This document shows, in pieces, positions 1 to 64,000 of a stretch of 64,000 nucleotides of DNA. The first letter of the stretch is position 1. Each line of letters starts with the position of its first letter. The position numbers and the translations under genes were made by a program. The notes under the pieces were generated by a model. It was not told where the DNA came from and searched no databases. It worked only from the letters and a program-made list of their open reading frames with translations. This DNA comes from Thiorhodovibrio litoralis (lineage in GTDB: Bacteria > Pseudomonadota > Gammaproteobacteria > Chromatiales > Chromatiaceae): NCBI RefSeq assembly GCF_033954455.1, contig NZ_CP121473.1, forward strand, positions 4,140,501 through 4,204,500, written 5' to 3'.

Positions 1-344
1 CGGCACAAACCGCTGCCGGGGCGTTGGGCCGCTTCGCAGATCGCCTCGGCATCGGCGGCGTCGTTTTTGTTGGTCTTCACAAAGGGCTTCACATGCTGCG
101 GCGCGATTAGCACCACCTCATGGCCAAAACCTTGGAAGGTGCGTGCCCAGTGATGCGCGCTGCCGCAGGCTTCCATGGCGACATGACACGGCGGCTGCTG
201 GGCAATAAAGGCACTCAAGGCATGGCGCGCGAGCTTGCGGCTGAAGACCACCTCGCCTTGGGCATCAACGCCGAAAACGTGGACGCTATTCTTGGCCAAA
301 TCGATCCCGATGGTGGCGACGGGTTGTTTGCTAAACTTCTTCAT
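1..344 (-). CDS. IS110-family transposase, N-terminal part (cut by window edge)
   Basis: Reading leftward from the ATG at 344, the frame is open to the window edge (about 114 residues). The protein starts MKKFSKQPVATIGIDLAKN, the DEDD-type RuvC-like start of IS110 transposases, with the first catalytic Asp in GIDLAKN. It continues with the family features MEACGSAHHWAR and a KTNKNDAADAEAICEA stretch carrying further acidic residues. IS110 enzymes insert circular intermediates without normal terminal inverted repeats, so no element end can be set here. The C-terminal half with the Ser-containing domain lies outside the window, so whether the gene is intact is unknown. Confidence 0.85.
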   Translation of the reverse strand, partial: MKKFSKQPVATIGIDLAKNSVHVFGVDAQGEVVFSRKLARHALSAFIAQQPPCHVAMEACGSAHHWARTFQGFGHEVVLIAPQHVKPFVKTNKNDAADAEAICEAAQRPGSGLC

Positions 345-566
345 GGGTCTGCTCCCTTCTTGATAGACGATAGGTGGGTTTGTTTTCCATCGCCTATTTT
401 GCCCGCTTCGGGCTCGTTGTAGGAGCGGGGCGGACCATCCCATTAGGGTCAATTTAATTCCAATTAAGTCAATGAAAATCTAGCTTGCCAAGGTACAAGG
501 TACTTTCGCCTTTTTGAGCGGGATCGGCTTAAAAGAAAAACCGGGGACGCACTGAATAAACAAAGA

Positions 567-857
567 TCAACCAGGATTTGTCCAGTCCTCTCGCCCATGA
601 CGCACGCGCAGGATGAAAATGTCATACTTGCGAATCCTGTAGATTACGATATGTGATCCAGCAGGATGAATGCGGCACGCAGGACTCAACTCTGACCGCT
701 CTGGCGCGGCAAGAGGGTTTTCTGCTAAAAATTCGCATGCCTGATGCAGCCGTTGGTGATAGCGCCTGGCTTGGTCGAGACCGAATTCGGTCGCGCCTGC
801 GATGTAAATCTGGAGCAAGTCTTCTTCGGCCGCTTCACTGAGGACGTAAGGCTTCAC
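567..857 (-). CDS. RelE/ParE-family toxin
   Basis: 96 residues with the fold pattern of ParE/RelE toxins: an N-terminal SEAAEEDLLQIY helix, a central ENPLAAPERSEL segment, and a C-terminal IVIYRI...ILRVRHGREDW strand pair. Members of the family poison DNA gyrase (ParE) or cut ribosome-bound mRNA (RelE). The sequence alone does not decide between them, though the ParD-like partner favours ParE. The GTG start overlaps the antitoxin stop (GTGA, 4 bp), so the two genes are translationally coupled with the antitoxin first. Confidence 0.85.
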   Translation of the reverse strand: MKPYVLSEAAEEDLLQIYIAGATEFGLDQARRYHQRLHQACEFLAENPLAAPERSELSPACRIHPAGSHIVIYRIRKYDIFILRVRHGREDWTNPG

Positions 858-1102
858 TGTGGCGCAGCTAGCCTCGCAAGCGCTTCGGCCTCAATATCCT
901 GCATGGAACGCCGTCCTTCTCTGCGCGCGCCTGCTTCATCGATCAACGCTTGCACCCGTGCAATTTTTGCGGTGCGCTCCTGATCGCGCCGAATTAACTC
1001 GCGCACATACTCGCTACCGTCGCTGTATTGACCGGAGCGGGAGCATTCATCGATCCAAGCGATCATCGTATCCGGTAAAGATAGATTCATTGTTGCCAAC
1101 AT
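854..1102 (-). CDS. ParD-like ribbon-helix-helix antitoxin
   Basis: 82 residues. The start MNLSLPDTMIAWIDE is the RHH strand-helix used for DNA binding by ParD/CopG antitoxins. SDGSEYVRELIRRDQER follows, and a charged C-terminal tail would wrap the toxin. Start choice: the ATG at 1102 (MLATMNLS) has a GAGG a few bases upstream; the ATG at 1090 (MNLS) is the alternative. It is expected to repress its own operon together with the downstream toxin. Confidence 0.82.
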   Translation of the reverse strand: MLATMNLSLPDTMIAWIDECSRSGQYSDGSEYVRELIRRDQERTAKIARVQALIDEAGARREGRRSMQDIEAEALARLAAPQ

Positions 1103-1565
1103 GTCACCTCTATCAGTCGATCCGGATTGTCATTCTTTCCGCCGCTGTTGTGGGGATTGAGAAGCATGAAGTTAAACAAGGATTTCAATGCACTGTCAAG
1201 GTGCGTGGGCAAAAATCCAGACAGCTCGTCGTAACTAGCCGCCACCAGATTGTGGCGCTGGAAGCGCCGCGGCGCAAAAATAATTATGCCTGGATCGTTT
1301 TGTTTTCTATCCAGTAAAAGCAATTCGACCCCTGGTTGCTGGCTGGCCAACGACATTCTCTGGCACGCCTAGCCGGCGTTGATCGCCGAGGCGGCAGCGG
1401 TGCTGGTGAATCTGCGTACCCTGTCGTGGTTGGGTAGGTCGGTGCCAAGCACCGGATGAGGAGACACCGGAGGCGGTCGCCGCGCTTGAGAGGGCTGGAT
1501 TTTGGTCAACGTACAGACCCCACCTCTTTGCTCAAAGCACTGACGTCAAACTCTGTCCTATACTC

Positions 1566-2087
1566 ATGCCATCCTTTGGTCATGGCATCACGGCGCTGAC
1601 GCTCACGCCACTGGAGCTGATCGACCATCTCGCGGCACTCATCCCCCCGCCCAGGCGCCACCGCCATCGCTACCATGGCGTGCTCGCGCCAAACGCGCCG
1701 CTGCGTGCGGCAGCCGTCGTCTTGGGGCGTGACCTGACCGACGACCCGAGCGCCTGCGCCGAGCTCGCTGCACCCCGTCGCGCACCGGCCCCGAACGCTC
1801 GCTCCCCGGCGCGCTATCTCTGGGCCATGCTGCTGGCGCGGCTGTTCGAATCCCTACCACTGGTCTGCCCCAACTGCGGCGCGGACATGCGCATCATTGC
1901 CTTCATCACCGAGGCCGTGCCCGTCGAGCAGATCCTCACCCACATCGGTGAGCCACCGCGTCCACCCCCGATCTCGCCCGCCTGCGGACCGCCCGCCTGG
2001 GACGAGGCACCCGAGCCGATGCCGGACTGGGACCTCCTCCAGCAGCTCGAGCCCGACTTCGAGTTCGATCAGCGCGTCGCCTGGTAG
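1566..2087 (+). pseudogene. IS91-like transposase, C-terminal remnant
   Basis: The segment LTPLELIDHLAALIPPPRR, then HRYHGVLAPNAPLR, LWAMLLARLFESLPLVCPNCG and MRIIAFITEAVPVEQILTHIGEP, is the conserved C-terminal half of Y2-type IS91 transposases, including the CPNCG zinc-binding pair. The catalytic N-terminal region with the HUH and double-Tyr motifs is missing. The upstream 170 bases do not restore it, so this is a dead fragment. It marks an old rolling-circle insertion beside the toxin-antitoxin pair. Confidence 0.75.
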
Positions 2088-2589
2088 CCGTCGTCTCTCT
2101 CGCAGGCAACGGTGCAGCCCCTCTCGTCTGCCGGTGGCACGCTGCCTCGCAGATGCACGCGCCAGCACCCCGGAACGCGCGCGCCTGCACCGCCCCGACG
2201 TCCGTCAGCCCCGCAGTTGGACGTTGACCGCGCACCTCACCCCCGCTAACCTCCTTCCTCGGGCCAACCTGGACGCTCAGGGTGGCTTGGATTTCCTATC
2301 CGTCAGCGGTAGATAGCAATAGTGACCGTAATAGCCGTAGGGGAACCGCCCTTCTTGGTCGCCATGCAACGCATCACCGGTGGCATCCAGGTCAAGGCAG
2401 ATCGACGCGGGTGGCTTTGCTTCCGGCGGCCTGCGGCGCTAGAGCGATAGCTGCGCTAGTCCTGCAGCGGCAGCGGCAGCGGACGCGGGCAATCGGTCAC
2501 TGTTGGCGGCTCTTGCGACATCGACATGATGCCAGTCTCACGCGTGCATTAATCAGCCACAGACCCAGCCCCACCTGGAGATCACCTGA
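2088..2589. other. Gene-free stretch after the IS91 remnant
   Basis: About 500 bases in which I find no convincing gene. The first part (to about 2280) probably belongs to the downstream end of the IS91 relic. Short open frames here lack ribosome binding sites and recognisable protein features. Confidence 0.4.
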
Positions 2590-2934
2590 ATGATATTTGG
2601 GCTCAAGCGCCATACTTGCCCGCAGTGTGGCTACCGATTTTCTCTGCGCGAGCGTGCCAGATTCAGCGACGCTCTAGGCCTATCCCGCCGTGCCGCATCC
2701 TGTCCAGGCTGCGGCACGGACCTGATCTGGGCCAAGTGGCCATGGCGCTTGCTCTATCTCGGTGTCCTTGGGCTGACACTAGCCATCATCACGCTCCGCT
2801 TCGCCCTTACAGCCACCGAGTACACCGATGCCATCGTACTCGCCGTAGAGCTACCACTGATCGCCATGATCCTCGGTTCCGCTTATCGGCTCAGGTTGGT
2901 TCCCGCAATGGATCAAGCCAGCGGGCAGGGATAA
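2590..2934 (+). CDS. Small zinc-ribbon membrane protein
   Basis: 114 residues, function unknown. Two Cys pairs (CPQCG at residues 9-13 and CPGCG near 38-42) form a zinc ribbon like those at the start of cxxc_20_cxxc-type membrane proteins. Two hydrophobic segments follow (about residues 51-70 and 79-98), so the ribbon is predicted to face the cytoplasm. It stands alone between the IS91 relic and genes on the other strand. The ATG follows GGAG (GGAGATCACCTGA) at about 9 nt. Confidence 0.6.
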   Translation: MIFGLKRHTCPQCGYRFSLRERARFSDALGLSRRAASCPGCGTDLIWAKWPWRLLYLGVLGLTLAIITLRFALTATEYTDAIVLAVELPLIAMILGSAYRLRLVPAMDQASGQG

Positions 2935-2964
2935 CGAACGCGTACCTCTGCTGGATAGCGGTTC

Positions 2965-3186
2965 CTACTCCGGACTCTCACCCATGGTCTGATAGTACTG
3001 CTTGATGTCTTCGCCGATGGTCGCGGTGATCTGATAGAAGACCTCCTGCGAGATGCGTACCGGCTCATCATCGATCTGATCAGCCTGGGCGCAGGTCTCC
3101 GCGATGAGCCGGTAGAGATAGTTGAGCACGAAGCGCGGCTGACGCAGCTTATCGAGTGCGCCAAGGATCTCTCGATGAGGAATCAC
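2965..3186 (-). CDS. Small hypothetical helical protein
   Basis: 73 residues from a GTG start. The sequence is mostly helical (ALDKLRQPRFVLNYLYRLIAE, then ITATIGEDIKQYYQTM), with no membrane segment, Cys cluster or enzyme motif. It lies 46 bases downstream of the TRIC-channel gene on the same strand and could be co-transcribed with it. Balanced composition and amphipathic helices suggest a real protein. No function can be assigned. Confidence 0.45.
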   Translation of the reverse strand: MIPHREILGALDKLRQPRFVLNYLYRLIAETCAQADQIDDEPVRISQEVFYQITATIGEDIKQYYQTMGESPE

Positions 3187-3232
3187 TGACGCGAACAGCT
3201 GATCGAGCTATCCGTGGCCGGACCGCGCTGTC

Positions 3233-3868
3233 TCAACCGGATTTTGCCTTCGTCATCAACCAATGGGGCACAGTTAAGTCCCAGCGAATCGCAGCCGCGC
3301 GCAGGGCGAAGATGGCGCCGATGCAGCCGATTGCGGCGGCAGATCGATGGTCCGGGACCCAGGTCAGCAGCGCAACGTAGAGAGTGCAGCCAATCAGCAC
3401 TGGTGTTGCATAAAGCTCGCGGGTCATCAAGAGCGTCTGGCGACCCGCCAGCACGTCCCTGAGCAGACCGCCGCCAATGGCCGTGACAATGCCCAGAATA
3501 ACTGGTGCGAGCGGGCGACCGAAGTCCATGGCCAAGGACTTATCGACGGTCTGAATCGCGAACAAGGCGGCGCCGAAGCCGTCGATGTAAAGCATCAGAC
3601 GAAAGATCTCTCGTCGCGTTAAGAGCGACTCAGCGAAGAAAGTGACAAGGCTTGCACCGATGGCGACCCACAGGTAGTTAAGATCGACGGACCAGAAGAC
3701 TGGCACATCGAGGATCAGATCCCTGATGGTGCCGCCACCGACCGCAGTGATAATGCCAAGCACAATGGCGCTGAATAGATCGATGCCCTTGGGTGCGAGG
3801 ACAAGCACCGCCGTGACGGCAAAGGCGGTAATGCCCGCCATGCCTATCCAATAGCTGAAAGACTGCAA
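3233..3868 (-). CDS. TRIC / UPF0126-family channel protein
   Basis: 211 residues, the usual length for bacterial TRIC (trimeric intracellular cation channel) relatives such as YadS/YicG. Two internally repeated halves each carry the family GGG-x-x-RD motif: AVGGGTIRDLILD near residues 42-54 and AIGGGLLRDVLAG near 128-140. About seven hydrophobic segments fill the rest. Bacterial members conduct monovalent cations across the inner membrane. The start MQSFSYWIGMAGITAFAV leads directly into the first membrane helix. Confidence 0.88.
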   Translation of the reverse strand: MQSFSYWIGMAGITAFAVTAVLVLAPKGIDLFSAIVLGIITAVGGGTIRDLILDVPVFWSVDLNYLWVAIGASLVTFFAESLLTRREIFRLMLYIDGFGAALFAIQTVDKSLAMDFGRPLAPVILGIVTAIGGGLLRDVLAGRQTLLMTRELYATPVLIGCTLYVALLTWVPDHRSAAAIGCIGAIFALRAAAIRWDLTVPHWLMTKAKSG

Positions 3869-3970
3869 CTGGAATCCTCACCACATCATCGTTGTTAACC
3901 GCGTCGCTGACGCTTCGGAGAGGCCTCGCGGGGTTCAATCCAAAGACATTTGCCCGAGCAGCGCGTCGGG

Positions 3971-4050
3971 CCACCGTTCAGGCGGGTTCATGGCTGGGGT
4001 AAGGATACCAGCCGAGCAGTGCCTGCAACACGCCATCAGCCTGCTGACTG
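3971..4050. repeat. 80-bp direct repeat, copy 1
   Basis: Nearly identical (about five differences) to 11219-11299. It contains a small inverted repeat (GGCTGG...CCAGCC). On the minus strand both copies can encode the same short tail (LLGWYPYPSHEP), so it may be the end of a lost gene. Copy 1 precedes the intact gadB region; copy 2 directly precedes the gadB pseudogene. Confidence 0.8.
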
Positions 4051-4080
4051 CCCGCCCCGGCGCGCTACCCCACCACCGAG

Positions 4081-4392
4081 CTACAAGCGTGCCTGTTCCG
4101 CCAGGCAGTCGGGCCCGCCCATCTCCAGTTCGCGGCAGGCCAGGGGGCGCCGAGCATAGATCCCGCAGTTCATCTGCGTGCGGTCCAAGGCTGCGCACCA
4201 GCCGTCCTCGAGGCGGCGCATGCGCGTGAAGCCGCCGTCGTCGGACTCGGTGAGATAGTCCGGTATGTCGAAATCGCCGACACTCGGGACTTCAAGCCGG
4301 CAGCAGGCGGCCGGGCAGTTAGCGCACTTGATCCGCGCGGGGTTGGTAGGCTTAGCGGGATCGGCGGGATCGGCGGGGTCGGCAGTCGGCAA
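4081..4392 (-). CDS. YkgJ-like cysteine-cluster protein (zinc/iron chelatase type)
   Basis: About 103 residues. KCANCPAACC followed by WCAALD, NCGIYARRPLACREL and a final C is the CxxxCxxCC-type cluster of the YkgJ/UPF0153 family, thought to bind Fe-S or Zn. The N-terminus is uncertain. The TTG at 4392 is the only in-frame start, but the frame stays open upstream (QFRYQEDAPTIIEEA). A strong AAGGAGG with a nearby ATG lies one frame off at about 4450-4460. A single missing base after that ATG would give a natural start MTQFRYQED, so a recent frameshift or sequencing error at the 5' end is likely. Confidence 0.7.
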   Translation of the reverse strand: MPTADPADPADPAKPTNPARIKCANCPAACCRLEVPSVGDFDIPDYLTESDDGGFTRMRRLEDGWCAALDRTQMNCGIYARRPLACRELEMGGPDCLAEQARL

Positions 4393-4530
4393 GGGTGCTT
4401 CCTCAATGATGGTGGGCGCGTCCTCTTGGTAGCGGAACTGGTCATACTGTACCCTCCTTGAAAGAGCGAGCGCGAATAAACAGTTGGGGTTCCGATTACC
4501 CCTTTTTTCATTGCCGAGGAGTATTCAACG

Positions 4531-5940
4531 ATGCCAAAGCAAAACGACCGGAACCCTATGTACAACCAGACAGAAAACGCCGACGACGAGACTTACGGTT
4601 CAAGCGATCTGGCTATGGGCCTTCCGAAGTCGTCCTTCCCTGATGTCGAGCGCGATCCGCGACGCATTTATGCCGCCGTCCGCGACGAACTGATGCTCGA
4701 TGGGAACTCGCGGCAAAACCTCGCGACCTTCTGCCAGACCTGGGAGGAGCCCGAGATCCATCAGCTGATGGATGCCTGCATCGACAAGAACATGATCGAT
4801 AAGGACGAATATCCGCAGACCGCCGAGATCGAGGCGCGCTGCGTGCAGATGCTCGCCGATCTCTGGCATTCGCCAGCCAGCGACCACGCGGTTGGCTGTT
4901 CCACCACCGGCTCCAGTGAGGCTGCCATGCTGGGTGGGCTGGCGATGAAGCGCCGTTGGGAGGCGCGTCGCCAAGCCGAGGGCAAGCCGACCGACAAGCC
5001 TAATCTGATTACTGGGCCGGTCCAGATCTGCTGGCATAAATTCACCCGCTACTGGGATATCGAGCACCGAGAGATCCCGATGGACAAGGGCCGGCTCCTG
5101 ATGACGCCCGAGGAGGTGCTGAGCCGCTGCAACGAGAACACTATTGGCGTGGTGCCAACCCTGGGCGTAACCTTCACCGGAGAATACGAGCCGGTCAAGC
5201 AGGTCAGCGACGCGCTCGACAAGCTCCAGGCCGATACGGGGCTGGACATTCCGATCCACGTCGACGGCGCCAGCGGCGGCTTCCTCGCCCCGTTCTGCGC
5301 ATCGGAGCTTGAGTGGGACTTCCGTCTGCCGCGGGTGCGCTCGATCAACGCCTCCGGCCACAAGTTCGGCCTCGCCCCACTCGGTGTGGGTTGGGTGCTG
5401 TGGCGCGAAGAGCAGGACCTGCCCGAGAGCATGGTGTTCTGGGTGAACTATCTTGGCGGCAACATGCGCGACATCGCGCTGAACTTTTCGCGTCCCGGCG
5501 GGCAGATCGTGTGCCAGTACTACAACTTCCTCCGCCTCGGGCGCGAGGGCTACAGCAAGGTCCACGGTGCCTGCTATCGCAGTGCCGAGTATCTGGCCGA
5601 TGAGATATCGAAGATGGGGCCGTTCGAGATCGTCTTCGGTGGTGACATGGCGCGCGGCATCCCAGCGGTTTCATGGAAGCTCAAAGAGGGCACCGATCCG
5701 GGCTTCACCCTGTTCGATCTTGCCGACCGGCTGCGCGTGCGCGGCTGGCAGGTGCCAGCCTATACGCTACCGTCAAATTGTCAGGATCAAGCAATCCAAA
5801 GAATCCTGGTCCGCAACGGCGTCAGCCAGGACCTCTGTACACTGCTCATCGAGCACATGAAGGCAGCCCTGGATCATATCGAAGCGCATCCGGTTAAGGA
5901 GTCGCTCACCAGCGAAGATGCATCGGGTTTTCATCATTAA
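4531..5940 (+). CDS. gadB: Glutamate decarboxylase (PLP-dependent)
   Basis: 469 residues, close to the 466 of E. coli GadA/GadB and collinear with them. It converts glutamate to GABA and CO2, consuming a cytoplasmic proton. The PLP lysine is K278 in [10 protein letters not shown], preceded by the cofactor Asp/Ala motif HVDGASGGF and by [15 protein letters not shown]. The C-terminus ends in a His pair (SGFHH), comparable to the pH-dependent closing tail of E. coli GadB. No GadC-type antiporter is adjacent, but a second decayed gadB copy at 11327 lies directly before gltS. The start used has GAGGAG upstream; Met10 is an alternative. Confidence 0.95.
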
Positions 5941-6138
5941 AGGCGATGAGACCAAGGCCCATCATGCGGAGAATGTTGACGAGAGTCGAGCGCATTTCCA
6001 AGAGGCGCTTGGTGGGGAGGTGCCCCATCTGGTTGTTATCGCCAGCTGGCCGAGGTGATTCAGCACCTGCTGCAAGAGACCGGAGCGCTGTCCGCCGGTT
6101 GAAGTACACACTAAGGGTGAGCAAAAAAAGGACCACCA

Positions 6139-7998
6139 ATGACGCTGTTTCGAGAGATCAAAGCCGCCTACCGTGTTGCCTGGAGCTACGCGGCCCCCTT
6201 CGCGCTGGTTCATCTGGCACTGCGGCTACTTTCGGCCGCCGTGATCCTGCCCACATCCGGCCTGGTGCTGACGGTCGCGTTGGCAATCGATGGCCAGACG
6301 GCGATGACCGACCAGGACATCGCGCGCTTCCTGCTGACCCCGGCCGGATTCGCCGGCGCGCTGGCCATCATCGGCCTATCGATCATTGCCAGCGTGCTCG
6401 ATCTGACCGTTATGACCAGCACCCTGCGGCGCGATGAGCATCGCGCCACTGCGGCGCTGATCTCCGGCTTGTCGCTGGTGCTGACGCGGTTCACTGCACT
6501 GTTCAGCCTGGGCGTCAGGCTGGCGCTGCGGGTGCTGTTGCTCGCCGCGCCCTTCGGCATTGTCGCCGCCGGCATCGCCTGGTTAATGCTCAGCGACTAC
6601 GACATCAATTACTACCTCACCTACAAGCCGCCGACCTTTCTCATAGCGGTCGGCCTGATCGGCGCGCTGGCACTGGTGTTCGCGGCCGTGCTGCTCGCGC
6701 AACTCGCGCACTGGGCGGTGGCGCTGCACTTCCTGCTCTTCCAGCGGGTCGCCCCCAAACGCGCCTTTGCACTCAGCGCAGCCGGGCTGCGTGGTCAGCA
6801 ATGGGGGGTCATCAGCCGGGTGTTGGCGTGGGTTCTGGTCAGGATTCTGCTCGCTACCCTGGGCGCCACCCTCGGCGGCCTGCTCATCGCCGGCACGCAA
6901 GAGCTGTTTGAGCTGCACCTGCGGCTCATCATCGTCTCCACCCTCGTCATACTGGCGGCCTGGTGGCTCGCCGATGCGGTGGTTTCGGCCCTGGCGAACG
7001 GGGCGCTCGCCGTCCTGCTGGACGGGTTCTACCAGCGCGTTGGCGGCGAACCGGCTGTCGCTTCTGAGCCGGATGCCTCCCAGCCACCACAGGGTCGCAT
7101 GGTGCCGCTCCTGCTGTTTTTCGTCATCGCCACCAGCCTGGTGCTGGGCGGGATCGACTTCGCCAGCGATCAGCTCGAGCGCGTCGGCACCGAGCGCAGC
7201 GTCGAGATCATCGCTCACCGCGGTGCCGCCGGGGCACGGCCAGAAAATACCCTCGCCGCAGTCGAAACAGCCCTGGAGCATGAGGCCGACTGGGTCGAGA
7301 TCGACGTCCAGGAAACCGCCGATGGGGAAGTCGTGGTCGCCCACGACAGCGACTTCATGAAACAGGCTGGCGTCAATCTCAAGGTCTGGAACGCCACCCT
7401 GACCGATCTGGCCAAGATCGACATTGGCAGCTGGTTCGACCCAGCCTATGCCGCGGAGCGCCCGCCAACCTTGCGCCAGGTGCTGCTCGCCGCAAAGGAC
7501 CGTGGCCGGGTCCTGATCGAGCTGAAATACTACGGGCATGATGTGCAGCTCGAGCAGCGTGTCGCGCACATTGTCGACGACACCGGGATGAACGACCAGG
7601 TTGCCGCCATGTCGCTCAAGCGCCCAGGTGTCGAGAAAATGCAGGTACTGCGGCCTGACTGGCCGCATGGCATCCTCGCGGCCACCGCCATCGGCAACCT
7701 CCCGGCAGTGCAGTCGGATTTTCTCGCGCTCAACACCGGGCAGATCACATTGGCGCTGATCCGCAAGGCACAGGCGCAGGGTAAGAAAGTCTATGCCTGG
7801 ACAGTAGATGAACCGGTGACCATGGTGCGCCTGATCTCCATGGGCATTGACGGCCTGATCACCAATGAGCCGGCCCTGGCGCGCGCCGTGATGGAAACGC
7901 GCAATGAGCTCTCGACCCTGGAGCGCCTGGTGCTGTGGTTGACCGATCAGTTCGACCTTGATCGGCTCGAGCTCAGTGCCGACGTGCGCGATGCTTAG
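6139..7998 (+). CDS. Membrane-anchored glycerophosphodiester phosphodiesterase
   Basis: 619 residues. The first about 340 form a multi-pass membrane domain of the GDPD-associated type (several hydrophobic segments up to a final one near LLLFFVIATSLVLGG). A C-terminal GDPD TIM barrel follows. Catalytic signatures are HRG (IIAHRGAAGARPEN, near 358-371), the acidic pair in WVEIDVQ, and the second His in VVVAHD; the barrel ends with GIDGLITNEP. It should hydrolyse glycerophosphodiesters to glycerol-3-phosphate and an alcohol at the membrane. The 198 bases upstream contain no gene I can support. It is probably a single-gene unit. Confidence 0.92.
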   Translation: MTLFREIKAAYRVAWSYAAPFALVHLALRLLSAAVILPTSGLVLTVALAIDGQTAMTDQDIARFLLTPAGFAGALAIIGLSIIASVLDLTVMTSTLRRDEHRATAALISGLSLVLTRFTALFSLGVRLALRVLLLAAPFGIVAAGIAWLMLSDYDINYYLTYKPPTFLIAVGLIGALALVFAAVLLAQLAHWAVALHFLLFQRVAPKRAFALSAAGLRGQQWGVISRVLAWVLVRILLATLGATLGGLLIAGTQELFELHLRLIIVSTLVILAAWWLADAVVSALANGALAVLLDGFYQRVGGEPAVASEPDASQPPQGRMVPLLLFFVIATSLVLGGIDFASDQLERVGTERSVEIIAHRGAAGARPENTLAAVETALEHEADWVEIDVQETADGEVVVAHDSDFMKQAGVNLKVWNATLTDLAKIDIGSWFDPAYAAERPPTLRQVLLAAKDRGRVLIELKYYGHDVQLEQRVAHIVDDTGMNDQVAAMSLKRPGVEKMQVLRPDWPHGILAATAIGNLPAVQSDFLALNTGQITLALIRKAQAQGKKVYAWTVDEPVTMVRLISMGIDGLITNEPALARAVMETRNELSTLERLVLWLTDQFDLDRLELSADVRDA

Positions 7999-8033
7999 TA
8001 CGCTCCGGACTGTGGGCTCTGGTGTTTTCCGGA

Positions 8034-8458
8034 CGATGTTGACCCTGTTGCCGACTCTGCCTCAGCAAAGGCGGCGTTTTCGGGGTTGCTGGCCGCTGTT
8101 GAAGCGGGTGAGACCGTGGCCATCACGCGCCGGGGCGGGTGATTGCCCGGCTAGTACCCGACAAGCCGACCATGGCTGCAGAGGCTTTTCGGCCGTTCTG
8201 GGACCACCATGAGGAGATCGATCTGGTGGCGCCGAATGAGCGGCCAGCGGAGCCGATCGGCAACTCGACCGCGCTTGCACTGCTCGAGCGTGGTCTGCCG
8301 CTGCTTGCGATCGACAACTGGACCCAGGGCAACAATCGCATCGTCTTTCCGTACCTGCAGCCGGCAAAGTGGTTGGCGATGATCGAGGCCGTTGTCGGCC
8401 TGATGTTCGTCGCCGTGTTCCTCGCCCGCCTGGTTGGAGTCCGGACCTCAAGCCACTA
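8034..8458 (+). pseudogene. Frameshifted Phd-like antitoxin joined to a membrane-protein tail
   Basis: The first frame reads SASAKAAFSGLLAAVEAGETVAITRRG, the start of a Phd/YefM antitoxin, and then hits a stop. One base missing near 8138 shifts the match to the next frame, which continues VIARLVPDKPTMAAEAFRPFW. After about 8260 the protein turns into an unrelated tail with one membrane helix (PAKWLAMIEAVVGLMFVAVF), resembling the end of a two-helix ion-channel protein. This is a scar from two genes. No toxin partner remains. Confidence 0.6.
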
Positions 8459-8471
8459 GAGGAGGCCGAGG

Positions 8472-11033
8472 TCATACCTTAAAGCGCCCGACCCGTTCGA
8501 GTTGGTCGATCGCGAGCTGCGCCAACTCTGCCGCTGCGTTGTTGATCTCGCGTGAACCCGTGGCGATCTGATCCATCGCCTGGGCGCTGTTGACCAGGTT
8601 GCGGTCGACTTCCTCGGCGACCGAGCTTTGCTCCTCGGTCGCGCTGGCAATCTGCATATTCATGTCCCGAATCAGCGCCACCGCCTCGGCGATGCTGACC
8701 AGACCAGCGCGCGCGCCCTCAGCCATCTCGGCATTCTTGTCGATCTGTCCGCGTGCCTGGTCCATGGCGCTGACTGCCTGATTGCTGCCTTCCTGCAGGC
8801 GCTCGATCATGGTCTGAATTTCGGTGGTGGAATCCTGGGTGCGGCTGGCCAGGGTGCGCACTTCCCCGGCCACGACCGCGAAGCCACGGCCTTGGTCACC
8901 GGCCCGCGCGGCCTCAATGGCGGCATTGAGCGCAAGCAGGTTGGTCTGATCGGCAATGCCGCGAATGACGTCGAGCACCTGGCCGATGTTGTCGGCATCC
9001 TGGGACAGTCGCCCAACTGCTTCCGCCGTCGATTGAATCTGACGCGCCGTGGTCTGGATAAGCGACGCTGCCTCGCTCATGGTGGACTGGCCCTGCTGGG
9101 TTTCCTGATCGGCTGCACGTGCCGCCTCGGCCGCCTCGGCGGCATTGCGCGCCACCTCGGCGACGGTGGCGGTCATTTCATTCATCGCCGTCGCCACTTG
9201 ATCGGATTCCGACTGCTGCCGACCAATTTGATCGCTGGTGGAACTGCTGGTTGCGGTCAGTTCCTCGGCTGCGGTGGCCACGCGCTGACTGGCGTCAATC
9301 ACTTGCCCAACGAGATCGCGCACCCGTTTCTGGAATCGGTTAAAGGCGTGTGCAAGTTCGGCCAGCTCATCGTTTCCAGTCTCCGACAGGCTATGCGTCA
9401 GATCGCCATCGCCGTCGGCGATGTCGGTCATGGTTCCGCTAGCTGTTTTCACCCGACGCACAATGGCGTGGGCGAGCCAGGACATGCCAGCGACACCGGC
9501 AAGCACGCTGATGATCGAGACGATGATCATGACCGCAGCGGCGTGCTGTGTCTCAGCCGCCGCTTCCTGTCCCATGGCGAGTGCCTTGGCCATTGGCACC
9601 TTGATCTGCACCGCCCAGGGTGCATTGGTATGACCGACTTTGATCGGTTCCAGGGTGAAGATTTCCTCTGCGCCCGAGGGCGAGACGGACTCGATCTGCA
9701 GGGACTCACCACGGGCAACAGCCTGAGCGACCTGATCGCCCTGTCGGTGCAGTCCGGAAACATTCTCGCCAATCAGCTGTGGGTTGCGACTGGTCGCCAC
9801 GACGGTGCCATTGTGGGACAGCACCGCCACGCTGGCCTCGCCATCGAAAAGATCCTGCGCGGCCTGCTCGACCATGCGCTGTAGCTCGCTCAGGCGCACA
9901 TCGATGCCCACCATGCCGCGAAAACCACCCTCGAGCATCACCGGCGCGACTAGCGAGGTGATCATGCTCTCCTGACCCTGAATCTGCTCCATGCGCGGGT
10001 CGATGATCGCCTCTTGGCCAGTCTGCTTGGGAATCTGATAGAAATCGCCCGCCCCGGATTCAGCGTAATCGGTCACGGCGGCCAAGACGGCGGCGCCATC
10101 CCCACCGCGGGTCCAATTGGTCATGAAACGCCCGCTGTCATCAGTGCCTGGGGTGTCCACATAGAACTCGTCCTGGGCATCGAAGGCATCTGGCTCCCAG
10201 ACGGTATAAACGCTGACAAAGTCCGGGTTCTCTTCCAGTACAGACTTCAGCATCTGATTGATGTCGTTGCGCGAGTAAAAGGCAACGCGATGAGACCAGA
10301 CTCCGGAGCCGAGAACCCAGTTCCACTCGGGGATCAGGCGGCCGAAAGCAAGCTTGGGCTGGGGCTCGGTGCTTCCCGGCATCGGCCAGCTATAATGCAT
10401 CCAGCCCTTGCCGTCATCGGCAACTTGTTCATCCATGGCGATGAAGAGGTTCTGGTTGCGCCCCATGGCATTGTCCCACTTGGGATCATCCATGATCTGG
10501 CCATCAAGCTGGGGGGCGTCTGGGTGCATCACCAGGCGCGGCACTGGTTTGTGCCTGTCCTGCACCCAGATATAATTTTCGTCTTCATAGCGCATGGAGC
10601 GCAGTACATCGATCGCTGCGGCTTGCGCTTCCTCCCGCGTCATCTCGCCGCGCTGCTCGGCGGCGATATAGCGCGCGACGATAGATTTGGCCAAATCCAC
10701 CGCCGTTTCCAGACGCTTGAAGCGATATTGAAGTCGCCTCCAATCCTCGTTGGTGAGCTTGTCGTCGTCCGGACGGACCGCCGAGACATAGGCCTGTGCC
10801 AGCGTTCTGGCCGCATCGAGCGGCGCCTCTAGTGCGGCATCAATGCTCGCCGCCTCCCGACTAGCCGCATTGCGCGCTAGTTCGCGCGCCGCCTCCAACC
10901 CGGCCACACGCTGGCTTTCCGCCATGGCCTGCATGCGCGTGACGGCATAGCCGGTGATCACGCCCCCAAGGGCGATCATGCCAACGCCGGACCAAAATGC
11001 GATCCGAAACCCAATCGAATGGCGATTAAACAT
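8472..11033 (-). CDS. Methyl-accepting chemotaxis protein with periplasmic Cache sensor
   Basis: 853 residues from the ATG at 11033 ([14 protein letters not shown]); a start 13 codons upstream is open but less likely. Order: TM1 (about 5-30), a large periplasmic Cache region (about 45-470; [19 protein letters not shown] and YIWVQD typical), TM2 (about 485-510), HAMP, and a cytoplasmic signalling domain. The tip motif is [27 protein letters not shown]-terminal CheR-binding pentapeptide is absent (end ...LERVGRFKV). It senses small molecules outside and controls CheA. Single gene between the Phd scar and the repeat/gadB scar. Confidence 0.93.
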
Positions 11034-11218
11034 GACGACTCCCTTTCCGCTATCGACCCCGTCTGCTCTCATGCGCCCAAAGGTCTCGGGGTTGCCGACC
11101 GCCAGGCTGGTTCGTACCCGGTTTTCGCAGGATTACAGTCAGGGGCCATTTTAGCAGCCGCAGCCAACCACTTCACTGGCGCGGCGCGGCTTAGGCCGCT
11201 TCCCGCATCTCCTGCGGA

Positions 11219-11299
11219 CCACCGTTCAGGGCTGGTTCATGGCTGGGGTAAGGATACCAGCCGAGCAGTGCCTGTAACACGCCAGCAGCCTGCTGACTG
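11219..11299. repeat. 80-bp direct repeat, copy 2
   Basis: Second copy of the segment at 3971-4050. Here the minus-strand tail is longer (LLGWYPYPSHEPALNGGP and further). It lies about 28 bases before the first recognisable codon of the gadB pseudogene. The repeat and the gadB scar therefore travelled together in one duplication. Confidence 0.8.
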
Positions 11300-11326
11300 T
11301 GCGCTCCTTGCAGGGGCGAGCTGGCA

Positions 11327-11736
11327 ATGAAGCGCCGTTGGGAGGCGCGTCGCCAGGCCGAGTGCAAGCCCACCGATAAGCCCAATCTGATCACCGGGCC
11401 GATCCAGATCTGCTGGCACAAATTCACCCGCTACTGGGATATCGAGCACCGCGAGACCCCGATGGACAAGGGTCGGCTCCTGATGACGCCTGAAGAGGTC
11501 CTGAGCCGCTGCGACGAGAACACCATTGGCGTCGTGCCGACGCTGGGCGTGACATTCACCGGAGAATACGAGCCGGTCAGGATCAAGCGATCCATAGGAT
11601 TTTGGTCCGCAACGGCGTCAGCCAGGGCCTCTGTGCGCTGCTCATCGATCACATGAAGGCAGCACTGGAGCATATCGAAGCGCATCCAGTAAAAGAGTCA
11701 CTCACCAGCGAAGATGCATCGGGTTTCCATCATTGA
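11327..11736 (+). pseudogene. gadB pseudogene (twice-deleted copy)
   Basis: Codons match gadB residues from [10 protein letters not shown] to the EYEPV region at about 95% identity. The sequence then jumps to the last 52 codons, now out of frame ([15 protein letters not shown] is the wrong-frame reading), ending at a TGA that corresponds to the natural stop. The central deletion, removing the PLP lysine, joins GAGCCGGTCA to GTCAGGATCAAG. Both parental sites share GTCA, so it is a short-homology deletion. The first about 135 codons are also missing. The 5' flank carries repeat copy 2. It cannot encode an active enzyme. Confidence 0.9.
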
Positions 11737-11846
11737 GCCCGCAATCTGGCGCAGAATGGTCATCAATGCAGCAGGTTCTTCGATAGACTGAAGGGTAGCA
11801 AGCTTCAAGTCGGACGACCCATCGCGGTTGGAGAGGTGTCAGATCT

Positions 11847-13055
11847 ATGGCCATCGAAATCCCCCTGCCACTCACCGTGGTGTTCGCCATCCTGGTGCTT
11901 TTGGTTGGCCGCTGGCTGATCGGGCGCATCGACTTTCTGGCCCGCTACAGCATTCCCGATCCAGTGGTGGGCGGGTTGATCGTCGCTGTGGTGCTGACGC
12001 TCGTGCGGGTTGGCACCGGGACCGAATTGTCCTTCGACATGGGGCTGCAATCGCCGCTGCTGCTGATCTTCTTCTCCACCGTCGGGCTCGGTGCCGATGT
12101 GCGCACCCTGACTCAAGGCGGGCGCAAGCTGTTGTTGCTGCTGGCCGTGGTGGTGGTCGCGCTGGTGCTGCAAAACGTCGTCGGCGTGGCGATTGCGCTG
12201 GGGCTCGATCTGAACCCTTTGATGGGCATCCTCGGCGGTTCGGCGACGCTGGCCGGTGGGCATGGCACCGGCGCGGCCTATGGGCAGGTGTTCGGCGAGG
12301 TGAACGGTCTGCAGGGTGCGGTCGAGGTGGCCATGGCCTGCGCCACCTTCGGGCTGATCCTGGGCGGTGTCCTCGGCGGGCCGGTGGCGCAATGGCTGAT
12401 TCGCCGGCATCACTTGCAGCCCGAGGCACAGTCGGTGGCATCGCTCGGCCCCGGCGAGGTGCCGAAGGACGAACGCCGCGCCCTGAGCCCGGAATCCCTG
12501 ATCGAGACCATCCTGATCCTGATGTTGTGCCTGGGGGTCGGCGCCCTGCTAGCCGAGCGTCTGACCATCCCCGGTATCACCTTGCCGACCTTCGTCTGGT
12601 GCTTGCTGGTGGGGATCATCCTGCGCAATGCGCTGAGTCTGAGCGGGCTGTACCGCATCGACGGCCCCACCATCGAGTTGATGGGCACCGTCAGCCTTTC
12701 GCTGTTTTTGGCCATGGCGCTGATGTCGCTGCGCTTGTGGGAACTGGTCAATCTGGCCCTGCCGATTCTGATCATACTGGTCGCCCAGGCCTTGCTTACG
12801 GTGCTGCTGGTAGTGTTTCTGACCTTCCGTGTCATGGGCCGCAATTATGACGCGGCGGTGATTGCCGCAGGCCAATGCGGCTTTCAGCTTGGCGCAACGC
12901 CCACCGCCATTGCCAATATGCAGGCCGTGACCAGTCGCCATGGCTTGTCGCCGATGGCCTTCCTGCTGGTGCCGATCATTGGTGCCTTTTTGATCGACAT
13001 CTGTAACGCCCTGGTCATACAGGGGTTCTTGGCGCTGCCCTGGTTCGGGTTCTGA
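11847..13055 (+). CDS. gltS: Sodium/glutamate symporter
   Basis: 402 residues with about ten or more membrane helices, the length of E. coli GltS (401). Family features are IPDPVVGGLIVAV near residues 35-47, the GGSATLAGGHGTGAAYG segment near 130-146, and its repeat-partner QCGFQLGATPTAIANMQAV near 347-365. It imports glutamate with Na+. The decayed gadB immediately upstream suggests that an earlier gadB-gltS pair linked uptake with decarboxylation. The start is preceded by GGAGAGG at about 10 bases. Confidence 0.95.
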   Translation: MAIEIPLPLTVVFAILVLLVGRWLIGRIDFLARYSIPDPVVGGLIVAVVLTLVRVGTGTELSFDMGLQSPLLLIFFSTVGLGADVRTLTQGGRKLLLLLAVVVVALVLQNVVGVAIALGLDLNPLMGILGGSATLAGGHGTGAAYGQVFGEVNGLQGAVEVAMACATFGLILGGVLGGPVAQWLIRRHHLQPEAQSVASLGPGEVPKDERRALSPESLIETILILMLCLGVGALLAERLTIPGITLPTFVWCLLVGIILRNALSLSGLYRIDGPTIELMGTVSLSLFLAMALMSLRLWELVNLALPILIILVAQALLTVLLVVFLTFRVMGRNYDAAVIAAGQCGFQLGATPTAIANMQAVTSRHGLSPMAFLLVPIIGAFLIDICNALVIQGFLALPWFGF

Positions 13056-13057
13056 AC

Positions 13058-14728
13058 ATGGTTACATCAGCACGCATTCCAGCCCGCATTTCCATCGGCA
13101 TTTCAACTGCTACTCTGACTGGCATGATCACTGGCATGATCGCTGGCATGATCAATGGCATTGCAGCCAGGTTCGCATTGCCTCGCATCATGCAGCTTCT
13201 CGCCGCCGCGATGCTCGCGCTGCTCCTGGCCGGTTGCGTCGAGGGTCCAGACCAATCCGGCGTTACCCAAGTGGTGCAGCAGCGCCTGACCCAGGCGCTC
13301 GGTGCCGATGCCGTCGAGATCACTCGCCTGCGGCGACTCGGCAGCGGCCCGCTGGACGCGAGCGCCGGCGGACTCAAGCGCCGCATCGTCTATTACAACG
13401 CCGTGCTGACCTTGGCCCGTGATCTGGATTTCTCGTCCTGGGATACGCTCAATGTCGCCGCCTTGACGAACCTGCTTGGCGCCACCAAGCGTGGCATCGA
13501 CGGACTCAAACAGGACGGTAACAGCGCCGGCGACCAAGTCTATGTCCGCGGCAGCGTGAGTTTTGAGAAAGGCGCCGAGGGTTGGACGCCGGTGGATGTC
13601 TTTCACCCAGAGATTGGTGTCGCGAGCACAGGTCCAGCCGGCGCCGAGGAATCACGCCGCATCATCGAGCAAATCAACGCGCTGCTGACCAAGCCTGGCA
13701 AGGATTCCCAGGAGCGCAAGCGCATCATCACCGAGGTGCTAGATGGCGCCTACGATGACATCACGCTGCGACTCGACCGCTTGGAGCGCGCCCTGGTCAT
13801 CGCCGGTGGCTCACCGGACGGCGAATATGCGCGCGTGGCGCAGCTGTTGGCAGATGAGCTGACCGCCGAGGGAACGCTATCGAGCGCGGCCCAGAGCAGC
13901 GGCAGCAAGGAAAACCTGGAGTTGCTGCGTACCGGCAAGGTCGACATCGCCTTGGTGCAGAACAACGTCGCCGCCCAAGCCCTCCTAGGTGCCGAACCCT
14001 TCGCGGTGCTTGGCCCGCACTACACCCTGAATGCCTTGGCTAGCCTGTTCCCGGAGCCGCTGCACGTCATCGTCGCTGCTGATTCGCAGATCACCAGCGT
14101 GCAGGATCTGGCCGGCAAACGGGTCGACATCGGCGATCCCGGTTCCGGCTCCTACCTCAATGCTGTCGCGCTGCTCGCCGCTGCCGGCATCGAACTCACC
14201 GACCTTGGCGCCATCCATAAGACCGGTCTCGCCGGTGGCTTGAACCTCCTTAATAACGGCGAGGCCGATGCCGTCATCGCCACCATCGGCGCTCCTGCCC
14301 GCACCCTGCAGCGAGCTGCTGCTCAAGGCCGGATTCGCTTGCTGCCGCTGAGCGCGGAACTGCGTGAGATGCTGACGCGAGAAGGCGCAGGCTATGTCCC
14401 CATCCTGCTGCCTGCGGCCACCTATCCCGGCCAACGCGAGCCAGTGGCCACCGTTGCGGTGACCGCCGTGCTCGCCGCCAACGAGTCACTGCCGAAGGCA
14501 GACGTCGATCAGGTACTCACGGCCCTGTTTGACCGCATCGACTTTGTTGCTGCCGGCAGCGCGGCGGGTTCGCAGATCACACCCGAGACGGCCGAGCTCG
14601 GGCTGACCATTCCGCTGCACCCGGCGGCCATCGCGTATTACGGGCGGTTTTCGCCATCGTCATCGTCATCGCCATCTCCATCGTCATCAGAGGAAACTGC
14701 CCGCCCGGCGGCCCTTGGGCAGGAATGA
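13058..14728 (+). CDS. TAXI-family TRAP-type solute-binding lipoprotein
   Basis: Up to 556 residues. The first 44 codons are a low-complexity GMITGMIAGMI stretch, and the better start is the ATG at 13190. It gives a lipoprotein signal MQLLAAAMLALLLAGC with the lipobox Cys after LLAG. The C-terminal about 330 residues match TAXI binding proteins (ALVIAGGSPDGEYARVAQ, VDIALVQNNVAAQALLG, GKRVDIGDPGSGSYLNA). These usually bind glutamate-like or other carboxylates for a TRAP transporter. No TRAP permease is adjacent. It begins 2 bases after the gltS stop, so one operon with gltS is likely. A Ser-rich tail ends the protein. Confidence 0.85.
   Translation: MVTSARIPARISIGISTATLTGMITGMIAGMINGIAARFALPRIMQLLAAAMLALLLAGCVEGPDQSGVTQVVQQRLTQALGADAVEITRLRRLGSGPLDASAGGLKRRIVYYNAVLTLARDLDFSSWDTLNVAALTNLLGATKRGIDGLKQDGNSAGDQVYVRGSVSFEKGAEGWTPVDVFHPEIGVASTGPAGAEESRRIIEQINALLTKPGKDSQERKRIITEVLDGAYDDITLRLDRLERALVIAGGSPDGEYARVAQLLADELTAEGTLSSAAQSSGSKENLELLRTGKVDIALVQNNVAAQALLGAEPFAVLGPHYTLNALASLFPEPLHVIVAADSQITSVQDLAGKRVDIGDPGSGSYLNAVALLAAAGIELTDLGAIHKTGLAGGLNLLNNGEADAVIATIGAPARTLQRAAAQGRIRLLPLSAELREMLTREGAGYVPILLPAATYPGQREPVATVAVTAVLAANESLPKADVDQVLTALFDRIDFVAAGSAAGSQITPETAELGLTIPLHPAAIAYYGRFSPSSSSSPSPSSSEETARPAALGQE
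13121..13160 (+). repeat. 12-bp tandem repeat
   Basis: Three and a third copies of GGCATGATCnnT, encoding the GMIT/GMIA/GMIN run before the lipoprotein signal. Every unit contains an ATG, so copy-number change would keep the frame but move potential starts. Confidence 0.85.
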
Positions 14729-14829
14729 GTGAATGCATCGGCATCGACAAGACCTACTGGTCCAATAAATCTGGCAGGTCTGGCTATTAACGTGTATAAA
14801 CGAGACATGAATTTTCCAGGGCAACGACC

Positions 14830-14888
14830 CCTGCCTGAAGGCAGGAACTGTCGCTGCCGCTATCCCTCCCCGCCCGCTAGGGACGGGG
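14830..14888 (+). terminator. Double hairpin before the NTF2-like gene
   Basis: Hairpin 1 is CCTGCC-TGAA-GGCAGG (14830-14845). Hairpin 2 is CCCCGCCC-GCTA-GGGACGGGG (14868-14888), followed by GTTTCTC. It could stop transcription from gltS and the TAXI gene, or act as a leader of the next gene. It also resembles the hairpin-rich right ends of IS200/IS605 elements, but no tnpA or tnpB is present. Confidence 0.5.
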
Positions 14889-14907
14889 GTTTCTCGCGGA
14901 GGAACTG

Positions 14908-15411
14908 ATGAGTAAATTGGCTACCACGACTCTGGCATTGGCAATGAGTATTAGCGCTGGGACTGCGCTTGCGGAGACCAAGCAAACGACGGTCGACGCC
15001 GTCAAGGCGCTGTGGGAACAGCAGCATAAGGCACTCGACTCCCACGATATCGATGGCGTCATGGCCACCTATGCCGACAGCGATGACATCATGCTCATGG
15101 GCACCGGACCCGGCGAGCATTGGGTTGGCCCGGCGGAGGTCAAGGATGCTTATGAACATTTCATGGATGGATTCGACCCCAACACCATGGAGGTCAAGTG
15201 CAGCGACGGTGCCGGCAGCGCGCAGGATGGCGTGACCTGGCTCACGGGCGTGTGCAGCTTCACCGACCAAAAGGCGGAAGAGACTCGCGAGTTCGTGAGC
15301 AACATCTCCGCCGTCCTGGTCAAGCAGGACGACGCCTGGCGCTTTCACAGCATGCATTTCTCACAGTTGATCGGCTGCGAGGCACCCGAGTCACAGGCTT
15401 CAACGAAATAG
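14908..15411 (+). CDS. Secreted NTF2/SnoaL-like protein
   Basis: 167 residues with a Sec signal peptide (cleavage after TALA, residue about 22). The rest is a cone-fold NTF2/SnoaL domain: VKALWEQQHKALDSHDIDGVMATYADSDDIMLMGTG and later WRFHSMHFSQ. Such domains bind small hydrophobic ligands or act as isomerases; no catalytic residue set is certain here. The gene ends 12 bases before the RiPP precursor, so a role linked to the exported peptide is possible but not shown. A good GGAGG precedes the ATG. Confidence 0.75.
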   Translation: MSKLATTTLALAMSISAGTALAETKQTTVDAVKALWEQQHKALDSHDIDGVMATYADSDDIMLMGTGPGEHWVGPAEVKDAYEHFMDGFDPNTMEVKCSDGAGSAQDGVTWLTGVCSFTDQKAEETREFVSNISAVLVKQDDAWRFHSMHFSQLIGCEAPESQASTK

Positions 15412-15423
15412 AGGGCATTTTCC

Positions 15424-15753
15424 ATGACAGACCAGCATGAATTCGACGCCGTCGAGCGCGACACCGAGGCCAATACCGACACTGCCGAGGAACAAGCATT
15501 ACAGAGCCGCCGGGGCTTCCTTCTGGGCCTTGGCAAGTGGTCGAGCGCGGTGATTGTAGGGGCCGTCGCCGGTGGCACACTGCTGCCTGATCGGCCCGCA
15601 CAGGCTGCTGCCTGGATCAACCGCCGCGGTGGCGGTGTCGTTGTAAGAGGCGGTGGTGGCGGTTGGATCGACGGTCGCGGCGGCTATGGCGGCGGCAGTT
15701 GGGCCAACCGCCGTGGCGGCGGCTACGGCGGCAGCTGGGCCAACAGACGCTAA
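15424..15753 (+). CDS. Glycine-rich RiPP precursor with twin-arginine signal (Grr/triceptide type)
   Basis: 109 residues. The first 27 are acidic leader, then SRRGFLLG (R29-R30), a hydrophobic stretch and an AQA site near residue 61, together a Tat export signal. The rest is a Gly/Arg-rich core with four aromatic motifs: W64-I-N, W81-I-D, W93-A-N and W105-A-N, three of them followed by RR. This matches GrrA/OscA-like precursors whose Trp-x-Asn units are cross-linked into three-residue cyclophanes by radical SAM enzymes, and such an enzyme is encoded at 16668. The assignment rests on the motifs plus neighbours; the modified product is inferred. Confidence 0.8.
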   Translation: MTDQHEFDAVERDTEANTDTAEEQALQSRRGFLLGLGKWSSAVIVGAVAGGTLLPDRPAQAAAWINRRGGGVVVRGGGGGWIDGRGGYGGGSWANRRGGGYGGSWANRR

Positions 15754-15772
15754 ACCCCACCCTGGAATGCAG

Positions 15773-15797
15773 CCCGCCGGCACAGCAAGCCGGCGGG
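15773..15797 (+). terminator. Strong hairpin between precursor and maturation genes
   Basis: A perfect 9-bp stem CCCGCCGGC / GCCGGCGGG with a 7-base loop and no following T-run. It sits 20 bases after the precursor stop and 20 before the next start. It is more likely a partial terminator or RNA stabiliser than a full stop, giving more precursor mRNA than enzyme mRNA. Confidence 0.6.
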
Positions 15798-15816
15798 TTC
15801 GACCATCCGCCCATCT

Positions 15817-16671
15817 GTGACCTCTCCCCTCTACCATATCCCGCTCGCGCGCCTGACGGCGTTTCGCGGTCGCGATCTGATCGTGCGCAGCGCTCACCCG
15901 AGCGACCTGGCCGATCAACTCCTTGCGGACGACCTGGCAAATCTCGCCTACGTTCAGTTGCTCGGGCTGCCAGGCGATATCGACGCCCTGATGCACTGGG
16001 CCGAAGACATCGCCATCGATCTGCCGATGGAGCATCCGACGCGCGACTTCACCAGCCTCTACCGTTACGCCAAGCTGCTCAATAATCATCCGGTGCGGGT
16101 ATCGCTGCCGGTTGAGACCGGTTTCGAGAATGCCGTCAAACTGGCCTCCTCACTGCACTTTCAGGTCAGGCTGCTCCTCGGTCAACCGCAACCAGCAAGC
16201 ATCGACGCGCTAGCGCGTCTGCTTCACGACTACCTGCACAGGCCCACGGTGACCCAACCGATCGAGCCTTTCCATAGCCTGCTGCTCGGCTTCTGCCATG
16301 CGCAGCCAACTAGCCTGTGGGCAATTCAGGAAGAAGACCCCACGCTCATTCGCTACATTGACGACCAAGGTCGGGAGCGCCTGCCCGGCCGGCTGGTCGA
16401 CGCAGAAGCCGAGACCAAGGCCGAGACCGAGCATGGCCCGGACCTCAACAACTTTGTCGCGACCTGGAGCAACGAATTAGTGGCTGACGGTGCCGAATGC
16501 GCCGACTGCCCGTTCTTTTCCGCATGCCTTGGCTATTTCAAATGGCCCGACCGCGACTACGACTACGACTGCGCCGGCGTGAAGGCCCTGTTCGCCACCC
16601 TCAAGCAAGCGGGAGACGAACTGCGACAAGACCTCGCCGCCGCGCCTCCGCTGGCGGGAGACGAAAAGTGA
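15817..16671 (+). CDS. Cys-cluster partner protein of the radical SAM maturase
   Basis: 284 residues from a GTG start. No radical SAM motif is present. The first 210 residues are helical and unrecognised. Near the end, C228-x2-C231-x5-C237 (CADCPFFSAC), then C near 250, resembles the auxiliary Fe-S cluster region of SPASM proteins. The stop overlaps the maturase GTG (GTGA), so the two are coupled. It probably helps bind the precursor or supplies a cluster; that is inference from position and cysteines. Its own family is not one I can name. Confidence 0.6.
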   Translation: MTSPLYHIPLARLTAFRGRDLIVRSAHPSDLADQLLADDLANLAYVQLLGLPGDIDALMHWAEDIAIDLPMEHPTRDFTSLYRYAKLLNNHPVRVSLPVETGFENAVKLASSLHFQVRLLLGQPQPASIDALARLLHDYLHRPTVTQPIEPFHSLLLGFCHAQPTSLWAIQEEDPTLIRYIDDQGRERLPGRLVDAEAETKAETEHGPDLNNFVATWSNELVADGAECADCPFFSACLGYFKWPDRDYDYDCAGVKALFATLKQAGDELRQDLAAAPPLAGDEK

Positions 16672-17837
16672 TCAACGGCAATCATTTCTCGCTGATCCTG
16701 CTATCGACCAACCAATGCAACGCCGCCTGCGACTACTGCTTTGAGCACCTGACCGACGACCGCCTGACTCTCGAACGGCTCCAGCGTATCGTCGATAAGG
16801 TGCTGGATCACATGGACGCCCAGCAGATCAGCGCGCTCACCATTCACTGGCAGGGCGGCGAGGCGATGCTGCTGCCACCGAGCTGGTATGCACAGGCCTT
16901 CGCGTTGATCGGCGCGGCCGCCGCAACGCGCGGAAAGCACGTCGAGCATGGATTACAAACCAACATGCTGGCGTACAGCCCGGAATGGAACGACATCATC
17001 GCCGAGATGTTCGGCAACAGCCTCAGCACCTCGCTGGACTACCCCAATCGACATCGCAAGCAGCCCGGTCGCGATACTGAGCACTACGACGCCCTCTGGA
17101 GTCGCAAAGTGCGCATGGCGCGGGATGCCGGCATCGATGTAAAGGCCATCTCGCTGATCAACCAGGGCACGCTTGAGCTGGGTGCGGAGGCGTTCTACAG
17201 CCATCTCGTCGATACGCTCGGCGTCACCGACTTTCAGATCAACACCCCATTTCCCGGCGGCGAGGCGAATGCCGTCAAGCAGCAGTTGTCCCCGGATGTG
17301 ACTCTGGATGTAACGGCACTGGCCCGATTCCACTGCGAGTTGGCCGATCTCTGGCTGGAGCGTGGCTATCGCGACGGCGTGCGCATCGGCCCTTTCGATC
17401 AGCTGCTCGACTACTTCAGCCACCGCGACGCCTGCCTGCCCTGCATCTGGGGTGCGAATTGCGCCGATAATTTCATCGCTATCGACGCTCGCGGTCATGT
17501 CGCCCAATGCGACTGCTGGGTAACCAGCTATCCGGAGTATCGATTCGGCAACATCCTCGACGACGACAGCCTGACCAACCTGCTCCGCCACAGCCCGGCT
17601 CGTGAGCATTTCAACGCGCGCCCAGTGAAGCTCATGCAGGGAGATTGCCTCCAGTGCGATTATCTGTCCATGTGCCACGGCGGCTGCCCAGTGCGCACCT
17701 ACAGCATGCATCAGAGCCTGTTTGAGAAAGACCCCTACTGTCACCTCTACCAATCCCTGTTCCAGCACATGGAATCCCGCGCGACACAGCTTGCCGGCGC
17801 CGCCCTTACGCCAGGCACACGCCTCGGAGCAACATGA
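16668..17837 (+). CDS. Radical SAM/SPASM peptide maturase (GrrM/OscB-like)
   Basis: 389 residues from the GTG at 16668; an upstream extension of the frame overlaps the previous gene and is rejected. C17-x3-C21-x2-C24 (CNAACDYC) is the SAM 4Fe-4S site, followed by [12 protein letters not shown] for SAM binding. The C-terminus holds a SPASM domain with [31 protein letters not shown] and a late C (DPYCHLY). It is expected to form C-C or C-N bonds in the Gly-rich precursor encoded just upstream. Its stop overlaps the start of the next gene (ATGA). Confidence 0.88.
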
Positions 17838-19474
17838 TGAAATGGTTTCGAGATCTGAATTTCTCCCTGAAAATTATCGGGCTGTTCTCCGTGATCTTCC
17901 TGGCCGCCATGCTCCTGTTCGGCAGCCTGCTGATCGACACCATTGTCGACGACTTTCTGGCAGAGAAAACGCTGGTGTCACAGTCAATTCTGGCCCAAGG
18001 CGAAGCCATCCGCCGCCAGATGGGAGAAACCTGGCAAGACAGCCTGTTCAAAGAGGAAGTCTGGAAAGACGCGCAGCGCTGCCGCGAGGAAACCGATCGC
18101 GCCGCACGCCTTGCCTGCGCTCGCGAGACCAAACTGCACAAGGTAATTCCGGTCATCATGATGCTCGAGACGGGCGCACACGCGGCCGAGGAGGCGGGGT
18201 TCCAGCTGCGGGCGGCCAAGCGCACGCGACCGCGCGACCCCAAGGCCCAGGCGACACCGGCTGAACTGCGTCTGCTCGAGCGCATGCAGCAAGAACAGCG
18301 TACCGAGCTCTCGCTTAGGGACGAGGAGAGCGGTCAATTTCTCTTCGCCCGGGCAATCAAAGCCGATGCCGGTTGCCTGGTCTGTCACGGCACGCCCCAG
18401 ACCAACCCGCTCGGGGATGACAAAGACGTCTTCGGGTTTGAGCTGGAAGACTGGCAGATTGGCGAACAGGTGGGCCTGCTGACGCTGACAGCGCCCCTGT
18501 CCGAACTGCACGCGGCCCAACGACAGGCGCTGCTGAAGGTCGGCGCGCTGATTCTTGGCATTCTGGTGATTGGCGGTGGCATTTTTGTCAGCGTCATCCG
18601 CCGTTTCGTGCAGCAACCCGTGGTTGCCATTTCCGGCGGCCTCACCCAGCTTGCCCAGGGCAATCTATCAGTCAAGGTCGCCACCGAGTGTAACGACGAA
18701 GTTGGTCAGGCCGGCAAGGCGCTCAATCAGGCGGCCGCTAAGTTGTCGGAGATTCTCCAAGAAGTGATTTCCTCAGCGGAAAGCGTCTCGGCCTGCAGCG
18801 AGGAACTATCCGCCGCCGGCGCTCAGATTGCCGACGGTGCCTCCCGACAAGCCGTCAGTATCGAGCAGACCAGCGCCTCAATGGACCAAATGTCGCAGCA
18901 GGTCGCAAGTAATACCGACAATTCAGCGCAGACGGAGCAGATTTCCTCGCGCGCGGCTGCCGATGCGCAGGAAAGCGGCCAAGCGGTGAAGGAATCGGTG
19001 GCAGCGATGAAACAAATAGCCGAGAAAATTTCAGTCGTCGAAGAAATCGCTTACCAGACCAACCTGCTGGCTCTCAATGCCGCCATTGAGGCCGCGCGCG
19101 CCGGACAGCACGGCAAAGGCTTCGCGGTGGTGGCGACCGAGGTGCGGAAACTGGCCGAACGCAGCCAGACAGCTGCGAGCGAAATCACCCAGATCGCCTC
19201 CTCCAGCGTTCAGATTTCGGATAAGGCGGACACTCTGCTGCGGGAGTTGGTCCCGAGAATTCAGGAAACCGCCCGATTGATCCAGGAGATTTCATCCAAC
19301 AGCCACACCCAACACCGCGGCATTGATCAGATCAATCAGGCCATCCATGAATTGGAAGGCATCATCCAACAAAACGCCAGTGCCTCCGAGGAAATGTCCG
19401 CAACAGCGACCAATCTCTCCACGCAATCCTCGCAGTTGTTGCGATCAACCGGCTTTTTCAAGATCAGGAAGTAA
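17834..19474 (+). CDS. Chemoreceptor with haem-binding (CxxCH) periplasmic sensor
   Basis: 546 residues: TM1 (about 10-33), a periplasmic DUF3365/Tll0287-like sensor (about 34-225) with CLVCH at 181-185, TM2 (about 233-257), HAMP and a signalling domain with the tip [25 protein letters not shown]. CxxCH in an exported domain is a c-type haem attachment site, so the receptor may sense redox state, O2 or NO. It starts inside the stop of the radical SAM gene (ATGA overlap), which is unusual for a receptor and ties it to the RiPP locus. Ends KIRK, no CheR pentapeptide. Confidence 0.9.
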
Positions 19475-19629
19475 GTGTGTTTCACCTTGACGGATGGGCA
19501 TGAAACCTGTCCGTCGCAGGTGATGACAAATCGCATTGGTTGCACGCATCTAATCAACGACTATGCCCTGCGTGAGTTTTCAACTCGCGTGCGGTTAATC
19601 GAGAATCGTGCCATTCCGGAATTCAAGCC

Positions 19630-21645
<2,016 letters not shown>

Positions 21646-21648
21646 CAC

Positions 21649-24600
21649 ATGACCGCAGAGATGTGGTGGGCCTCGCGCGCGCGCATGATCTCTGGCTTGA
21701 TTGGCCTGCTTTTCCTCCTGAGCGCTGGGTACACCGAGGCCGCGTGTGACGCCTTTGCACTCACCGCCGAGCAACGCGCCTGGCTTGATGCCCATCCGGA
21801 TATCGTCCTTGGAATGACGGATCAATACCCGCCCGAATTGATCCGCGCGGGCGATGGTGAGCTGTCCGGGATCCTGATAGACGTGCTGGACCTACTCAAT
21901 CAACGCCTCGGCAGCTCGATTCGCGTGCAGGCGGATACATCCTCGCCGACGCTGATCGAGGAGGCCCGGGCCGGGCGGCTCGACGGTTTACTGGCGGTAG
22001 CGCAATTGCCGGTTTGGGATGATCAGTTTCTGCTGACCGACAGTTATTTCGAGACCTACCTTTATCTGTACGCGCGTGACGGCGTCTCCCTCGTGGGCAC
22101 CGACCTCGCGGCCTTGTCGGGACAGCGCGTCGGAACGCTCCAGGATCACAAACGCATCAATGCCTTGCTCGCGCCGGTTGCCGAGGACATGGAGCACATT
22201 GAGTTTGCTTCCAATGAAGCCCTGGCCGCAGCGCTGATCGACGGGCGTATCGATGTGGCGGTGGCGCCTGGCACCTTCGACTGGTGGCGACGGCAAAACA
22301 CCATGAGCGACTTCGGCATCGCCGGTGTACTCGAAGGCAGCGAGTACCAGCTTGCCATGGCCATTCGCAAGGACTGGGCACCCCTGGTCAATATCCTCAA
22401 TCTGGGCCTGGCCAGCATTAGCAACGACGAATGGATCGCGATCCTCAGTCACTGGGTCGGTGGGTTGCGGTTCGCGCGCCTGAGCCGGCGCCTCACATTG
22501 ACTGAAGACGAGCGCCGCTGGCTGGACGAGCATCCAGTCATCCGCTATGGCATCAGCGCCTGGGCGCCGATTGAATACATCGATACCGAGGGCCAGCCGG
22601 CCGGCATCGCGCCGGACTATCTGCGCCAGATCGAAGCCCTGCTTGGGGTGCGCTTTGAGCCGCAGACCATCGAGCTTTGGCCCGAGGCGCTGGATGCGCT
22701 CGCGGACGGCAATCTTGACTTGCTTCCAGCGGCCATGCCCCGCAGGCAAGACCGCCAGGGGCCTTGTCATTTCACTGCGCCCTATCTGCGGTTTCCCGTC
22801 GCCATCTTCGCGCGTGTGGAAACGCCTTTGATCGACAGCCTGAGGCGCCTCGCCGGGAAGCGGGTGCTGGTGAGTGAGGGCTATGCCACCGAGGAATGGC
22901 TGCGCGCCGAGCATCCCGAGATCGACCTGGTGCTGGCGCCCGATGTGCGCACAGCCGTGCGCTGGCTGGCCGAGGGGCGGGCCGATGCTCTCGTCGGCAA
23001 TCTGTTCGCGGTGAGTCAGGCGATCACGCTGGAAGAGTTATTTCAGGTCCGCGTCGCTGGCCATACGGACTACACCTACGAACTGGCCATGGCGACCCGT
23101 CCAGATTGGGACATTCTGAACGGGCTGCTTGAGCGTGCGATTGCGGCGATTCCCGTCAGCGAACAGGATGCGATCAAGAGCCGCTGGTTGAGCGCGCAGC
23201 CAGTGCCGCGCATCGACACCCGCTTGGTCTGGCAGGTAACGCTGGCGGTTGCCCTGGTGGTGGCCGTTATTCTGGCCTGGAACCTGAGTCTGGCGCGCCA
23301 AATCCAGCGCCGCCGGCGTGCCGAAGAGCGCCTGGGCGCCAGCGAGCAGCGCTATCGCGGCATGGTCGAGTCGGCCAGTTCAGTGCTTGTGTTTTATTGC
23401 CTGGACAAGCATGGCGTCGTGCTGGATGCGGGGGCTGGCACGCTTGAGCTGTTTGGCATGCAAGAACATGAAATGCTCGGTCGGAACTGGCGCGATATTG
23501 CCGCTTGGAGTGGCGACAGCCTGGTGCTGGGCCAGCGGGCGCTGGCGACCTGCTGGCTTGGCCAGGCACCGGCGCCCGTGACCCTCACCTACGAACTGGA
23601 TGGTGAACGCCGCCATTTGATCAGCTTCCCGCACCCGGTCAAGGATGAAAACAACCGCGTGGTGCGCGTTGAGGGTCTGAATGTCAACTTGACAAAACGT
23701 GTTCAACTTGAGGAAGAGGTCCGTGAGCTGGAAACCGATTTTCGCACCCTGTTTGAGCTGTCCCCGCTGCCGATTCTGATTTCAAGCGGCGCCGATGAAC
23801 GCACGCTGATGGTCAATCAACGCTTTCGCGATCTTGTTGGTTACGAGATCGAAGACATTCCGGATGTCGCGCACTGGTGGCCTAAGGCCTATCCAGACCC
23901 GCACTATCGCCAGCAGATTGTGGCGGAATGGCGACAAAAGACGGCGCGCGCTCTGGCGACGCAAAGCCCCCTTGAGCCTGTGGAAGCGCGGGTATGCTGC
24001 GGCGATGGACAAACCCGAATCTTTGTTGTCCTCGCCACCGGTCTGCACCAGCGGCATCTGGTGATGTTCGTCGACGTGACCGAACAGCGCGCGACCGAGG
24101 CGCGGCTGCGCGCAGCTCAGGAGAAAGCCGAGGCGGCCAATAGCGCCAAGAGCGAGTTTCTCGCCAACATGAGCCACGAAATCCGCACGCCGATGAATGC
24201 CATTCTTGGCATGCAGTATCTGTGTCTGGTGACTGAGCTGGATGAGCGCCAGCGCGAGTATCTGACCAAGGCCCAGAGCGCGACCAAGGCGCTGCTTGGA
24301 TTGCTGAACGACATTCTTGATGTCTCCAAGATCGAGGCCGGGCAGTTACGCTTGTGCGCGCAACCCTTTGCGCTGTCACAAGTTACCGATCAACTGCTCA
24401 ACATCTTCGGTCGTCAGGCTGAGGATAAGGGGCTAGGTTTTCTGATTGATTGCGCGCCCGAGGTGCCCGAGGCGCTCTACGGCGATGCGCTGCGGCTGAG
24501 CCAGATCCTGCTGAACCTGGCGAATAACGCGGTGAAGTTCACCGAACAGGGCGACATTCGCATTGAAGCGCGCCTACTTGAACGCCAGCCGGCGGCGGCC

Positions 24601-26043
24601 GGGCAAAGCCGCGAGCGGGTGCATCTAGAGTTTCGCGTCCGAGATACCGGCATCGGCCTGAGCGAGGAACAGATCGCCACCCTGTTCCAGCCCTTTCAGC
24701 AGGGCGACGGCTCCATCACCCGCCGCTATGGCGGCACCGGGCTGGGATTGTCGATCTGCAAGCGCCTGGCCATCCTGATGGGCGGCACCATAGGCGTGGA
24801 CAGCCTGCCAGGGGCGGGCAGCACCTTCTGGTTTACCATCTGGAGCCAATGCCTGCTCGCGGACGAGCAACCAGTCAGCCATCAACCCCAACTGTTGACC
24901 CAGGCGCCGCACGGTCTGGCCGGTCGGCGGGTGCTGTTGGTCGAAGACAACCCGGTCAATCGCGAGGTCACGCGCGCCATGCTCGAGCGTGCCGGGATTA
25001 TGGTCAGCGAGGCCGAGCAAGGCATCGCCGCGCTCGCGCTGCTCAGTGAGCAGGGCTGCGAGGCCTTCGATCTGGTGCTCATGGACATTCAGATGCCGGA
25101 GATGGATGGGCTGGAAGCGACCCGGCGCATCCGCGCCCGCCCCGATGGCGCCCGGCTGCCGATTATCGGCCTTAGTGCGCATGTCCGCGATGAGGATGTG
25201 ACCCGCACCCGAGAAGCCGGCATGAACGCCCATCTGGGCAAGCCGCTTGATGTCGCTCGCCTTTATGATTTGTTGGCCGAACAGCTCGGCTTGGATGCGG
25301 ACAGCCGTGCTGGTGCTGGTGCCGGCGCTGGCAACAAGCGACCCGCCGAGGCGCTTGAGTTGCCTCCGATCCCAGGGCTGGAGCGCGCCGCACTGAGCGC
25401 CGCGCTGGGTCCGAATCTGGACATGTGGCCGCAGTTTCTTAGGCGTTTTGGTGATACCCATGCCGAGAGTTTGGCGCGCATCGACGCAGCACTGGCGGCC
25501 GGCGACATCGCACTGGCCGAGCGCGAGGCACACAGTTTGGCTGGTGCCGCCAGCAATCTGGGGCTGGTGGAGATTCGCACCGCCGCGCGGGCGCTGGAAG
25601 ATGCGCTAAGAGACCAGCCGCAAGCGGATGCCACGCTGGCCGAGGCGCGCACGCGACTCGCCGAACGGCTGGAGCCGGCACTGGTCGCCATCGCCGCCTG
25701 GCGCGACCAGACCGCTAAGGATCAGGCGGCTGCGGATCAGGCCGCCACTCAGGCACCGACCGAACCGCCCACACCAGTCAGCTGTGAACGCCTGCAAGAC
25801 CTGCTGGCGCGACTGTACGATTTGACCCAGGCGTACGACCCGCTCGCGGAGGATCTCTGGCTTGAGGAAAATACCCTGCTGCAAGCCGGCCTCGATCCGG
25901 ATGAATATCGACGCCTGGAGCGCCAAATCACCGGCTATCGGTTTCCCGAAGCCAGTGAGACGCTGGCGCAGTTGCGCGAAGCGATAGCAGCCAGCGCATC
26001 AGCGCCGAGCATTAATCGCGCTTCCCAATCGCGATCTGCTTGA
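21649..26043 (+). CDS. BvgS/EvgS-like hybrid sensor kinase
   Basis: 1464 residues. Order: signal or membrane anchor (about 12-28), two periplasmic SBP_bac_3 (Venus flytrap) domains (about 40-275 and 285-525), TM (about 528-548), two PAS domains, HisKA ([16 protein letters not shown] near 840), HATPase_c ([33 protein letters not shown]), REC ([25 protein letters not shown] near 1145) and Hpt ([16 protein letters not shown] near 1290). BvgS-type kinases are switched by the flytrap domains and pass phosphate H-D-H to a response regulator. The cognate DNA-binding regulator is not in the window. Confidence 0.93.
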
Positions 26044-26073
26044 GCGCGATTGGGCGGCATTGAGCAAGGGAAC

Positions 26074-27189
26074 TCAGTGCTCGGTTCCCAAATAGCGGTC
26101 CAAGAGCCTCAGCCAATCGTTGGAGCGGATAATTTCAAGCAAGGCGACATTGGCGGATTCACGCAACTCACTATCGGGCGGCAGGGCAATGCCATAGTCC
26201 TGGCGTCGGAGCACCAAGGGCAAGACGCGCAGTTGTTGGGCGAATGCCTCCGCAATTTCATAGCGCAAGATCGGGGCATCATGGACTACCGCATCCGCCT
26301 TGCCCACAGCCAACTGCGTCAGGGCGGCGGGCAGGTCATCGACGGTTCGATGACGGATGCCCTGTTCAGCCAGAAAGCTGTCGCTGGTGCTCCCGCTTAA
26401 CGCGAGAACGCGCTTCGAGCGCAGATCGTCGACGCCAGTGACCGAGGTATCCAGCACATTCACGGTCAGGGCCGTCGTGATTGCCGCAGTGAAGGTCGAG
26501 ATCGCGATCAGGCCAGAAAACATCCAAACCATCCCGATGAGTCGCCCGAGGGGCGTCATCGGTGCCTTGTCGCCATAGCCAACCGTGGTCATGGTCACCG
26601 CAGACCACCAGAGCCCGGAGCCAATGCCGGACAGGGGCTTTCGACAAAACTGGTCGTTTTTCCGCCGCTCGGCCAGCCAGATCAGCACTCCGACAGCGAC
26701 CAGGAGTGCAAGCAGCGCAGCAACCACGGCCAAGAATCCAGGCGACATCAAGCGAGCAATCACCGCGAGCAGATTGCTGCTGCGATGCGGCACAGCGACA
26801 GCCAGTCCGGAGGTATGAAATGGATGCGAGAAGTCGAGATCCTGCTCGCGATCGCTGGTGATGGTCAGCGCTGCAACAGCCGCATCGACGTCCCCTGTAG
26901 CTGTCGCCTCGAGCATCTCGGTCAGCCCAAGCTCGGTGTAGTGGAAGTCGAAGCCGTTCTGCTCGGCGATCTGGTTCCAAAGCTCGATGGCGATGCCGGA
27001 CCATTGCCCATCGGCATCCTTGAATGCAAAGGGCGGTGCCTCGCGGGTCGCGATGGTCAGCGAGGCTGAAGCGACGGGGTCTGTCGCACTCTCCTGCAGT
27101 GTTCCATCGCCTTCTGCTGACTGGGCGCCAACTTGAGCGGCCCAGCAAAGCATTGGCAACAGTAGCAGCCGATTCAAAACATATCGCAT
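26074..27189 (-). CDS. GluR0-like ligand-gated potassium channel
   Basis: 371 residues. Signal peptide (about 1-23), first lobe of an SBP_bac_3 domain (SLTIATREAPPFAFKD...SGIAIELW to about 145), TM1 (about 160-185), a pore helix and filter TTVGYGD (near 200-206), TM2 (about 215-240), then the second ligand lobe (VDDLRSKRVLALSGSTSDSFL... to DWLRLLDRYLG). This interrupted binding domain around a K+ pore is the layout of prokaryotic glutamate receptor GluR0. The filter predicts K+ selectivity. The ligand is likely an amino acid, which fits nearby glutamate genes, but the binding residues cannot be settled by eye. Confidence 0.9.
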   Translation of the reverse strand: MRYVLNRLLLLPMLCWAAQVGAQSAEGDGTLQESATDPVASASLTIATREAPPFAFKDADGQWSGIAIELWNQIAEQNGFDFHYTELGLTEMLEATATGDVDAAVAALTITSDREQDLDFSHPFHTSGLAVAVPHRSSNLLAVIARLMSPGFLAVVAALLALLVAVGVLIWLAERRKNDQFCRKPLSGIGSGLWWSAVTMTTVGYGDKAPMTPLGRLIGMVWMFSGLIAISTFTAAITTALTVNVLDTSVTGVDDLRSKRVLALSGSTSDSFLAEQGIRHRTVDDLPAALTQLAVGKADAVVHDAPILRYEIAEAFAQQLRVLPLVLRRQDYGIALPPDSELRESANVALLEIIRSNDWLRLLDRYLGTEH

Positions 27190-27360
27190 CCGGGCCTCCG
27201 TTCTATCATCGAACGCAGACTATCTTACGCTAGGCTTCGATCAATCGTGGCAGGTTCGCGAGCGCGTCCCAGTTCAGATTAATATGCTCCAAACACCAGG
27301 CCACTGCCGAGGCGGCCATTGAGGCCATTAATGTGCGCCAATGAGCTACAGGGGCATTGC

Positions 27361-28173
27361 ATGACCCAAAAAAACATTACCCAGAAAAACATTAACCAGA
27401 AAAACATTACTCAGCAAACCACGACCATCGCAACCAATGGTTCCGAGACCACCGACGCCCTCGGCCAAGCGCTGACGGCGATGGGCCTGGAACCTTCGCG
27501 GCGCTTCGGTGTGATGCTGTGGACGGGCCAATACGAGGGTCGGGCTGTGACCCTGAGGATCAGCCGCCAGGGCCGCACGCGCTATGCCGGCGAGGTCCGC
27601 TACCGCCAGCAGCTTGGCTTCCGGCTGCGGATCGAACTGCAGACCAAGGTTCTCACCCGCTTCTATCTGGTCCCGGCGGCATTTGCCAACTCCGGCCTGA
27701 TGCGCCGGATCTACCGCTGGCGCGGCACGCAGGTCATCGACAAGGCGCCCGAAGCACTGACAAACTTCCGCGGCGTGGCGAGGGATGCCCCCTGGGGCGA
27801 GCGTCTGCTGGCCTGCTCCGAGCTGATCGACGACATCGCCGGGTTGCTCACTGAGCGGACGCACGGCGGCCTACAGGGCAGCGTCTACTTTGAGCCCGAG
27901 ACTCTGCACTACGGCAGCGGGATACTCCAACGCGCCGATTTCGAGGTGGACTGGGTCAGGTCCATTCTGGAGCGCCTGGCGCGGATTGCGGCGGTGGCCG
28001 ATCACCTGCCACCGCCGCAGCGTCAAGACAAGCCGTCGCGCTTTGCGGGATTGGCGCGCCGTCGACCATTGCTGGCGGCCTTACTGATGCTCGGCGGCTT
28101 CGTGGGCGTCCTGATGGTGTTCGCGCTGGTGTTAGTGCTGATCCTCTCGCTGATTGCCATTGGATTCAAATAA
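27361..28173 (+). CDS. Hypothetical protein with C-terminal membrane anchor
   Basis: 270 residues from the ATG at 27361; an upstream Met at 27319 lacks a clear ribosome site. The first 20 residues are a TQKNI-type repeat. A soluble globular region follows (FGVMLWTGQYEGRAVTLRISRQGRTR, then RLRIELQTKVLTRFYLVP) without known motifs. One membrane segment (LLAALLMLGGFVGVLMVFALVLVLILSL, split here only by eye) ends the protein at about 240-268. Most of it should face the cytoplasm. Function unknown; it stands alone between divergent and convergent neighbours. Confidence 0.6.
   Translation: MTQKNITQKNINQKNITQQTTTIATNGSETTDALGQALTAMGLEPSRRFGVMLWTGQYEGRAVTLRISRQGRTRYAGEVRYRQQLGFRLRIELQTKVLTRFYLVPAAFANSGLMRRIYRWRGTQVIDKAPEALTNFRGVARDAPWGERLLACSELIDDIAGLLTERTHGGLQGSVYFEPETLHYGSGILQRADFEVDWVRSILERLARIAAVADHLPPPQRQDKPSRFAGLARRRPLLAALLMLGGFVGVLMVFALVLVLILSLIAIGFK
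27364..27414 (+). repeat. 15-bp tandem repeat in the start of the gene
   Basis: About three and a half copies of a unit like CATTACCCAGAAAAA, encoding repeated T/N-Q-K-N-I. The A-runs make it prone to slippage, which would change the length of the N-terminus in frame. Confidence 0.8.
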
Positions 28174-28246
28174 CCCTGGCATTGCGCCAAAGGGCGAAAC
28201 TGCGCGAACGCAGATTGATCATTGCACTGAGCTTTCGGCAGCTGAT

Positions 28247-29794
28247 CTATTCGATATCAACGCGGTCACGGCCTTCCCGCTTGGCGCGGTAGAGCGCGGC
28301 ATCGGCGCGCTTGAGCATGTCATCGAGGGTGTCCTTCGGTTGCCATGCGGTCAGGCCCTGGCTCAGGGTCACGGGCTGTCCGGGCGCGGACTCTAGCGCC
28401 GCGATCTCGCGCCTGAGCCGCTCGGCAAAAGCCGTCGCACCGCCTTGGCCGGCGCCGGGCAGCAGGATCACGAATTCCTCGCCGCCCCAGCGGGCGGCCA
28501 GGTCACCCTTGCGGCTTAAGTCTTTAAGAACGCTTGCCACCTCGCGCAACACGCGGTCGCCGGTTGCGTGGCCGTGGTTGTCGTTGATCCACTTGAAATG
28601 ATCGAGATCGGCCAGGATCAACGTCATAGGCGTAGCCGTGCGTTCGCTTCTGGCCAGGGCGATCTCGGCGGCATCCATAAAATGGCGGCGATTGGCCAGG
28701 CCGGTCAACGTGTCGGTGATAGCGAGCTCGCGCATGGTGGCGGCATCGCGGACATTGCGGATGTACTCCAGGGTGCCAAAGACGATGGACAGACACAGGA
28801 TGGCACCGCCAATCAGATAGAAAAACAGCTGTTGCCGCCAGGCGCCGAGCGCGGTGCGGGTCTCCTCGCCAACCACCACGATGAAGGGCAGACCGCGGAT
28901 TTTGCGCAGGGCCCAGATCCTGTCGATGCCATCCACCGGCGAGACCAGGCGATGGGTGACCAGCGCATCGGAACCCGAGCGAGCCAGCGTATTGAGCTTT
29001 TCCTCGGCGACGCGCTGGCCAATTTGACTCGCGATCAATGGCTTGCGGGCGAGCAGGCGCGAGTTTAGGTCGAAGATGGAAATCACGTTATGCGGTTCCA
29101 GCTCGACCAGGTCCAGCCACTGCTGGAAGAATCCCAGATCAAAGCCCGCCAGCGCGAAGCCCTCCAGCTGTCCCGTCGCTGACAACAGTGGCATGGAGGC
29201 GGTCACGTTCATGGCGTTGGTGACCGAGGTGAACATGTTGCTGATCTTGAAGGCGTCAACTGGCTCGCTCTGGGCCAGGGTGCAGTATTCGCGCCCGCGT
29301 TCTTGCGCATCGAGCCCGATGTTGCCGCCGATGGATGTGTGGGTGATGACACAATTGGCGTTCAGCATGCCGAGAAAGAGCAGATTGGGCACGGAGGCGG
29401 CCTTGTCGATGATCAGCGCGGTCTTGCGCTCATGCAGAGCCGCATTGTCGCTCGGGTAGACCAGCTCATCCGCGTCGAAGCGTTTGACGGTATCGCGCAG
29501 CACGTACTCGGTTAGGTCGAAGGATTTGGCGATCCATTCGGCGATCAGAAAGCCTTTGGCCGTGGCGCGCTCGGTGGCGGTGGCGATGGCCAACCGGTGG
29601 GAAGCGACTAGCTGCGTCGTGCCGGCGGCGGCGATGGTGGCAATCATCACCACGCAGATCAGCCAGGCATTGCGGGTACGCGCGCTGATCCGGCGTTTCG
29701 AATCGCTCTCGCCTTGATCGCGGCGGGCCCGTGCAGCCTGGTCGATGTCAATCGCCGCGGAGCGTGAATCAACGGTTTCGGTGGCAGAGCTCAT
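28247..29794 (-). CDS. Diguanylate cyclase with periplasmic sensor
   Basis: 515 residues: TM1 (about 45-65), a PDC/Cache-like periplasmic region (about 70-325; TEYVLRDTVKRFDADEL and FVVVVG type strands), TM2 (about 325-345), then GGDEF (about 365-515). The active loop reads RWGGEEFVILLPG, a functional GGEEF. LTGLANRRHFMDA and LDHFKWINDNHGHATGDRVLREVA are the other signatures. It makes cyclic di-GMP. No I-site RxxD can be made out just before the loop. The start overlaps the stop of the ClC-SPOR gene (ATGA), so anion transport and this signal are co-expressed. Confidence 0.93.
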   Translation of the reverse strand: MSSATETVDSRSAAIDIDQAARARRDQGESDSKRRISARTRNAWLICVVMIATIAAAGTTQLVASHRLAIATATERATAKGFLIAEWIAKSFDLTEYVLRDTVKRFDADELVYPSDNAALHERKTALIIDKAASVPNLLFLGMLNANCVITHTSIGGNIGLDAQERGREYCTLAQSEPVDAFKISNMFTSVTNAMNVTASMPLLSATGQLEGFALAGFDLGFFQQWLDLVELEPHNVISIFDLNSRLLARKPLIASQIGQRVAEEKLNTLARSGSDALVTHRLVSPVDGIDRIWALRKIRGLPFIVVVGEETRTALGAWRQQLFFYLIGGAILCLSIVFGTLEYIRNVRDAATMRELAITDTLTGLANRRHFMDAAEIALARSERTATPMTLILADLDHFKWINDNHGHATGDRVLREVASVLKDLSRKGDLAARWGGEEFVILLPGAGQGGATAFAERLRREIAALESAPGQPVTLSQGLTAWQPKDTLDDMLKRADAALYRAKREGRDRVDIE

Positions 29795-32010
29795 ACAGCG
29801 GAAAGCCCTCGGTTGGCGCGGTCGATAACAAGGTGCGGTGGCGGCCGAACCGGGTTGGAAGTCCGTTTTGATGGCGCCTGGATGGGCACGAGCCGCTCGC
29901 CGGTCTTCAGCGGGCGGATAATTGGGTCGAGGCGCGTCAGGCTCGGCGGCAGATCCTGCAGCGCTGCCTCAGCTGTCGCAAAATCTGCATATGCGCCGAT
30001 CAGCACGCTATGCCAGCGCCTAGGCTCGCCGCCTGACTCCAGTCGCAGTGCCCGGCCGACGAGGCCCTCGTCCTGCGCGAAGCGCGCGAGGCTGGCGACG
30101 TCGCGGAAGCTGATTAGCTGGATGGTGAAACGAGCGTCTTCAGGGATTGCATCGACGCGATTACTGGGCGCTTCTGTGGGCACTTCTGTAGGCGCTTCAC
30201 TGGGTGCTTCTGTCGCGGTCGCAGTGGCCGAATCCGCATCAGAGCCCGTGCTGGCATCCCTGACAGCATCCAGGTCTGTGTCAGTGTTGACCGGTCTTTC
30301 CGGCAATTCGTCTTCCTGCGGCGATTGATCTTCCCGTGCGACGGCAGTGCTGGGCAAGCGGGGGGACTCAGGTAACACCGTGGCCTCGGCCGCGGCTCCT
30401 TCGCCTAGCTCGGGCTTTGCTTCAGCCTCAGCTCTAGCCTCCAACTCGGTCACGGACTCTAACTCGGTCTCAGTCTCAGTCTCAGTCTCAGCCGCAGACT
30501 CTAAGTCGCTCTCAATCTCAGTCTCAGTCTTTACCTTGACAACGACAGTAGCCGGGTCCGGCTTCTCCATTTCCGCCGGCGCCGTCACCGCAGCCGCCGA
30601 CCGCGTCTTCGCCAGCGAGGCGGTTGGTGCCATGCCGGTCCCTTGCCAGGCTACGTCGATCCGCTCGATGGCGATGAAGGCGATCAGGATCATCGCCGCC
30701 GCAAAGATTCGCCGAATTGGCGCGCAGGGTGCCGGCTTGTTTTGCAGCGCGAGCAGCGAGCTGTATATCGGTCGCCCGCCGAGGCCTTCGGCGGTGAAGG
30801 TCGCGCTGAGGCAGGTGAGGATGATCGGCAGTGCCAGGGCCTGGGCACCTGTGAGCTCAATGACCAGGATGATGCCGGTGAGCGGTGCGCGCACGGTGGC
30901 GGCGAAGAGCGCGCCCATGGCGGCGACGGCGAAGACCTCGGGTTGCAGCGCGATTGCTGGCGCAGCAAAGGAGACCAGCACCGCAAAGGCGGCACCGCAG
31001 ATGGTGCCGAGTGCCAGCATTGGCGCGAAGATGCCACCGGGTAAGCCGAGTCCATAGCTGCCGACCGTGGTCAGCAAGCGCACGGCGAGCAATGCGAGCA
31101 GAAAGAAAAGCGCAGGCTGACCATGCAGCAGATTCTCGACCAGGGTCTCACCGCCGCCCACGGTGGCTGGCGCAAACCAGATCAGCGCGCCCAGGAACAG
31201 CCCGGTCATGGCAGCAGCGATGTAGGCTCCCGGCGTGCCCAGCGCTCGAAAAGCGGCCACCGAGCCCAGCAGCAAACGGTTGAACAGTCCGCCAAGGGCG
31301 CCGATCAGGATGCCAAGGAGCAGGAACAATGGCAGCGAGCGCAGCGGTGCCATGTCCAGGTCTGGCATCGGCATATCCGGCCCCTGACCGAGCATCCAAC
31401 CGCTGACGATCACCGCCGCGCAGCAGGCCAGGATCACCGATTGGATGGTCGCGAAGCGATAGTCGAAATGCTCGCGCAGCTCCTCGGTGACAAAGACGAT
31501 CGCAGCGAGCGGGGCGTTGAAGGCGGTGGCCAGCCCAGCTGCTGCGCCTGCTGCGATCAAGGCGCGATTTGCGCCGGGCCGAGGCCCCAGGCGCTCGCTC
31601 GCCATCTGACCGAGCGCCGCGCCCATGTGAATGGTCGGCCCCTCGCGGCCCAGCACCAGGCCCGAGCCCACGGCGAGGGTGCCGGCAACGAACTTGATGG
31701 GCAGCACGCGCTTCCAGTGCAGCTTGCGCGCGCTAGCGAGGATAGATTCGACCTCTTGCACGCCACTGCCGGCGGTTTCCGGGGCGAAACGGCGCACCAG
31801 CCACATGGCGCAGACCAGCACCAGAGCGCCGAGCAGCATCAGCAGCAGCCATCCGGGAACCGGTGCTGAGCCGAGCAGCTCGCGCAGCACGTCTCGGCTC
31901 GACGACGCTTGATCGAGCAGGGCATGAAAGGCCCCGCCGATCAGTCCCGCGAATGCGCCAACCAAGGTGGCCGCGAGATAGAGTCGCCAGGGAAAGGTGA
32001 TGGCCGGCAT
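29791..32010 (-). CDS. ClC-type chloride channel/antiporter fused to a SPOR domain
   Basis: 739 residues. ClC core (about 1-430) with GSGVQEVE (variant of GSGIP), GREGPTIHMGA carrying the gating Glu, and GLPGGIFAPMLALG. A further membrane helix (about 440-462) should place the rest in the periplasm. A long acidic low-complexity linker follows, partly coded by TCAGTC hexamers at 30469-30491. A SPOR domain closes the protein (FTIQLISFRDVASLARFAQ...WHSVLIGAYADFATAEAAL, about 640-715). SPOR binds denuded peptidoglycan, often at the septum. This pairing is unusual. The gene overlaps the diguanylate cyclase downstream. Confidence 0.9.
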   Translation of the reverse strand: MPAITFPWRLYLAATLVGAFAGLIGGAFHALLDQASSSRDVLRELLGSAPVPGWLLLMLLGALVLVCAMWLVRRFAPETAGSGVQEVESILASARKLHWKRVLPIKFVAGTLAVGSGLVLGREGPTIHMGAALGQMASERLGPRPGANRALIAAGAAAGLATAFNAPLAAIVFVTEELREHFDYRFATIQSVILACCAAVIVSGWMLGQGPDMPMPDLDMAPLRSLPLFLLLGILIGALGGLFNRLLLGSVAAFRALGTPGAYIAAAMTGLFLGALIWFAPATVGGGETLVENLLHGQPALFFLLALLAVRLLTTVGSYGLGLPGGIFAPMLALGTICGAAFAVLVSFAAPAIALQPEVFAVAAMGALFAATVRAPLTGIILVIELTGAQALALPIILTCLSATFTAEGLGGRPIYSSLLALQNKPAPCAPIRRIFAAAMILIAFIAIERIDVAWQGTGMAPTASLAKTRSAAAVTAPAEMEKPDPATVVVKVKTETEIESDLESAAETETETETELESVTELEARAEAEAKPELGEGAAAEATVLPESPRLPSTAVAREDQSPQEDELPERPVNTDTDLDAVRDASTGSDADSATATATEAPSEAPTEVPTEAPSNRVDAIPEDARFTIQLISFRDVASLARFAQDEGLVGRALRLESGGEPRRWHSVLIGAYADFATAEAALQDLPPSLTRLDPIIRPLKTGERLVPIQAPSKRTSNPVRPPPHLVIDRANRGLSAV

Positions 32011-32169
32011 CGTCTCTTTGGTGTCGGTTGTGACTGTGGCGCCTGAAAACAGCGATGAGTGCGTTGAGCAGAAGGTCGATATTCAACCTGCTGATCAACT
32101 AGGTGGCGAAGATACCGGAAAACCATGCCTGGTGTCCTTGGCGGAGGAATTTTGCGGTATAGTTCGGCG

Positions 32170-33012
32170 ATGAGCACAGATCACACAATTCTAAAAGTTT
32201 TTGGCAGCCGCCTCGCAGGCGCAGTATTACTGGTCCTGCTGGTAGGTATCGTGGCGCCTCTAGGCAGCGGCAGCACTGCGTTTGCTCAATCGGCACCTTC
32301 GCCGGAGCAGCCTCCCGTCACCGAGCCAGTGAAGCACCACAGCGGCGGCGAGCACAAGATTGATGCGCGAGCGCACCGAGTCGCTAAGGCAATTGCCAGC
32401 GACATCGAGCGCGTCGAGCCCTATCTGGAGCGCTATGGTTATTGGGCTGTGTTTGCAGCAGTTGGGGTCGAGGGCATCGGTATCCCGGCGCCGGGGCAAA
32501 CTCTGCTGGAGGCTGGCGCCCTGGTAGCAGCGATTCCAGACAGCAAGCTCAACATCTTCGTGTTGCTTCTTGTCACCATCCTGGCAACAGCGCTCGGGCA
32601 GACGATCGGCTATCTGATTGGTCGCTCCGGCGGTCGCGCGGTGCTCAATCGACTGCCGCCGATTCCAGCACGCAGCCTTGAGAACATTGAGCGCGGATTC
32701 AACCGCTATGGCGGATGGCTGGTGTTCTTCGGTCGCTTTGTCGATGGCCCGCGCCAGTTCATTGGGCTCTTTTCAGGCATCCTTGCGATGCACTGGGGCC
32801 GTTTTATGCTCCTCAACATCGCTGGCGCCGTCCTTTGGGGCAGCTTCTGGGCGCTTGGCGTCTATTATCTCGATCTCCATTTCGATGCCATGGTCACGGC
32901 TTTGCGTCAGGTCAATCCCTGGATCGCCGGGCTCACGGTGGTCGGCGTCATCGGCCTGCTGATCCTTGTGCTGATTACCGTCATCCGCCGGCGGAGCAAG
33001 ACACCGGCTTGA
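32170..33012 (+). CDS. DedA-family membrane protein
   Basis: 280 residues from the ATG at 32170; an upstream Met at 32125 is less likely. A signal-like first helix and a His-rich loop (KHHSGGEHKIDARAH) precede the DedA/SNARE-associated domain: GYWAVFAAVGVEGIGIPAPGQT, GQTIGYLIGRSGGR and GRFVDGPRQFIGLFSG. The pattern F/GR-x-x-x-x-R is typical. DedA proteins act as proton-coupled lipid flippases or scramblases for undecaprenyl phosphate or phospholipids. Short neighbourless unit ended by the hairpin at 33064. Confidence 0.88.
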   Translation: MSTDHTILKVFGSRLAGAVLLVLLVGIVAPLGSGSTAFAQSAPSPEQPPVTEPVKHHSGGEHKIDARAHRVAKAIASDIERVEPYLERYGYWAVFAAVGVEGIGIPAPGQTLLEAGALVAAIPDSKLNIFVLLLVTILATALGQTIGYLIGRSGGRAVLNRLPPIPARSLENIERGFNRYGGWLVFFGRFVDGPRQFIGLFSGILAMHWGRFMLLNIAGAVLWGSFWALGVYYLDLHFDAMVTALRQVNPWIAGLTVVGVIGLLILVLITVIRRRSKTPA

Positions 33013-33063
33013 GATAGCGGCTGCAGGCGCGCGGCCGAGTATCACCAACCTCAGCATGAGAAC

Positions 33064-33094
33064 AGCCGCTCAATCCTGGTTAGGATTGGCGGCT
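33064..33094. terminator. Bidirectional hairpin between dedA and the nif operon
   Basis: A stem of about 13 bp with one bulge (AGCCGC-T-CAATCCT, loop GGTT, AGGATTG-GCGGCT). It lies between two converging genes, as expected for a shared terminator. The T-runs are poor. Confidence 0.65.
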
Positions 33095-33134
33095 GCTATT
33101 CACCGGCCGGGTCGGCTACAGCGAGCATGCTGAA

Positions 33135-33190
33135 GCCGCCAGAGCCTGCGACTCGCAGGTTCTGATCAGGCCGCCAGAGCCTGCGACTCG
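33135..33190. repeat. 35-bp tandem duplication at the end of fdxB
   Basis: GCCGCCAGAGCCTGCGACTC occurs at 33135 and again at 33170, 35 bases apart. The right copy encodes the last residues of the ferredoxin (ESQALAA). The left copy lies past the stop, so the duplication extended the 3' flank without changing the protein. Confidence 0.8.
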
Positions 33191-33477
33191 TGGCTAAGGC
33201 ACTGCTTGGGACAGACGCGCGAGCAGGATTCGCAGCCGATGCAGTCGAGGACGTTTTTCAGATTCATGACCATGCCCGGTGCTTCGTCGAAGTCATCGTC
33301 ATCAAAGTCATCATCGTCGTTGAGGTCGAGCTCGTCGCGGTCGACCAGTTCGAAAACGTCGCGCGGGCAAACCTTGAAACAGCGGCCGCAGCCGATGCAG
33401 TTGTTTTGGTTCAGCGCCACGATGAAGGCGGGCGTCCACTCAGTGCCGCCGCGGGTCAGTCCGGTGATGGTGCTCAT
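33166..33477 (-). CDS. fdxB: Nif-specific ferredoxin III (2x 4Fe-4S)
   Basis: 103 residues from the ATG at 33477, which has AGGAGG upstream; an 18-codon longer reading is rejected. Two clusters: CIGCGRCFKVCP near residues 28-39 and CIGCESCSRVCP near 79-90, joined by a very acidic linker (DRDELDLNDDDDFDDDDFDE). The start LTRGGTEWTPAFI and this layout match ferredoxin III of nif clusters. It probably passes electrons to nitrogenase or to FeMo-co assembly. Last gene of the nifE operon. Confidence 0.88.
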   Translation of the reverse strand: MSTITGLTRGGTEWTPAFIVALNQNNCIGCGRCFKVCPRDVFELVDRDELDLNDDDDFDDDDFDEAPGMVMNLKNVLDCIGCESCSRVCPKQCLSHESQALAA

Positions 33478-33499
33478 TTCAGTCTGCCTCCTGATCGGT

Positions 33500-33973
33500 T
33501 CAAAGCCCGGCAACCTCGGAATGATTGCCAACCAGCTCTAGCGCAACGGACAGGATTTTGTCGGCCTCGTCCTTCATCTTGGACATGGACGCAAAACCAA
33601 AACGATGCACATCGCGCAGCGCACGGTCCATCACCACCAGTTTGCCGACGATAATCATCACGCGCCCAAAGCCTTCGCTGGTCAGGTTGATGACCGGCGA
33701 GGCCATCAGTTTGCATTCTTTTTCGATCATGGCCGAAATGGCGTTGTAAAAGGCATTCAGCCGGTCGATGGTCGCAGCATCCGGGTTCGCCACCATCGGA
33801 ATCTCTCGCCTGCGCTCGGGTGTCAGAATGAACGGATCGAGCAATTCGGCATTCGTCTTCTTCTCTAGCCGACCGTAAGTATCGAAAGCGCGCATGTGGC
33901 GCACCAGTTCGACGCCAAAGTCGGTTTGCAGCACCGGATCATCCGCATCGATGGCGATAGCCCCTGTTGTCAT
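33500..33973 (-). CDS. NifX-associated nitrogen fixation protein (DUF269)
   Basis: 157 residues. LVRHMRAFDTYGRLEKKTNAELLDPFILTPERRREIP and the YNAISAMIEKECKLMASPVINLTSEGFGRVMI segment are the DUF269 signature, a family found only beside nifX. Its role in FeMo-cofactor synthesis is not established. The start overlaps the preceding gene's stop by 4 bases (ATGA) and the ferredoxin follows after 22 bases. Confidence 0.92.
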   Translation of the reverse strand: MTTGAIAIDADDPVLQTDFGVELVRHMRAFDTYGRLEKKTNAELLDPFILTPERRREIPMVANPDAATIDRLNAFYNAISAMIEKECKLMASPVINLTSEGFGRVMIIVGKLVVMDRALRDVHRFGFASMSKMKDEADKILSVALELVGNHSEVAGL

Positions 33974-34584
33974 CTCAAGCCTCCAGTTGTTGTTTCAGTC
34001 TCAGTCATTGTTTCGGTCGCTTTGTCGACGGGATCAGCCATGGCCGCCCGTCCTGTAAAAATGCCATCCGCGTCGGCGACGCGGACATCGGACAGCTCAA
34101 ATTGCGTCCATGGCGAGCCGGGACTGCGGTCGATCAGCCAGCGTCCCAAGCCGAGCCCGCCAAAAAGCCCTGCTCCAGCAAGCAGCACGCTCAAGCCGTC
34201 GCTGCCCCAGAGCGCGCTGCCCCAGCCACTGCTACCTAAATGGGTTCCAAGCAGGGCACCGAGCAGCATCAACACCACCGGCAGAACATAGGCCAGCAAC
34301 GCAGCGCCGATCAGAGCGCCGGGTGCGATGCCGAGCCGGATGGCATCCCCAGGACGCCAAGGATTCGCATCCGCGCCCGACGAGCCAATGTCCAAGGAGC
34401 CAATATCCAAGTCCACCCGCAGCGCGCGCTCGCCAAAAGCTCCGGCCAGCGCTGCGGTGCCGCAGCCAGATGCCTGCTCACAGCCGCCGCACGCGCTACG
34501 CCGCGGCAGCTCCACCTGCAGCGACGCGGATTGGCCCTCTGCCGCCGCCCGCACCGCCAGCACCCGGCCGGATTGCTCGATCAT
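33970..34584 (-). CDS. RseC/MucC-like SoxR-reducing membrane protein
   Basis: 204 residues. N-terminal Cys motif RRSACGGCEQASGCG (CxxCxxxxxC) and two membrane helices (about 98-120 and 130-155) are those of RseC, whose relatives work with Rnf-type complexes in electron transfer to SoxR or nitrogenase. The Thr/Glu-rich tail (ETMTETETTT) is an odd extra. It overlaps both neighbours by 4 bases within the nif operon, so a role in reducing nitrogenase ferredoxin is plausible but inferred from place alone. Confidence 0.85.
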   Translation of the reverse strand: MIEQSGRVLAVRAAAEGQSASLQVELPRRSACGGCEQASGCGTAALAGAFGERALRVDLDIGSLDIGSSGADANPWRPGDAIRLGIAPGALIGAALLAYVLPVVLMLLGALLGTHLGSSGWGSALWGSDGLSVLLAGAGLFGGLGLGRWLIDRSPGSPWTQFELSDVRVADADGIFTGRAAMADPVDKATETMTETETTTGGLR

Positions 34585-35084
34585 TCGCTCCAGCCCTCAG
34601 CTTCCATGTCGTCGAACTTGTTCTCCTCGACCTCCGGGGAACGCGGCTGGCGCGCGGCGATGGCCCGCATCAGCCAAGCGCTGGGTCCGTCAGCAAGGTC
34701 GCGCTGCAGCTCTGCCAACAGCCGCTTAATGAGTGTCCCCGCCTCAACCTTGAGCGGCTGCACCCCGCGCGCGCGCAGCTGGCTGACCGCCGAGGCACCG
34801 ACCGCCTGGCAGTACACGGCAACGCAGCCCTCCAGGGCGTCGATCTTGGCCCCGAGCTTGTCCTCGTTGCCATCCATGTCGAGCTGGCCGAACTGCACCA
34901 CTTCTAGCATCTCGCAGCCGTGACGGTCGACCGCATAAAGCGCGAAGGATTGGGCCGCGCCGAAATGCTGATCGACACGGCGCAAATCGGCCGTCGCGAA
35001 GGCGACCTTGATCGCCGTCTCGGTCGCTGACAGCGACGGCGGGGTGTCGCAATTGAGCAGTTTCAGTCGTCGTTCGACAGGCAT
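34581..35084 (-). CDS. nifX: NifX, FeMo-cofactor carrier protein
   Basis: 167 residues from the ATG at 35084 with GAGGAG upstream; the longer frame to 35321 overlaps nifN and is rejected. AIKVAFATADLRRVDQHFGAAQSFALYAVDRHG and EDKLGAKIDALEGCVAVYCQAVGASAVSQLRARGVQPLKV are the NifX/NifB C-terminal domain signature. NifX binds the cofactor precursor from NifB and passes it to NifEN. It lies just after nifN, 10 bases apart. Confidence 0.93.
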   Translation of the reverse strand: MPVERRLKLLNCDTPPSLSATETAIKVAFATADLRRVDQHFGAAQSFALYAVDRHGCEMLEVVQFGQLDMDGNEDKLGAKIDALEGCVAVYCQAVGASAVSQLRARGVQPLKVEAGTLIKRLLAELQRDLADGPSAWLMRAIAARQPRSPEVEENKFDDMEAEGWSE

Positions 35085-35094
35085 CGGAGACTCC

Positions 35095-36480
35095 TCAGGC
35101 CGCGGCCTGACACTCAGCCGCCGGCCACTGCTTAAGGCGCGAGCGATAAGGATGAATCTCGCCCTTCTCCAGGCCCAGCATGATGTTGGCCAGGTCAAAC
35201 AGCGTCTGGCGCGTGCCCTGATAACCGATCCAGCAGCGCTGATAGCCGCCGACGAAGTCGTATTGCGGAAAGCCGGCGCGCAGCAGCGGAATGCCGAGCC
35301 GCTCGGCCGAGCCGACGCCATGGGAATTGCAGATCATCACCTCGGCGCCACCCGCGCGGGCGAGTTGCTCGAGGTCCTCGAGATCGCCAATCTTGACCTG
35401 CTCGCTGCGCACATCGCGCAGACTTGTGGCATTGGACGGCGCAACCGCCGCGACCGTCTCCGCGCCCATCTCGGCAAGCAGCTCGCTGAAGGCGAGCAGC
35501 AGATCACCCTCGGCGGCGACGGCAAAACGCGCCTGACCGAGCGAGAAGTGTGCGTCCAGCATGGCGTCCTGAAGTTGCGAGCGCTGGCGCTCGACGCGCT
35601 CAGGTACCGGCTCGGCACTGATGCGGGCGAGCGCGACGACCAGTGCGTCCATGGCATCGATGCCCATCAGGTGATCGAAGCGATAGTCCGGCACCCCGGT
35701 GCGCGCCTTGAGCAAATCCGCTGCCCCGCGCATGGAACGGCCGATCACCAGAGTCGCCGCCGCGTCGCCCAGGGTGGCGAGCTCATCGACCAGGGTGCCA
35801 CCGATGGTGAGCGCGCTGTAATCCGTGTCGGCCAAATGGCCGTCGAGCGCGTCGGAGAGGTCCGGCACCACCACCGGGCGCAGGCGAAAGCGCTCGAGCA
35901 GGTCTTTCATGTACTCGATATCGCCTGGTGTGATCGCGGCGCCGACCAGCAGATTCACCTGCCGCTGGCGACGGCCCGGACGGGTGCCGGCGGTGGAGGC
36001 CTCGGGCACCAGATCCTCAATCACGCGGGTGACGGCATTGGAATAGCCACTTTCCAGGCAGCCGGCGAAATCCGGCGAGTGCACCGGCACGATGGCGACC
36101 TGATCATACTGCGGATAGCGGCTACGGAACTCCTTGAGCGCGCGCTTGGGGTCGCAGCCCTGGGCCTCGGTCAGGCCGGTGGTGGGCACGCCAATCAACG
36201 CCGGCGCATGCTTGTCGCAAATCGTGCGCAGGCCTTCGATCAGATTCTCGTCGCTGCCCATGATGGCGCTCACCTGATCGAGCGCCGTGGTCTGCATCGG
36301 GATCGGCTCGCGAAAATGCTGAATAAAGAAAATCTTGCCGAAGGCCGTGCAGCCCTGAGAGCCATGCAGCATCGGGATACTGCGGTTGAAGCCCAGAAAT
36401 GCCAGGGTGGCGCCAACGGTGGCGCTCGCCTTTAGCGGACTGACGGACAGCGCCTTGTTGCGTTTGACGATCTCAGCCAT
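35095..36480 (-). CDS. nifN: Nitrogenase cofactor scaffold protein NifN
   Basis: 461 residues, the usual size. [43 protein letters not shown] is the NifN/NifK-like P-cluster region, here with a single conserved Cys (GSQGC). [14 protein letters not shown] and [16 protein letters not shown] are further family marks. With NifE it forms the tetramer on which FeMo-co is completed. The start lies 8 bases inside the nifE stop. Confidence 0.95.
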
Positions 36481-37969
36481 GGGACACCTCCGCGACCGAT
36501 TGCGTATTTGGCCCCGTGCCGGACCCGGTGGCGAGCGCGGATTGCTTGGCCCCAGGCTGTGCTGAGCCGACCTGCCCTGGTTCAGCCTGCAGCCCCGGCC
36601 GCCACGGCGGCGCGCTGCGCACCCGCGACCAGATCGGGCTCGACAGCGTCACATCGATCTGGCGCGCCAGCTCCAGCATGCCATCGTAGCCGGCGTAGCC
36701 GAACTCGCGCTCCTGATTCACATCCAGGAAGGGCAAGCGGGCCTTGAGCGCGGTGTATTGGTTGCGCCCGCCGGCGATCATCATGTCGACCTGATAGCGC
36801 TTGCACATATCGAGTAGCCCACGCGGGTTGCCGTCCTCGATCATCACCGCCTCCTCGCCCATCAGCTCGCGGATGCGAGCTTTGTCGTCTTCGGTCGACT
36901 TGCGGGTGCCGGTGGCCACCACCGTCATGCCGAGATCCTGCAGCGCGCTGATCACCGACCAGGACTTGACCCCGCCGGTGTAGAGCAGCACCTTCTTGCC
37001 GGCGAGCTTGGCGCGCCAGGGCTCGAGCGCCTGATGGATGCGCGCTTCCTCGCGCGCAATCAGCGCCTCGGTGCGTTGGGTCAGATCGGGGTCATCGAGC
37101 AGGCGGGCGAATTGGCGCAGCGCGTGCGACACATCGGCCACACCATAGAAGCTGCCCTCAAACCAGGGCGTGCCGTAGCTTTCCTGCAGCTTGCGCGCGA
37201 CATTGATCATCGCCTTGGAGCAGACCATCATGTTTGCCTCACAGCGGTGCATGGTCTGCACCTCCTGAAAGCGCGCATCGCCCGATAGCGTGCACAGCAC
37301 CCGCAGCCCCAGTTCATCGAACAGCGGCAGCACATGCCACAGCTCGCCGGCAATGTTGTACTCGCCAACCAGGCAGATGTCGTGGACTTTGAAATCCGCC
37401 CGCTCGATGCCCGATGGAATCGGGTCTGGCTCACGCGTGCCGCAGACATCGCGCACCATCACCTCACCGGCGATGCGATTGCCGAGATTCTTGGTGCCGT
37501 AAAAGCCGGCTGCGTCGACCGAGATGACCGGCTTGTTCCAGCGCTTGCTCGCCGCGCGGCACACTGCACCGACATCATCGCCCGTCAGCGCCGGCACACA
37601 GGTGTTGTAGACGAAGACCGCCGCCGGATCGTAATTGTCGATGGCCTGCTTGATGCCGTGAAACAGCCGCTTCTCGCCGCGGCCCATGATCACGTCCTGC
37701 TCGGTCAGGTCCGTGGTCATGCCGATCTTAAACAGCTTCGGCCCCGAGGAACGCGTCCCGCGATTGTCCCAGGCACTGCCGGCGCAGGCGATGGAGCCAT
37801 GCACAATGTGGGCGACATCGGCGATCGGCAGCAGCGCAATCTGCGCGCCGTCGAACGAGCAGCCACCCGCGGTGGCCCCCGGTTTGAGCTTGGCGCAACC
37901 GGACTTGGACTTATCGTTGTGCTCGCACGCCGGCTCGTCGAGCAGGGCGGCGATGTCTTTTTGCTTCAT
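36473..37969 (-). CDS. nifE: Nitrogenase cofactor scaffold protein NifE
   Basis: 498 residues from the ATG at 37969 ([13 protein letters not shown]); a start 5 codons earlier is open. The N-terminal [40 protein letters not shown] is the NifE Cys-ligand region. [18 protein letters not shown] and [20 protein letters not shown] are shared with NifD. A Gln-rich tail follows. It is the first gene of a six-gene operon driven by the sigma-54 promoter at 38007-38021. nifHDK are not in the window. Confidence 0.95.
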
Positions 37970-38006
37970 GCTGACTCCAGACAAAGGTCTTAATAGAGTC
38001 CCGGAA

Positions 38007-38021
38007 GCAGAGCCCGTGCCA
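38007..38021 (-). promoter_or_regulatory. Sigma-54 promoter of nifE
   Basis: On the minus strand TGGCACGGGCTCTGC matches the -24/-12 consensus TGGCACG-N4-TTGC with one mismatch. GG and GC are exactly 10 bases apart. The -12 end lies 38 bases before the nifE ATG, giving a transcription start near 37995. Confidence 0.88.
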
Positions 38022-38067
38022 GAATGCCAAGCGATTGATCATGCGAAGATAACGCCGCCCGGCGCCT

Positions 38068-38083
38068 TGTCGCAAAAGCGACA
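38068..38083 (-). promoter_or_regulatory. NifA upstream activator site
   Basis: TGT-N10-ACA with a symmetric core (TGTCGCAAAAGCGACA), the classical NifA-binding site. It lies about 80 bases upstream of the predicted start, within the usual range for enhancer binding. It predicts nitrogen- and oxygen-regulated expression of the operon. Confidence 0.85.
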
Positions 38084-38499
38084 AGCCCGCATGACGGGAC
38101 GATTTGCGACAGATGGTGCAGGGGGTTGGTCGATCCCAAAACGACCGCTTAGCGGTTTCGCTTCCGCGGAGTTAATGATCAAACTTCGCCAAGCGCGCGA
38201 AGCGGAGTTCCGTGGAGATTGACCGCATTACCTTGGACTCAGGCGTCATGGGGAAACCCCAGCATCCGCGGCCCGCGAGGTTAAGGATGCTTTTCTGTGC
38301 ACACAGTATCGACTACCAATTTCTGCACGGCACGGGTTAGGGCGAGTAAACTGTTAGTCAGTCTTGAGGAAAAAACGAGATCACAGCCCCTTTTGCCATT
38401 GCAAACGGGATAATTTCGCTGGGAGTTGAGTCAGAGCCCCAGCGGCGTAATTTTCAGCACAAGTGTTATTGCTCACACAGATGTCGGGAGTCAGGTCTC
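38084..38499. other. Upstream region shared by nifE and the sensor gene
   Basis: About 415 bases without a supported gene. It contains the far upstream part of the nif promoter region and the 5' region of the rightward sensor cyclase. A small hairpin (TGGGG-AAA-CCCCA near 38250) and a GCATCC...GGATGC pair are visible, but no known riboswitch pattern is seen. Confidence 0.4.
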
Positions 38500-38928
38500 A
38501 TGCGCATGGATTGGGCAAAAGCGTCCTTCAAACCCTTGCTTCGGCGTCTCACGCGGTGGTTACCCAAGTCGTCGCGCGCCCGTGCAATGGTTGCCGTCGG
38601 TGTTTTTGGCCTGCTGGTCTTCTCGATGCTCCAGTTGGCCTTTCAATCCTTCGCCATCCGCGAGGCGCAGCACCGCCAACAGGCACTCAACGGCATCGCC
38701 AGCGACTACGCGCAGTCCCTGCAACTTAGCCTGACCGACGCGCTCTCGGCCTTGAATGCGCTTGAATCCATTCTGATCATGGAAGACTACAACCCCAGGA
38801 AATTCGATCACTGGGGTCAAGCCCATACCATTACCCATATCTCCCCGCCCCAGCGTCGTCCGGGGCTGGACACAGCTCCCGAGTTCTGCTGAGATGCCCT
38901 TTCATCTTCAGCAAGGGGACGGGAGACC

Positions 38929-39810
38929 ATGGACCAAGCGATTCCAAGCCGTTTATGTGGGCGCCCTTTCAACGAGACCGACTTAGCGCGCATTCGCCAG
39001 GAGATCGCGCTGGCGCAGCCGCCGCTGCGCGCGGAGATCGCTCGGCGGGTGTGCCGCGCGCTGGAGTGGACCGATATCCAAGGCCGCCCCAAGCTCATGA
39101 GTGCCCGGGTGGGACTGCTGCGGTTGCATCGTGCCGGGCTCATTGTGCTGCCGCCACCGACCTGCGGCAATGGCAATGGGCGGCGCTTCGTCCCGCGCCC
39201 CGAGTCCCGGCCCGAACCGATCCCAGTGTCCGTCCCGCTGCGCGCGCTCAGCGGCTTGCGCCTGGCGCGCGTTGATGATCGAAGGGCCTCGCAATTATGG
39301 AACGGCCTGATCGAGCGCTACCACTACCTCGGCTACAGTCCCCTGCCTGGTGCGCAGCTGCGCTACCTGATCCAGTGGGATGGCGGTCTGCTCGGCGCCA
39401 TCGGCTTTGGCGCGGCGGCCTGGAAAGTCGCTGCCCGCGACCGCTGGATTGGCTGGACGCCCGCGCAGCGCCAAGCACACCTGGGACGGGTGCTCAACAA
39501 CGCCCGCTTCCTCATCCTGCCCTGGGTGCAGGTCAAACACCTCGCCTCCAAGGTGCTGTCCTTGGCCGCGCGGCAAGTCAGTGTCGACTTTCCCGCCCGC
39601 TATGGCGAGCGTCTGGTGCTGCTGGAGACCTTTGTCGAGACCCCACGCTTTGCCGGGACCTGTTACCGTGCCGCCAACTGGCACGACTTGGGCGAAACCA
39701 CCGGGCGCGGCAAGTGCGACCGCACCCATCGGGCCGCGCTGCCGCGCAAGGCGATCTATGTCTACCCGCTGGCGGCGGACTTCCGCGCCGCCCTGGGGGT
39801 GGTGGCATGA
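38929..39810 (+). CDS. DruA-like (DUF4338) protein carried by the IS
   Basis: 293 residues. WNGLIERYHYLGYSPLPGAQLRYLIQWDGGLLGAIGFGAAAWK and ARFLILPWVQVKHLASKVLSLAARQV are the DUF4338 core, the family that includes DruA of the Druantia phage-defence system. Within IS elements this family occurs beside Tn5-like transposases and probably helps transposition. No other Druantia gene is adjacent, so defence is not implied. Its stop overlaps the transposase start by 4 bases (ATGA). Confidence 0.85.
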   Translation: MDQAIPSRLCGRPFNETDLARIRQEIALAQPPLRAEIARRVCRALEWTDIQGRPKLMSARVGLLRLHRAGLIVLPPPTCGNGNGRRFVPRPESRPEPIPVSVPLRALSGLRLARVDDRRASQLWNGLIERYHYLGYSPLPGAQLRYLIQWDGGLLGAIGFGAAAWKVAARDRWIGWTPAQRQAHLGRVLNNARFLILPWVQVKHLASKVLSLAARQVSVDFPARYGERLVLLETFVETPRFAGTCYRAANWHDLGETTGRGKCDRTHRAALPRKAIYVYPLAADFRAALGVVA

Positions 39811-41177
39811 TCGCGCTGGCCTCTGAACTGCAGGACATCTCTCTGGGCGACAAGCGCCTGAATCATCGCGCCCAACAGGTGCTTGAAACCCTCGGCGCCA
39901 AGCCGACACAAAGTATTCCCGGGGCTTGCAACGGTTGGTATGAGACCCGGGCCGCCTATCGCTTTTTCGATCATCCCACGGTCACCGCCGAGCAGATCCT
40001 CGCACCCCATTTTGCTTGTACCGAAGAACGTCTGCGCGAGCATCCGCGGGTGCTGTGTATCCAAGATACCAGCGAGCTGGACTATACAACCAAAAAAGGC
40101 ATTGTCGGTCTTGGGCCACTGAACTTTGAGAGCCGCTATGGGATGTACATCCATCCCACCTTGGCGGTCACGCCCGAGCGCCTCGCGCTGGGGCTGCTGG
40201 ATTTGCACACTTTTGTGCGCGAGCCCGGTAGCCTGGGCCAGGACAAAGACTCGCGCCGCCCACTGGAGGAGAAAGAAAGCGTGCGCTGGGTCGATGGCTA
40301 CGCGCGCGTCAATGCGCTGGCCGAGGAACTGAGCGACACGCGCTTGACCTATGTTGCCGATCGCGAGGGCGACATCTACGACCTGTTTGTTGAAGCGCCC
40401 ATCCCCGAGAACAGCGCCGATTGGCTGGTACGGGTGCAGCATCGCGACCGCTGCTTGGCCGATGGCAGAAAGCTCAATGAGGCCCTGGACGCCGCTGCGG
40501 TGCTCACCGAGATCACCTTCGAGCGTCCCGCCACCAAGGGGGCCAAAGCACGCCAGGTCACGCAGGAGATCAAGGTGGTGCGCGTGACCCTGAAGGCACC
40601 CTGGCGCCCGGATCGCACCTTGCCCGATGTCACGGTCACGGCCTTGCTCGCCACCGAGGTCAATCCACCCGCCGGCGAGGAGCCACTCAACTGGCTGTTG
40701 CTGACCAATCTGGCGGTGCAGAGCGCCCAAGAGGCCATCGAGACGCTCTCCTGGTATCTTTGCAGGTGGCAAGTGGAGATTTTTTTCCGGATCTTAAAAA
40801 GTGGCTGCCGCATCGAGGAGCTGCAGCTCGAGACGCGCGAGCGCCTGGAGCCGGCGCTCGCTTTGTACATGATCATCGCGTGGCGGGTGCTGTACCTGAC
40901 CATGCTCGGGCGCGAGTGCCCGGAGTTGCCTTGCGATGCGGTCTTTGCCGAGGAGGAATGGAAGGCGGTCTATCTGGTCACCCAGAAACAAGCGCCACCC
41001 GAGCAGCCGCCCTCGCTCGATACCATGGTGCGCATGGTCGCCTCCCTGGGCGGCTTTCTCAACCGCAAATCCGATGGGTTCCCGGGACCGAAGACGCTCT
41101 GGATTGGGTTGCAGCGCATCCCCGATTTTGTCATGGCGCTGGAGGCTTACCGCAGCGTCAGGGATAGTTATGGGTAA
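39807..41177 (+). CDS. Tn5/IS4-family transposase
   Basis: 456 residues from the ATG at 39807; the longer upstream frame overlaps DruA and is rejected. LGDKRLNHRAQQVLETLGAKPTQSIPGACNGWYETRAAYRFFDHP is the Tn5 DNA-binding start. IQDTSELDY holds the first catalytic Asp, VADREGDIYDLF the second, and WYLCRWQVEIFFRILKSGCRIEEL the third acidic residue with the YREK-like signature. It is apparently intact, in a fresh-looking element. Confidence 0.93.
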   Translation: MIALASELQDISLGDKRLNHRAQQVLETLGAKPTQSIPGACNGWYETRAAYRFFDHPTVTAEQILAPHFACTEERLREHPRVLCIQDTSELDYTTKKGIVGLGPLNFESRYGMYIHPTLAVTPERLALGLLDLHTFVREPGSLGQDKDSRRPLEEKESVRWVDGYARVNALAEELSDTRLTYVADREGDIYDLFVEAPIPENSADWLVRVQHRDRCLADGRKLNEALDAAAVLTEITFERPATKGAKARQVTQEIKVVRVTLKAPWRPDRTLPDVTVTALLATEVNPPAGEEPLNWLLLTNLAVQSAQEAIETLSWYLCRWQVEIFFRILKSGCRIEELQLETRERLEPALALYMIIAWRVLYLTMLGRECPELPCDAVFAEEEWKAVYLVTQKQAPPEQPPSLDTMVRMVASLGGFLNRKSDGFPGPKTLWIGLQRIPDFVMALEAYRSVRDSYG

Positions 41178-42165
41178 TGGTATGGGTCAAGCCATCCTCA
41201 AAACGACCCACGACATTTCTGCGGTGCAGCTCGCTCCAGCAGGCATTGTGCGTCATGTCGTCCCACGCCAAGGCAATGAGAAGGCATTGGGACATGATTT
41301 GCTCGCGGACAGTCGCCGGGATGCTGGCGCCAGAAAAGCCATCGCGCGCGATGCGATTACCTTTGTCGGCCCCGTCCGGCTGATTCAAAACGGCAAAATG
41401 GCCATCATCGCGAGGAAGCCCATTTTTCGCCCCAGCAATGATCCTGACGACTTTTGGGGTTTCGTCATCGTGCTGATTGATCTGGATACTCTCCTCAACA
41501 ATCAACCGCTGTTGACGAACAATCCGGATCTGGCCTGGCGCCTGTTTGGTGAAGATCCCGACAACAATAAATCAACTGGCCACCCGCTGATCGCCGAGTC
41601 CGCGAACGCGGGTGCCGTGGAAACCTGGGATCTGTCTTACGACATTGTTGTACCTAACGGCCGCTGGCGAATGCAGTTGGCCGATGTCAAACCATCCAGC
41701 AATCAGTGGTTATTGTGGCAAATCCTGGCCGTCTTTGTGACCGCGCTTTTCTGTTGGGCCTTCTATCAGTATCTCAAGCATCAAAATGGCTTGGCCATTC
41801 GCCTGCGTTACGAAAGACATTTTGCTGGGTTTTCAAATACGCTTGCGGCGGACAAAACGGACGCGATGAGCTACTGTTTGCAAGATCCTCTCGATGCGGC
41901 TCAGTGCTCCCGCGTCTATATTTTTGAGAATTTTGTCGATCAGGAGCAGCGACCGGCGTTTCGGCAGACCCATGAAGTCTGTGCGCACGGCGTTGCATGC
42001 CAGTTGGACAATCCAAAATTGCAGCATGTCCTTTGGGAACAGGACGGTTTTGAGCGATGGCAAACTGAGCTTTCGCATGATCGGGTGATCAACGGCGTCA
42101 TCGCAACCTTTCCTCCAGCGGAACGCGCCATACTCGAGCCGCAAGGTATCAAATCCATTTTAATT

Positions 42166-44087
42166 AGTGCCTGGCCGAAAAGTGATTTTCAACTGAAAAG
42201 ACAATGCGTTAGAATACAGAGGCATTGCCAAAGTTTAGTGGATTTCGTGATCGCCCCGTCTCAAGATTGTGCGGAAGACGCTCCCAGGAATCCTGTAACC
42301 CACTGAACATTCAGCAACTATCGGAAAGCGCCGGATCAAGGACCTTCCGCGCATCGGGCTTGTTCAATCCAAACTTCGTTCATTCCAGCTTCTCCCATGC
42401 GCGACATCATCCGTGCCCAGATGCAACTTGGCGAGTGTGACATCGCCGCCATTGAGTTCGACTGCTTCTCCCGCGACGACATCCCCCGGCTGCTTCGGGG
42501 CCTGCAACACATCTACACCACCGAGGCGCTGCGCGAAGAGGTCTTTGCCATCCTCGCCGATGTGCTGCCAGTGCGCGCCGACGGGGAAGAATTCGTCAGC
42601 GCCGATACCGGGCGTCCTGGCATGTCACAGTGGCGCATTCTGGTGCTGGGCACCTTGCGCCTGGGCTTGAATGCTGACTTCGACCGGGCGCAGGAACTGG
42701 CCAACCAGCACCGCCTGGTGCGCCAGATGCTGGGGCACAGCGACTGGGCCGATGAGTATCGCTACGGCCTTCAGACCATCAAAGACAACCTGCGCCTGTT
42801 CACCCCGGAAGTGCTTGAGCGCATCAATGCCGTGGTGGTCAAGGCTGGGCATGATTTAGTCAAACCCCATCCTGACGCCCCGCTGGAAGCGCGCTGCGAC
42901 TCCGTTGTCGTCGAGACCAACGTGCATTTCCCCACCGACATCAATCTGCTGCTGGACGCCGTGCGCAAGGCCATCGAGATCTCGGCGTCGTTGTGCGCAG
43001 ACCATGGCCTCACCGACTGGCGCCAAAGCGCCTACAACATCCGTTGTCTGAGAAAGCTCTATCGGCGCCTGCAGCAACTCAAGCGCTCCACCTCCAAGGA
43101 TGAAGCCAAGCGCGCCGCGCGTCTGGAGGACATTCACGCCGCCTATCGTGCGTATCTCGAGCAGGCCGAGCAGTTCCTCGCGCGCGCCAAGGACACCCGC
43201 TACAAGCTCGCGGTGTTTTGCCATGTCCCGGCTGAACAATTCACCCTGCTCGATGACTGCATCGCCTATGCCGAGCTGCTCATTGACCAGATCGAGCGTC
43301 GCGTCCTGCAGGGCGAGCGCATTCCTCATGAGGAGAAAGTCTTCTCCATCTTTGAGCCCCATACCGAATGGATCGCTAAAGGCAAGGCCGGCACCCCGGT
43401 GGAGCTCGGCGTGCGTGTGGCCATCAGCGAGGATCAGTTCGGCTTTATCCTTCACCATCGGGTGATGTTCGGCGAAACCGACGATCAAGTCGCGGTGCCC
43501 ATCGCCACCCGTTTGAGCGCCTGCTACCCGCGCATCAAAAGCCTCAGTTTCGACAAAGGCTTCCACAGTCCCAGCAACCAAAAGCAGCTCGCCGAGGTCA
43601 TCGACTTCCCGGTGTTGCCCAAGAAAGGCAAGTGCAACGCCGCCGAGCTTGAACGCGAACAGGATCCCGAATTCCGCCGGCGCAAACGCCAGCACTCGGC
43701 GGTCGAATCGGCGATCAACGCCTTGGAAGCCCATGGTCTTGATCGCTGTCCCGACCATGGCGAAGAGGGCTTCGAGCGCTATGTCGCTCTTGCGGTGCTG
43801 GGGCGCAACATCCATCGCCTTGGGGCCGTCCTGATTGCCCGCGATGCGGAAGCTGAGCGCCAGCGACGCAAACGCGAGCGCCTAAAACGCGCCGCCTGAA
43901 GCGATTCCGCGGGGCGCTGCCAAGCGGTCCCAAGGGGTTGTCTGTCTGGAGCTTGACCTTTATGCGAATTATTCGCAATAAGCGCGTCCGCGCCGCTGCC
44001 AGCAAAGAAAAGTCGTAGACCAACCGTGCTTTCTGCTGCTGGCTCCGGCAAGGGATTGTCAAAAAATCGAGTTTTCGGTCAGGCACT
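42166..44087 (+). mobile_element. ISNCY-like insertion sequence
   Basis: 1922 bp inserted in the GAF domain of the sensor gene. Ends start AGTGCCTG(G/A)CCGAAAA, an imperfect inverted repeat of about 18 bp. The flanking AATT is found on both sides (42162-42165 and 44088-44091) and only once in the restored frame, an apparent 4-bp duplication. One transposase gene inside. Confidence 0.88.
42397..43899 (+). CDS. ISNCY-family (IS1202-like) transposase
   Basis: 500 residues. MRDIIRAQMQLGE starts the protein as in this family. RCDSVVVETNVHFPTDINLLLDAVRKAIE includes the first Asp, and the later DKGFHSPSNQKQLAEVIDFPVLPKKGK and QHSAVESAINALEAHGLDRCPDHG include the second Asp and the Glu of a DDE site. 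A basic tail (RQRRKRERLKRAA) closes it. The gene appears intact. Confidence 0.9.
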   Translation: MRDIIRAQMQLGECDIAAIEFDCFSRDDIPRLLRGLQHIYTTEALREEVFAILADVLPVRADGEEFVSADTGRPGMSQWRILVLGTLRLGLNADFDRAQELANQHRLVRQMLGHSDWADEYRYGLQTIKDNLRLFTPEVLERINAVVVKAGHDLVKPHPDAPLEARCDSVVVETNVHFPTDINLLLDAVRKAIEISASLCADHGLTDWRQSAYNIRCLRKLYRRLQQLKRSTSKDEAKRAARLEDIHAAYRAYLEQAEQFLARAKDTRYKLAVFCHVPAEQFTLLDDCIAYAELLIDQIERRVLQGERIPHEEKVFSIFEPHTEWIAKGKAGTPVELGVRVAISEDQFGFILHHRVMFGETDDQVAVPIATRLSACYPRIKSLSFDKGFHSPSNQKQLAEVIDFPVLPKKGKCNAAELEREQDPEFRRRKRQHSAVESAINALEAHGLDRCPDHGEEGFERYVALAVLGRNIHRLGAVLIARDAEAERQRRKRERLKRAA

Positions 44088-45605
44088 AATTATCCCGATT
44101 TGGTCTCACGACCAATGGTTCGGGTTCATTGGGTTTGATGAAGTCCACACAGCAAAACAGTGGACAGATGACGATGTCAATTTGTTGCGCGCCGCCTCGC
44201 AGGCCTTAGGTCTGTATCTGGATCGGAAGCAGACGCAAGCCTTGCTCGAAGCGAGCGAGGAAGAATTCCGCGTGGCCTTTCAACATGCGAATGACGGCAT
44301 TTGCATTGTGGATCTCGCTGGAAAGATCACCCGAGTCAATGACCGGATGTGCGACCTCTTCGGCTATTCCAGGGCCGAGTTTGCCTCCATGACGGTGAAT
44401 GACCTCACACATGCGAGCGACAAAGATGTTAGTTCACGCTTCATTGCGCGCAGCATTGCCGGAGAGATCACCAGCGACATATTTGAAAAGCGCCATATCC
44501 GCAAAGACGGTCAGATGATCTGGAGTCGGATATCCAGCACCCTGGTGCGCGACTCCCAGGGCAAGCCGTTGCACTTTATCTCGCATATGCAGGACATCAC
44601 GCTGCTGAAAGAAACGGTTCAGGCCCTGGAGGAAGGAGAGGCCAGATATCGCCTGCTGGCTGATCATGCCGCCGATGCGATCTGGACCATGGATGAGCAC
44701 CAGAACTACACCTTCGTCAGCCCGGCGTTCGAGCGCCTCTATGGTTACAGGTTAGAGGAACTCGGTCGCGGATTGCCGGAAAAGCTGATTCCAGCCGATT
44801 CCCGGAAGGTCATTATGAGCCATGAGGCCAAGCGCATGGCGTCCATCAAGGCGGGAAACCCGGATCGTTCTCCTTATCGAATTGAGGTGGAAAAGCACAC
44901 CAAAGACGGTCGGAGCCTGTGGATTGAATCCACCACTACGCCCGTTTTTGATGAGTATGACAAATACTGCGGCATCGTCGGTGTCAGCCGGGATGTTACT
45001 GACCGCAAGCGGGCTGACGATGCGCTCAAAGCCAGTGAAGAAAAAATGCGACTTCTCGCCACCGTTGACGATTTGACGAAACTCCCGAATCGTCGTCACT
45101 TTCTTGACCTGGCGAAGCATGAGTTGGAACGCTGCCTCCGTTATCCACATCACTTTTCCCTGATCCTATTCGACGTCGACCATTTCAAGAAGGTCAACGA
45201 TATCTACGGACATAATGTGGGTGACGGGGTACTCATGGCCATTGCCGCAGCCGTGCTAAGGACACTGCGGGAGGTGGATATCTCCGCCCGTTTTGGCGGC
45301 GAGGAGTTCGTGGCAGGGCTGCCCGAAACTGGCATAGAGGAAGCGATGCAGGTCGCCGAGCGCCTGCGCGCAGCCGTCGAGGACACCCAGATCGAGCTTG
45401 ATGACGACCAGGAACTTCAGGTGACCATCAGCCTGGGTGTGGTCGAGCTCGATGATACCAGTCCCGACCTGGACGCCCTGCTCAAACACGCCGACTTGGC
45501 CATGTACGCGGCCAAGCGCAACGGTCGCAATCGGGTCGAACGCCATACGCCAGGCATGGTGCTTGGCGCGGATGAATGATGATCGACATCCCAACATCAC
45601 CCGCT

Positions 45606-45780
45606 TTAACGCAAGGTCCGTTTAACGGCGCTGTCTGCAATGACTATCTTGCCGCTCTTTGGGTTTGTCATGCTGGAGAAAACCTCGACAACCTGGCCGT
45701 CGCGGTTGATGAGGTACTTGTAGAAGTTCCACTTGGGATACATCCCGGTCTGCGCGGCCAGATACTGAAACAGCGGACTA
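45606..45780 (-). pseudogene. Glutathione peroxidase, C-terminal part cut by IS630
   Basis: Reading leftward from the IS: SPLFQYLAAQTGMYPKWNFYKYLINRDGQVVEVFSSMT, then PKSGKIV, ending at 45606. This is the C-terminal third of thioredoxin-like glutathione peroxidases (WNF-KYL and the RDG strand). The same frame continues on the far side of the IS (47001 to about 47070; PSPKGWIT) but without the catalytic Cys/Gln region, so the gene was probably damaged before or beyond the insertion. Not functional. Confidence 0.8.
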
Positions 45781-45785
45781 GTACC

Positions 45786-46454
45786 TCATTTCAGCTTAAC
45801 TTGCGGATATAAGTGCTTCAACTTCACACGCGCTTTGTCGTTGGTGAATTGCCAGTCGACGCCGATTTGGGCCTCGTTGCGTTGTTCTGCCCAGGCGGCG
45901 GTTTCGCGGCGAAGCGTTTCGATATCGCCGATGCGGCGGTCTAGGCACTGCTTGGTCATGACACTGAGTTCGATTTCGGCAATGTCCAACCAGCTGCCGT
46001 GCTTTGGTGTGTAGTGGATTTCCAAGCGCTCGATCAACCGCCGCGCTTCCTCAGGTGGGAAGGCTTTGTACAGAGAGGCGGGCGTATGCGTATTGAGGTT
46101 GTCCCAGACGATAACGACTTTCTCGGCGTCGGGATAGTCCACGTCCAGCAATGTCTTGATTTCTTGGGCTAAATCGATCGCGGTTTTGGTTTCGCGCACA
46201 CTGACTTTGCGCCATTGCCCCAAGGGTTCTGTGATCATGAAGTTCACCGCCGTACCGGCGCGCTCATATTCATAATCGTAGCGTTCGGGTTGGCCCGGTT
46301 GCATCGGCAGGGGCTGGCGTGTCTCGGCAATCAACTGGGTCGGTTGTTCATCAATGCAGACAACTGGCTTCTTGGGGTCGTAGGGGCGGCGGTAGACCTC
46401 CAGGACATCTTCCATTTGCGCCACAAAGGCGGCGTCTTCCCCGGGGGGAATCAC
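45786..46454 (-). CDS. IS630 transposase, second frame (DDE catalytic part)
   Basis: 222 residues. CIDEQPTQLI holds the first catalytic Asp, VIVWDNLNTHTPASLY the second and HGSWLDIAEIELSVM the terminal Glu, the DDE set of IS630. The frame continues naturally from the first one as WVIPPGED, so it is not translated from its own start but by a -1 shift at the A8 tract at 46486-46493. Confidence 0.9.
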   Translation of the reverse strand: MIPPGEDAAFVAQMEDVLEVYRRPYDPKKPVVCIDEQPTQLIAETRQPLPMQPGQPERYDYEYERAGTAVNFMITEPLGQWRKVSVRETKTAIDLAQEIKTLLDVDYPDAEKVVIVWDNLNTHTPASLYKAFPPEEARRLIERLEIHYTPKHGSWLDIAEIELSVMTKQCLDRRIGDIETLRRETAAWAEQRNEAQIGVDWQFTNDKARVKLKHLYPQVKLK

Positions 46455-46921
46455 CCAGCACTTGCGCCGATGCGGTTGGAGTGCGTTTTTTTTAGTGCGC
46501 GCATCACCGTGGGTGCCGAGATGCTCTCAACGACATCCAGTTCCACCAACTTCCCCGCGAGTAAATTCAACGTCCAGCGCGCGTATCCGGGAGGCGGCTC
46601 GCTACAGGCAATTTGCACCAACCGCGCCTGCTTTTCCCCATCGAGCAGGGGCTCGCAGCTCGGGTGCTCACGTTGCTTGCGTGAAAGCGCCGCTTCAAAT
46701 CCTTGTTCGACGAACCGCTCGCGAATGCTGAAGACAGTGCGCGGCGCGCAACCGAACGCCTCAGCGGCTTGTGCATCGCTCCAATTCGCCCCTTCGGCAT
46801 CGACCTTGAGCAATACATTCGCATGTTTGATCTTCTGCGCCGCCGCTTGCCCTTTGCTCACCAGGTCTTCCAACAAACCACGCTCTTCATCGCTGAGACG
46901 GACTACATATTTCTTTGTCAT
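46451..46921 (-). CDS. IS630 transposase, first frame (DNA-binding part)
   Basis: 156 residues, helix-turn-helix region: WSDAQAAEAFGCAPRTVFSIRERFVEQGFEAAL, then RWTLNLLAGKLVELDVVE. In the full enzyme RALKK should be followed by NALQPHRRKCWVIPP. Here the zero frame instead ends NRIGASAG. A run of eight A at 46486-46493 (read as CTA AAA AAA ACG) is a good -1 slippery site and would restore the full-length protein. Confidence 0.9.
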   Translation of the reverse strand: MTKKYVVRLSDEERGLLEDLVSKGQAAAQKIKHANVLLKVDAEGANWSDAQAAEAFGCAPRTVFSIRERFVEQGFEAALSRKQREHPSCEPLLDGEKQARLVQIACSEPPPGYARWTLNLLAGKLVELDVVESISAPTVMRALKKTHSNRIGASAG

Positions 46922-47160
46922 AGCGGTATCTCCTTCTGCAATGCTCTAAGAGATACCACTAGCGGCTTGTTTTCGCAACATAAGCCGAAATAAGGTACTA
47001 GTGATCCATCCCTTTGGCGACGGAACCAAGCCCAGGTCACTGTGCTTGCCGAGTGACGGGATGCGATTCGTAACAGCTTTCCACCGGCCAAGTCGCTGGC
47101 GTGAGCGGGCTAGTTGCGCGACGATAGCGGCGTTTCGTCACCATTGCTGGAGGTGCCCTC

Positions 47161-47712
47161 ATGGAAGCACTGAAACTGAACACCCTCGACGATCTGCTCC
47201 TGTGCCCGGACGAGCGGATGGAACTGATCAACGGCGACATCGTCCGGCGGCCGATGGCGCGCATCGCGCACGGCGTCGCACAAGGCAACCTGCGCGTCGA
47301 GCTCTATCCGTTCGCCAGCCCCGATGGCCCCGGCGGTGGCTGGTGGTTTGCCACCGAGGTCAGCGTGGCCTACGAGGTTCACGAATGCCCATCGCACGAT
47401 CTGGCCGGCTGGCGACGGGAGCGGCTGCCCCGGCTGCCTGAAGGCGTCATCGATCTGCCGCCGGATTGGGTCTGCGAGATCGTTTCACCGGGACATGAGC
47501 GGAAAGACACCCTGGTAGTGCCGCTGCTGCTGAAGCGTCATCGCGTGCCCCATTACTGGCTGATCTGGCCCGAGGAGCGGCGGCTGATCGCCTACCATCT
47601 GAGCGATGGCGATTGGCGCGAGATCGCCATTCTTGAGGGCGGCGAGCGCGCCCGTATCCCGCCATTCGACGCTATCGAGCTGGAGCTGGATGCTCTGCTC
47701 GGTCGTGGCTGA
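47161..47712 (+). CDS. Uma2-family PD-(D/E)xK nuclease-like protein
   Basis: 183 residues. MELINGDIVRRPMARIAHGVAQGNL, then DWVCEIVSPGHERKDTLVVPLLLKRHRVPHYWLIWPEERRLIAY is the DUF820/Uma2 pattern, with the catalytic Asp in PPDWV, Glu in EIVSP and a Lys downstream. Uma2 genes are abundant in cyanobacteria and purple bacteria rich in repeats; their role is unclear (putative restriction-like nuclease). A GGAGG lies about 6 bases before the ATG. It borders the IS21 remnant. Confidence 0.85.
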   Translation: MEALKLNTLDDLLLCPDERMELINGDIVRRPMARIAHGVAQGNLRVELYPFASPDGPGGGWWFATEVSVAYEVHECPSHDLAGWRRERLPRLPEGVIDLPPDWVCEIVSPGHERKDTLVVPLLLKRHRVPHYWLIWPEERRLIAYHLSDGDWREIAILEGGERARIPPFDAIELELDALLGRG

Positions 47713-47727
47713 ATTAAAGGCCGGCAA

Positions 47728-48060
47728 TTGCTTGAACTACTCGATGACCGCCACGGCCAGCGCGCCACGCTGATCACCAGCCAGGTGCCGGTGGAGCATT
47801 GGCATGGGCTGATCGGTGATCCAACGCTGGCTGACGCAATCCTTGACCGCTTGCTCCATAGCGCCTATCGCCTGACCTTGAAGGGGGAGTCGCTGCGCAA
47901 ACGCCGCGCACCGAACTTGACCGCTGGGACGGTGAGCGAGTAACAATGAAACCCCTGCGTCGCTTCGCTCCGACTGCCCGGCCGGATGGGCCTGGAAATG
48001 GTGGCCGGATGACGGTGGAATAGGTGGCCGGATGCTCTGGAATGCGCAATTGGATCAAAG
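47728..48060 (+). pseudogene. IS21 remnant: istB tail and right end
   Basis: Codons 47728-47943 encode the C-terminus of IstB ([39 protein letters not shown]...[12 protein letters not shown]). The following 100 bases contain GGTGGCCGGATG units with TGGAAT, the terminal repeats of the IS21 right end (about 47983-48056). istA and the rest of istB are lost. It differs from the complete IS21 at 52738. Confidence 0.85.
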
Positions 48061-48220
48061 ACACTCTTGAAGTCGAGCCGATGCCCTTCGTGCAAGTGCT
48101 CGCTGGGGTGATGGGATCCAGGCGATGAATTCGCGTGAGCTGACCGGGCGATTGGCAGGTGTTACAGAAGCGGCTTCTTGCACTAGACTAGTACATAGAC
48201 CAGTTTATTGGAGTTTCGCG

Positions 48221-48463
48221 ATGTTTGTTGAAATCGGCTCTTACGATGCGAAGACCAAGCTGCCCGAATTGTTGCGCCAAGTTCAGGGTGGGCGTCACTA
48301 CAGGATCACGCTACGCGGAAAACCCATGGCCGATCTGGTGCCGACAGACGAATCTCATGCGGACGACAGGTGTGCCGCCATTGCCGCGATGCGTGCCTTC
48401 CCGAGGGTGCGGGCTCTTGATCCAGCGACGGTCAGCGACTGGATTCGCGAGGGTCGGCGATGA
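48221..48463 (+). CDS. Phd-family antitoxin
   Basis: 80 residues from the ATG at 48221. MFVEIGSYDAKTKLPELLRQVQGGRHYRITLRGKPMADLVPTDE is the Phd/YefM DNA-binding fold. The tail (ATVSDWIREGRR) would cover the toxin. The upstream region carries overlapping ACTAG-type sequences that may be its operator. Overlaps vapC by 4 bases (ATGA). Confidence 0.88.
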   Translation: MFVEIGSYDAKTKLPELLRQVQGGRHYRITLRGKPMADLVPTDESHADDRCAAIAAMRAFPRVRALDPATVSDWIREGRR

Positions 48464-48885
48464 AGCTGGTACTCGACGCCTCCATGGCGTTGGCCTGGAT
48501 CTTCGAGCGCGTCGATCCACAAGAAAACGCGCGAGCGGACCAGTTGTTGGAGGCGATGATCGGGCTGGAAGTCGGGGTTCCGGTGCTATGGCATACCGAG
48601 GTGGCGAATGCGTTGCTCGTGGCTGAACGACGCAATGTAGTCACTCAGGCGCAAGTCATCGACTATTTGCACCGCTTGTCACGCTTACCGATTGAGACCG
48701 ATGCCTTAACGGTGGCGAGTCGCCGGGATTTCGTGATGGCACTGGGGCGCGAGCATCGACTGTCAGCCTATGATGCCACCTATCTCGAACTGACCCTGCG
48801 GACAGGATCGGTTCTGGCTTCTTTCGACGCCAAACTCGTTGAGGCCGCGCGCCAAGCGGGAGCAAGCATCTACGATTCAGCATAA
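48460..48885 (+). CDS. VapC-type PIN ribonuclease toxin
   Basis: 141 residues. LVLDASMALAWIFE gives the first PIN Asp, VLWHTEVANALL the Glu, YDATYLELTLRTG and SFDAKLVEAA the last two Asp, so all four metal ligands are present. It should cut tRNA or rRNA; neutralised by the preceding Phd-type antitoxin. Confidence 0.9.
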   Translation: MKLVLDASMALAWIFERVDPQENARADQLLEAMIGLEVGVPVLWHTEVANALLVAERRNVVTQAQVIDYLHRLSRLPIETDALTVASRRDFVMALGREHRLSAYDATYLELTLRTGSVLASFDAKLVEAARQAGASIYDSA

Positions 48886-48900
48886 CAGCACCAGAATCAT

Positions 48901-49014
48901 GAACTGCTGGCCGATTCCATTGATGCGCTGATCAAACAGCAAAACCAGGATTTTGACCAGGCGGCCGATTAGGTGTTGACCAAGAATCGCGAGTTGTATC
49001 GACGCCTGGCCTGA
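48901..49014 (+). pseudogene. Remnant of a small antitoxin-like gene
   Basis: One frame reads ELLADSIDALIKQQNQDFDQAAD, a stop, then VLTKNRELYRRLA and a stop. The ending resembles the C-terminal helices of short RHH antitoxins. An in-frame stop and no visible start make it dead. Weak support. Confidence 0.35.
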
Positions 49015-49070
49015 TGCGTCATCTTTCGCTTGGTTGGAATGGGACATCGCGCTGATCTGGACTAATGATT

Positions 49071-49383
49071 ATGCCCGAGAACTATTTAACGACCCGTAAC
49101 GGGCGCAAAATCTTGCTCAACAAGCGAACAGAAGACGCCGCCATCACAAAAGGCGGCGCTATCCGATCCGGACGCACGCCCGCTAACCGACTCCGAATGG
49201 GCAGCAGTCAAACCAGGGTTGCACCATGGCGAGCGCCCCTTGTCGGCCGCACGCCAGGTCTCGACCACCATCTGCTTCGACGCCGACGTGCTCGCTGCAA
49301 TGGAGGCCACCGGCCCGGGCTGGCAACAGCGCATCAATGACGCCATACGCGCGCTCTTCTTCCAATCAACCCAAAACTCATAG
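49071..49383 (+). pseudogene. BrnA-like antitoxin with a one-base frameshift
   Basis: Frame one: MPENYLTTRNGRKILLNKRTEDAAITK. Frame two then reads AALSDPDARPLTDSEWAAVKPG, VSTTICFDADVLAAMEATGPG and WQQRINDAIRALF, the BrnA antitoxin C-terminus (RHH domain). One extra base near 49155 separates them. No BrnT toxin precedes it. Either a recent mutation or a read error. Confidence 0.75.
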
Positions 49384-49395
49384 CGGATTGAACCC

Positions 49396-50466
49396 TTGAC
49401 AACCACGCTGCGCCTGTTCGCGCTCAATCGTCTGGCTATCGAGCCCAGCACGGCCTGGTATCTGAACGACCTAGGCGAGCTGCGCGGCAAGCAGGAACTC
49501 TATACCCAGCAGGCACCACAGCGTCTCAAGGCCCTGCGGGAATCGGCCATGGTCGAAAGCGCGCTGTCATCGAACCGCATCGAGGGCGTCAGTGTTGATC
49601 CCCAGCGGGTGCGAGATGTCCTGGCGGCACCACGACCGATCTTCCGTGACCGGGATGAAGAAGAAGTCCGCGGCTATCGCGATGCGCTGGAGCTGATTCA
49701 CCAGCAGGCCCGCGACTTGTCAATCAGCCAGGAAACAGTCTGCCGCCTCCATGGGCTGGCACGGGGCCAGATCTGGGATGCCGGGCAGTACAAATCGAAA
49801 GACAGCGACATCATCGAGCGGTATCCTAACGGCTCAGAGCGGATACGCTTTCGCACCGTTAAGGCGTTGGACACGGAAGCAGCCATGGCGAGCCTGATCC
49901 ACGACTGGCAGTCGTGCCGCGCTGAGCGCTGGATTCCGCCACTGCTGGCCCTGGCCGCCTTTAATCTGGACTTTTTGTGCATACACCCCTTCCGCGACGG
50001 CAATGGTCGTGTCTCGCGTCTGCTATGGCTGTTGCAGAGTCTCCAACTGGGTTACGAGGTCGGTCGTTACATCAGCTTGGAACGCTTGGTGGAGCAGAAC
50101 AAGGACCGCTATTACGAAACCTTGGAGGAAAGCTCACGAGGCTGGCACACAGCAGAGCACAATCCTTGGCCCTACATCCATTATGTGCTGTCAATCATGA
50201 AGGAGGCCTACCGCGACTTCGTCGATCGGGTGGGGGAGATCAAGGCCCCGCGCGGGGAGAAGCGCGAGATGGTTCTCAACGGCATCGAGCGGCTTCTGGC
50301 TAAACCGGGCAGCGCCTGCAAAATTAGCGAGCTTGAGCAAGTCTGTCCAAGTGTCAGTCGCGACATGATCCGCCACGTCCTGCGCGAACAGCAATCCCGG
50401 GGAATCATCGCCTGCTCGGGGCGCGGCGCGGGTGCGACCTGGTCTCGCGGCGGCGTTCAGGGCTAG
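49396..50466 (+). CDS. Fic-family adenylyltransferase with inhibitory helix
   Basis: 356 residues from a TTG start. The catalytic loop HPFRDGNGRVSRLL lies near residues 197-210. An N-terminal (S/T)xxxEG motif (SSNRIEG, near 57-63) is the class II auto-inhibition helix, so activity is gated. The C-terminal 80 residues form a winged helix (LLAKPGSACKISELEQVCPSVSRDMIRHVLREQ). It transfers AMP to target proteins. Direct repeats lie just after its stop. Confidence 0.92.
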   Translation: MTTTLRLFALNRLAIEPSTAWYLNDLGELRGKQELYTQQAPQRLKALRESAMVESALSSNRIEGVSVDPQRVRDVLAAPRPIFRDRDEEEVRGYRDALELIHQQARDLSISQETVCRLHGLARGQIWDAGQYKSKDSDIIERYPNGSERIRFRTVKALDTEAAMASLIHDWQSCRAERWIPPLLALAAFNLDFLCIHPFRDGNGRVSRLLWLLQSLQLGYEVGRYISLERLVEQNKDRYYETLEESSRGWHTAEHNPWPYIHYVLSIMKEAYRDFVDRVGEIKAPRGEKREMVLNGIERLLAKPGSACKISELEQVCPSVSRDMIRHVLREQQSRGIIACSGRGAGATWSRGGVQG

Positions 50467-50505
50467 AATAAGGGTAATGAATGACCCTTGAATAAGGGTA
50501 ATGAA
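50466..50505 (+). promoter_or_regulatory. Two 16-bp direct repeats before the helicase gene
   Basis: GAATAAGGGTAATGAA occurs at 50466-50481 and 50490-50505, 24 bases apart. A CCCTT inverted unit lies between. The spacing suits a protein binding the same face of DNA, perhaps the Fic winged helix or a lost regulator. Confidence 0.55.
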
Positions 50506-50536
50506 AGGGGTAATAACCCATGGATGAGGTGCCAGG

Positions 50537-50863
50537 ATGCTTCCTTCGCTGATCGTTGATGAAGTCCGCCACGGAGTCGCGGAAACCCTGCGGGTGCAGT
50601 TTGAGCCGTCGACGGCGCTGTTCCGGGACGCGGTGCGCAGGCTGATCGAGCAGCCGAACTGGATCAAGGGGCCTTATGTGCAGCTTGGGCTGCCCTTTGT
50701 TGCTGGCACCCGCGGGCAGGATTTCTTTTCCGGCTTCCAAACCGAGCATCCGGCGCATCTGCACCAGAAGCAGGCCTGGACGCACTGCTACAGCCAAGAG
50801 CGTTCCACCCTGATCGCCACCGGTACCGGCTCGGGCAAAACCGAGTGTGAGAAGCTGCGCTGA
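50537..50863 (+). pseudogene. Large SF2 helicase, N-terminal remnant
   Basis: About 107 codons survive. LPSLIVDEVRHGVAETLR, WIKGPYVQLGLPFVAGTRG and FQTEHPAHLHQKQAW lead to Walker A ATGTGSGKTE, after which the frame breaks into ECEKLR and a stop. The start resembles large defence-type DEAD/DEAH helicases (COG1205-like). All of the core is deleted; the break joins an integrase tail. Confidence 0.75.
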
Positions 50864-51221
50864 GTATCGCGACGCTCATTGCCCAAACAGCCAATGGGTT
50901 TTCTGTCGCAAGGATGGGTCACGGATGCGCTCTTCAAGCACAGGCTTTGCTAGGGCGTGCAAGGATGTCGGCATCAGCGATTTTCGCTTTCATGATCTCC
51001 GCCATACCTGTGCCGCGTGGCTCGTTCAGGCTGGGGTTCCGCTGACCGAAGTCCGAGATGTTCTTGGCCATAGCACGATCAAGATGACCGAGCGTTACGC
51101 TCATCTTGCCCCGGAAAATATCCGTAACGCGGTGGCGGTCCTCGACCTTGAGTCACGATTTAGTCACGGTGCCAAATCGACCAAGAATGAGGACGCTCAC
51201 AAAGATGCTGTAAGTTATTGA
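50847..51221 (+). pseudogene. Tyrosine recombinase, C-terminal fragment
   Basis: 124 codons with the catalytic end FHDLRHTCAAWLVQAG, LGHSTIKMTERYAHLAPE, i.e. HxxR, H and the Tyr nucleophile. The N-terminal DNA-binding part and the first Arg are absent. Its stop is 2 bases before the att repeat at 51224, the place an integrase gene of a tRNA island normally occupies. It is the relic of another element next to the present one. Confidence 0.82.
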
Positions 51222-51223
51222 TT

Positions 51224-51237
51224 TGGCGGAGAGGGTG
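51224..51237. repeat. Left attachment repeat (attL core)
   Basis: TGGCGGAGAGGGTG is identical to the tRNA-Ser 3' end at 63079-63092, including the CCA. It marks the distal end of the integrated element. Confidence 0.85.
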
Positions 51238-51257
51238 TCCGCTGGATACCTGTCCGC

Positions 51258-51330
51258 ACCGTCTGCTACCGTCTGCTAAACCGCTGATATAAATGGGAGT
51301 CGCTGTCCTTATCGTCTGCTATTGTCTGGT
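51258..51330 (+). repeat. CGTCTGCTA repeats near the left end
   Basis: CGTCTGCTA or a close variant occurs about three times (51260-51331), some in tandem. They lie between the left att core and the integrase arm-type sites and might be accessory sites for excision. Nothing else is found in this 150-bp stretch. Confidence 0.5.
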
Positions 51331-51343
51331 GCGAGCCGATGCA

Positions 51344-51368
51344 TGTTTGTATACTGGCTTGTATACCG
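51344..51368. repeat. Left pair of TTGTATAC sites (integrase arm-type sites)
   Basis: TTGTATAC at 51347 and 51359, 12 bases apart, upstream of the integrase start. The same pair with the same spacing occurs at the opposite end (63004 and 63016), in the same orientation. Best read as integrase arm-binding sites. Confidence 0.75.
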
Positions 51369-51389
51369 ACATCAGCGGAGGGTCCAGAC

Positions 51390-52640
51390 ATGGCGGCAAT
51401 TCACAAGCTCACAGACAGGCAGGCGCAGACCGCGCGCAAGACCATCAGCGACGGCGGCAACCTGTATCTGGTTGTCGGCAAGAATGGTAGCAAGAAATGG
51501 GTCTTTCGCTACAGCTACAGCGGCAAGTCCCGCGCGAAAGGACTCGGCAGCTACCCGAGCACAACCCTGGCAGATGCGCGCGACCAGGCGGCTAAGGCGC
51601 GCGACCAGCTCAAGGCCGGCGTTGACCCGCTCGATGCTCCCGTCGACGATGCTGATGCAGAGCCGTCGGTCCCTTCCTTCACCCAGGTAGCAGCGCGCTT
51701 TATCCGTGGTCGCAAGCGGTCATGGTCTAACCCGAAGCATCGGCGTCAGTGGGTCTCGACCATGCGGACTTACGCGCGGCCAGTCATCGGCAGCAAGCCG
51801 GTCGACAGCATCACAACAGCGGATGTGCTGGCTATCCTCGAGCCGATATGGCACTCCCGCACAGAGACGGCAAAGCGGGTGCAAGGTCGGGTGGAGAATA
51901 TCCTCGACTTCGCATCGGCGCATGGGTGGCGCGATCCGCTCAACCCGGCAAGGTGGCGCGGCCATCTGGACAAGCTCTTGCCAGCGGCGGCGAAGGTGAA
52001 GCGGCAAAAGACAGGCGGCGTCACCCGGCATCACCCGGCGCTTGACCACCGAGACCTCCCGCGCTTCTATGCAGAGCTTGTGGCCACCGAGGGTCTGTCC
52101 GCGCTGGCGCTTCGCTGGCTGATCCTCACGGCCACCAGGACATCAGAGACGCTCAAAGCGACGTGGTCGGAGATAGACCTCGAGTCAGGCGTCTGGTCGA
52201 TACCTGGCGAGCGGATGAAGACCCGCGTTGACCACCGCGTCCCGCTCACAGATGAGATGCGCGCCATCCTCGACCAGCTCCCGCGCGTCGACGGCGAAGA
52301 CTGGCTATTTCCAGGCGAGCGCAAAGGCAAGCCGCTGTCGAATATGGCGCTACTGATGCAGATGCGCCGCATGGGCTACGGCGTCAAAGGCACGCGCGGA
52401 GATGCGGTTCCGCATGGCATGCGCGCGACATTCAAGACATGGTCTGGCGAAGTCTCGACCGCACCGAGAGAGATAGTCGAAGCAGCTCTTGCGCATGCGC
52501 TCGAGAGCAAGGTGGAGCAGGCTTACCAGAGAGGCGACTTGCTCGCAAAGCGGCGGCGCTTGATGGAGCAGTGGAGCGACTGGTGCACCAGGCCATCGGC
52601 TGACGTGGTCGACCTGGCAGAGCGGCGCAAGGCCGGCTGA
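51390..52640 (+). CDS. P4-like tyrosine integrase
   Basis: 416 residues from the ATG at 51390, preceded by GGAGGG; a longer 17-codon start is rejected. The N-terminus (AIHKLTDRQAQTARKTISDGGNLYLVVG) is the DUF4102 arm-binding domain. The core-binding domain is about 105-190. Catalytic residues: R in TATRTSETL, HGMRATFKTW (HxxR), H in ALAHAL and Tyr in QAYQRGD. It should recombine att sites at tRNA-Ser(CGA). Promoter overlaps the TTGTATAC pair, suggesting autoregulation. Confidence 0.93.
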   Translation: MAAIHKLTDRQAQTARKTISDGGNLYLVVGKNGSKKWVFRYSYSGKSRAKGLGSYPSTTLADARDQAAKARDQLKAGVDPLDAPVDDADAEPSVPSFTQVAARFIRGRKRSWSNPKHRRQWVSTMRTYARPVIGSKPVDSITTADVLAILEPIWHSRTETAKRVQGRVENILDFASAHGWRDPLNPARWRGHLDKLLPAAAKVKRQKTGGVTRHHPALDHRDLPRFYAELVATEGLSALALRWLILTATRTSETLKATWSEIDLESGVWSIPGERMKTRVDHRVPLTDEMRAILDQLPRVDGEDWLFPGERKGKPLSNMALLMQMRRMGYGVKGTRGDAVPHGMRATFKTWSGEVSTAPREIVEAALAHALESKVEQAYQRGDLLAKRRRLMEQWSDWCTRPSADVVDLAERRKAG

Positions 52641-52737
52641 ATTTTCAGCTCCCGAGGGTTTGCGACTGCGACTCTTGCGACTCTTGCGACACTTGGCGGC
52701 AAGTTTGGCGCGTCTGTCAGGGTATCAAGACATCCTG
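52641..52737. other. Short spacer between integrase and IS21
   Basis: Repeated GACTCTTGC units and a CTGTCAGG motif, no gene. The IS21 target site ATCCTG is at its end. Confidence 0.5.
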
Positions 52738-52864
52738 TGTTAGCGGCTGAACAAACCTGCGGATAAACGGTGAAGTCCAGCCGCCCGACAAAGCGACGCC
52801 CTCGCTGAAGGCGAAGGGTGAGCCACCGAACAGCGAGCCGCGCCCGGTGGCCGGTGAAGGTCAC

Positions 52865-53074
52865 TCAGAACGGATCATCGTTGTAGAAAGGAAACAACGG
52901 CAAGGGCAGCTGACGTTCATCGCGCAGTTGCTCCTGATAGGCCTGTTCGCGGGCCTCGGCGATAGCGAGGCCATGGATCTCATAAATTCCCTCGCAGAGC
53001 ATCTCCAACCAGTCAACGACCGCCAGCGCCTGCTCGGGCGACCAATCATAGGGAATCATCGGGGGTGGATACAT
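52865..53074 (-). CDS. Small accessory protein of IS21
   Basis: 69 residues from the ATG at 53074 with AGGAG upstream. PPPMIPYDWSPEQALAVVDWLEMLCEGIYEIHGLAIAEAREQAYQ, acidic, ending PLFPFYNDDPF. It overlaps the end of istB by 29 bases. No enzyme motif; probably belongs to the IS rather than to the host. Confidence 0.65.
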   Translation of the reverse strand: MYPPPMIPYDWSPEQALAVVDWLEMLCEGIYEIHGLAIAEAREQAYQEQLRDERQLPLPLFPFYNDDPF

Positions 53075-53870
53075 GCTCCTCTCCTGGCTGTGCTGGAGGC
53101 GTCTTTGACGCCGGCTTGGTCCGTGCCGCGCGCTGCTCACGCCGCCGCGTCGCGGACTCCTTCGCCTCCTTGAGCCGATAGGACTCCCCATCGATCTGAA
53201 TGATCTCCGCGTGATGGACCAAGCGATCGATCAGCGACACCACACAGGCGGCATTGGGAAACACCTCCCCCCACTCGGCAAAGGGGCGGTTCGTTGTCAC
53301 CAGGGTCGGATGCCTCTCATAGCGGCGTGACACCACCTCAAAGAGCAAATCCGCGTGGCGGTTGGAATACGACAGATACCCGATCTCATCGATCAGCAAC
53401 AGCTGCACGCGGGCATAGGCATTCAGGCGCGCGCGCAGCGCCCGCTCCCCGTCGGCTTCCAGCAGCGCATTGAGCATCGCCGCCGCCGACGTGCACAGCA
53501 CCGTGCGCCCGGCCAGCACCGCCTGCCGCGCCAGATTGCGCGCAATCGTCGTCTTGCCCACCCCGTTGGGGCCGATCAGCACCACATTCAGCGCCTCGGC
53601 GACAAAGCCAAGGCCCATCAACTCCTCAATCGCCGCGCGATCACAGCGCTTGGGCCAATTCCAATCGAAATCCGCCAGTGGTGTGAACCGCCCCAAGTGC
53701 GCCTGCTTCATGCGTCGCTCCAGCGAGCGCTGCGCCCGGGCCTCTTCCTCCCACTGCAACACGCTCACCAGCCAAGGCGCGTCCACCACCTCCGCCCAAT
53801 GCGCCAGCACCCCATAGAGCTTCAGCGCCTGGGCGCGTTGTTTCAGCATCTGCGGATCCTGTTCACTCAT
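53046..53870 (-). CDS. istB: IstB helper ATPase
   Basis: 274 residues. AAA+ ATPase: Walker A GPNGVGKT, Walker B LLLIDEIGYL, sensor TTNRPF. IstB forms a clamp on target DNA and activates IstA. A basic tail with Pro/Lys follows. Two bases separate it from istA. Confidence 0.93.
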   Translation of the reverse strand: MSEQDPQMLKQRAQALKLYGVLAHWAEVVDAPWLVSVLQWEEEARAQRSLERRMKQAHLGRFTPLADFDWNWPKRCDRAAIEELMGLGFVAEALNVVLIGPNGVGKTTIARNLARQAVLAGRTVLCTSAAAMLNALLEADGERALRARLNAYARVQLLLIDEIGYLSYSNRHADLLFEVVSRRYERHPTLVTTNRPFAEWGEVFPNAACVVSLIDRLVHHAEIIQIDGESYRLKEAKESATRRREQRAARTKPASKTPPAQPGEEHVSTPDDSL

Positions 53871-53872
53871 GC

Positions 53873-55372
53873 TCAGTCCTCCCGTGGCGGTTCATCATGC
53901 AACTGGTCGTAATCCCCCAGCGCCGGGGTGCGCACCACCACCTCGCGCACCCGCGCATCCGCCGGCAGGGTGACCGGAATCGGCGGCGGCTGTCCGCGCG
54001 CCTCGCGGCGGCGCTCCAGCGCCAGGCGCACCGCATTGGGATGCGGCACCTCGCGCGCCAGCGCCTCCTCGATTGCCGCTGTCAGCTCCGCCGCCCCATA
54101 GGAATCGAGCAGGCGCAGCAAAGCCGCCGTCATGCTGCCCAAGGGCTCCCCGCGTTCAGCGGCCTGGGTCAGCAGGGTCTGACTGATCGGTACCGCCTGG
54201 ATCAACCGATCCTGCCCCCGGTGCTGACGCGCGGCGCGCTTGCGCGCCACCAGCTCGGCCACATGCGCCGGGTCCTCCACCTGCGCCCCGGCATCGAAGG
54301 AGCGCGCATGAGTGGCGATCACCGCGGCCCCATCGAGCACCCGCACCTGCCCGAGCGACGCCACCACCGTGAGCGTGCGGCGCACATGAGTGTGGGGAAT
54401 GGAATAGTCGTTGCGGTCAAAGCGCACATAGGGCGTCTTCCCGACCGACACCGCCACCTGCTCTTCGGTAGGAAAGGGAACCGGCGGCAAGGCCAGCAGA
54501 TGCGGGCGTTCTTGTTCAAAAACCGCGCGCACTGACTGCGCGCGGTCCTCCGGGCACGGCCGATCCGCCGCCTGGCCCTGACACCAGGTATCAGCCTGGG
54601 CATTCAAATCCGCCAGATCACTGAAGGTGCGCGCAGCAAAGAAACTGTCGCGAATGTAGCGAATCGCCCGCTCCACGCGGCCTTTTTCATTCCCTCGCGC
54701 CACCGCGACCGGACGTGGCTCGAAGCGATAATGACCGGCCAGTTCCAACAGCGTTGGATGAAAGCGTATTGCCTCGCCCTGGCGCTCAAGCACCGCGCTT
54801 TTGAGGTTGTCATACAGCAGCACCCGCGGCACGCCGCCCCAGGCCGCGAAGGCGCCGACATGCCCGCGCAGGAAGTTGGCCATCTGGGCATCGAGAAAGA
54901 AGCGCAGAAACACCGCCCGCGAGAAGCTCAGCACCATCACAAAGGCCATCAGGGTGCGGGTGGCCCGGCCAATGGTGAGCTTGCCAAAGTGGCCCCAGTC
55001 GACTTGGGCCTGCTCACCGGGCAGGGTCTTTAAGCGCAGAAAGGCCTCGGGCTGCGGGCGTGGGCGCACATGGGCAATCAAATGGCGGAAATGATCCGGC
55101 CCGCCGCGATAGCCGCGCTCGCGCACCATGGCATAGAGCCGGCTGGCGGTGAGACGCGGATAGGTCTTGAGCGTCTCCACGACAAAGGGCAGATAGGGGT
55201 CGATGAGCGAGGGACGCGCGGCGCGCTCGACTTTGGGCAGTCCGGACTGGGACAGCACCCGATCGACGGTGGCGTGATGCACGCCGAGCTGCTGGGCGAT
55301 GGTGCCGACGCGCCAGTGCTCAGCAAGGAAGTAGCGCAGGATCTTGGCTTCGAGCTCGGAAGGGATGGTCAT
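53873..55372 (-). CDS. istA: IstA transposase
   Basis: 499 residues from the ATG at 55372 ([11 protein letters not shown]); upstream extension is rejected as it enters the accessory gene. HTH start ([20 protein letters not shown]), then DDE core with QVDWGHFG (Asp), [10 protein letters not shown] (Asp) and [14 protein letters not shown] (Glu). Intact. Confidence 0.93.
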
Positions 55373-55389
55373 GATGGCTCCTGTTGGCT

Positions 55390-55860
55390 TCAGGGGTCGC
55401 GGCCAGCAACGCCTGACTGCGGGCGGCGGAGAAAACCTTGGCGCAGAAGAGGCGAGCACTCACACCCGCAGCGATGACAGGGCACCTCGGGGACCTGGGC
55501 ATCATCGGCAACCGCCGCGGGATTGAGAACGGCGACCGGCTCTGCCACGGCAATCGGCGTGGGGGTGTTCTCACAGGAGCATTGATCGGATGGGCGCGGG
55601 GGTGAACCCTGATGCGTCACTTTTTCGCGCTGGCGACGGCGGTAGCGCGCTTGGCGGGCGGCATGGGTATGGCGCCCGCGACGGCTGGATTGGTAGCGTC
55701 GGGCGGCGGCACGCTGGGCGTCGTGCCGGGCACGTTGTGCGCAGGTGGGGCCGCAATAGCGGTTGCCGCGATCACAGCGACTGCAGAGTACGACCTGCTG
55801 ACGGCAACGGGCACAGAGGAACAGACGGGCACTGAGGCATGGGGCGCAATGGGCGCACAT
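55390..55860 (-). CDS. Zinc-finger accessory protein of IS21
   Basis: About 156 residues (start at 55860, MCAHCAPC). Cys-rich ([26 protein letters not shown]) followed by a strongly basic Arg-rich stretch ([19 protein letters not shown]) and a KVTHQGS motif. This is an extra protein placed before istA in some IS21 members. Likely binds DNA; role unknown. Confidence 0.65.
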
Positions 55861-56402
55861 CGGCGGCTCCCGCCGATGAGGGTGGATGTATTCTCCCGCC
55901 AGGCCGATACTGCCGGCGGGCCGTGCCATGCACGGTTGGGGGCGCGGTCGCGGAGAGACTGTGGTGGTCGAAGCCGCGGTCGCGCCTGTCTCAACGGCCC
56001 CAAGCCTCTACCTGCTTTTTCCGCGGTTGTCACCCCCGACGAGGGCGATGACGCGACCCTCCCGCAACACCAAGCCGCCGCGCGCGGGCGCTGCGCCGAG
56101 GAGCGCACACCGTCCAGTCGCCCTCCGGGCTCCTTCCCGGTGTGCGCTCCTCGGCCCCTGGATCTGCCTTTCCACACCAACCTGAGACTGGGGTTTGTCA
56201 CCAGCCTCGTTGGCGGTTGACTGCGCTATTCACCGGCTATAAGCGCTTTTTGAGCGCCATCTACAATCCTGTGCTGTCAGTCAACACTGACGCGAATTGA
56301 CGCCAGTCAAAAAGACTAGATGTTGCGCGTTAGCTCTAACGCGCGCACAAGATATAGTGGTTGACAACGGACGAAAGCAAGGTATTGTGGACAGCTTAGG
56401 AC

Positions 56403-56439
56403 AAAAAAAGACCGGAGGTGCTGGTAACACCATCCGGTC
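56403..56439 (-). terminator. Rho-independent terminator, minus strand
   Basis: Stem GACCGGA...TCCGGTC with an inner GGTG/CACC and a 7-base loop (56410-56439). On the minus strand it is followed by seven T (56403-56409). It ends a leftward transcript although no gene is seen to its right before the repeats, so a short RNA of about 100-150 bases is implied. Confidence 0.75.
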
Positions 56440-56554
56440 CGGTTGTCCGATAGGCTCGGACGGGCGCTTGATGCACTTGTGACCGCTCCGAGCATCCTTG
56501 CCGGAGTGATAGGCGTCTGGTCTGTTCGTTTGCGAATAACGCAATATAAGCGAC

Positions 56555-56580
56555 TATAACGGACAATAACGGACAATAGC
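56555..56580 (+). repeat. ATAACGGACA iteron-like repeats before the AlpA-like gene
   Basis: Two 10-bp units ATAACGGACA in tandem plus a partial third, in an AT-richer patch (GCAATATAAGCGACTATAAC). With the later IS removed they lie about 60 bases before the AlpA-like start. Confidence 0.6.
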
Positions 56581-56599
56581 AAGACCCTGTCCCGCCGGT

Positions 56600-58200
56600 C
56601 AGCAATTCCCGCTGCTCCCCATTCGGTCGCGCGCCCGTCGATTGAGCGAGCGTTGCGAAACCCCTGGGCAGAGGAAAACCTCACGGGTAAGCCGTGATGG
56701 TGCAAGCTGGCTGTTGGTTATCCCCTGAACATCATCACACGAGCGCTCGGTCACGGCGGTCGTCTAGGAAGTATCCCAGGTCAGGACGAGTTTGGGCGGA
56801 TCGAAGATGGAGCGATACAGGGCCTCCCAATTTGGGATCAGGCAGAGATTGAAGCGATGGCGTAGCTGATCCCACAACCGGATCTTGCTCTGCGCCGCTG
56901 TCATTGCGGTTTGAAACAGCCGACAACAGCGTTGTTGGATCTGGTCGATGAGAAACGCCAGCATCATCAGATGCATCAGCACGGTGCTTAAGTGTTGATC
57001 GCCGTGACCGAAGTTGTGCTCGAAGTGATAGCCTTGATTTTTCAGGGTGTTAAAGGTTTCGTTCTCGATTTTCCAGCGGGCGCGGGCTCCTCGCATCAAA
57101 GTCATCAGGTTGGTGTCGTCGATGGGAATGTCGGTGACCCAGGAGAAATGGGTCACCTTGCCATCCGGGGCGTGCTCCCAGTACTCGAGGAAATTGACCT
57201 CCAGGTCAAAATTGGACTCATTCAATGGGGCACCGTTGAGAGAGCGAAAGCGGTGGCGCGTGCCGTCTTCGTCCTTGTACTCGCGCACGATCGTCGTTGG
57301 GGTGTTGGCCACCCAGTCGAACAGAAAGCCATGGTCGCTTTCCTTGGCACCGAGGATGAAGCGCATGTTCAACGCCTGAAGATGGCGGATGTGCGGGGCG
57401 TTGGACGCCAAGGCATCCTCAATGACGATGAGTTTCAGGTGCGGATGCTCGCGACGCACATCGCTTAACAACCGCTTGCTGGCGTTGCGCTCGCAGTCGT
57501 TTTTCTTCGCCCCATCGGCGCGCATAATGGGCTCTGGTGCCAAGGGAAAGACCTCGCGCTGATCGGGGTGGACCAACACCGCCGCCAGCGCCTGATGGTA
57601 GTAGGTGATGGTGCCGTCGCGGTGGTGTTTCTCGGCGCAGTGCTGGCAATGGATGCTCTGTGAGGAGAAGTACCCGGTGCCGTCGAGCGAGAGCAGGTAG
57701 TGCCCGTGCAGATAGGCAAACCCTTCCAAGCCCTTGCCCCGCTGCAAGGCGGCCAACAACGCCTTGTACAAGGGGCGCAGATGCTTGGGGTCCATCACAT
57801 CGAGACGTTGGCGAAACCAGGTATCGCTCGGGGCGCGCTCAATGCCGTAGAGCGTGCGCAGATTCGCTCGCTTGGTTGCATCCTTGCGGTCTTGGTCGAA
57901 TTGCAGCAAGGAGGGGTATTTCAGTCCGAACAGCGCCAGACCGGACATCAGGTGATCGACCAGCGGGATGTCGCTCGCCGCTTCATCCGGGATTTTCCCG
58001 AAGACCGATCGCGCGGTGCGCAGCAGTCCGGCGGCACTCAGCGATTGACGACCAAAAGGCGCACTCATCAGTTCTTACCTCGCAACCTGAGCTTTGCGAG
58101 ATAATACCCTGATTCTGTGAGAAAGTTTACGAAAACATTTTTCCCACAATCATGCAGTGCATTGTTTTTAAAGCAAATAATTCTTCAACGGGAATTGCTG
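56600..58200 (-). mobile_element. Insertion sequence with 9-bp target repeats
   Basis: 1601 bp. Inverted ends CAGCAATTCCCG (56600-56611 and 58189-58200). CCCGCCGGT is duplicated at 56591-56599 and 58201-58209. One transposase inside. The 9-bp duplication points to an IS4-like group. It sits between the iteron-like repeats and the AlpA-like gene. Confidence 0.92.
56764..58068 (-). CDS. DDE transposase (IS4-like fold, family not certain)
   Basis: 434 residues. LSLDGTGYFSSQSIHC holds the first Asp, LIVIEDALASNAPHIRHL the second, and ARWKIENETFNTLKNQGYHFEHNFGHGDQHLSTVLMHLMMLAFL the Glu with the Y-x2-R/E-x-N style signature. A DGTGYF start of the core and NFGHG are shared by a group of IS4-type enzymes. 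Intact. Confidence 0.85.
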   Translation of the reverse strand: MSAPFGRQSLSAAGLLRTARSVFGKIPDEAASDIPLVDHLMSGLALFGLKYPSLLQFDQDRKDATKRANLRTLYGIERAPSDTWFRQRLDVMDPKHLRPLYKALLAALQRGKGLEGFAYLHGHYLLSLDGTGYFSSQSIHCQHCAEKHHRDGTITYYHQALAAVLVHPDQREVFPLAPEPIMRADGAKKNDCERNASKRLLSDVRREHPHLKLIVIEDALASNAPHIRHLQALNMRFILGAKESDHGFLFDWVANTPTTIVREYKDEDGTRHRFRSLNGAPLNESNFDLEVNFLEYWEHAPDGKVTHFSWVTDIPIDDTNLMTLMRGARARWKIENETFNTLKNQGYHFEHNFGHGDQHLSTVLMHLMMLAFLIDQIQQRCCRLFQTAMTAAQSKIRLWDQLRHRFNLCLIPNWEALYRSIFDPPKLVLTWDTS

Positions 58201-58236
58201 CCCGCCGGTATCTTCAGCTCCCGGAGATACTGAAAA

Positions 58237-58452
58237 ATGCAGTCACAGCAACCCACCATCATTCGGCCGTCTGGCATCAAGGCAGCTACCGGCTACGCTC
58301 GCTCGACAGCTTACGAGAAGATGAAGCGCGGCGAATTCCCGCAGACCGTTAAGCTCGGAGCGCGCGCGGTCGGCTGGTTAAAGTCGGACGTTGACCAGTG
58401 GCTCGCGGAGCGCGTAGCAGCGTCCCGCACTGACCCGTCATCGGCAGCATGA
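58237..58452 (+). CDS. AlpA-like regulator/excisionase
   Basis: 71 residues. IIRPSGIKAATGYARSTAYEKMKRGEFPQTVKLGARAVGWLKSDVDQWLAER is the AlpA winged-helix, used by P4-like satellites to control excision and replication. Its natural promoter is separated from it by the IS at 56600. The primase gene begins 10 bases after its stop. Confidence 0.9.
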   Translation: MQSQQPTIIRPSGIKAATGYARSTAYEKMKRGEFPQTVKLGARAVGWLKSDVDQWLAERVAASRTDPSSAA

Positions 58453-58462
58453 GGGTCAGACA

Positions 58463-61231
58463 ATGCTTACAGACAACAAAGCCGTGGCGGCTGGCACCGC
58501 TCACGGCTCAATAGGTTATTGCGCGCTCAATTCTACCACCACCACCGACCCGGAGCCGTTTTCCCTGGCAGCTCCCGAGGTATTCCAGCCACCCGAGCCG
58601 CAGCAGATACAGGCGCGGTTTGATGCACTCACAGCCGGCGGATGGACTCAGGCCGGTATCGTATCGGAGGTACGCAAGCGCGGCATCAAGCTCGACCCTG
58701 GCGACTTCTCAAACGCACGGCGCGGCAAGCATGGCAAGAAATTGTCGCGCGAGCAGTGGCATGCGCTCCAGGCGCTCCCGGTTGACCACCAGGATGATGT
58801 CGTTGTCGACAACCAGAACGACAGCGCTGTCGACCACCAGGATGATGAGCAAGCCGGCGTCGACCTGACCACCCGGCGCGCGGAGGCGGAGCGGTATCTG
58901 GCCATCCTCGACAGCGAGGCGGAGAGCTTCACGTTCCAGACCTTCGACGATACCGAGGCAAAGCGCGGCCATCTGGCGCAGACCATCGTCGGAGACCTCG
59001 AGTCCGTCTGGTCACAGCTCGAGCGGCTAAACCAGGCTGGCGCGGGTGTATTCGTCACGGTCAATGAGACCCGAGGCCAGACCCGGCGCGCGGGTGACGT
59101 GGTCAGGGTGCGCGCATGCTTCGCGGACTACGATCCACCGAAGACAGCGCCAGCACCCGCGCTTGCTGACTATCCGCTCGCACCGGTCATGCTGGTGGAG
59201 TCCAGTCCCGGCAAGACACATACCTACTGGACAGTCGACGGACTCGACCTCCTGCACTTCAAGCCGATGCAGCAGGCCATCAGCGGTCGACTCGGATCTG
59301 ACCCGGCACCGAACGACCTCCCGCGCGTCATGCGACTCCCTGGCTTCTATCACTGCAAAAACCCTGACCATCGGCATCTGGTGCGCGTGGTCTGGACAGA
59401 TGAGCGGCAACCCTACCAGGCGGAGCAGGTGCGCGCGGCATTCGGCCAGCAGCGCCAGCAGCAGCAGGTGCAGCACCAGGCCACCGAGCAGACCGACACC
59501 GCGCGGCCGGCTGACACCGACCCGGTTGTCCAGGCGCTCACGGACAAGGGTTTGCTCTTACAGCGTCGACGCGACGGCGGGTGGCACATTCGCTGTCCGT
59601 GGGAGTCGGAGCACACAACACCGTCGACACCGACCTCGAGCACCTATTTCCCGGCGCATACCGGCGGTTATGCAGGCGCGGCGTACAAGTGCCAGCACTC
59701 ACACTGCGCAGAGCGCGGCATATTCGACCTGAAAGAGCATCTCGGCATTGACCCGTGGCCAGACCTCGAGTCGCTCCACAACATCACCGAGCCGGAGCCT
59801 TACCCGCTCGACGCGCTACCAGAGCGCGTGAGAGCCGCTGTCGCGGAGGTGCAGGGCTTCGTCAAGGCACCGCTCCCGCTGGTCGCCACCAGCGCGCTAT
59901 CGGTGCTGTCAGTGGCAACACAAGGGCATGTCGATGTCGCGCGCGCGGAGAAGCTCAAGGGTCCGAGCAGCTTGTTCATGCTGGCCATTGCGGACTCAGG
60001 CGAGCGCAAGAGCACCGTCGACGGGTTTTTCACAGCGGCCATTCGCGAATATGAGGCGAAACAGCACGAGGCGATGAAGTCGGAGCTTGAAGACTACCGC
60101 GCGGCAATGAAGAAATGGCAGGCGGAGTGCGATGGACTCTTGACTGGTATTCGGCAGTCGCGAAAGGCCGGCAAGTCCGAAAAGGTGAAAGAGTATGGAC
60201 TCGCACTGCAAGACCTCGAGCACAGCAAGCCGGCGGAGCCGCGCGTTCCGCGTCTGCTACGCGGAGACGATACACCCGAGGCGCTGGCGTGGTCGTTGGC
60301 GAAGCAATGGCCGTCGGCTGGCGTCCTGTCATCCGAGGCCGGCGTCATCTTCGGCGCGCATGGCATGGGCAAAGACAGCGTCATGCGCAACCTGGCGCTG
60401 TTGAATATCTTGTGGGACGGCGGCTGTCTCGACATCGGGCGGCGGACAACGGAGAGCTTCACCGTCAAGGGTGCGCGCTTCACCGTGGGTCTGATGGTAC
60501 AAGAGCAGACCTTGCGCGAATACTTCGACCGAGCCGGCGCGCTGGCGCGTGGGTCAGGGTTTCTTGCGCGCTTTCTCGTTTGCTGGCCGAAGTCGACGCA
60601 AGGCATGCGGCCATTCACCGATCCGCCGGAGCACTGGCCGGCGCTGGCGCGGTTCAACTCCCGGCTGTCAGGCATCCTCGAGAGTCCCGTCGTACCGGAT
60701 GAAGACGGCAGGCTATCACCGCATCTGCTCACGCTGGCACCCGATGCAAAGGCGTTGTGGGTGCAGTTCCATGATGCCATCGAGGCGGAGCTTGCACCCG
60801 CCGGAGAGCTTCACGAGGTGCGCGACGTGGCGGCGAAGGTGGCTGATAACGCGGCCAGACTTGCGGCGCTGTTTCACGTCTTCGAGCATAACCTGGCTGA
60901 CCCTATCGGCGTCGACATCATGGAGCGCGCGGTCCGCATTGTGACCTGGCATTTGTCCGAGGCGCGGAGGTTTTTCGGAGAGCTTGCGGTTCCACCCGCA
61001 ACCCTGGCAGCAGCGCAGCTCGAGCAGTGGCTTGTGGGTCACTGTCGTGCGCATGGAGTCGATACGGTCAAGCGCAAGGAAGTGCAGCAGCTTGTGACAC
61101 CGGCGGCACTGAGACGCGGAGACAAGCTCACAGATGCGATCCTGACCCTGGCAGAGCATGGTCGGGTGCGCGAGCGCGTCGACGGCAAGAAAAAGCTCTT
61201 GCAGGTGAGGCCGGAGGTGCTCGCAGCATGA
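58463..61231 (+). CDS. Primase-helicase-like replication protein (DUF3987)
   Basis: 922 residues. After a helical start with repeated DHQDD/DNQND, a RepB-type primase-like domain (about 150-330; FVTVNETRG, CFADYDPP, VESSPGKTHTYW) is seen. A possible zinc site (CPWESEHT; CQHSHC, near 375-420) follows. DUF3987 ATPase (about 450-880) has ADSGERKST as Walker A and RFLVCWP later. It probably starts and unwinds replication of the element. Overlaps the next gene by 4 bases. Confidence 0.85.
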   Translation: MLTDNKAVAAGTAHGSIGYCALNSTTTTDPEPFSLAAPEVFQPPEPQQIQARFDALTAGGWTQAGIVSEVRKRGIKLDPGDFSNARRGKHGKKLSREQWHALQALPVDHQDDVVVDNQNDSAVDHQDDEQAGVDLTTRRAEAERYLAILDSEAESFTFQTFDDTEAKRGHLAQTIVGDLESVWSQLERLNQAGAGVFVTVNETRGQTRRAGDVVRVRACFADYDPPKTAPAPALADYPLAPVMLVESSPGKTHTYWTVDGLDLLHFKPMQQAISGRLGSDPAPNDLPRVMRLPGFYHCKNPDHRHLVRVVWTDERQPYQAEQVRAAFGQQRQQQQVQHQATEQTDTARPADTDPVVQALTDKGLLLQRRRDGGWHIRCPWESEHTTPSTPTSSTYFPAHTGGYAGAAYKCQHSHCAERGIFDLKEHLGIDPWPDLESLHNITEPEPYPLDALPERVRAAVAEVQGFVKAPLPLVATSALSVLSVATQGHVDVARAEKLKGPSSLFMLAIADSGERKSTVDGFFTAAIREYEAKQHEAMKSELEDYRAAMKKWQAECDGLLTGIRQSRKAGKSEKVKEYGLALQDLEHSKPAEPRVPRLLRGDDTPEALAWSLAKQWPSAGVLSSEAGVIFGAHGMGKDSVMRNLALLNILWDGGCLDIGRRTTESFTVKGARFTVGLMVQEQTLREYFDRAGALARGSGFLARFLVCWPKSTQGMRPFTDPPEHWPALARFNSRLSGILESPVVPDEDGRLSPHLLTLAPDAKALWVQFHDAIEAELAPAGELHEVRDVAAKVADNAARLAALFHVFEHNLADPIGVDIMERAVRIVTWHLSEARRFFGELAVPPATLAAAQLEQWLVGHCRAHGVDTVKRKEVQQLVTPAALRRGDKLTDAILTLAEHGRVRERVDGKKKLLQVRPEVLAA

Positions 61232-61629
61232 AGTTATCCGCTCTTATGCGACCCGGCGCACTCCGAGGTACAGCGCCAACATCAGCGCCAACGGTCGCAA
61301 CAGTCGCAACAATAGCAGTCGCAAGACCACCAGAGCCGAAAATTGACCCGCCACCGCTCACGGCAGCAGAGCAGGCGGACATCACCGAGGCCGTGGTGGA
61401 ACGCGCGGCCATCATGGAATTTGATGTTGGACTCCGGCGACCCGAGGCGGAGCAGCAGGCGCGGTCACTGATGAGGGTCTATCGGGTGCTGGTGGCAATG
61501 GATGATGAGCCGGCGCGCTGGTGCACGCTGCTTGCTCCCGGATGTGACATCACCCAGGCACAGCGCGCGGCGGTCGCTCAATTCGGCGCAGCGCGGGTGC
61601 TCGAGGTGCGGGAGGCTGACCATGTCTAA
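61228..61629 (+). CDS. Small hypothetical protein of the element
   Basis: 133 residues from the ATG at 61228. First about 45 residues are disordered, Thr/Ala/Pro-rich (an in-frame GTCGCAACA-type repeat). A helical domain follows (LTAAEQADITEAVVERAAIMEFDVGLRRPEAEQQARSLMRVYRVL) ending with a C/A-rich part. No function known. Overlaps both neighbours. Confidence 0.7.
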   Translation: MKLSALMRPGALRGTAPTSAPTVATVATIAVARPPEPKIDPPPLTAAEQADITEAVVERAAIMEFDVGLRRPEAEQQARSLMRVYRVLVAMDDEPARWCTLLAPGCDITQAQRAAVAQFGAARVLEVREADHV

Positions 61630-61885
61630 TATCCGCGCGCTCAATAGCGACAACGACGTTATGCGGGAGGCTGAAAGACATGGCGTAGCGGATGCACTGC
61701 GCAAAGCTCGCGCAAGAGCAGATGGTCATGTCTCAGCTATCACCACCACAAGCGCGCTGTTCATTGTCTGTGCGACACCACCCGATGATGGATATATCGC
61801 TTTTGTGGGAGACGGTCCCGGCGACCTCCCGGAGATACTCGCGCGGCTGAATGGTGCGCGCATCAGCGGTTTAGATGGGAGGTGA
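61622..61885 (+). CDS. Small hypothetical protein of the element
   Basis: 87 residues from the ATG at 61622. NSDNDVMREAERHGVADALRKARARADGHV, then strands ITTTSALFIVCATPPDDGYIAFVGDGPGDL. A small alpha/beta protein without known motif, in the tight operon. Confidence 0.65.
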   Translation: MSNIRALNSDNDVMREAERHGVADALRKARARADGHVSAITTTSALFIVCATPPDDGYIAFVGDGPGDLPEILARLNGARISGLDGR

Positions 61886-61886
61886 A

Positions 61887-62306
61887 ATGGCAGTCAGGCG
61901 CGACACACAAGGCCGGTTCACGGTCGGACATCCCGGCGGACCTGGCAGACCGAAGCGGCAGACCGAGGCCGGCTACCTATCAACCATGATGAGCGTGGTC
62001 GACCTCGACCAGTGGCGTCGCATCTGCGAGAAGGCGCGAGACGATGCGCTGGCTGGCGATGAAAAAGCGCGGTCCTGGCTGGCGCGGTATCTGGTCGGAG
62101 ACCCGAGCGCGAAAGCTCCCGCCACCACCGAGGTAATTATTCAGCAGCTCCTACAGCTCGACCCCGCGCTCGACAAAGCGGCGATGCGACTCGCGGCACC
62201 CGAGCTAACCAGTGAAGAGTTTCCAGGACTCGCGGCAAAAGAGCGCCATGAGTCGGTTGTCAGAGCAGAAGCGGCGGCGGCCATCCTCCAGGCGGAGGCG
62301 GTCTAG
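61887..62306 (+). CDS. DUF5681-like small protein
   Basis: 139 residues from the ATG at 61887 (GGAGGTG upstream). Starts RRDTQGRFTVGHPGGPGRPKRQ, the GRFxxGxPGGPGRP element of DUF5681 proteins found next to phage terminase genes. Then a helical body (LDQWRRICEKARDDALAGDEKARSWLARYLVGDP). May bind DNA or pair with the next protein. Confidence 0.75.
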   Translation: MAVRRDTQGRFTVGHPGGPGRPKRQTEAGYLSTMMSVVDLDQWRRICEKARDDALAGDEKARSWLARYLVGDPSAKAPATTEVIIQQLLQLDPALDKAAMRLAAPELTSEEFPGLAAKERHESVVRAEAAAAILQAEAV

Positions 62307-62424
62307 CGGGGCTTACACTAACTGTGGGTCCCTCTGGAGCTTGATGCACCACGGGTTGTTCGAGGCGCGGTGTCTGGCTAGTGACAGGAAAAAAAAACTT
62401 GGTTGTTTCTTGAGGATGTTTGAC

Positions 62425-62826
62425 ATGGCAAAGAGCGACAGCACCGACCCGGTCGGTATTGAAGACGGACTCACAGACCAGCAACGACGCGGCGCAGAGC
62501 TTGCGGCGGCTGGCTGGTCAGGCGTGGATATTGCCGGAGAGCTTAACGTCAGGCCGGAGACGGTCAGCAGATGGAGAAAGCTCCCGGCGTGGCAGGCGGC
62601 TGTCGACGGCATCTTGTCCGAGGCGCGAGCGGTTATCGGGAGTCGCGTTCTAGACTTGTCCGAGCGCGCGCTTGACCAGCTCGAGCTACTGGTCGAATAC
62701 CGGCACAACCCGACTATCCGACTCAGAGCTTGCATTGAGATGGTCAGGCTGGCCGGCGTCGGTCGCGCGGTATCGGGTGGCCAGCGGAGCAGCAACCTCC
62801 CGACCAGAGCAGCGAGCGGAGAATGA
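62425..62826 (+). CDS. Helix-turn-helix protein resembling a terminase small subunit
   Basis: 133 residues from the ATG at 62425 (GAGG 9 bases before). LTDQQRRGAELAAAGWSGVDIAGELNVRPETVSRWRKLPAWQAAVDGIL is an HTH of the terminase-small-subunit type. The C-terminal part is a long helical pair. A satellite could use it to redirect a helper phage's packaging. No large subunit is present here. Confidence 0.7.
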   Translation: MAKSDSTDPVGIEDGLTDQQRRGAELAAAGWSGVDIAGELNVRPETVSRWRKLPAWQAAVDGILSEARAVIGSRVLDLSERALDQLELLVEYRHNPTIRLRACIEMVRLAGVGRAVSGGQRSSNLPTRAASGE

Positions 62827-62996
62827 GCCGAAAACAGCTCGAGCCGATGCGCGCGGCAGCAGCAACCACCGACACCGCTGTCGACTTCGATCTGCCGACT
62901 GACTTCGACTTACCGGCTGACTTCGACTTGCCGACTGACTTCGACATGCCGACTGACTTCGACATGCCAGCACCACCGAAAAAGACCCGGTACTGA
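62823..62996 (+). CDS. 57-residue protein with DFD repeats
   Basis: From ATG at 62823, overlapping the previous stop (ATGA). MSRKQLEPMRAAAATTDTAV then five copies of a (T/A)DFD(L/M)P unit (first VDFDLP) and a basic end (PKKTRY). Coded by 18-bp repeats. Acidic aromatic repeats like these often bind a partner protein. No relative recognised. Confidence 0.65.
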   Translation: MSRKQLEPMRAAAATTDTAVDFDLPTDFDLPADFDLPTDFDMPTDFDMPAPPKKTRY

Positions 62997-63001
62997 TGCG
63001 C

Positions 63002-63025
63002 GTTTGTATACCCGTTTGTATACCG
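63002..63025. repeat. Right pair of TTGTATAC sites
   Basis: GTTTGTATAC at 63002-63011 and 63014-63023, 12-base spacing, matching the pair at 51344. They lie 54 bases inside the right att core. Confidence 0.75.
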
Positions 63026-63078
63026 GCGGAGATAGTCAAAGAGAAAGGCGAGAAAAAACAGGATATTGAAAACATGAA

Positions 63079-63092
63079 TGGCGGAGAGGGTG
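63079..63092. repeat. Right attachment repeat (tRNA 3' end)
   Basis: TGGCGGAGAGGGTG, the minus-strand 3' end of the tRNA-Ser gene including CCA. The tRNA is kept whole by the element. Confidence 0.85.
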
Positions 63093-63168
63093 GGATTCGA
63101 ACCCACGGACCCCATAAGGAGTCACTTGATTTCGAGTCAAGCCCGTTCGACCACTCCGGCACCTCTCC
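63079..63168 (-). tRNA. tRNA-Ser (anticodon CGA)
   Basis: 90 bases with encoded CCA. Acceptor GGAGAGG pairs with CCTCTCC. The anticodon arm is CTTGA-CTCGAAA-TCAAG, and a long variable arm and GGTTCGAATCC T-loop are present, as for serine tRNAs. Reads UCG. Its 3' end is the integration site of the element. Confidence 0.97.
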
Positions 63169-63326
63169 GATAATGGAGGTGGGTTTGCAGCTTGGGTTTA
63201 CCCACTCTTTGCATGGTAGGTCGCTGCTGGTCTTGCGCCTATCTTACGATGTGCGGCAGCCATTATACGCGGTTAGAGTGGAGTTGGCAGTTTGGCGGAA
63301 TCGCCAGAGCGCTCCGTCCCCAAGCA

Positions 63327-64000
63327 TCAGGTCTTCGCAGTCTCGTCGATCCGCAGGCTGCGCTGGGCCAGCCACACCAGTAGCAGCACGGGCACGCCGA
63401 TCAGGGTGGTGAACAGGAAGAAGTAGGGATAGCCGATGCTGTCTACCATGGAGCCGGAATAGCCACCAAGGACTTTCGGCAGCAATGTCATAAGGGAACT
63501 GAACAGGGCGTATTGCACGGCGGTGAAGGAGACATTTGTCAGGCTGGAGAGGAAGGCGACGAAAGCGGCACTGGCCAAACCGCCGGCGAGATTGTCGGCC
63601 GCGACCGTGACATAGAGCATAGGTATTTGGTGGCCGACATTGGCCAGCACGATAAAGAGCAGGTTGGTGACGGCGGAGAGCACGGCACCGAGCATCAGAA
63701 TCCGCATCACCCCGAAGCGTGTGGCCATGAGCCCGCCGAGGAATCCGCCGGCGATGCTGACGACCACACCGAAGGTCTTGACCGCGGTGGCGATCTCCGG
63801 CTTAGTGAAGCCGATGTCCTGGTAGAACACGTTGGAGATGACGCCCAGCACGATATCGGAGATGCGATAGAGCCCGACCAGCGCCAGCAGCAACAGCGCC
63901 GTGCGCAGCCCGTAGCGGCGGAAGAAATCCAGCGCAGGTTCGACCCAGGTCGCGCGCGCGATGCGACGATCGACCGCGCCGAGGCGCACCAGCAGCCAGC
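63327..64000 (-). CDS. ampG: AmpG-like muropeptide permease, C-terminal half (cut by window edge)
   Basis: About 224 residues to the window edge with no stop. An MFS half with segments like AmpG: LYRISDIVLGVISNVFYQDIGFTKPEIATAVKTFGVVVSIAGGFLGG, then DNLAGGLASAAFVAFLSSLTN and FTAVQYALFSSL. AmpG brings anhydro-muropeptides into the cell for recycling and feeds beta-lactamase signalling. The N-terminal half is beyond 64000. Confidence 0.9.
   Translation of the reverse strand, partial: WLLVRLGAVDRRIARATWVEPALDFFRRYGLRTALLLLALVGLYRISDIVLGVISNVFYQDIGFTKPEIATAVKTFGVVVSIAGGFLGGLMATRFGVMRILMLGAVLSAVTNLLFIVLANVGHQIPMLYVTVAADNLAGGLASAAFVAFLSSLTNVSFTAVQYALFSSLMTLLPKVLGGYSGSMVDSIGYPYFFLFTTLIGVPVLLLVWLAQRSLRIDETAKT

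Follow-up and report, generated by a model that had tools for sequence, protein, structure and literature searches.

A conserved, apparently unnamed RiPP-type cassette with a twin-arginine precursor meets an unrelated haem-c chemoreceptor at a rearrangement breakpoint

The genome of the purple sulfur bacterium Thiorhodovibrio litoralis contains, within the 64,000-nucleotide stretch analysed here (the window), a single run of open reading frames for a SnoaL-like protein, a Gly-rich peptide, a Cys-cluster protein, a radical SAM/SPASM enzyme and a haem-c chemoreceptor (Table 1). Neighboring genes overlap twice: at GTGA between the Cys-cluster and maturase genes, and at ATGA (17834–17837), where the maturase gene ends and the receptor gene begins. 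Open reading frames and Pfam matches bear out the run of peptide, Cys-cluster, radical SAM/SPASM and receptor genes described in an earlier sequence-only reading of this DNA, and the stop–start overlap and the CxxCH motif that it had placed in the receptor sensor are both present. Judged by eye, the SnoaL-like protein carries a Sec-type signal peptide. A promoter and terminator scan gave no excess over shuffled sequences, and Rfam and ARAGORN returned a single tRNA-Ser, at 63 kb.

Table 1 Features of the locus, in window coordinates
Feature	Position	Strand	Basis
SnoaL_3/NTF2-like protein, 167 aa	14908..15411	+	ORF; Pfam SnoaL_3 54.4 bits (cut-off 22)
Precursor peptide, 109 aa	15424..15753	+	ORF, sequence, family alignment
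Precursor leader segment SRRGFLLGLGKWS	15505..15543	+	Family alignment; in 28 peptides, RRxF ahead of the W-x-N/D motifs
Four W-x-N/D motifs, presumed cross-linking sites	15613..15744	+	Sequence; alignment of 18 members
Cys-cluster protein, 284 aa, predicted pseudo-radical-SAM/SPASM partner without CxxxCxxC	15817..16671	+	ORF
Four conserved Cys of the Cys-cluster protein (C228, C231, C237, C252)	16498..16572	+	hhalign with maturase
Radical SAM/SPASM maturase, 389 aa, GTG 16668 to TGA 17837	16668..17837	+	ORF, Pfam
Breakpoint	17800..17801	none	Identity switch against the sister genome
Chemoreceptor: Tll0287-like (sCache_heme) sensor, HAMP, MCP signalling domain; ATG 17834	17834..19474	+	ORF, Pfam
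Receptor CxxCH motif for haem-c attachment (C181–H185)	18374..18388	+	Sequence read directly

The precursor combines an acidic N-terminus, a twin-arginine motif (SRRGFLLG, starting at 15505), an AQA site and a Gly-rich core with four W-x-N/D motifs (WIN at 15613, WID at 15664 and WAN at 15700 and 15736). In an alignment of 18 members, the leader residues R29, R30, F32, W39 and S40 and the core residues W64, N66, W93, N95, W105 and N107 are invariant. No Pfam or NCBIfam model matched the window precursor. The peptide is not a chance pattern, since 28 of the 30 six-frame stretches with three clustered W-x-N/D motifs (among 5,325 stretches from 32 cassette loci, window included) come after RRxF; the other two are an unrelated frame of the window and a DUF3604 protein. 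A similar rule picked out 28 such peptides in these loci; all of them lie upstream of a maturase, with no further case outside that position. The NCBIfam Tat model TIGR01409 did not match the window peptide and appeared in one of the 18 members, under its cut-off (12.2 versus 16.7); by its twin-arginine leader, the precursor is a candidate Tat substrate. A PHROGs search with the window peptide and the Cys-cluster protein gave weak matches only (E values of 0.07 to 0.19). According to a review (PMC11002830), OscB links Trp C7 to the β-carbon of Asn or Asp at position i+2. At the level of sequence pattern, the proposal of a RiPP-type locus stands: the peptide pairs a Tat-like signal with W-x-N/D motifs like those that OscB links.

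The Cys-cluster protein resembles the maturase at four conserved cysteines: C228, C231, C237 and C252 align with maturase C327, C330, C336 and C358 (hhalign E value of 2e-4, probability 47). The CxxxCxxC SAM-cluster motif is absent from all 24 Cys-cluster proteins and present in all 22 maturases, and by sequence the Cys-cluster protein keeps only one SPASM-type set of cysteines. Structure prediction gives it a radical SAM/SPASM fold along most of its length; its hhalign match to the maturase is of moderate probability, and Foldseek alone gives only an E value of 1e-3. This predicted fold, together with the missing motif, points to a pseudo-radical-SAM protein that may act as a partner of the maturase. 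The window protein matched no NCBIfam or Pfam model, and Pfam gave only scattered weak matches across the 24 family members (best E value of 0.008). The family profile found no match among PDB sequences at an E value of 1, and a search of phages with the protein at 1e-5 found none.

We collected 32 distinct cassette loci from Gammaproteobacteria, Desulfobacterota and Acidobacteriota; two of them, the window cassette and L087, belong to one genome. The Cys-cluster protein is present in 31 of them. A precursor lies upstream of the maturase in 27, the remaining five loci being cut or broken, and these 27 show the pairing expected of triceptides, in which aromatic-x-N/D (or similar) motifs neighbor a SPASM radical SAM enzyme. 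A SnoaL-like relative was detected by tblastn in 23 loci and is absent from nine, some with 8 kb of upstream sequence (L007, L013, L076 and L083), so this gene is not essential to the cassette. The maturase occurs in 17 of 194 genomes, all 17 among the 18 of 210 that carry the Cys-cluster protein. With the maturase as query at an E value of 1e-40, plasmids gave no match. These comparisons suggest that the cassette is a conserved and apparently unnamed RiPP-type gene set.

The maturase matches the Pfam models Radical_SAM (40.8 bits) and SPASM (22.8 bits) above their cut-offs, and it scores below the cut-off of each NCBIfam model compared: 138.3 bits for its best match, the sulfatase maturase model TIGR03942 (cut-off 349.45), 135, 121.8 and 97.7 bits for DynA, DarW and DarE (cut-offs 450, 650 and 650), and 78.5 bits for GrrM (TIGR04261, cut-off 310). 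The earlier reading had pointed to Grr/Osc-type radical SAM enzymes as cross-linkers of aromatic-x-x motifs in such peptides; by this last score, the maturase is no Grr/Osc member in NCBIfam. Direct Grr/Osc membership was rejected, as the precursor did not reach the NCBIfam cut-off either: TIGR04260 (cut-off 31 bits) had no match to the window precursor, and the best of ten members scored singly reached 26.1 bits. Nine of the 18 precursor members match that model at an E value of 1 or better (best 9.8e-6).

The W-x-N peptide might be modified by a reaction other than the formation of three-residue cyclophanes, such as other Trp cross-links, epimerisation or hydroxylation; DynA, DarW and DarE not only outscore GrrM on the window maturase but also match all 22 maturase members at an E value of 1e-20, as GrrM does for 15. 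The motifs themselves speak against another reaction, which we consider unlikely. They are regular W-x-N units, mostly spaced by Gly and devoid of a W-x-W core, and across the peptide family position i+2 is repeatedly Asn or Asp. The core of darobactin is W-x-W.

Less probable still is that the enzyme is a formylglycine-generating sulfatase maturase of the anSME type to which the peptide is an accessory. Besides the top-ranking TIGR03942 match, this assignment could draw on the closest solved relatives of the maturase by sequence, which are anSMEs (PDB 4k36–4k39), and on gene neighborhoods: an arylsulfatase gene lies directly before the cassette in genome G004 (L081), directly after it in L006 and ~7 kb from it in G028, and the window genome has a broken Cys-cluster protein remnant after a sulfatase gene. 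However, the score falls under the family cut-off, arylsulfatase matches flank only three of the 32 loci (L006, L070 and L081), and the W-x-N/D peptide is conserved together with the enzyme. Sulfatase genes occur in 26 of the 28 cassette genomes; the two that lack one at an E value of 1e-10 are G602 and G118 (89% complete), and the G118 cassette (on the contig of L004) nevertheless has all four genes.

The receptor belongs, by its domains, to a described kind of sCache_heme chemoreceptor, matching Tll0287-like PF11845 (62.2 bits), HAMP (25.5 bits) and MCPsignal (117.3 bits), all above cut-off, in addition to its CxxCH motif. Nitric oxide binding is reported for another receptor of this kind (PMC12889525), and by analogy the window receptor is perhaps a nitric oxide sensor. 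Among the genomes compared, its neighborhood is peculiar to the window genome. The sister genome keeps the two genes apart: 1.36 Mb separates its maturase (90% identical) from its receptor (99% identical over the sensor), which stands behind another gene. DNA alignments show that the window sequence is 85% identical to the sister cassette to the left of 17800/17801 and 97% identical to the sister receptor locus to the right, and this jump identifies a rearrangement breakpoint. It falls within the last codons of the maturase, whose final 11 residues are read from a block shared with the leader of the sister receptor. The tail of the window maturase has a faint likeness to those of two other genera, reached by 13% and 76% of shuffles, so that this comparison favours neither genome as the one with the derived order.

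The sequence-only reading had coupled the receptor to the RiPP system and had named a lack of conservation of the receptor with the maturase across related genomes as grounds for refutation. Such a lack is what the survey shows: among the 210 genomes of the order, receptor and cassette are adjacent in the window genome only. A functional coupling of receptor and cassette, with the receptor sensing the redox state or product of the RiPP system, is very improbable: the ATGA overlap, a GGAG box that precedes the receptor ATG by four bases and the parts that both systems have, by domain type, outside the cytoplasmic membrane speak for it, but no MCP gene occurs in the flanking sequence searched at the other 31 loci (for 28, this reaches 1.2 kb or more past the maturase), L087 included, this receptor is found in two of the 210 genomes against 18 for the Cys-cluster protein as cassette marker, and its counterpart in the sister genome lies far from the cassette. 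We therefore rejected the coupling on conservation and on the breakpoint; with the receptor gene unattached to the cassette in the relatives examined, the sensing role proposed for it lacks support.

We favour, with a probability of about 0.6, the reading that two unrelated modules meet at 17800/17801: a RiPP-type cassette, extending from 14908 to the maturase end, and the haem-c chemoreceptor. In the cytoplasm, the maturase, aided by the pseudo-radical-SAM protein, would bind the leader of the precursor and form one three-residue cross-link per W-x-N/D motif, each with the loss of two hydrogens, giving four cross-links in the window peptide. The rigidified peptide would be exported via Tat, and cleavage after AQA (Ala61) would leave a periplasmic core of ~48 residues. 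There the SnoaL-like protein, if present and exported by Sec, may act on or bind it. The receptor gene would have come to touch the maturase 3′ end through rearrangement, with the ATGA overlap as a by-product.

On sequence grounds, a new, Tat-exported family of the triceptide-like kind is the most likely identity of the cassette, which probably cross-links its exported peptide with two radical enzymes, one functional and the other a look-alike. More tentatively, and at somewhat under even odds, it may define a RiPP family of a new sort. An active radical SAM/SPASM enzyme and its dedicated, catalytically dead look-alike, which would retain one Fe–S cluster, would there staple a multi-W-x-N peptide that leaves the cytoplasm cross-linked through Tat, often alongside a periplasmic SnoaL-like protein. 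Removing the tempting link between a RiPP maturase and a chemoreceptor leaves the cassette as the part worth testing: across three phyla it unites a peptide and a Cys-cluster protein that, in the window, have no Pfam or NCBIfam model, a twin-arginine leader and a putative pseudo-radical-SAM partner. This reading, if correct, would show by what means Tat can serve a modified peptide, and would supply a natural example of a radical SAM fold that, though inactive, acts as a substrate or electron partner. None of the literature matches listed deals with a triceptide exported by Tat, with a pseudo-radical-SAM partner in a RiPP system or with a receptor linked to a maturase of this kind; prior description in the two main triceptide papers is possible.

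The triceptide systems GrrM/OscB with GrrA/OscA (TIGR04261/TIGR04260) likewise pair a SPASM radical SAM enzyme with a Gly-rich peptide in which aromatic-x-N/D motifs recur, whereas the window cassette stays under the corresponding NCBIfam cut-offs. To our knowledge, a twin-arginine leader, a pseudo-radical-SAM partner and a SnoaL-like protein are not known from the GrrM/OscB triceptide system. Compared with anSMEs, the maturase reaches 138 of 349 bits, has a dedicated W-x-N peptide and lies near sulfatase genes in few cassettes only. In structure, the Cys-cluster protein is best matched by the radical SAM protein ChlB with its ChlA leader (PDB 9gm3 and 9gmc), from which it differs in lacking the SAM-cluster motif, at 12% identity. 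The sCache_heme (DUF3365/Tll0287) chemoreceptors, as presented in PMC12889525, share the sensor domain, CxxCH motif, HAMP domain and MCP output with the window receptor, which, compared by domains, differs in adjoining an unrelated cassette.

ORF calls, direct sequence reading and Pfam confirm the gene run and the stop/start overlap that the sequence-only reading had described at 14908–19474. All five genes lie on one strand, with the stop of the Cys-cluster gene overlapping the maturase start (GTGA at 16668) and the maturase stop overlapping the start of the haem-c chemoreceptor gene (ATGA at 17834). Pfam assigns SnoaL_3 to the SnoaL-like protein, Radical_SAM and SPASM to the maturase, and Tll0287-like, HAMP and MCPsignal to the receptor; neither Pfam nor NCBIfam recognises the window peptide or the window Cys-cluster protein at E 0.1. 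The window genome is a single contig of 5.47 Mb, and three genomes of the genus measure 5.47, 5.42 and 5.48 Mb.

Coordinates of genes, blocks and related loci (window positions unless a locus record, L, is named; G028, sister genome)
Feature	Coordinates	Remark
SnoaL-like gene	14908–15411	
W-x-N/D peptide gene	15424–15753	
Cys-cluster gene	15817–16671	
Maturase gene	16668–17837	
Receptor gene	17834–19474	
Block	11708–14664	96% identical to G028
Block	14768–17801	85% identical to G028
Block	17800–19473	97% identical to G028
Block	19602–25980	94% identical to G028
Multi-copy element	38823–41187	two G028 places at 99% identity, a third at 88%
Second four-gene cassette, window genome	L087 ~9577–12280	G000:C1, 5.18 Mb; maturase 58% identical
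Tandem SnoaL-like/precursor pairs	L005 5253–7062	two pairs, then one Cys-cluster gene and one maturase
Convergent gene after G028 maturase	L070 8107–8931	putative class D beta-lactamase-type protein, by eye
Cys-cluster remnant, window genome	L101 5652–5938	
Arylsulfatase and cassette, G004	L081 7391–12196	
Cassette flank, Thiorhodococcus minor	L003 9177–13378	

The maturase scan of one genome per species gave 21 loci, and the maturase family search found the enzyme in 17 of 194 genomes; removal of seven contigs judged by length and position to be common to both sets left 32 distinct loci, including the window and the second cassette of its genome. The whole receptor, used as a query at E 1e-3 on the 39 locus records (of which 32 are distinct), matched nothing outside the window itself. 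Sequence after the maturase extends for at least 1.2 kb in 28 of the 31 other loci and at least 5 kb in 23; the three shorter ones (L016, L020 and L022) carry little weight for receptor absence. The examined flanks of the second cassette contain no MCP gene. This receptor occurs in two of 210 genomes of the order (E 1e-30). At E 0.001, 37 of 194 genomes have a weaker match of the Tll0287 type, so the domain is common yet not tied to the cassette. In G028, the maturase (90% identical) and the receptor sensor (99% identical) lie apart, at 1.742 and 3.098 Mb. The proposal that the receptor belongs to the RiPP system is thus refuted as far as comparison can. Receptors of this kind go by the name sCache_heme in a 2026 description, where a signalling member has the properties of an NO sensor (PMC12889525).

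By DNA comparison, the four window blocks map to four separate places in G028. The G028 maturase has its own stop (tail ...QLAGAIN), and the G028 receptor has the same 34-base leader, preceded by an MscS-like gene (by eye); the last 11 residues of the window maturase are read from that leader. This tail faintly resembles those of Thiorhodococcus and Halochromatium, a likeness that shuffled tails equal in 76% and 13% of trials, respectively. Maturase–receptor contact is seen in one genome only, whichever order is older. Across window 10001–25980, gene order is scrambled relative to G028 in blocks of ~1–6 kb, several 94–97% identical but far apart, beside one at 85%; ANI within the likely genus is given as 79–84% (PMC10609205).

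Cassette hosts in the one-per-species scan include Thiorhodococcus, Halochromatium, Lamprocystis, Thiodictyon and Accumulibacter, as well as Methylococcaceae, Pyrinomonadaceae, Syntrophobacteraceae and Desulfobacteraceae. The Cys-cluster protein is present in 31 of 32 loci, partial or split in three (L014, L082 and L086); the exception, L015, begins 19 bases before the maturase. Within the order it occurs in 18 of 210 genomes, among them all 17 maturase genomes, and in a thin phylum sample in one of 398, the window's own. Because the SnoaL-like gene is found in only 23 loci (at least four of the nine without it, L007, L013, L076 and L083, had ~8 kb upstream examined), the core comprises the peptide, the Cys-cluster protein and the maturase, which the SnoaL-like gene often accompanies.

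In 27 of 32 loci, a peptide with RRxF followed by at least three W-x-N/D motifs is encoded upstream of the maturase, at a distance of 771–1189 bases for the nearest copy; L005 has two. Of the five others, L015 and L086 are cut just before the maturase, and L021, L022 and L082 have broken cassette genes. All 18 aligned members share R29, R30, F32, W39, S40 and three W-x-N units. As most of these members were first chosen by a twin-arginine pattern, a count that does not require RRxF is fairer: 30 of 5325 frames were W-x-N/D-rich, 28 of them with RRxF in the preceding 60 residues.

A sulfatase link is retained as an alternative for what the enzyme does, and it may say something about the setting of the peptide. 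In the window genome, an arylsulfatase gene that encodes a CSPSR site stands directly before a broken third Cys-cluster gene; a 90% identical arylsulfatase is encoded directly upstream of the G004 cassette, on the same strand. Another arylsulfatase gene directly follows the L006 cassette, and one lies ~7 kb from that of G028; these three are the only arylsulfatase flank matches among the 32 loci. Alkylsulfatase genes flank cassettes in Halochromatium and, followed by a DUF3604 gene, after the T. minor maturase. However, two of 28 cassette genomes lack a sulfatase gene at E 1e-10.

The maturase falls between named families: TIGR03942 (138 bits), DynA (135), DarW (122) and GrrM/OscB (78) all score far under their cut-offs. 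At E 1e-20, all 22 members examined are matched by the models for DynA, TIGR03942, DarW and DarE, and 15 of them by that for GrrM. We therefore infer the chemistry from the substrate rather than the enzyme family, with three-residue cyclophanes as a first guess at the product. OscB forms a bond between Trp and the Asn or Asp at position i+2 (PMC11002830), and the window peptide has this motif. The comparison leaves a triceptide-like cassette of scattered occurrence and apparently without a name, in which the partner protein is unusual and presumably inactive and the leader of the peptide is Tat-like.
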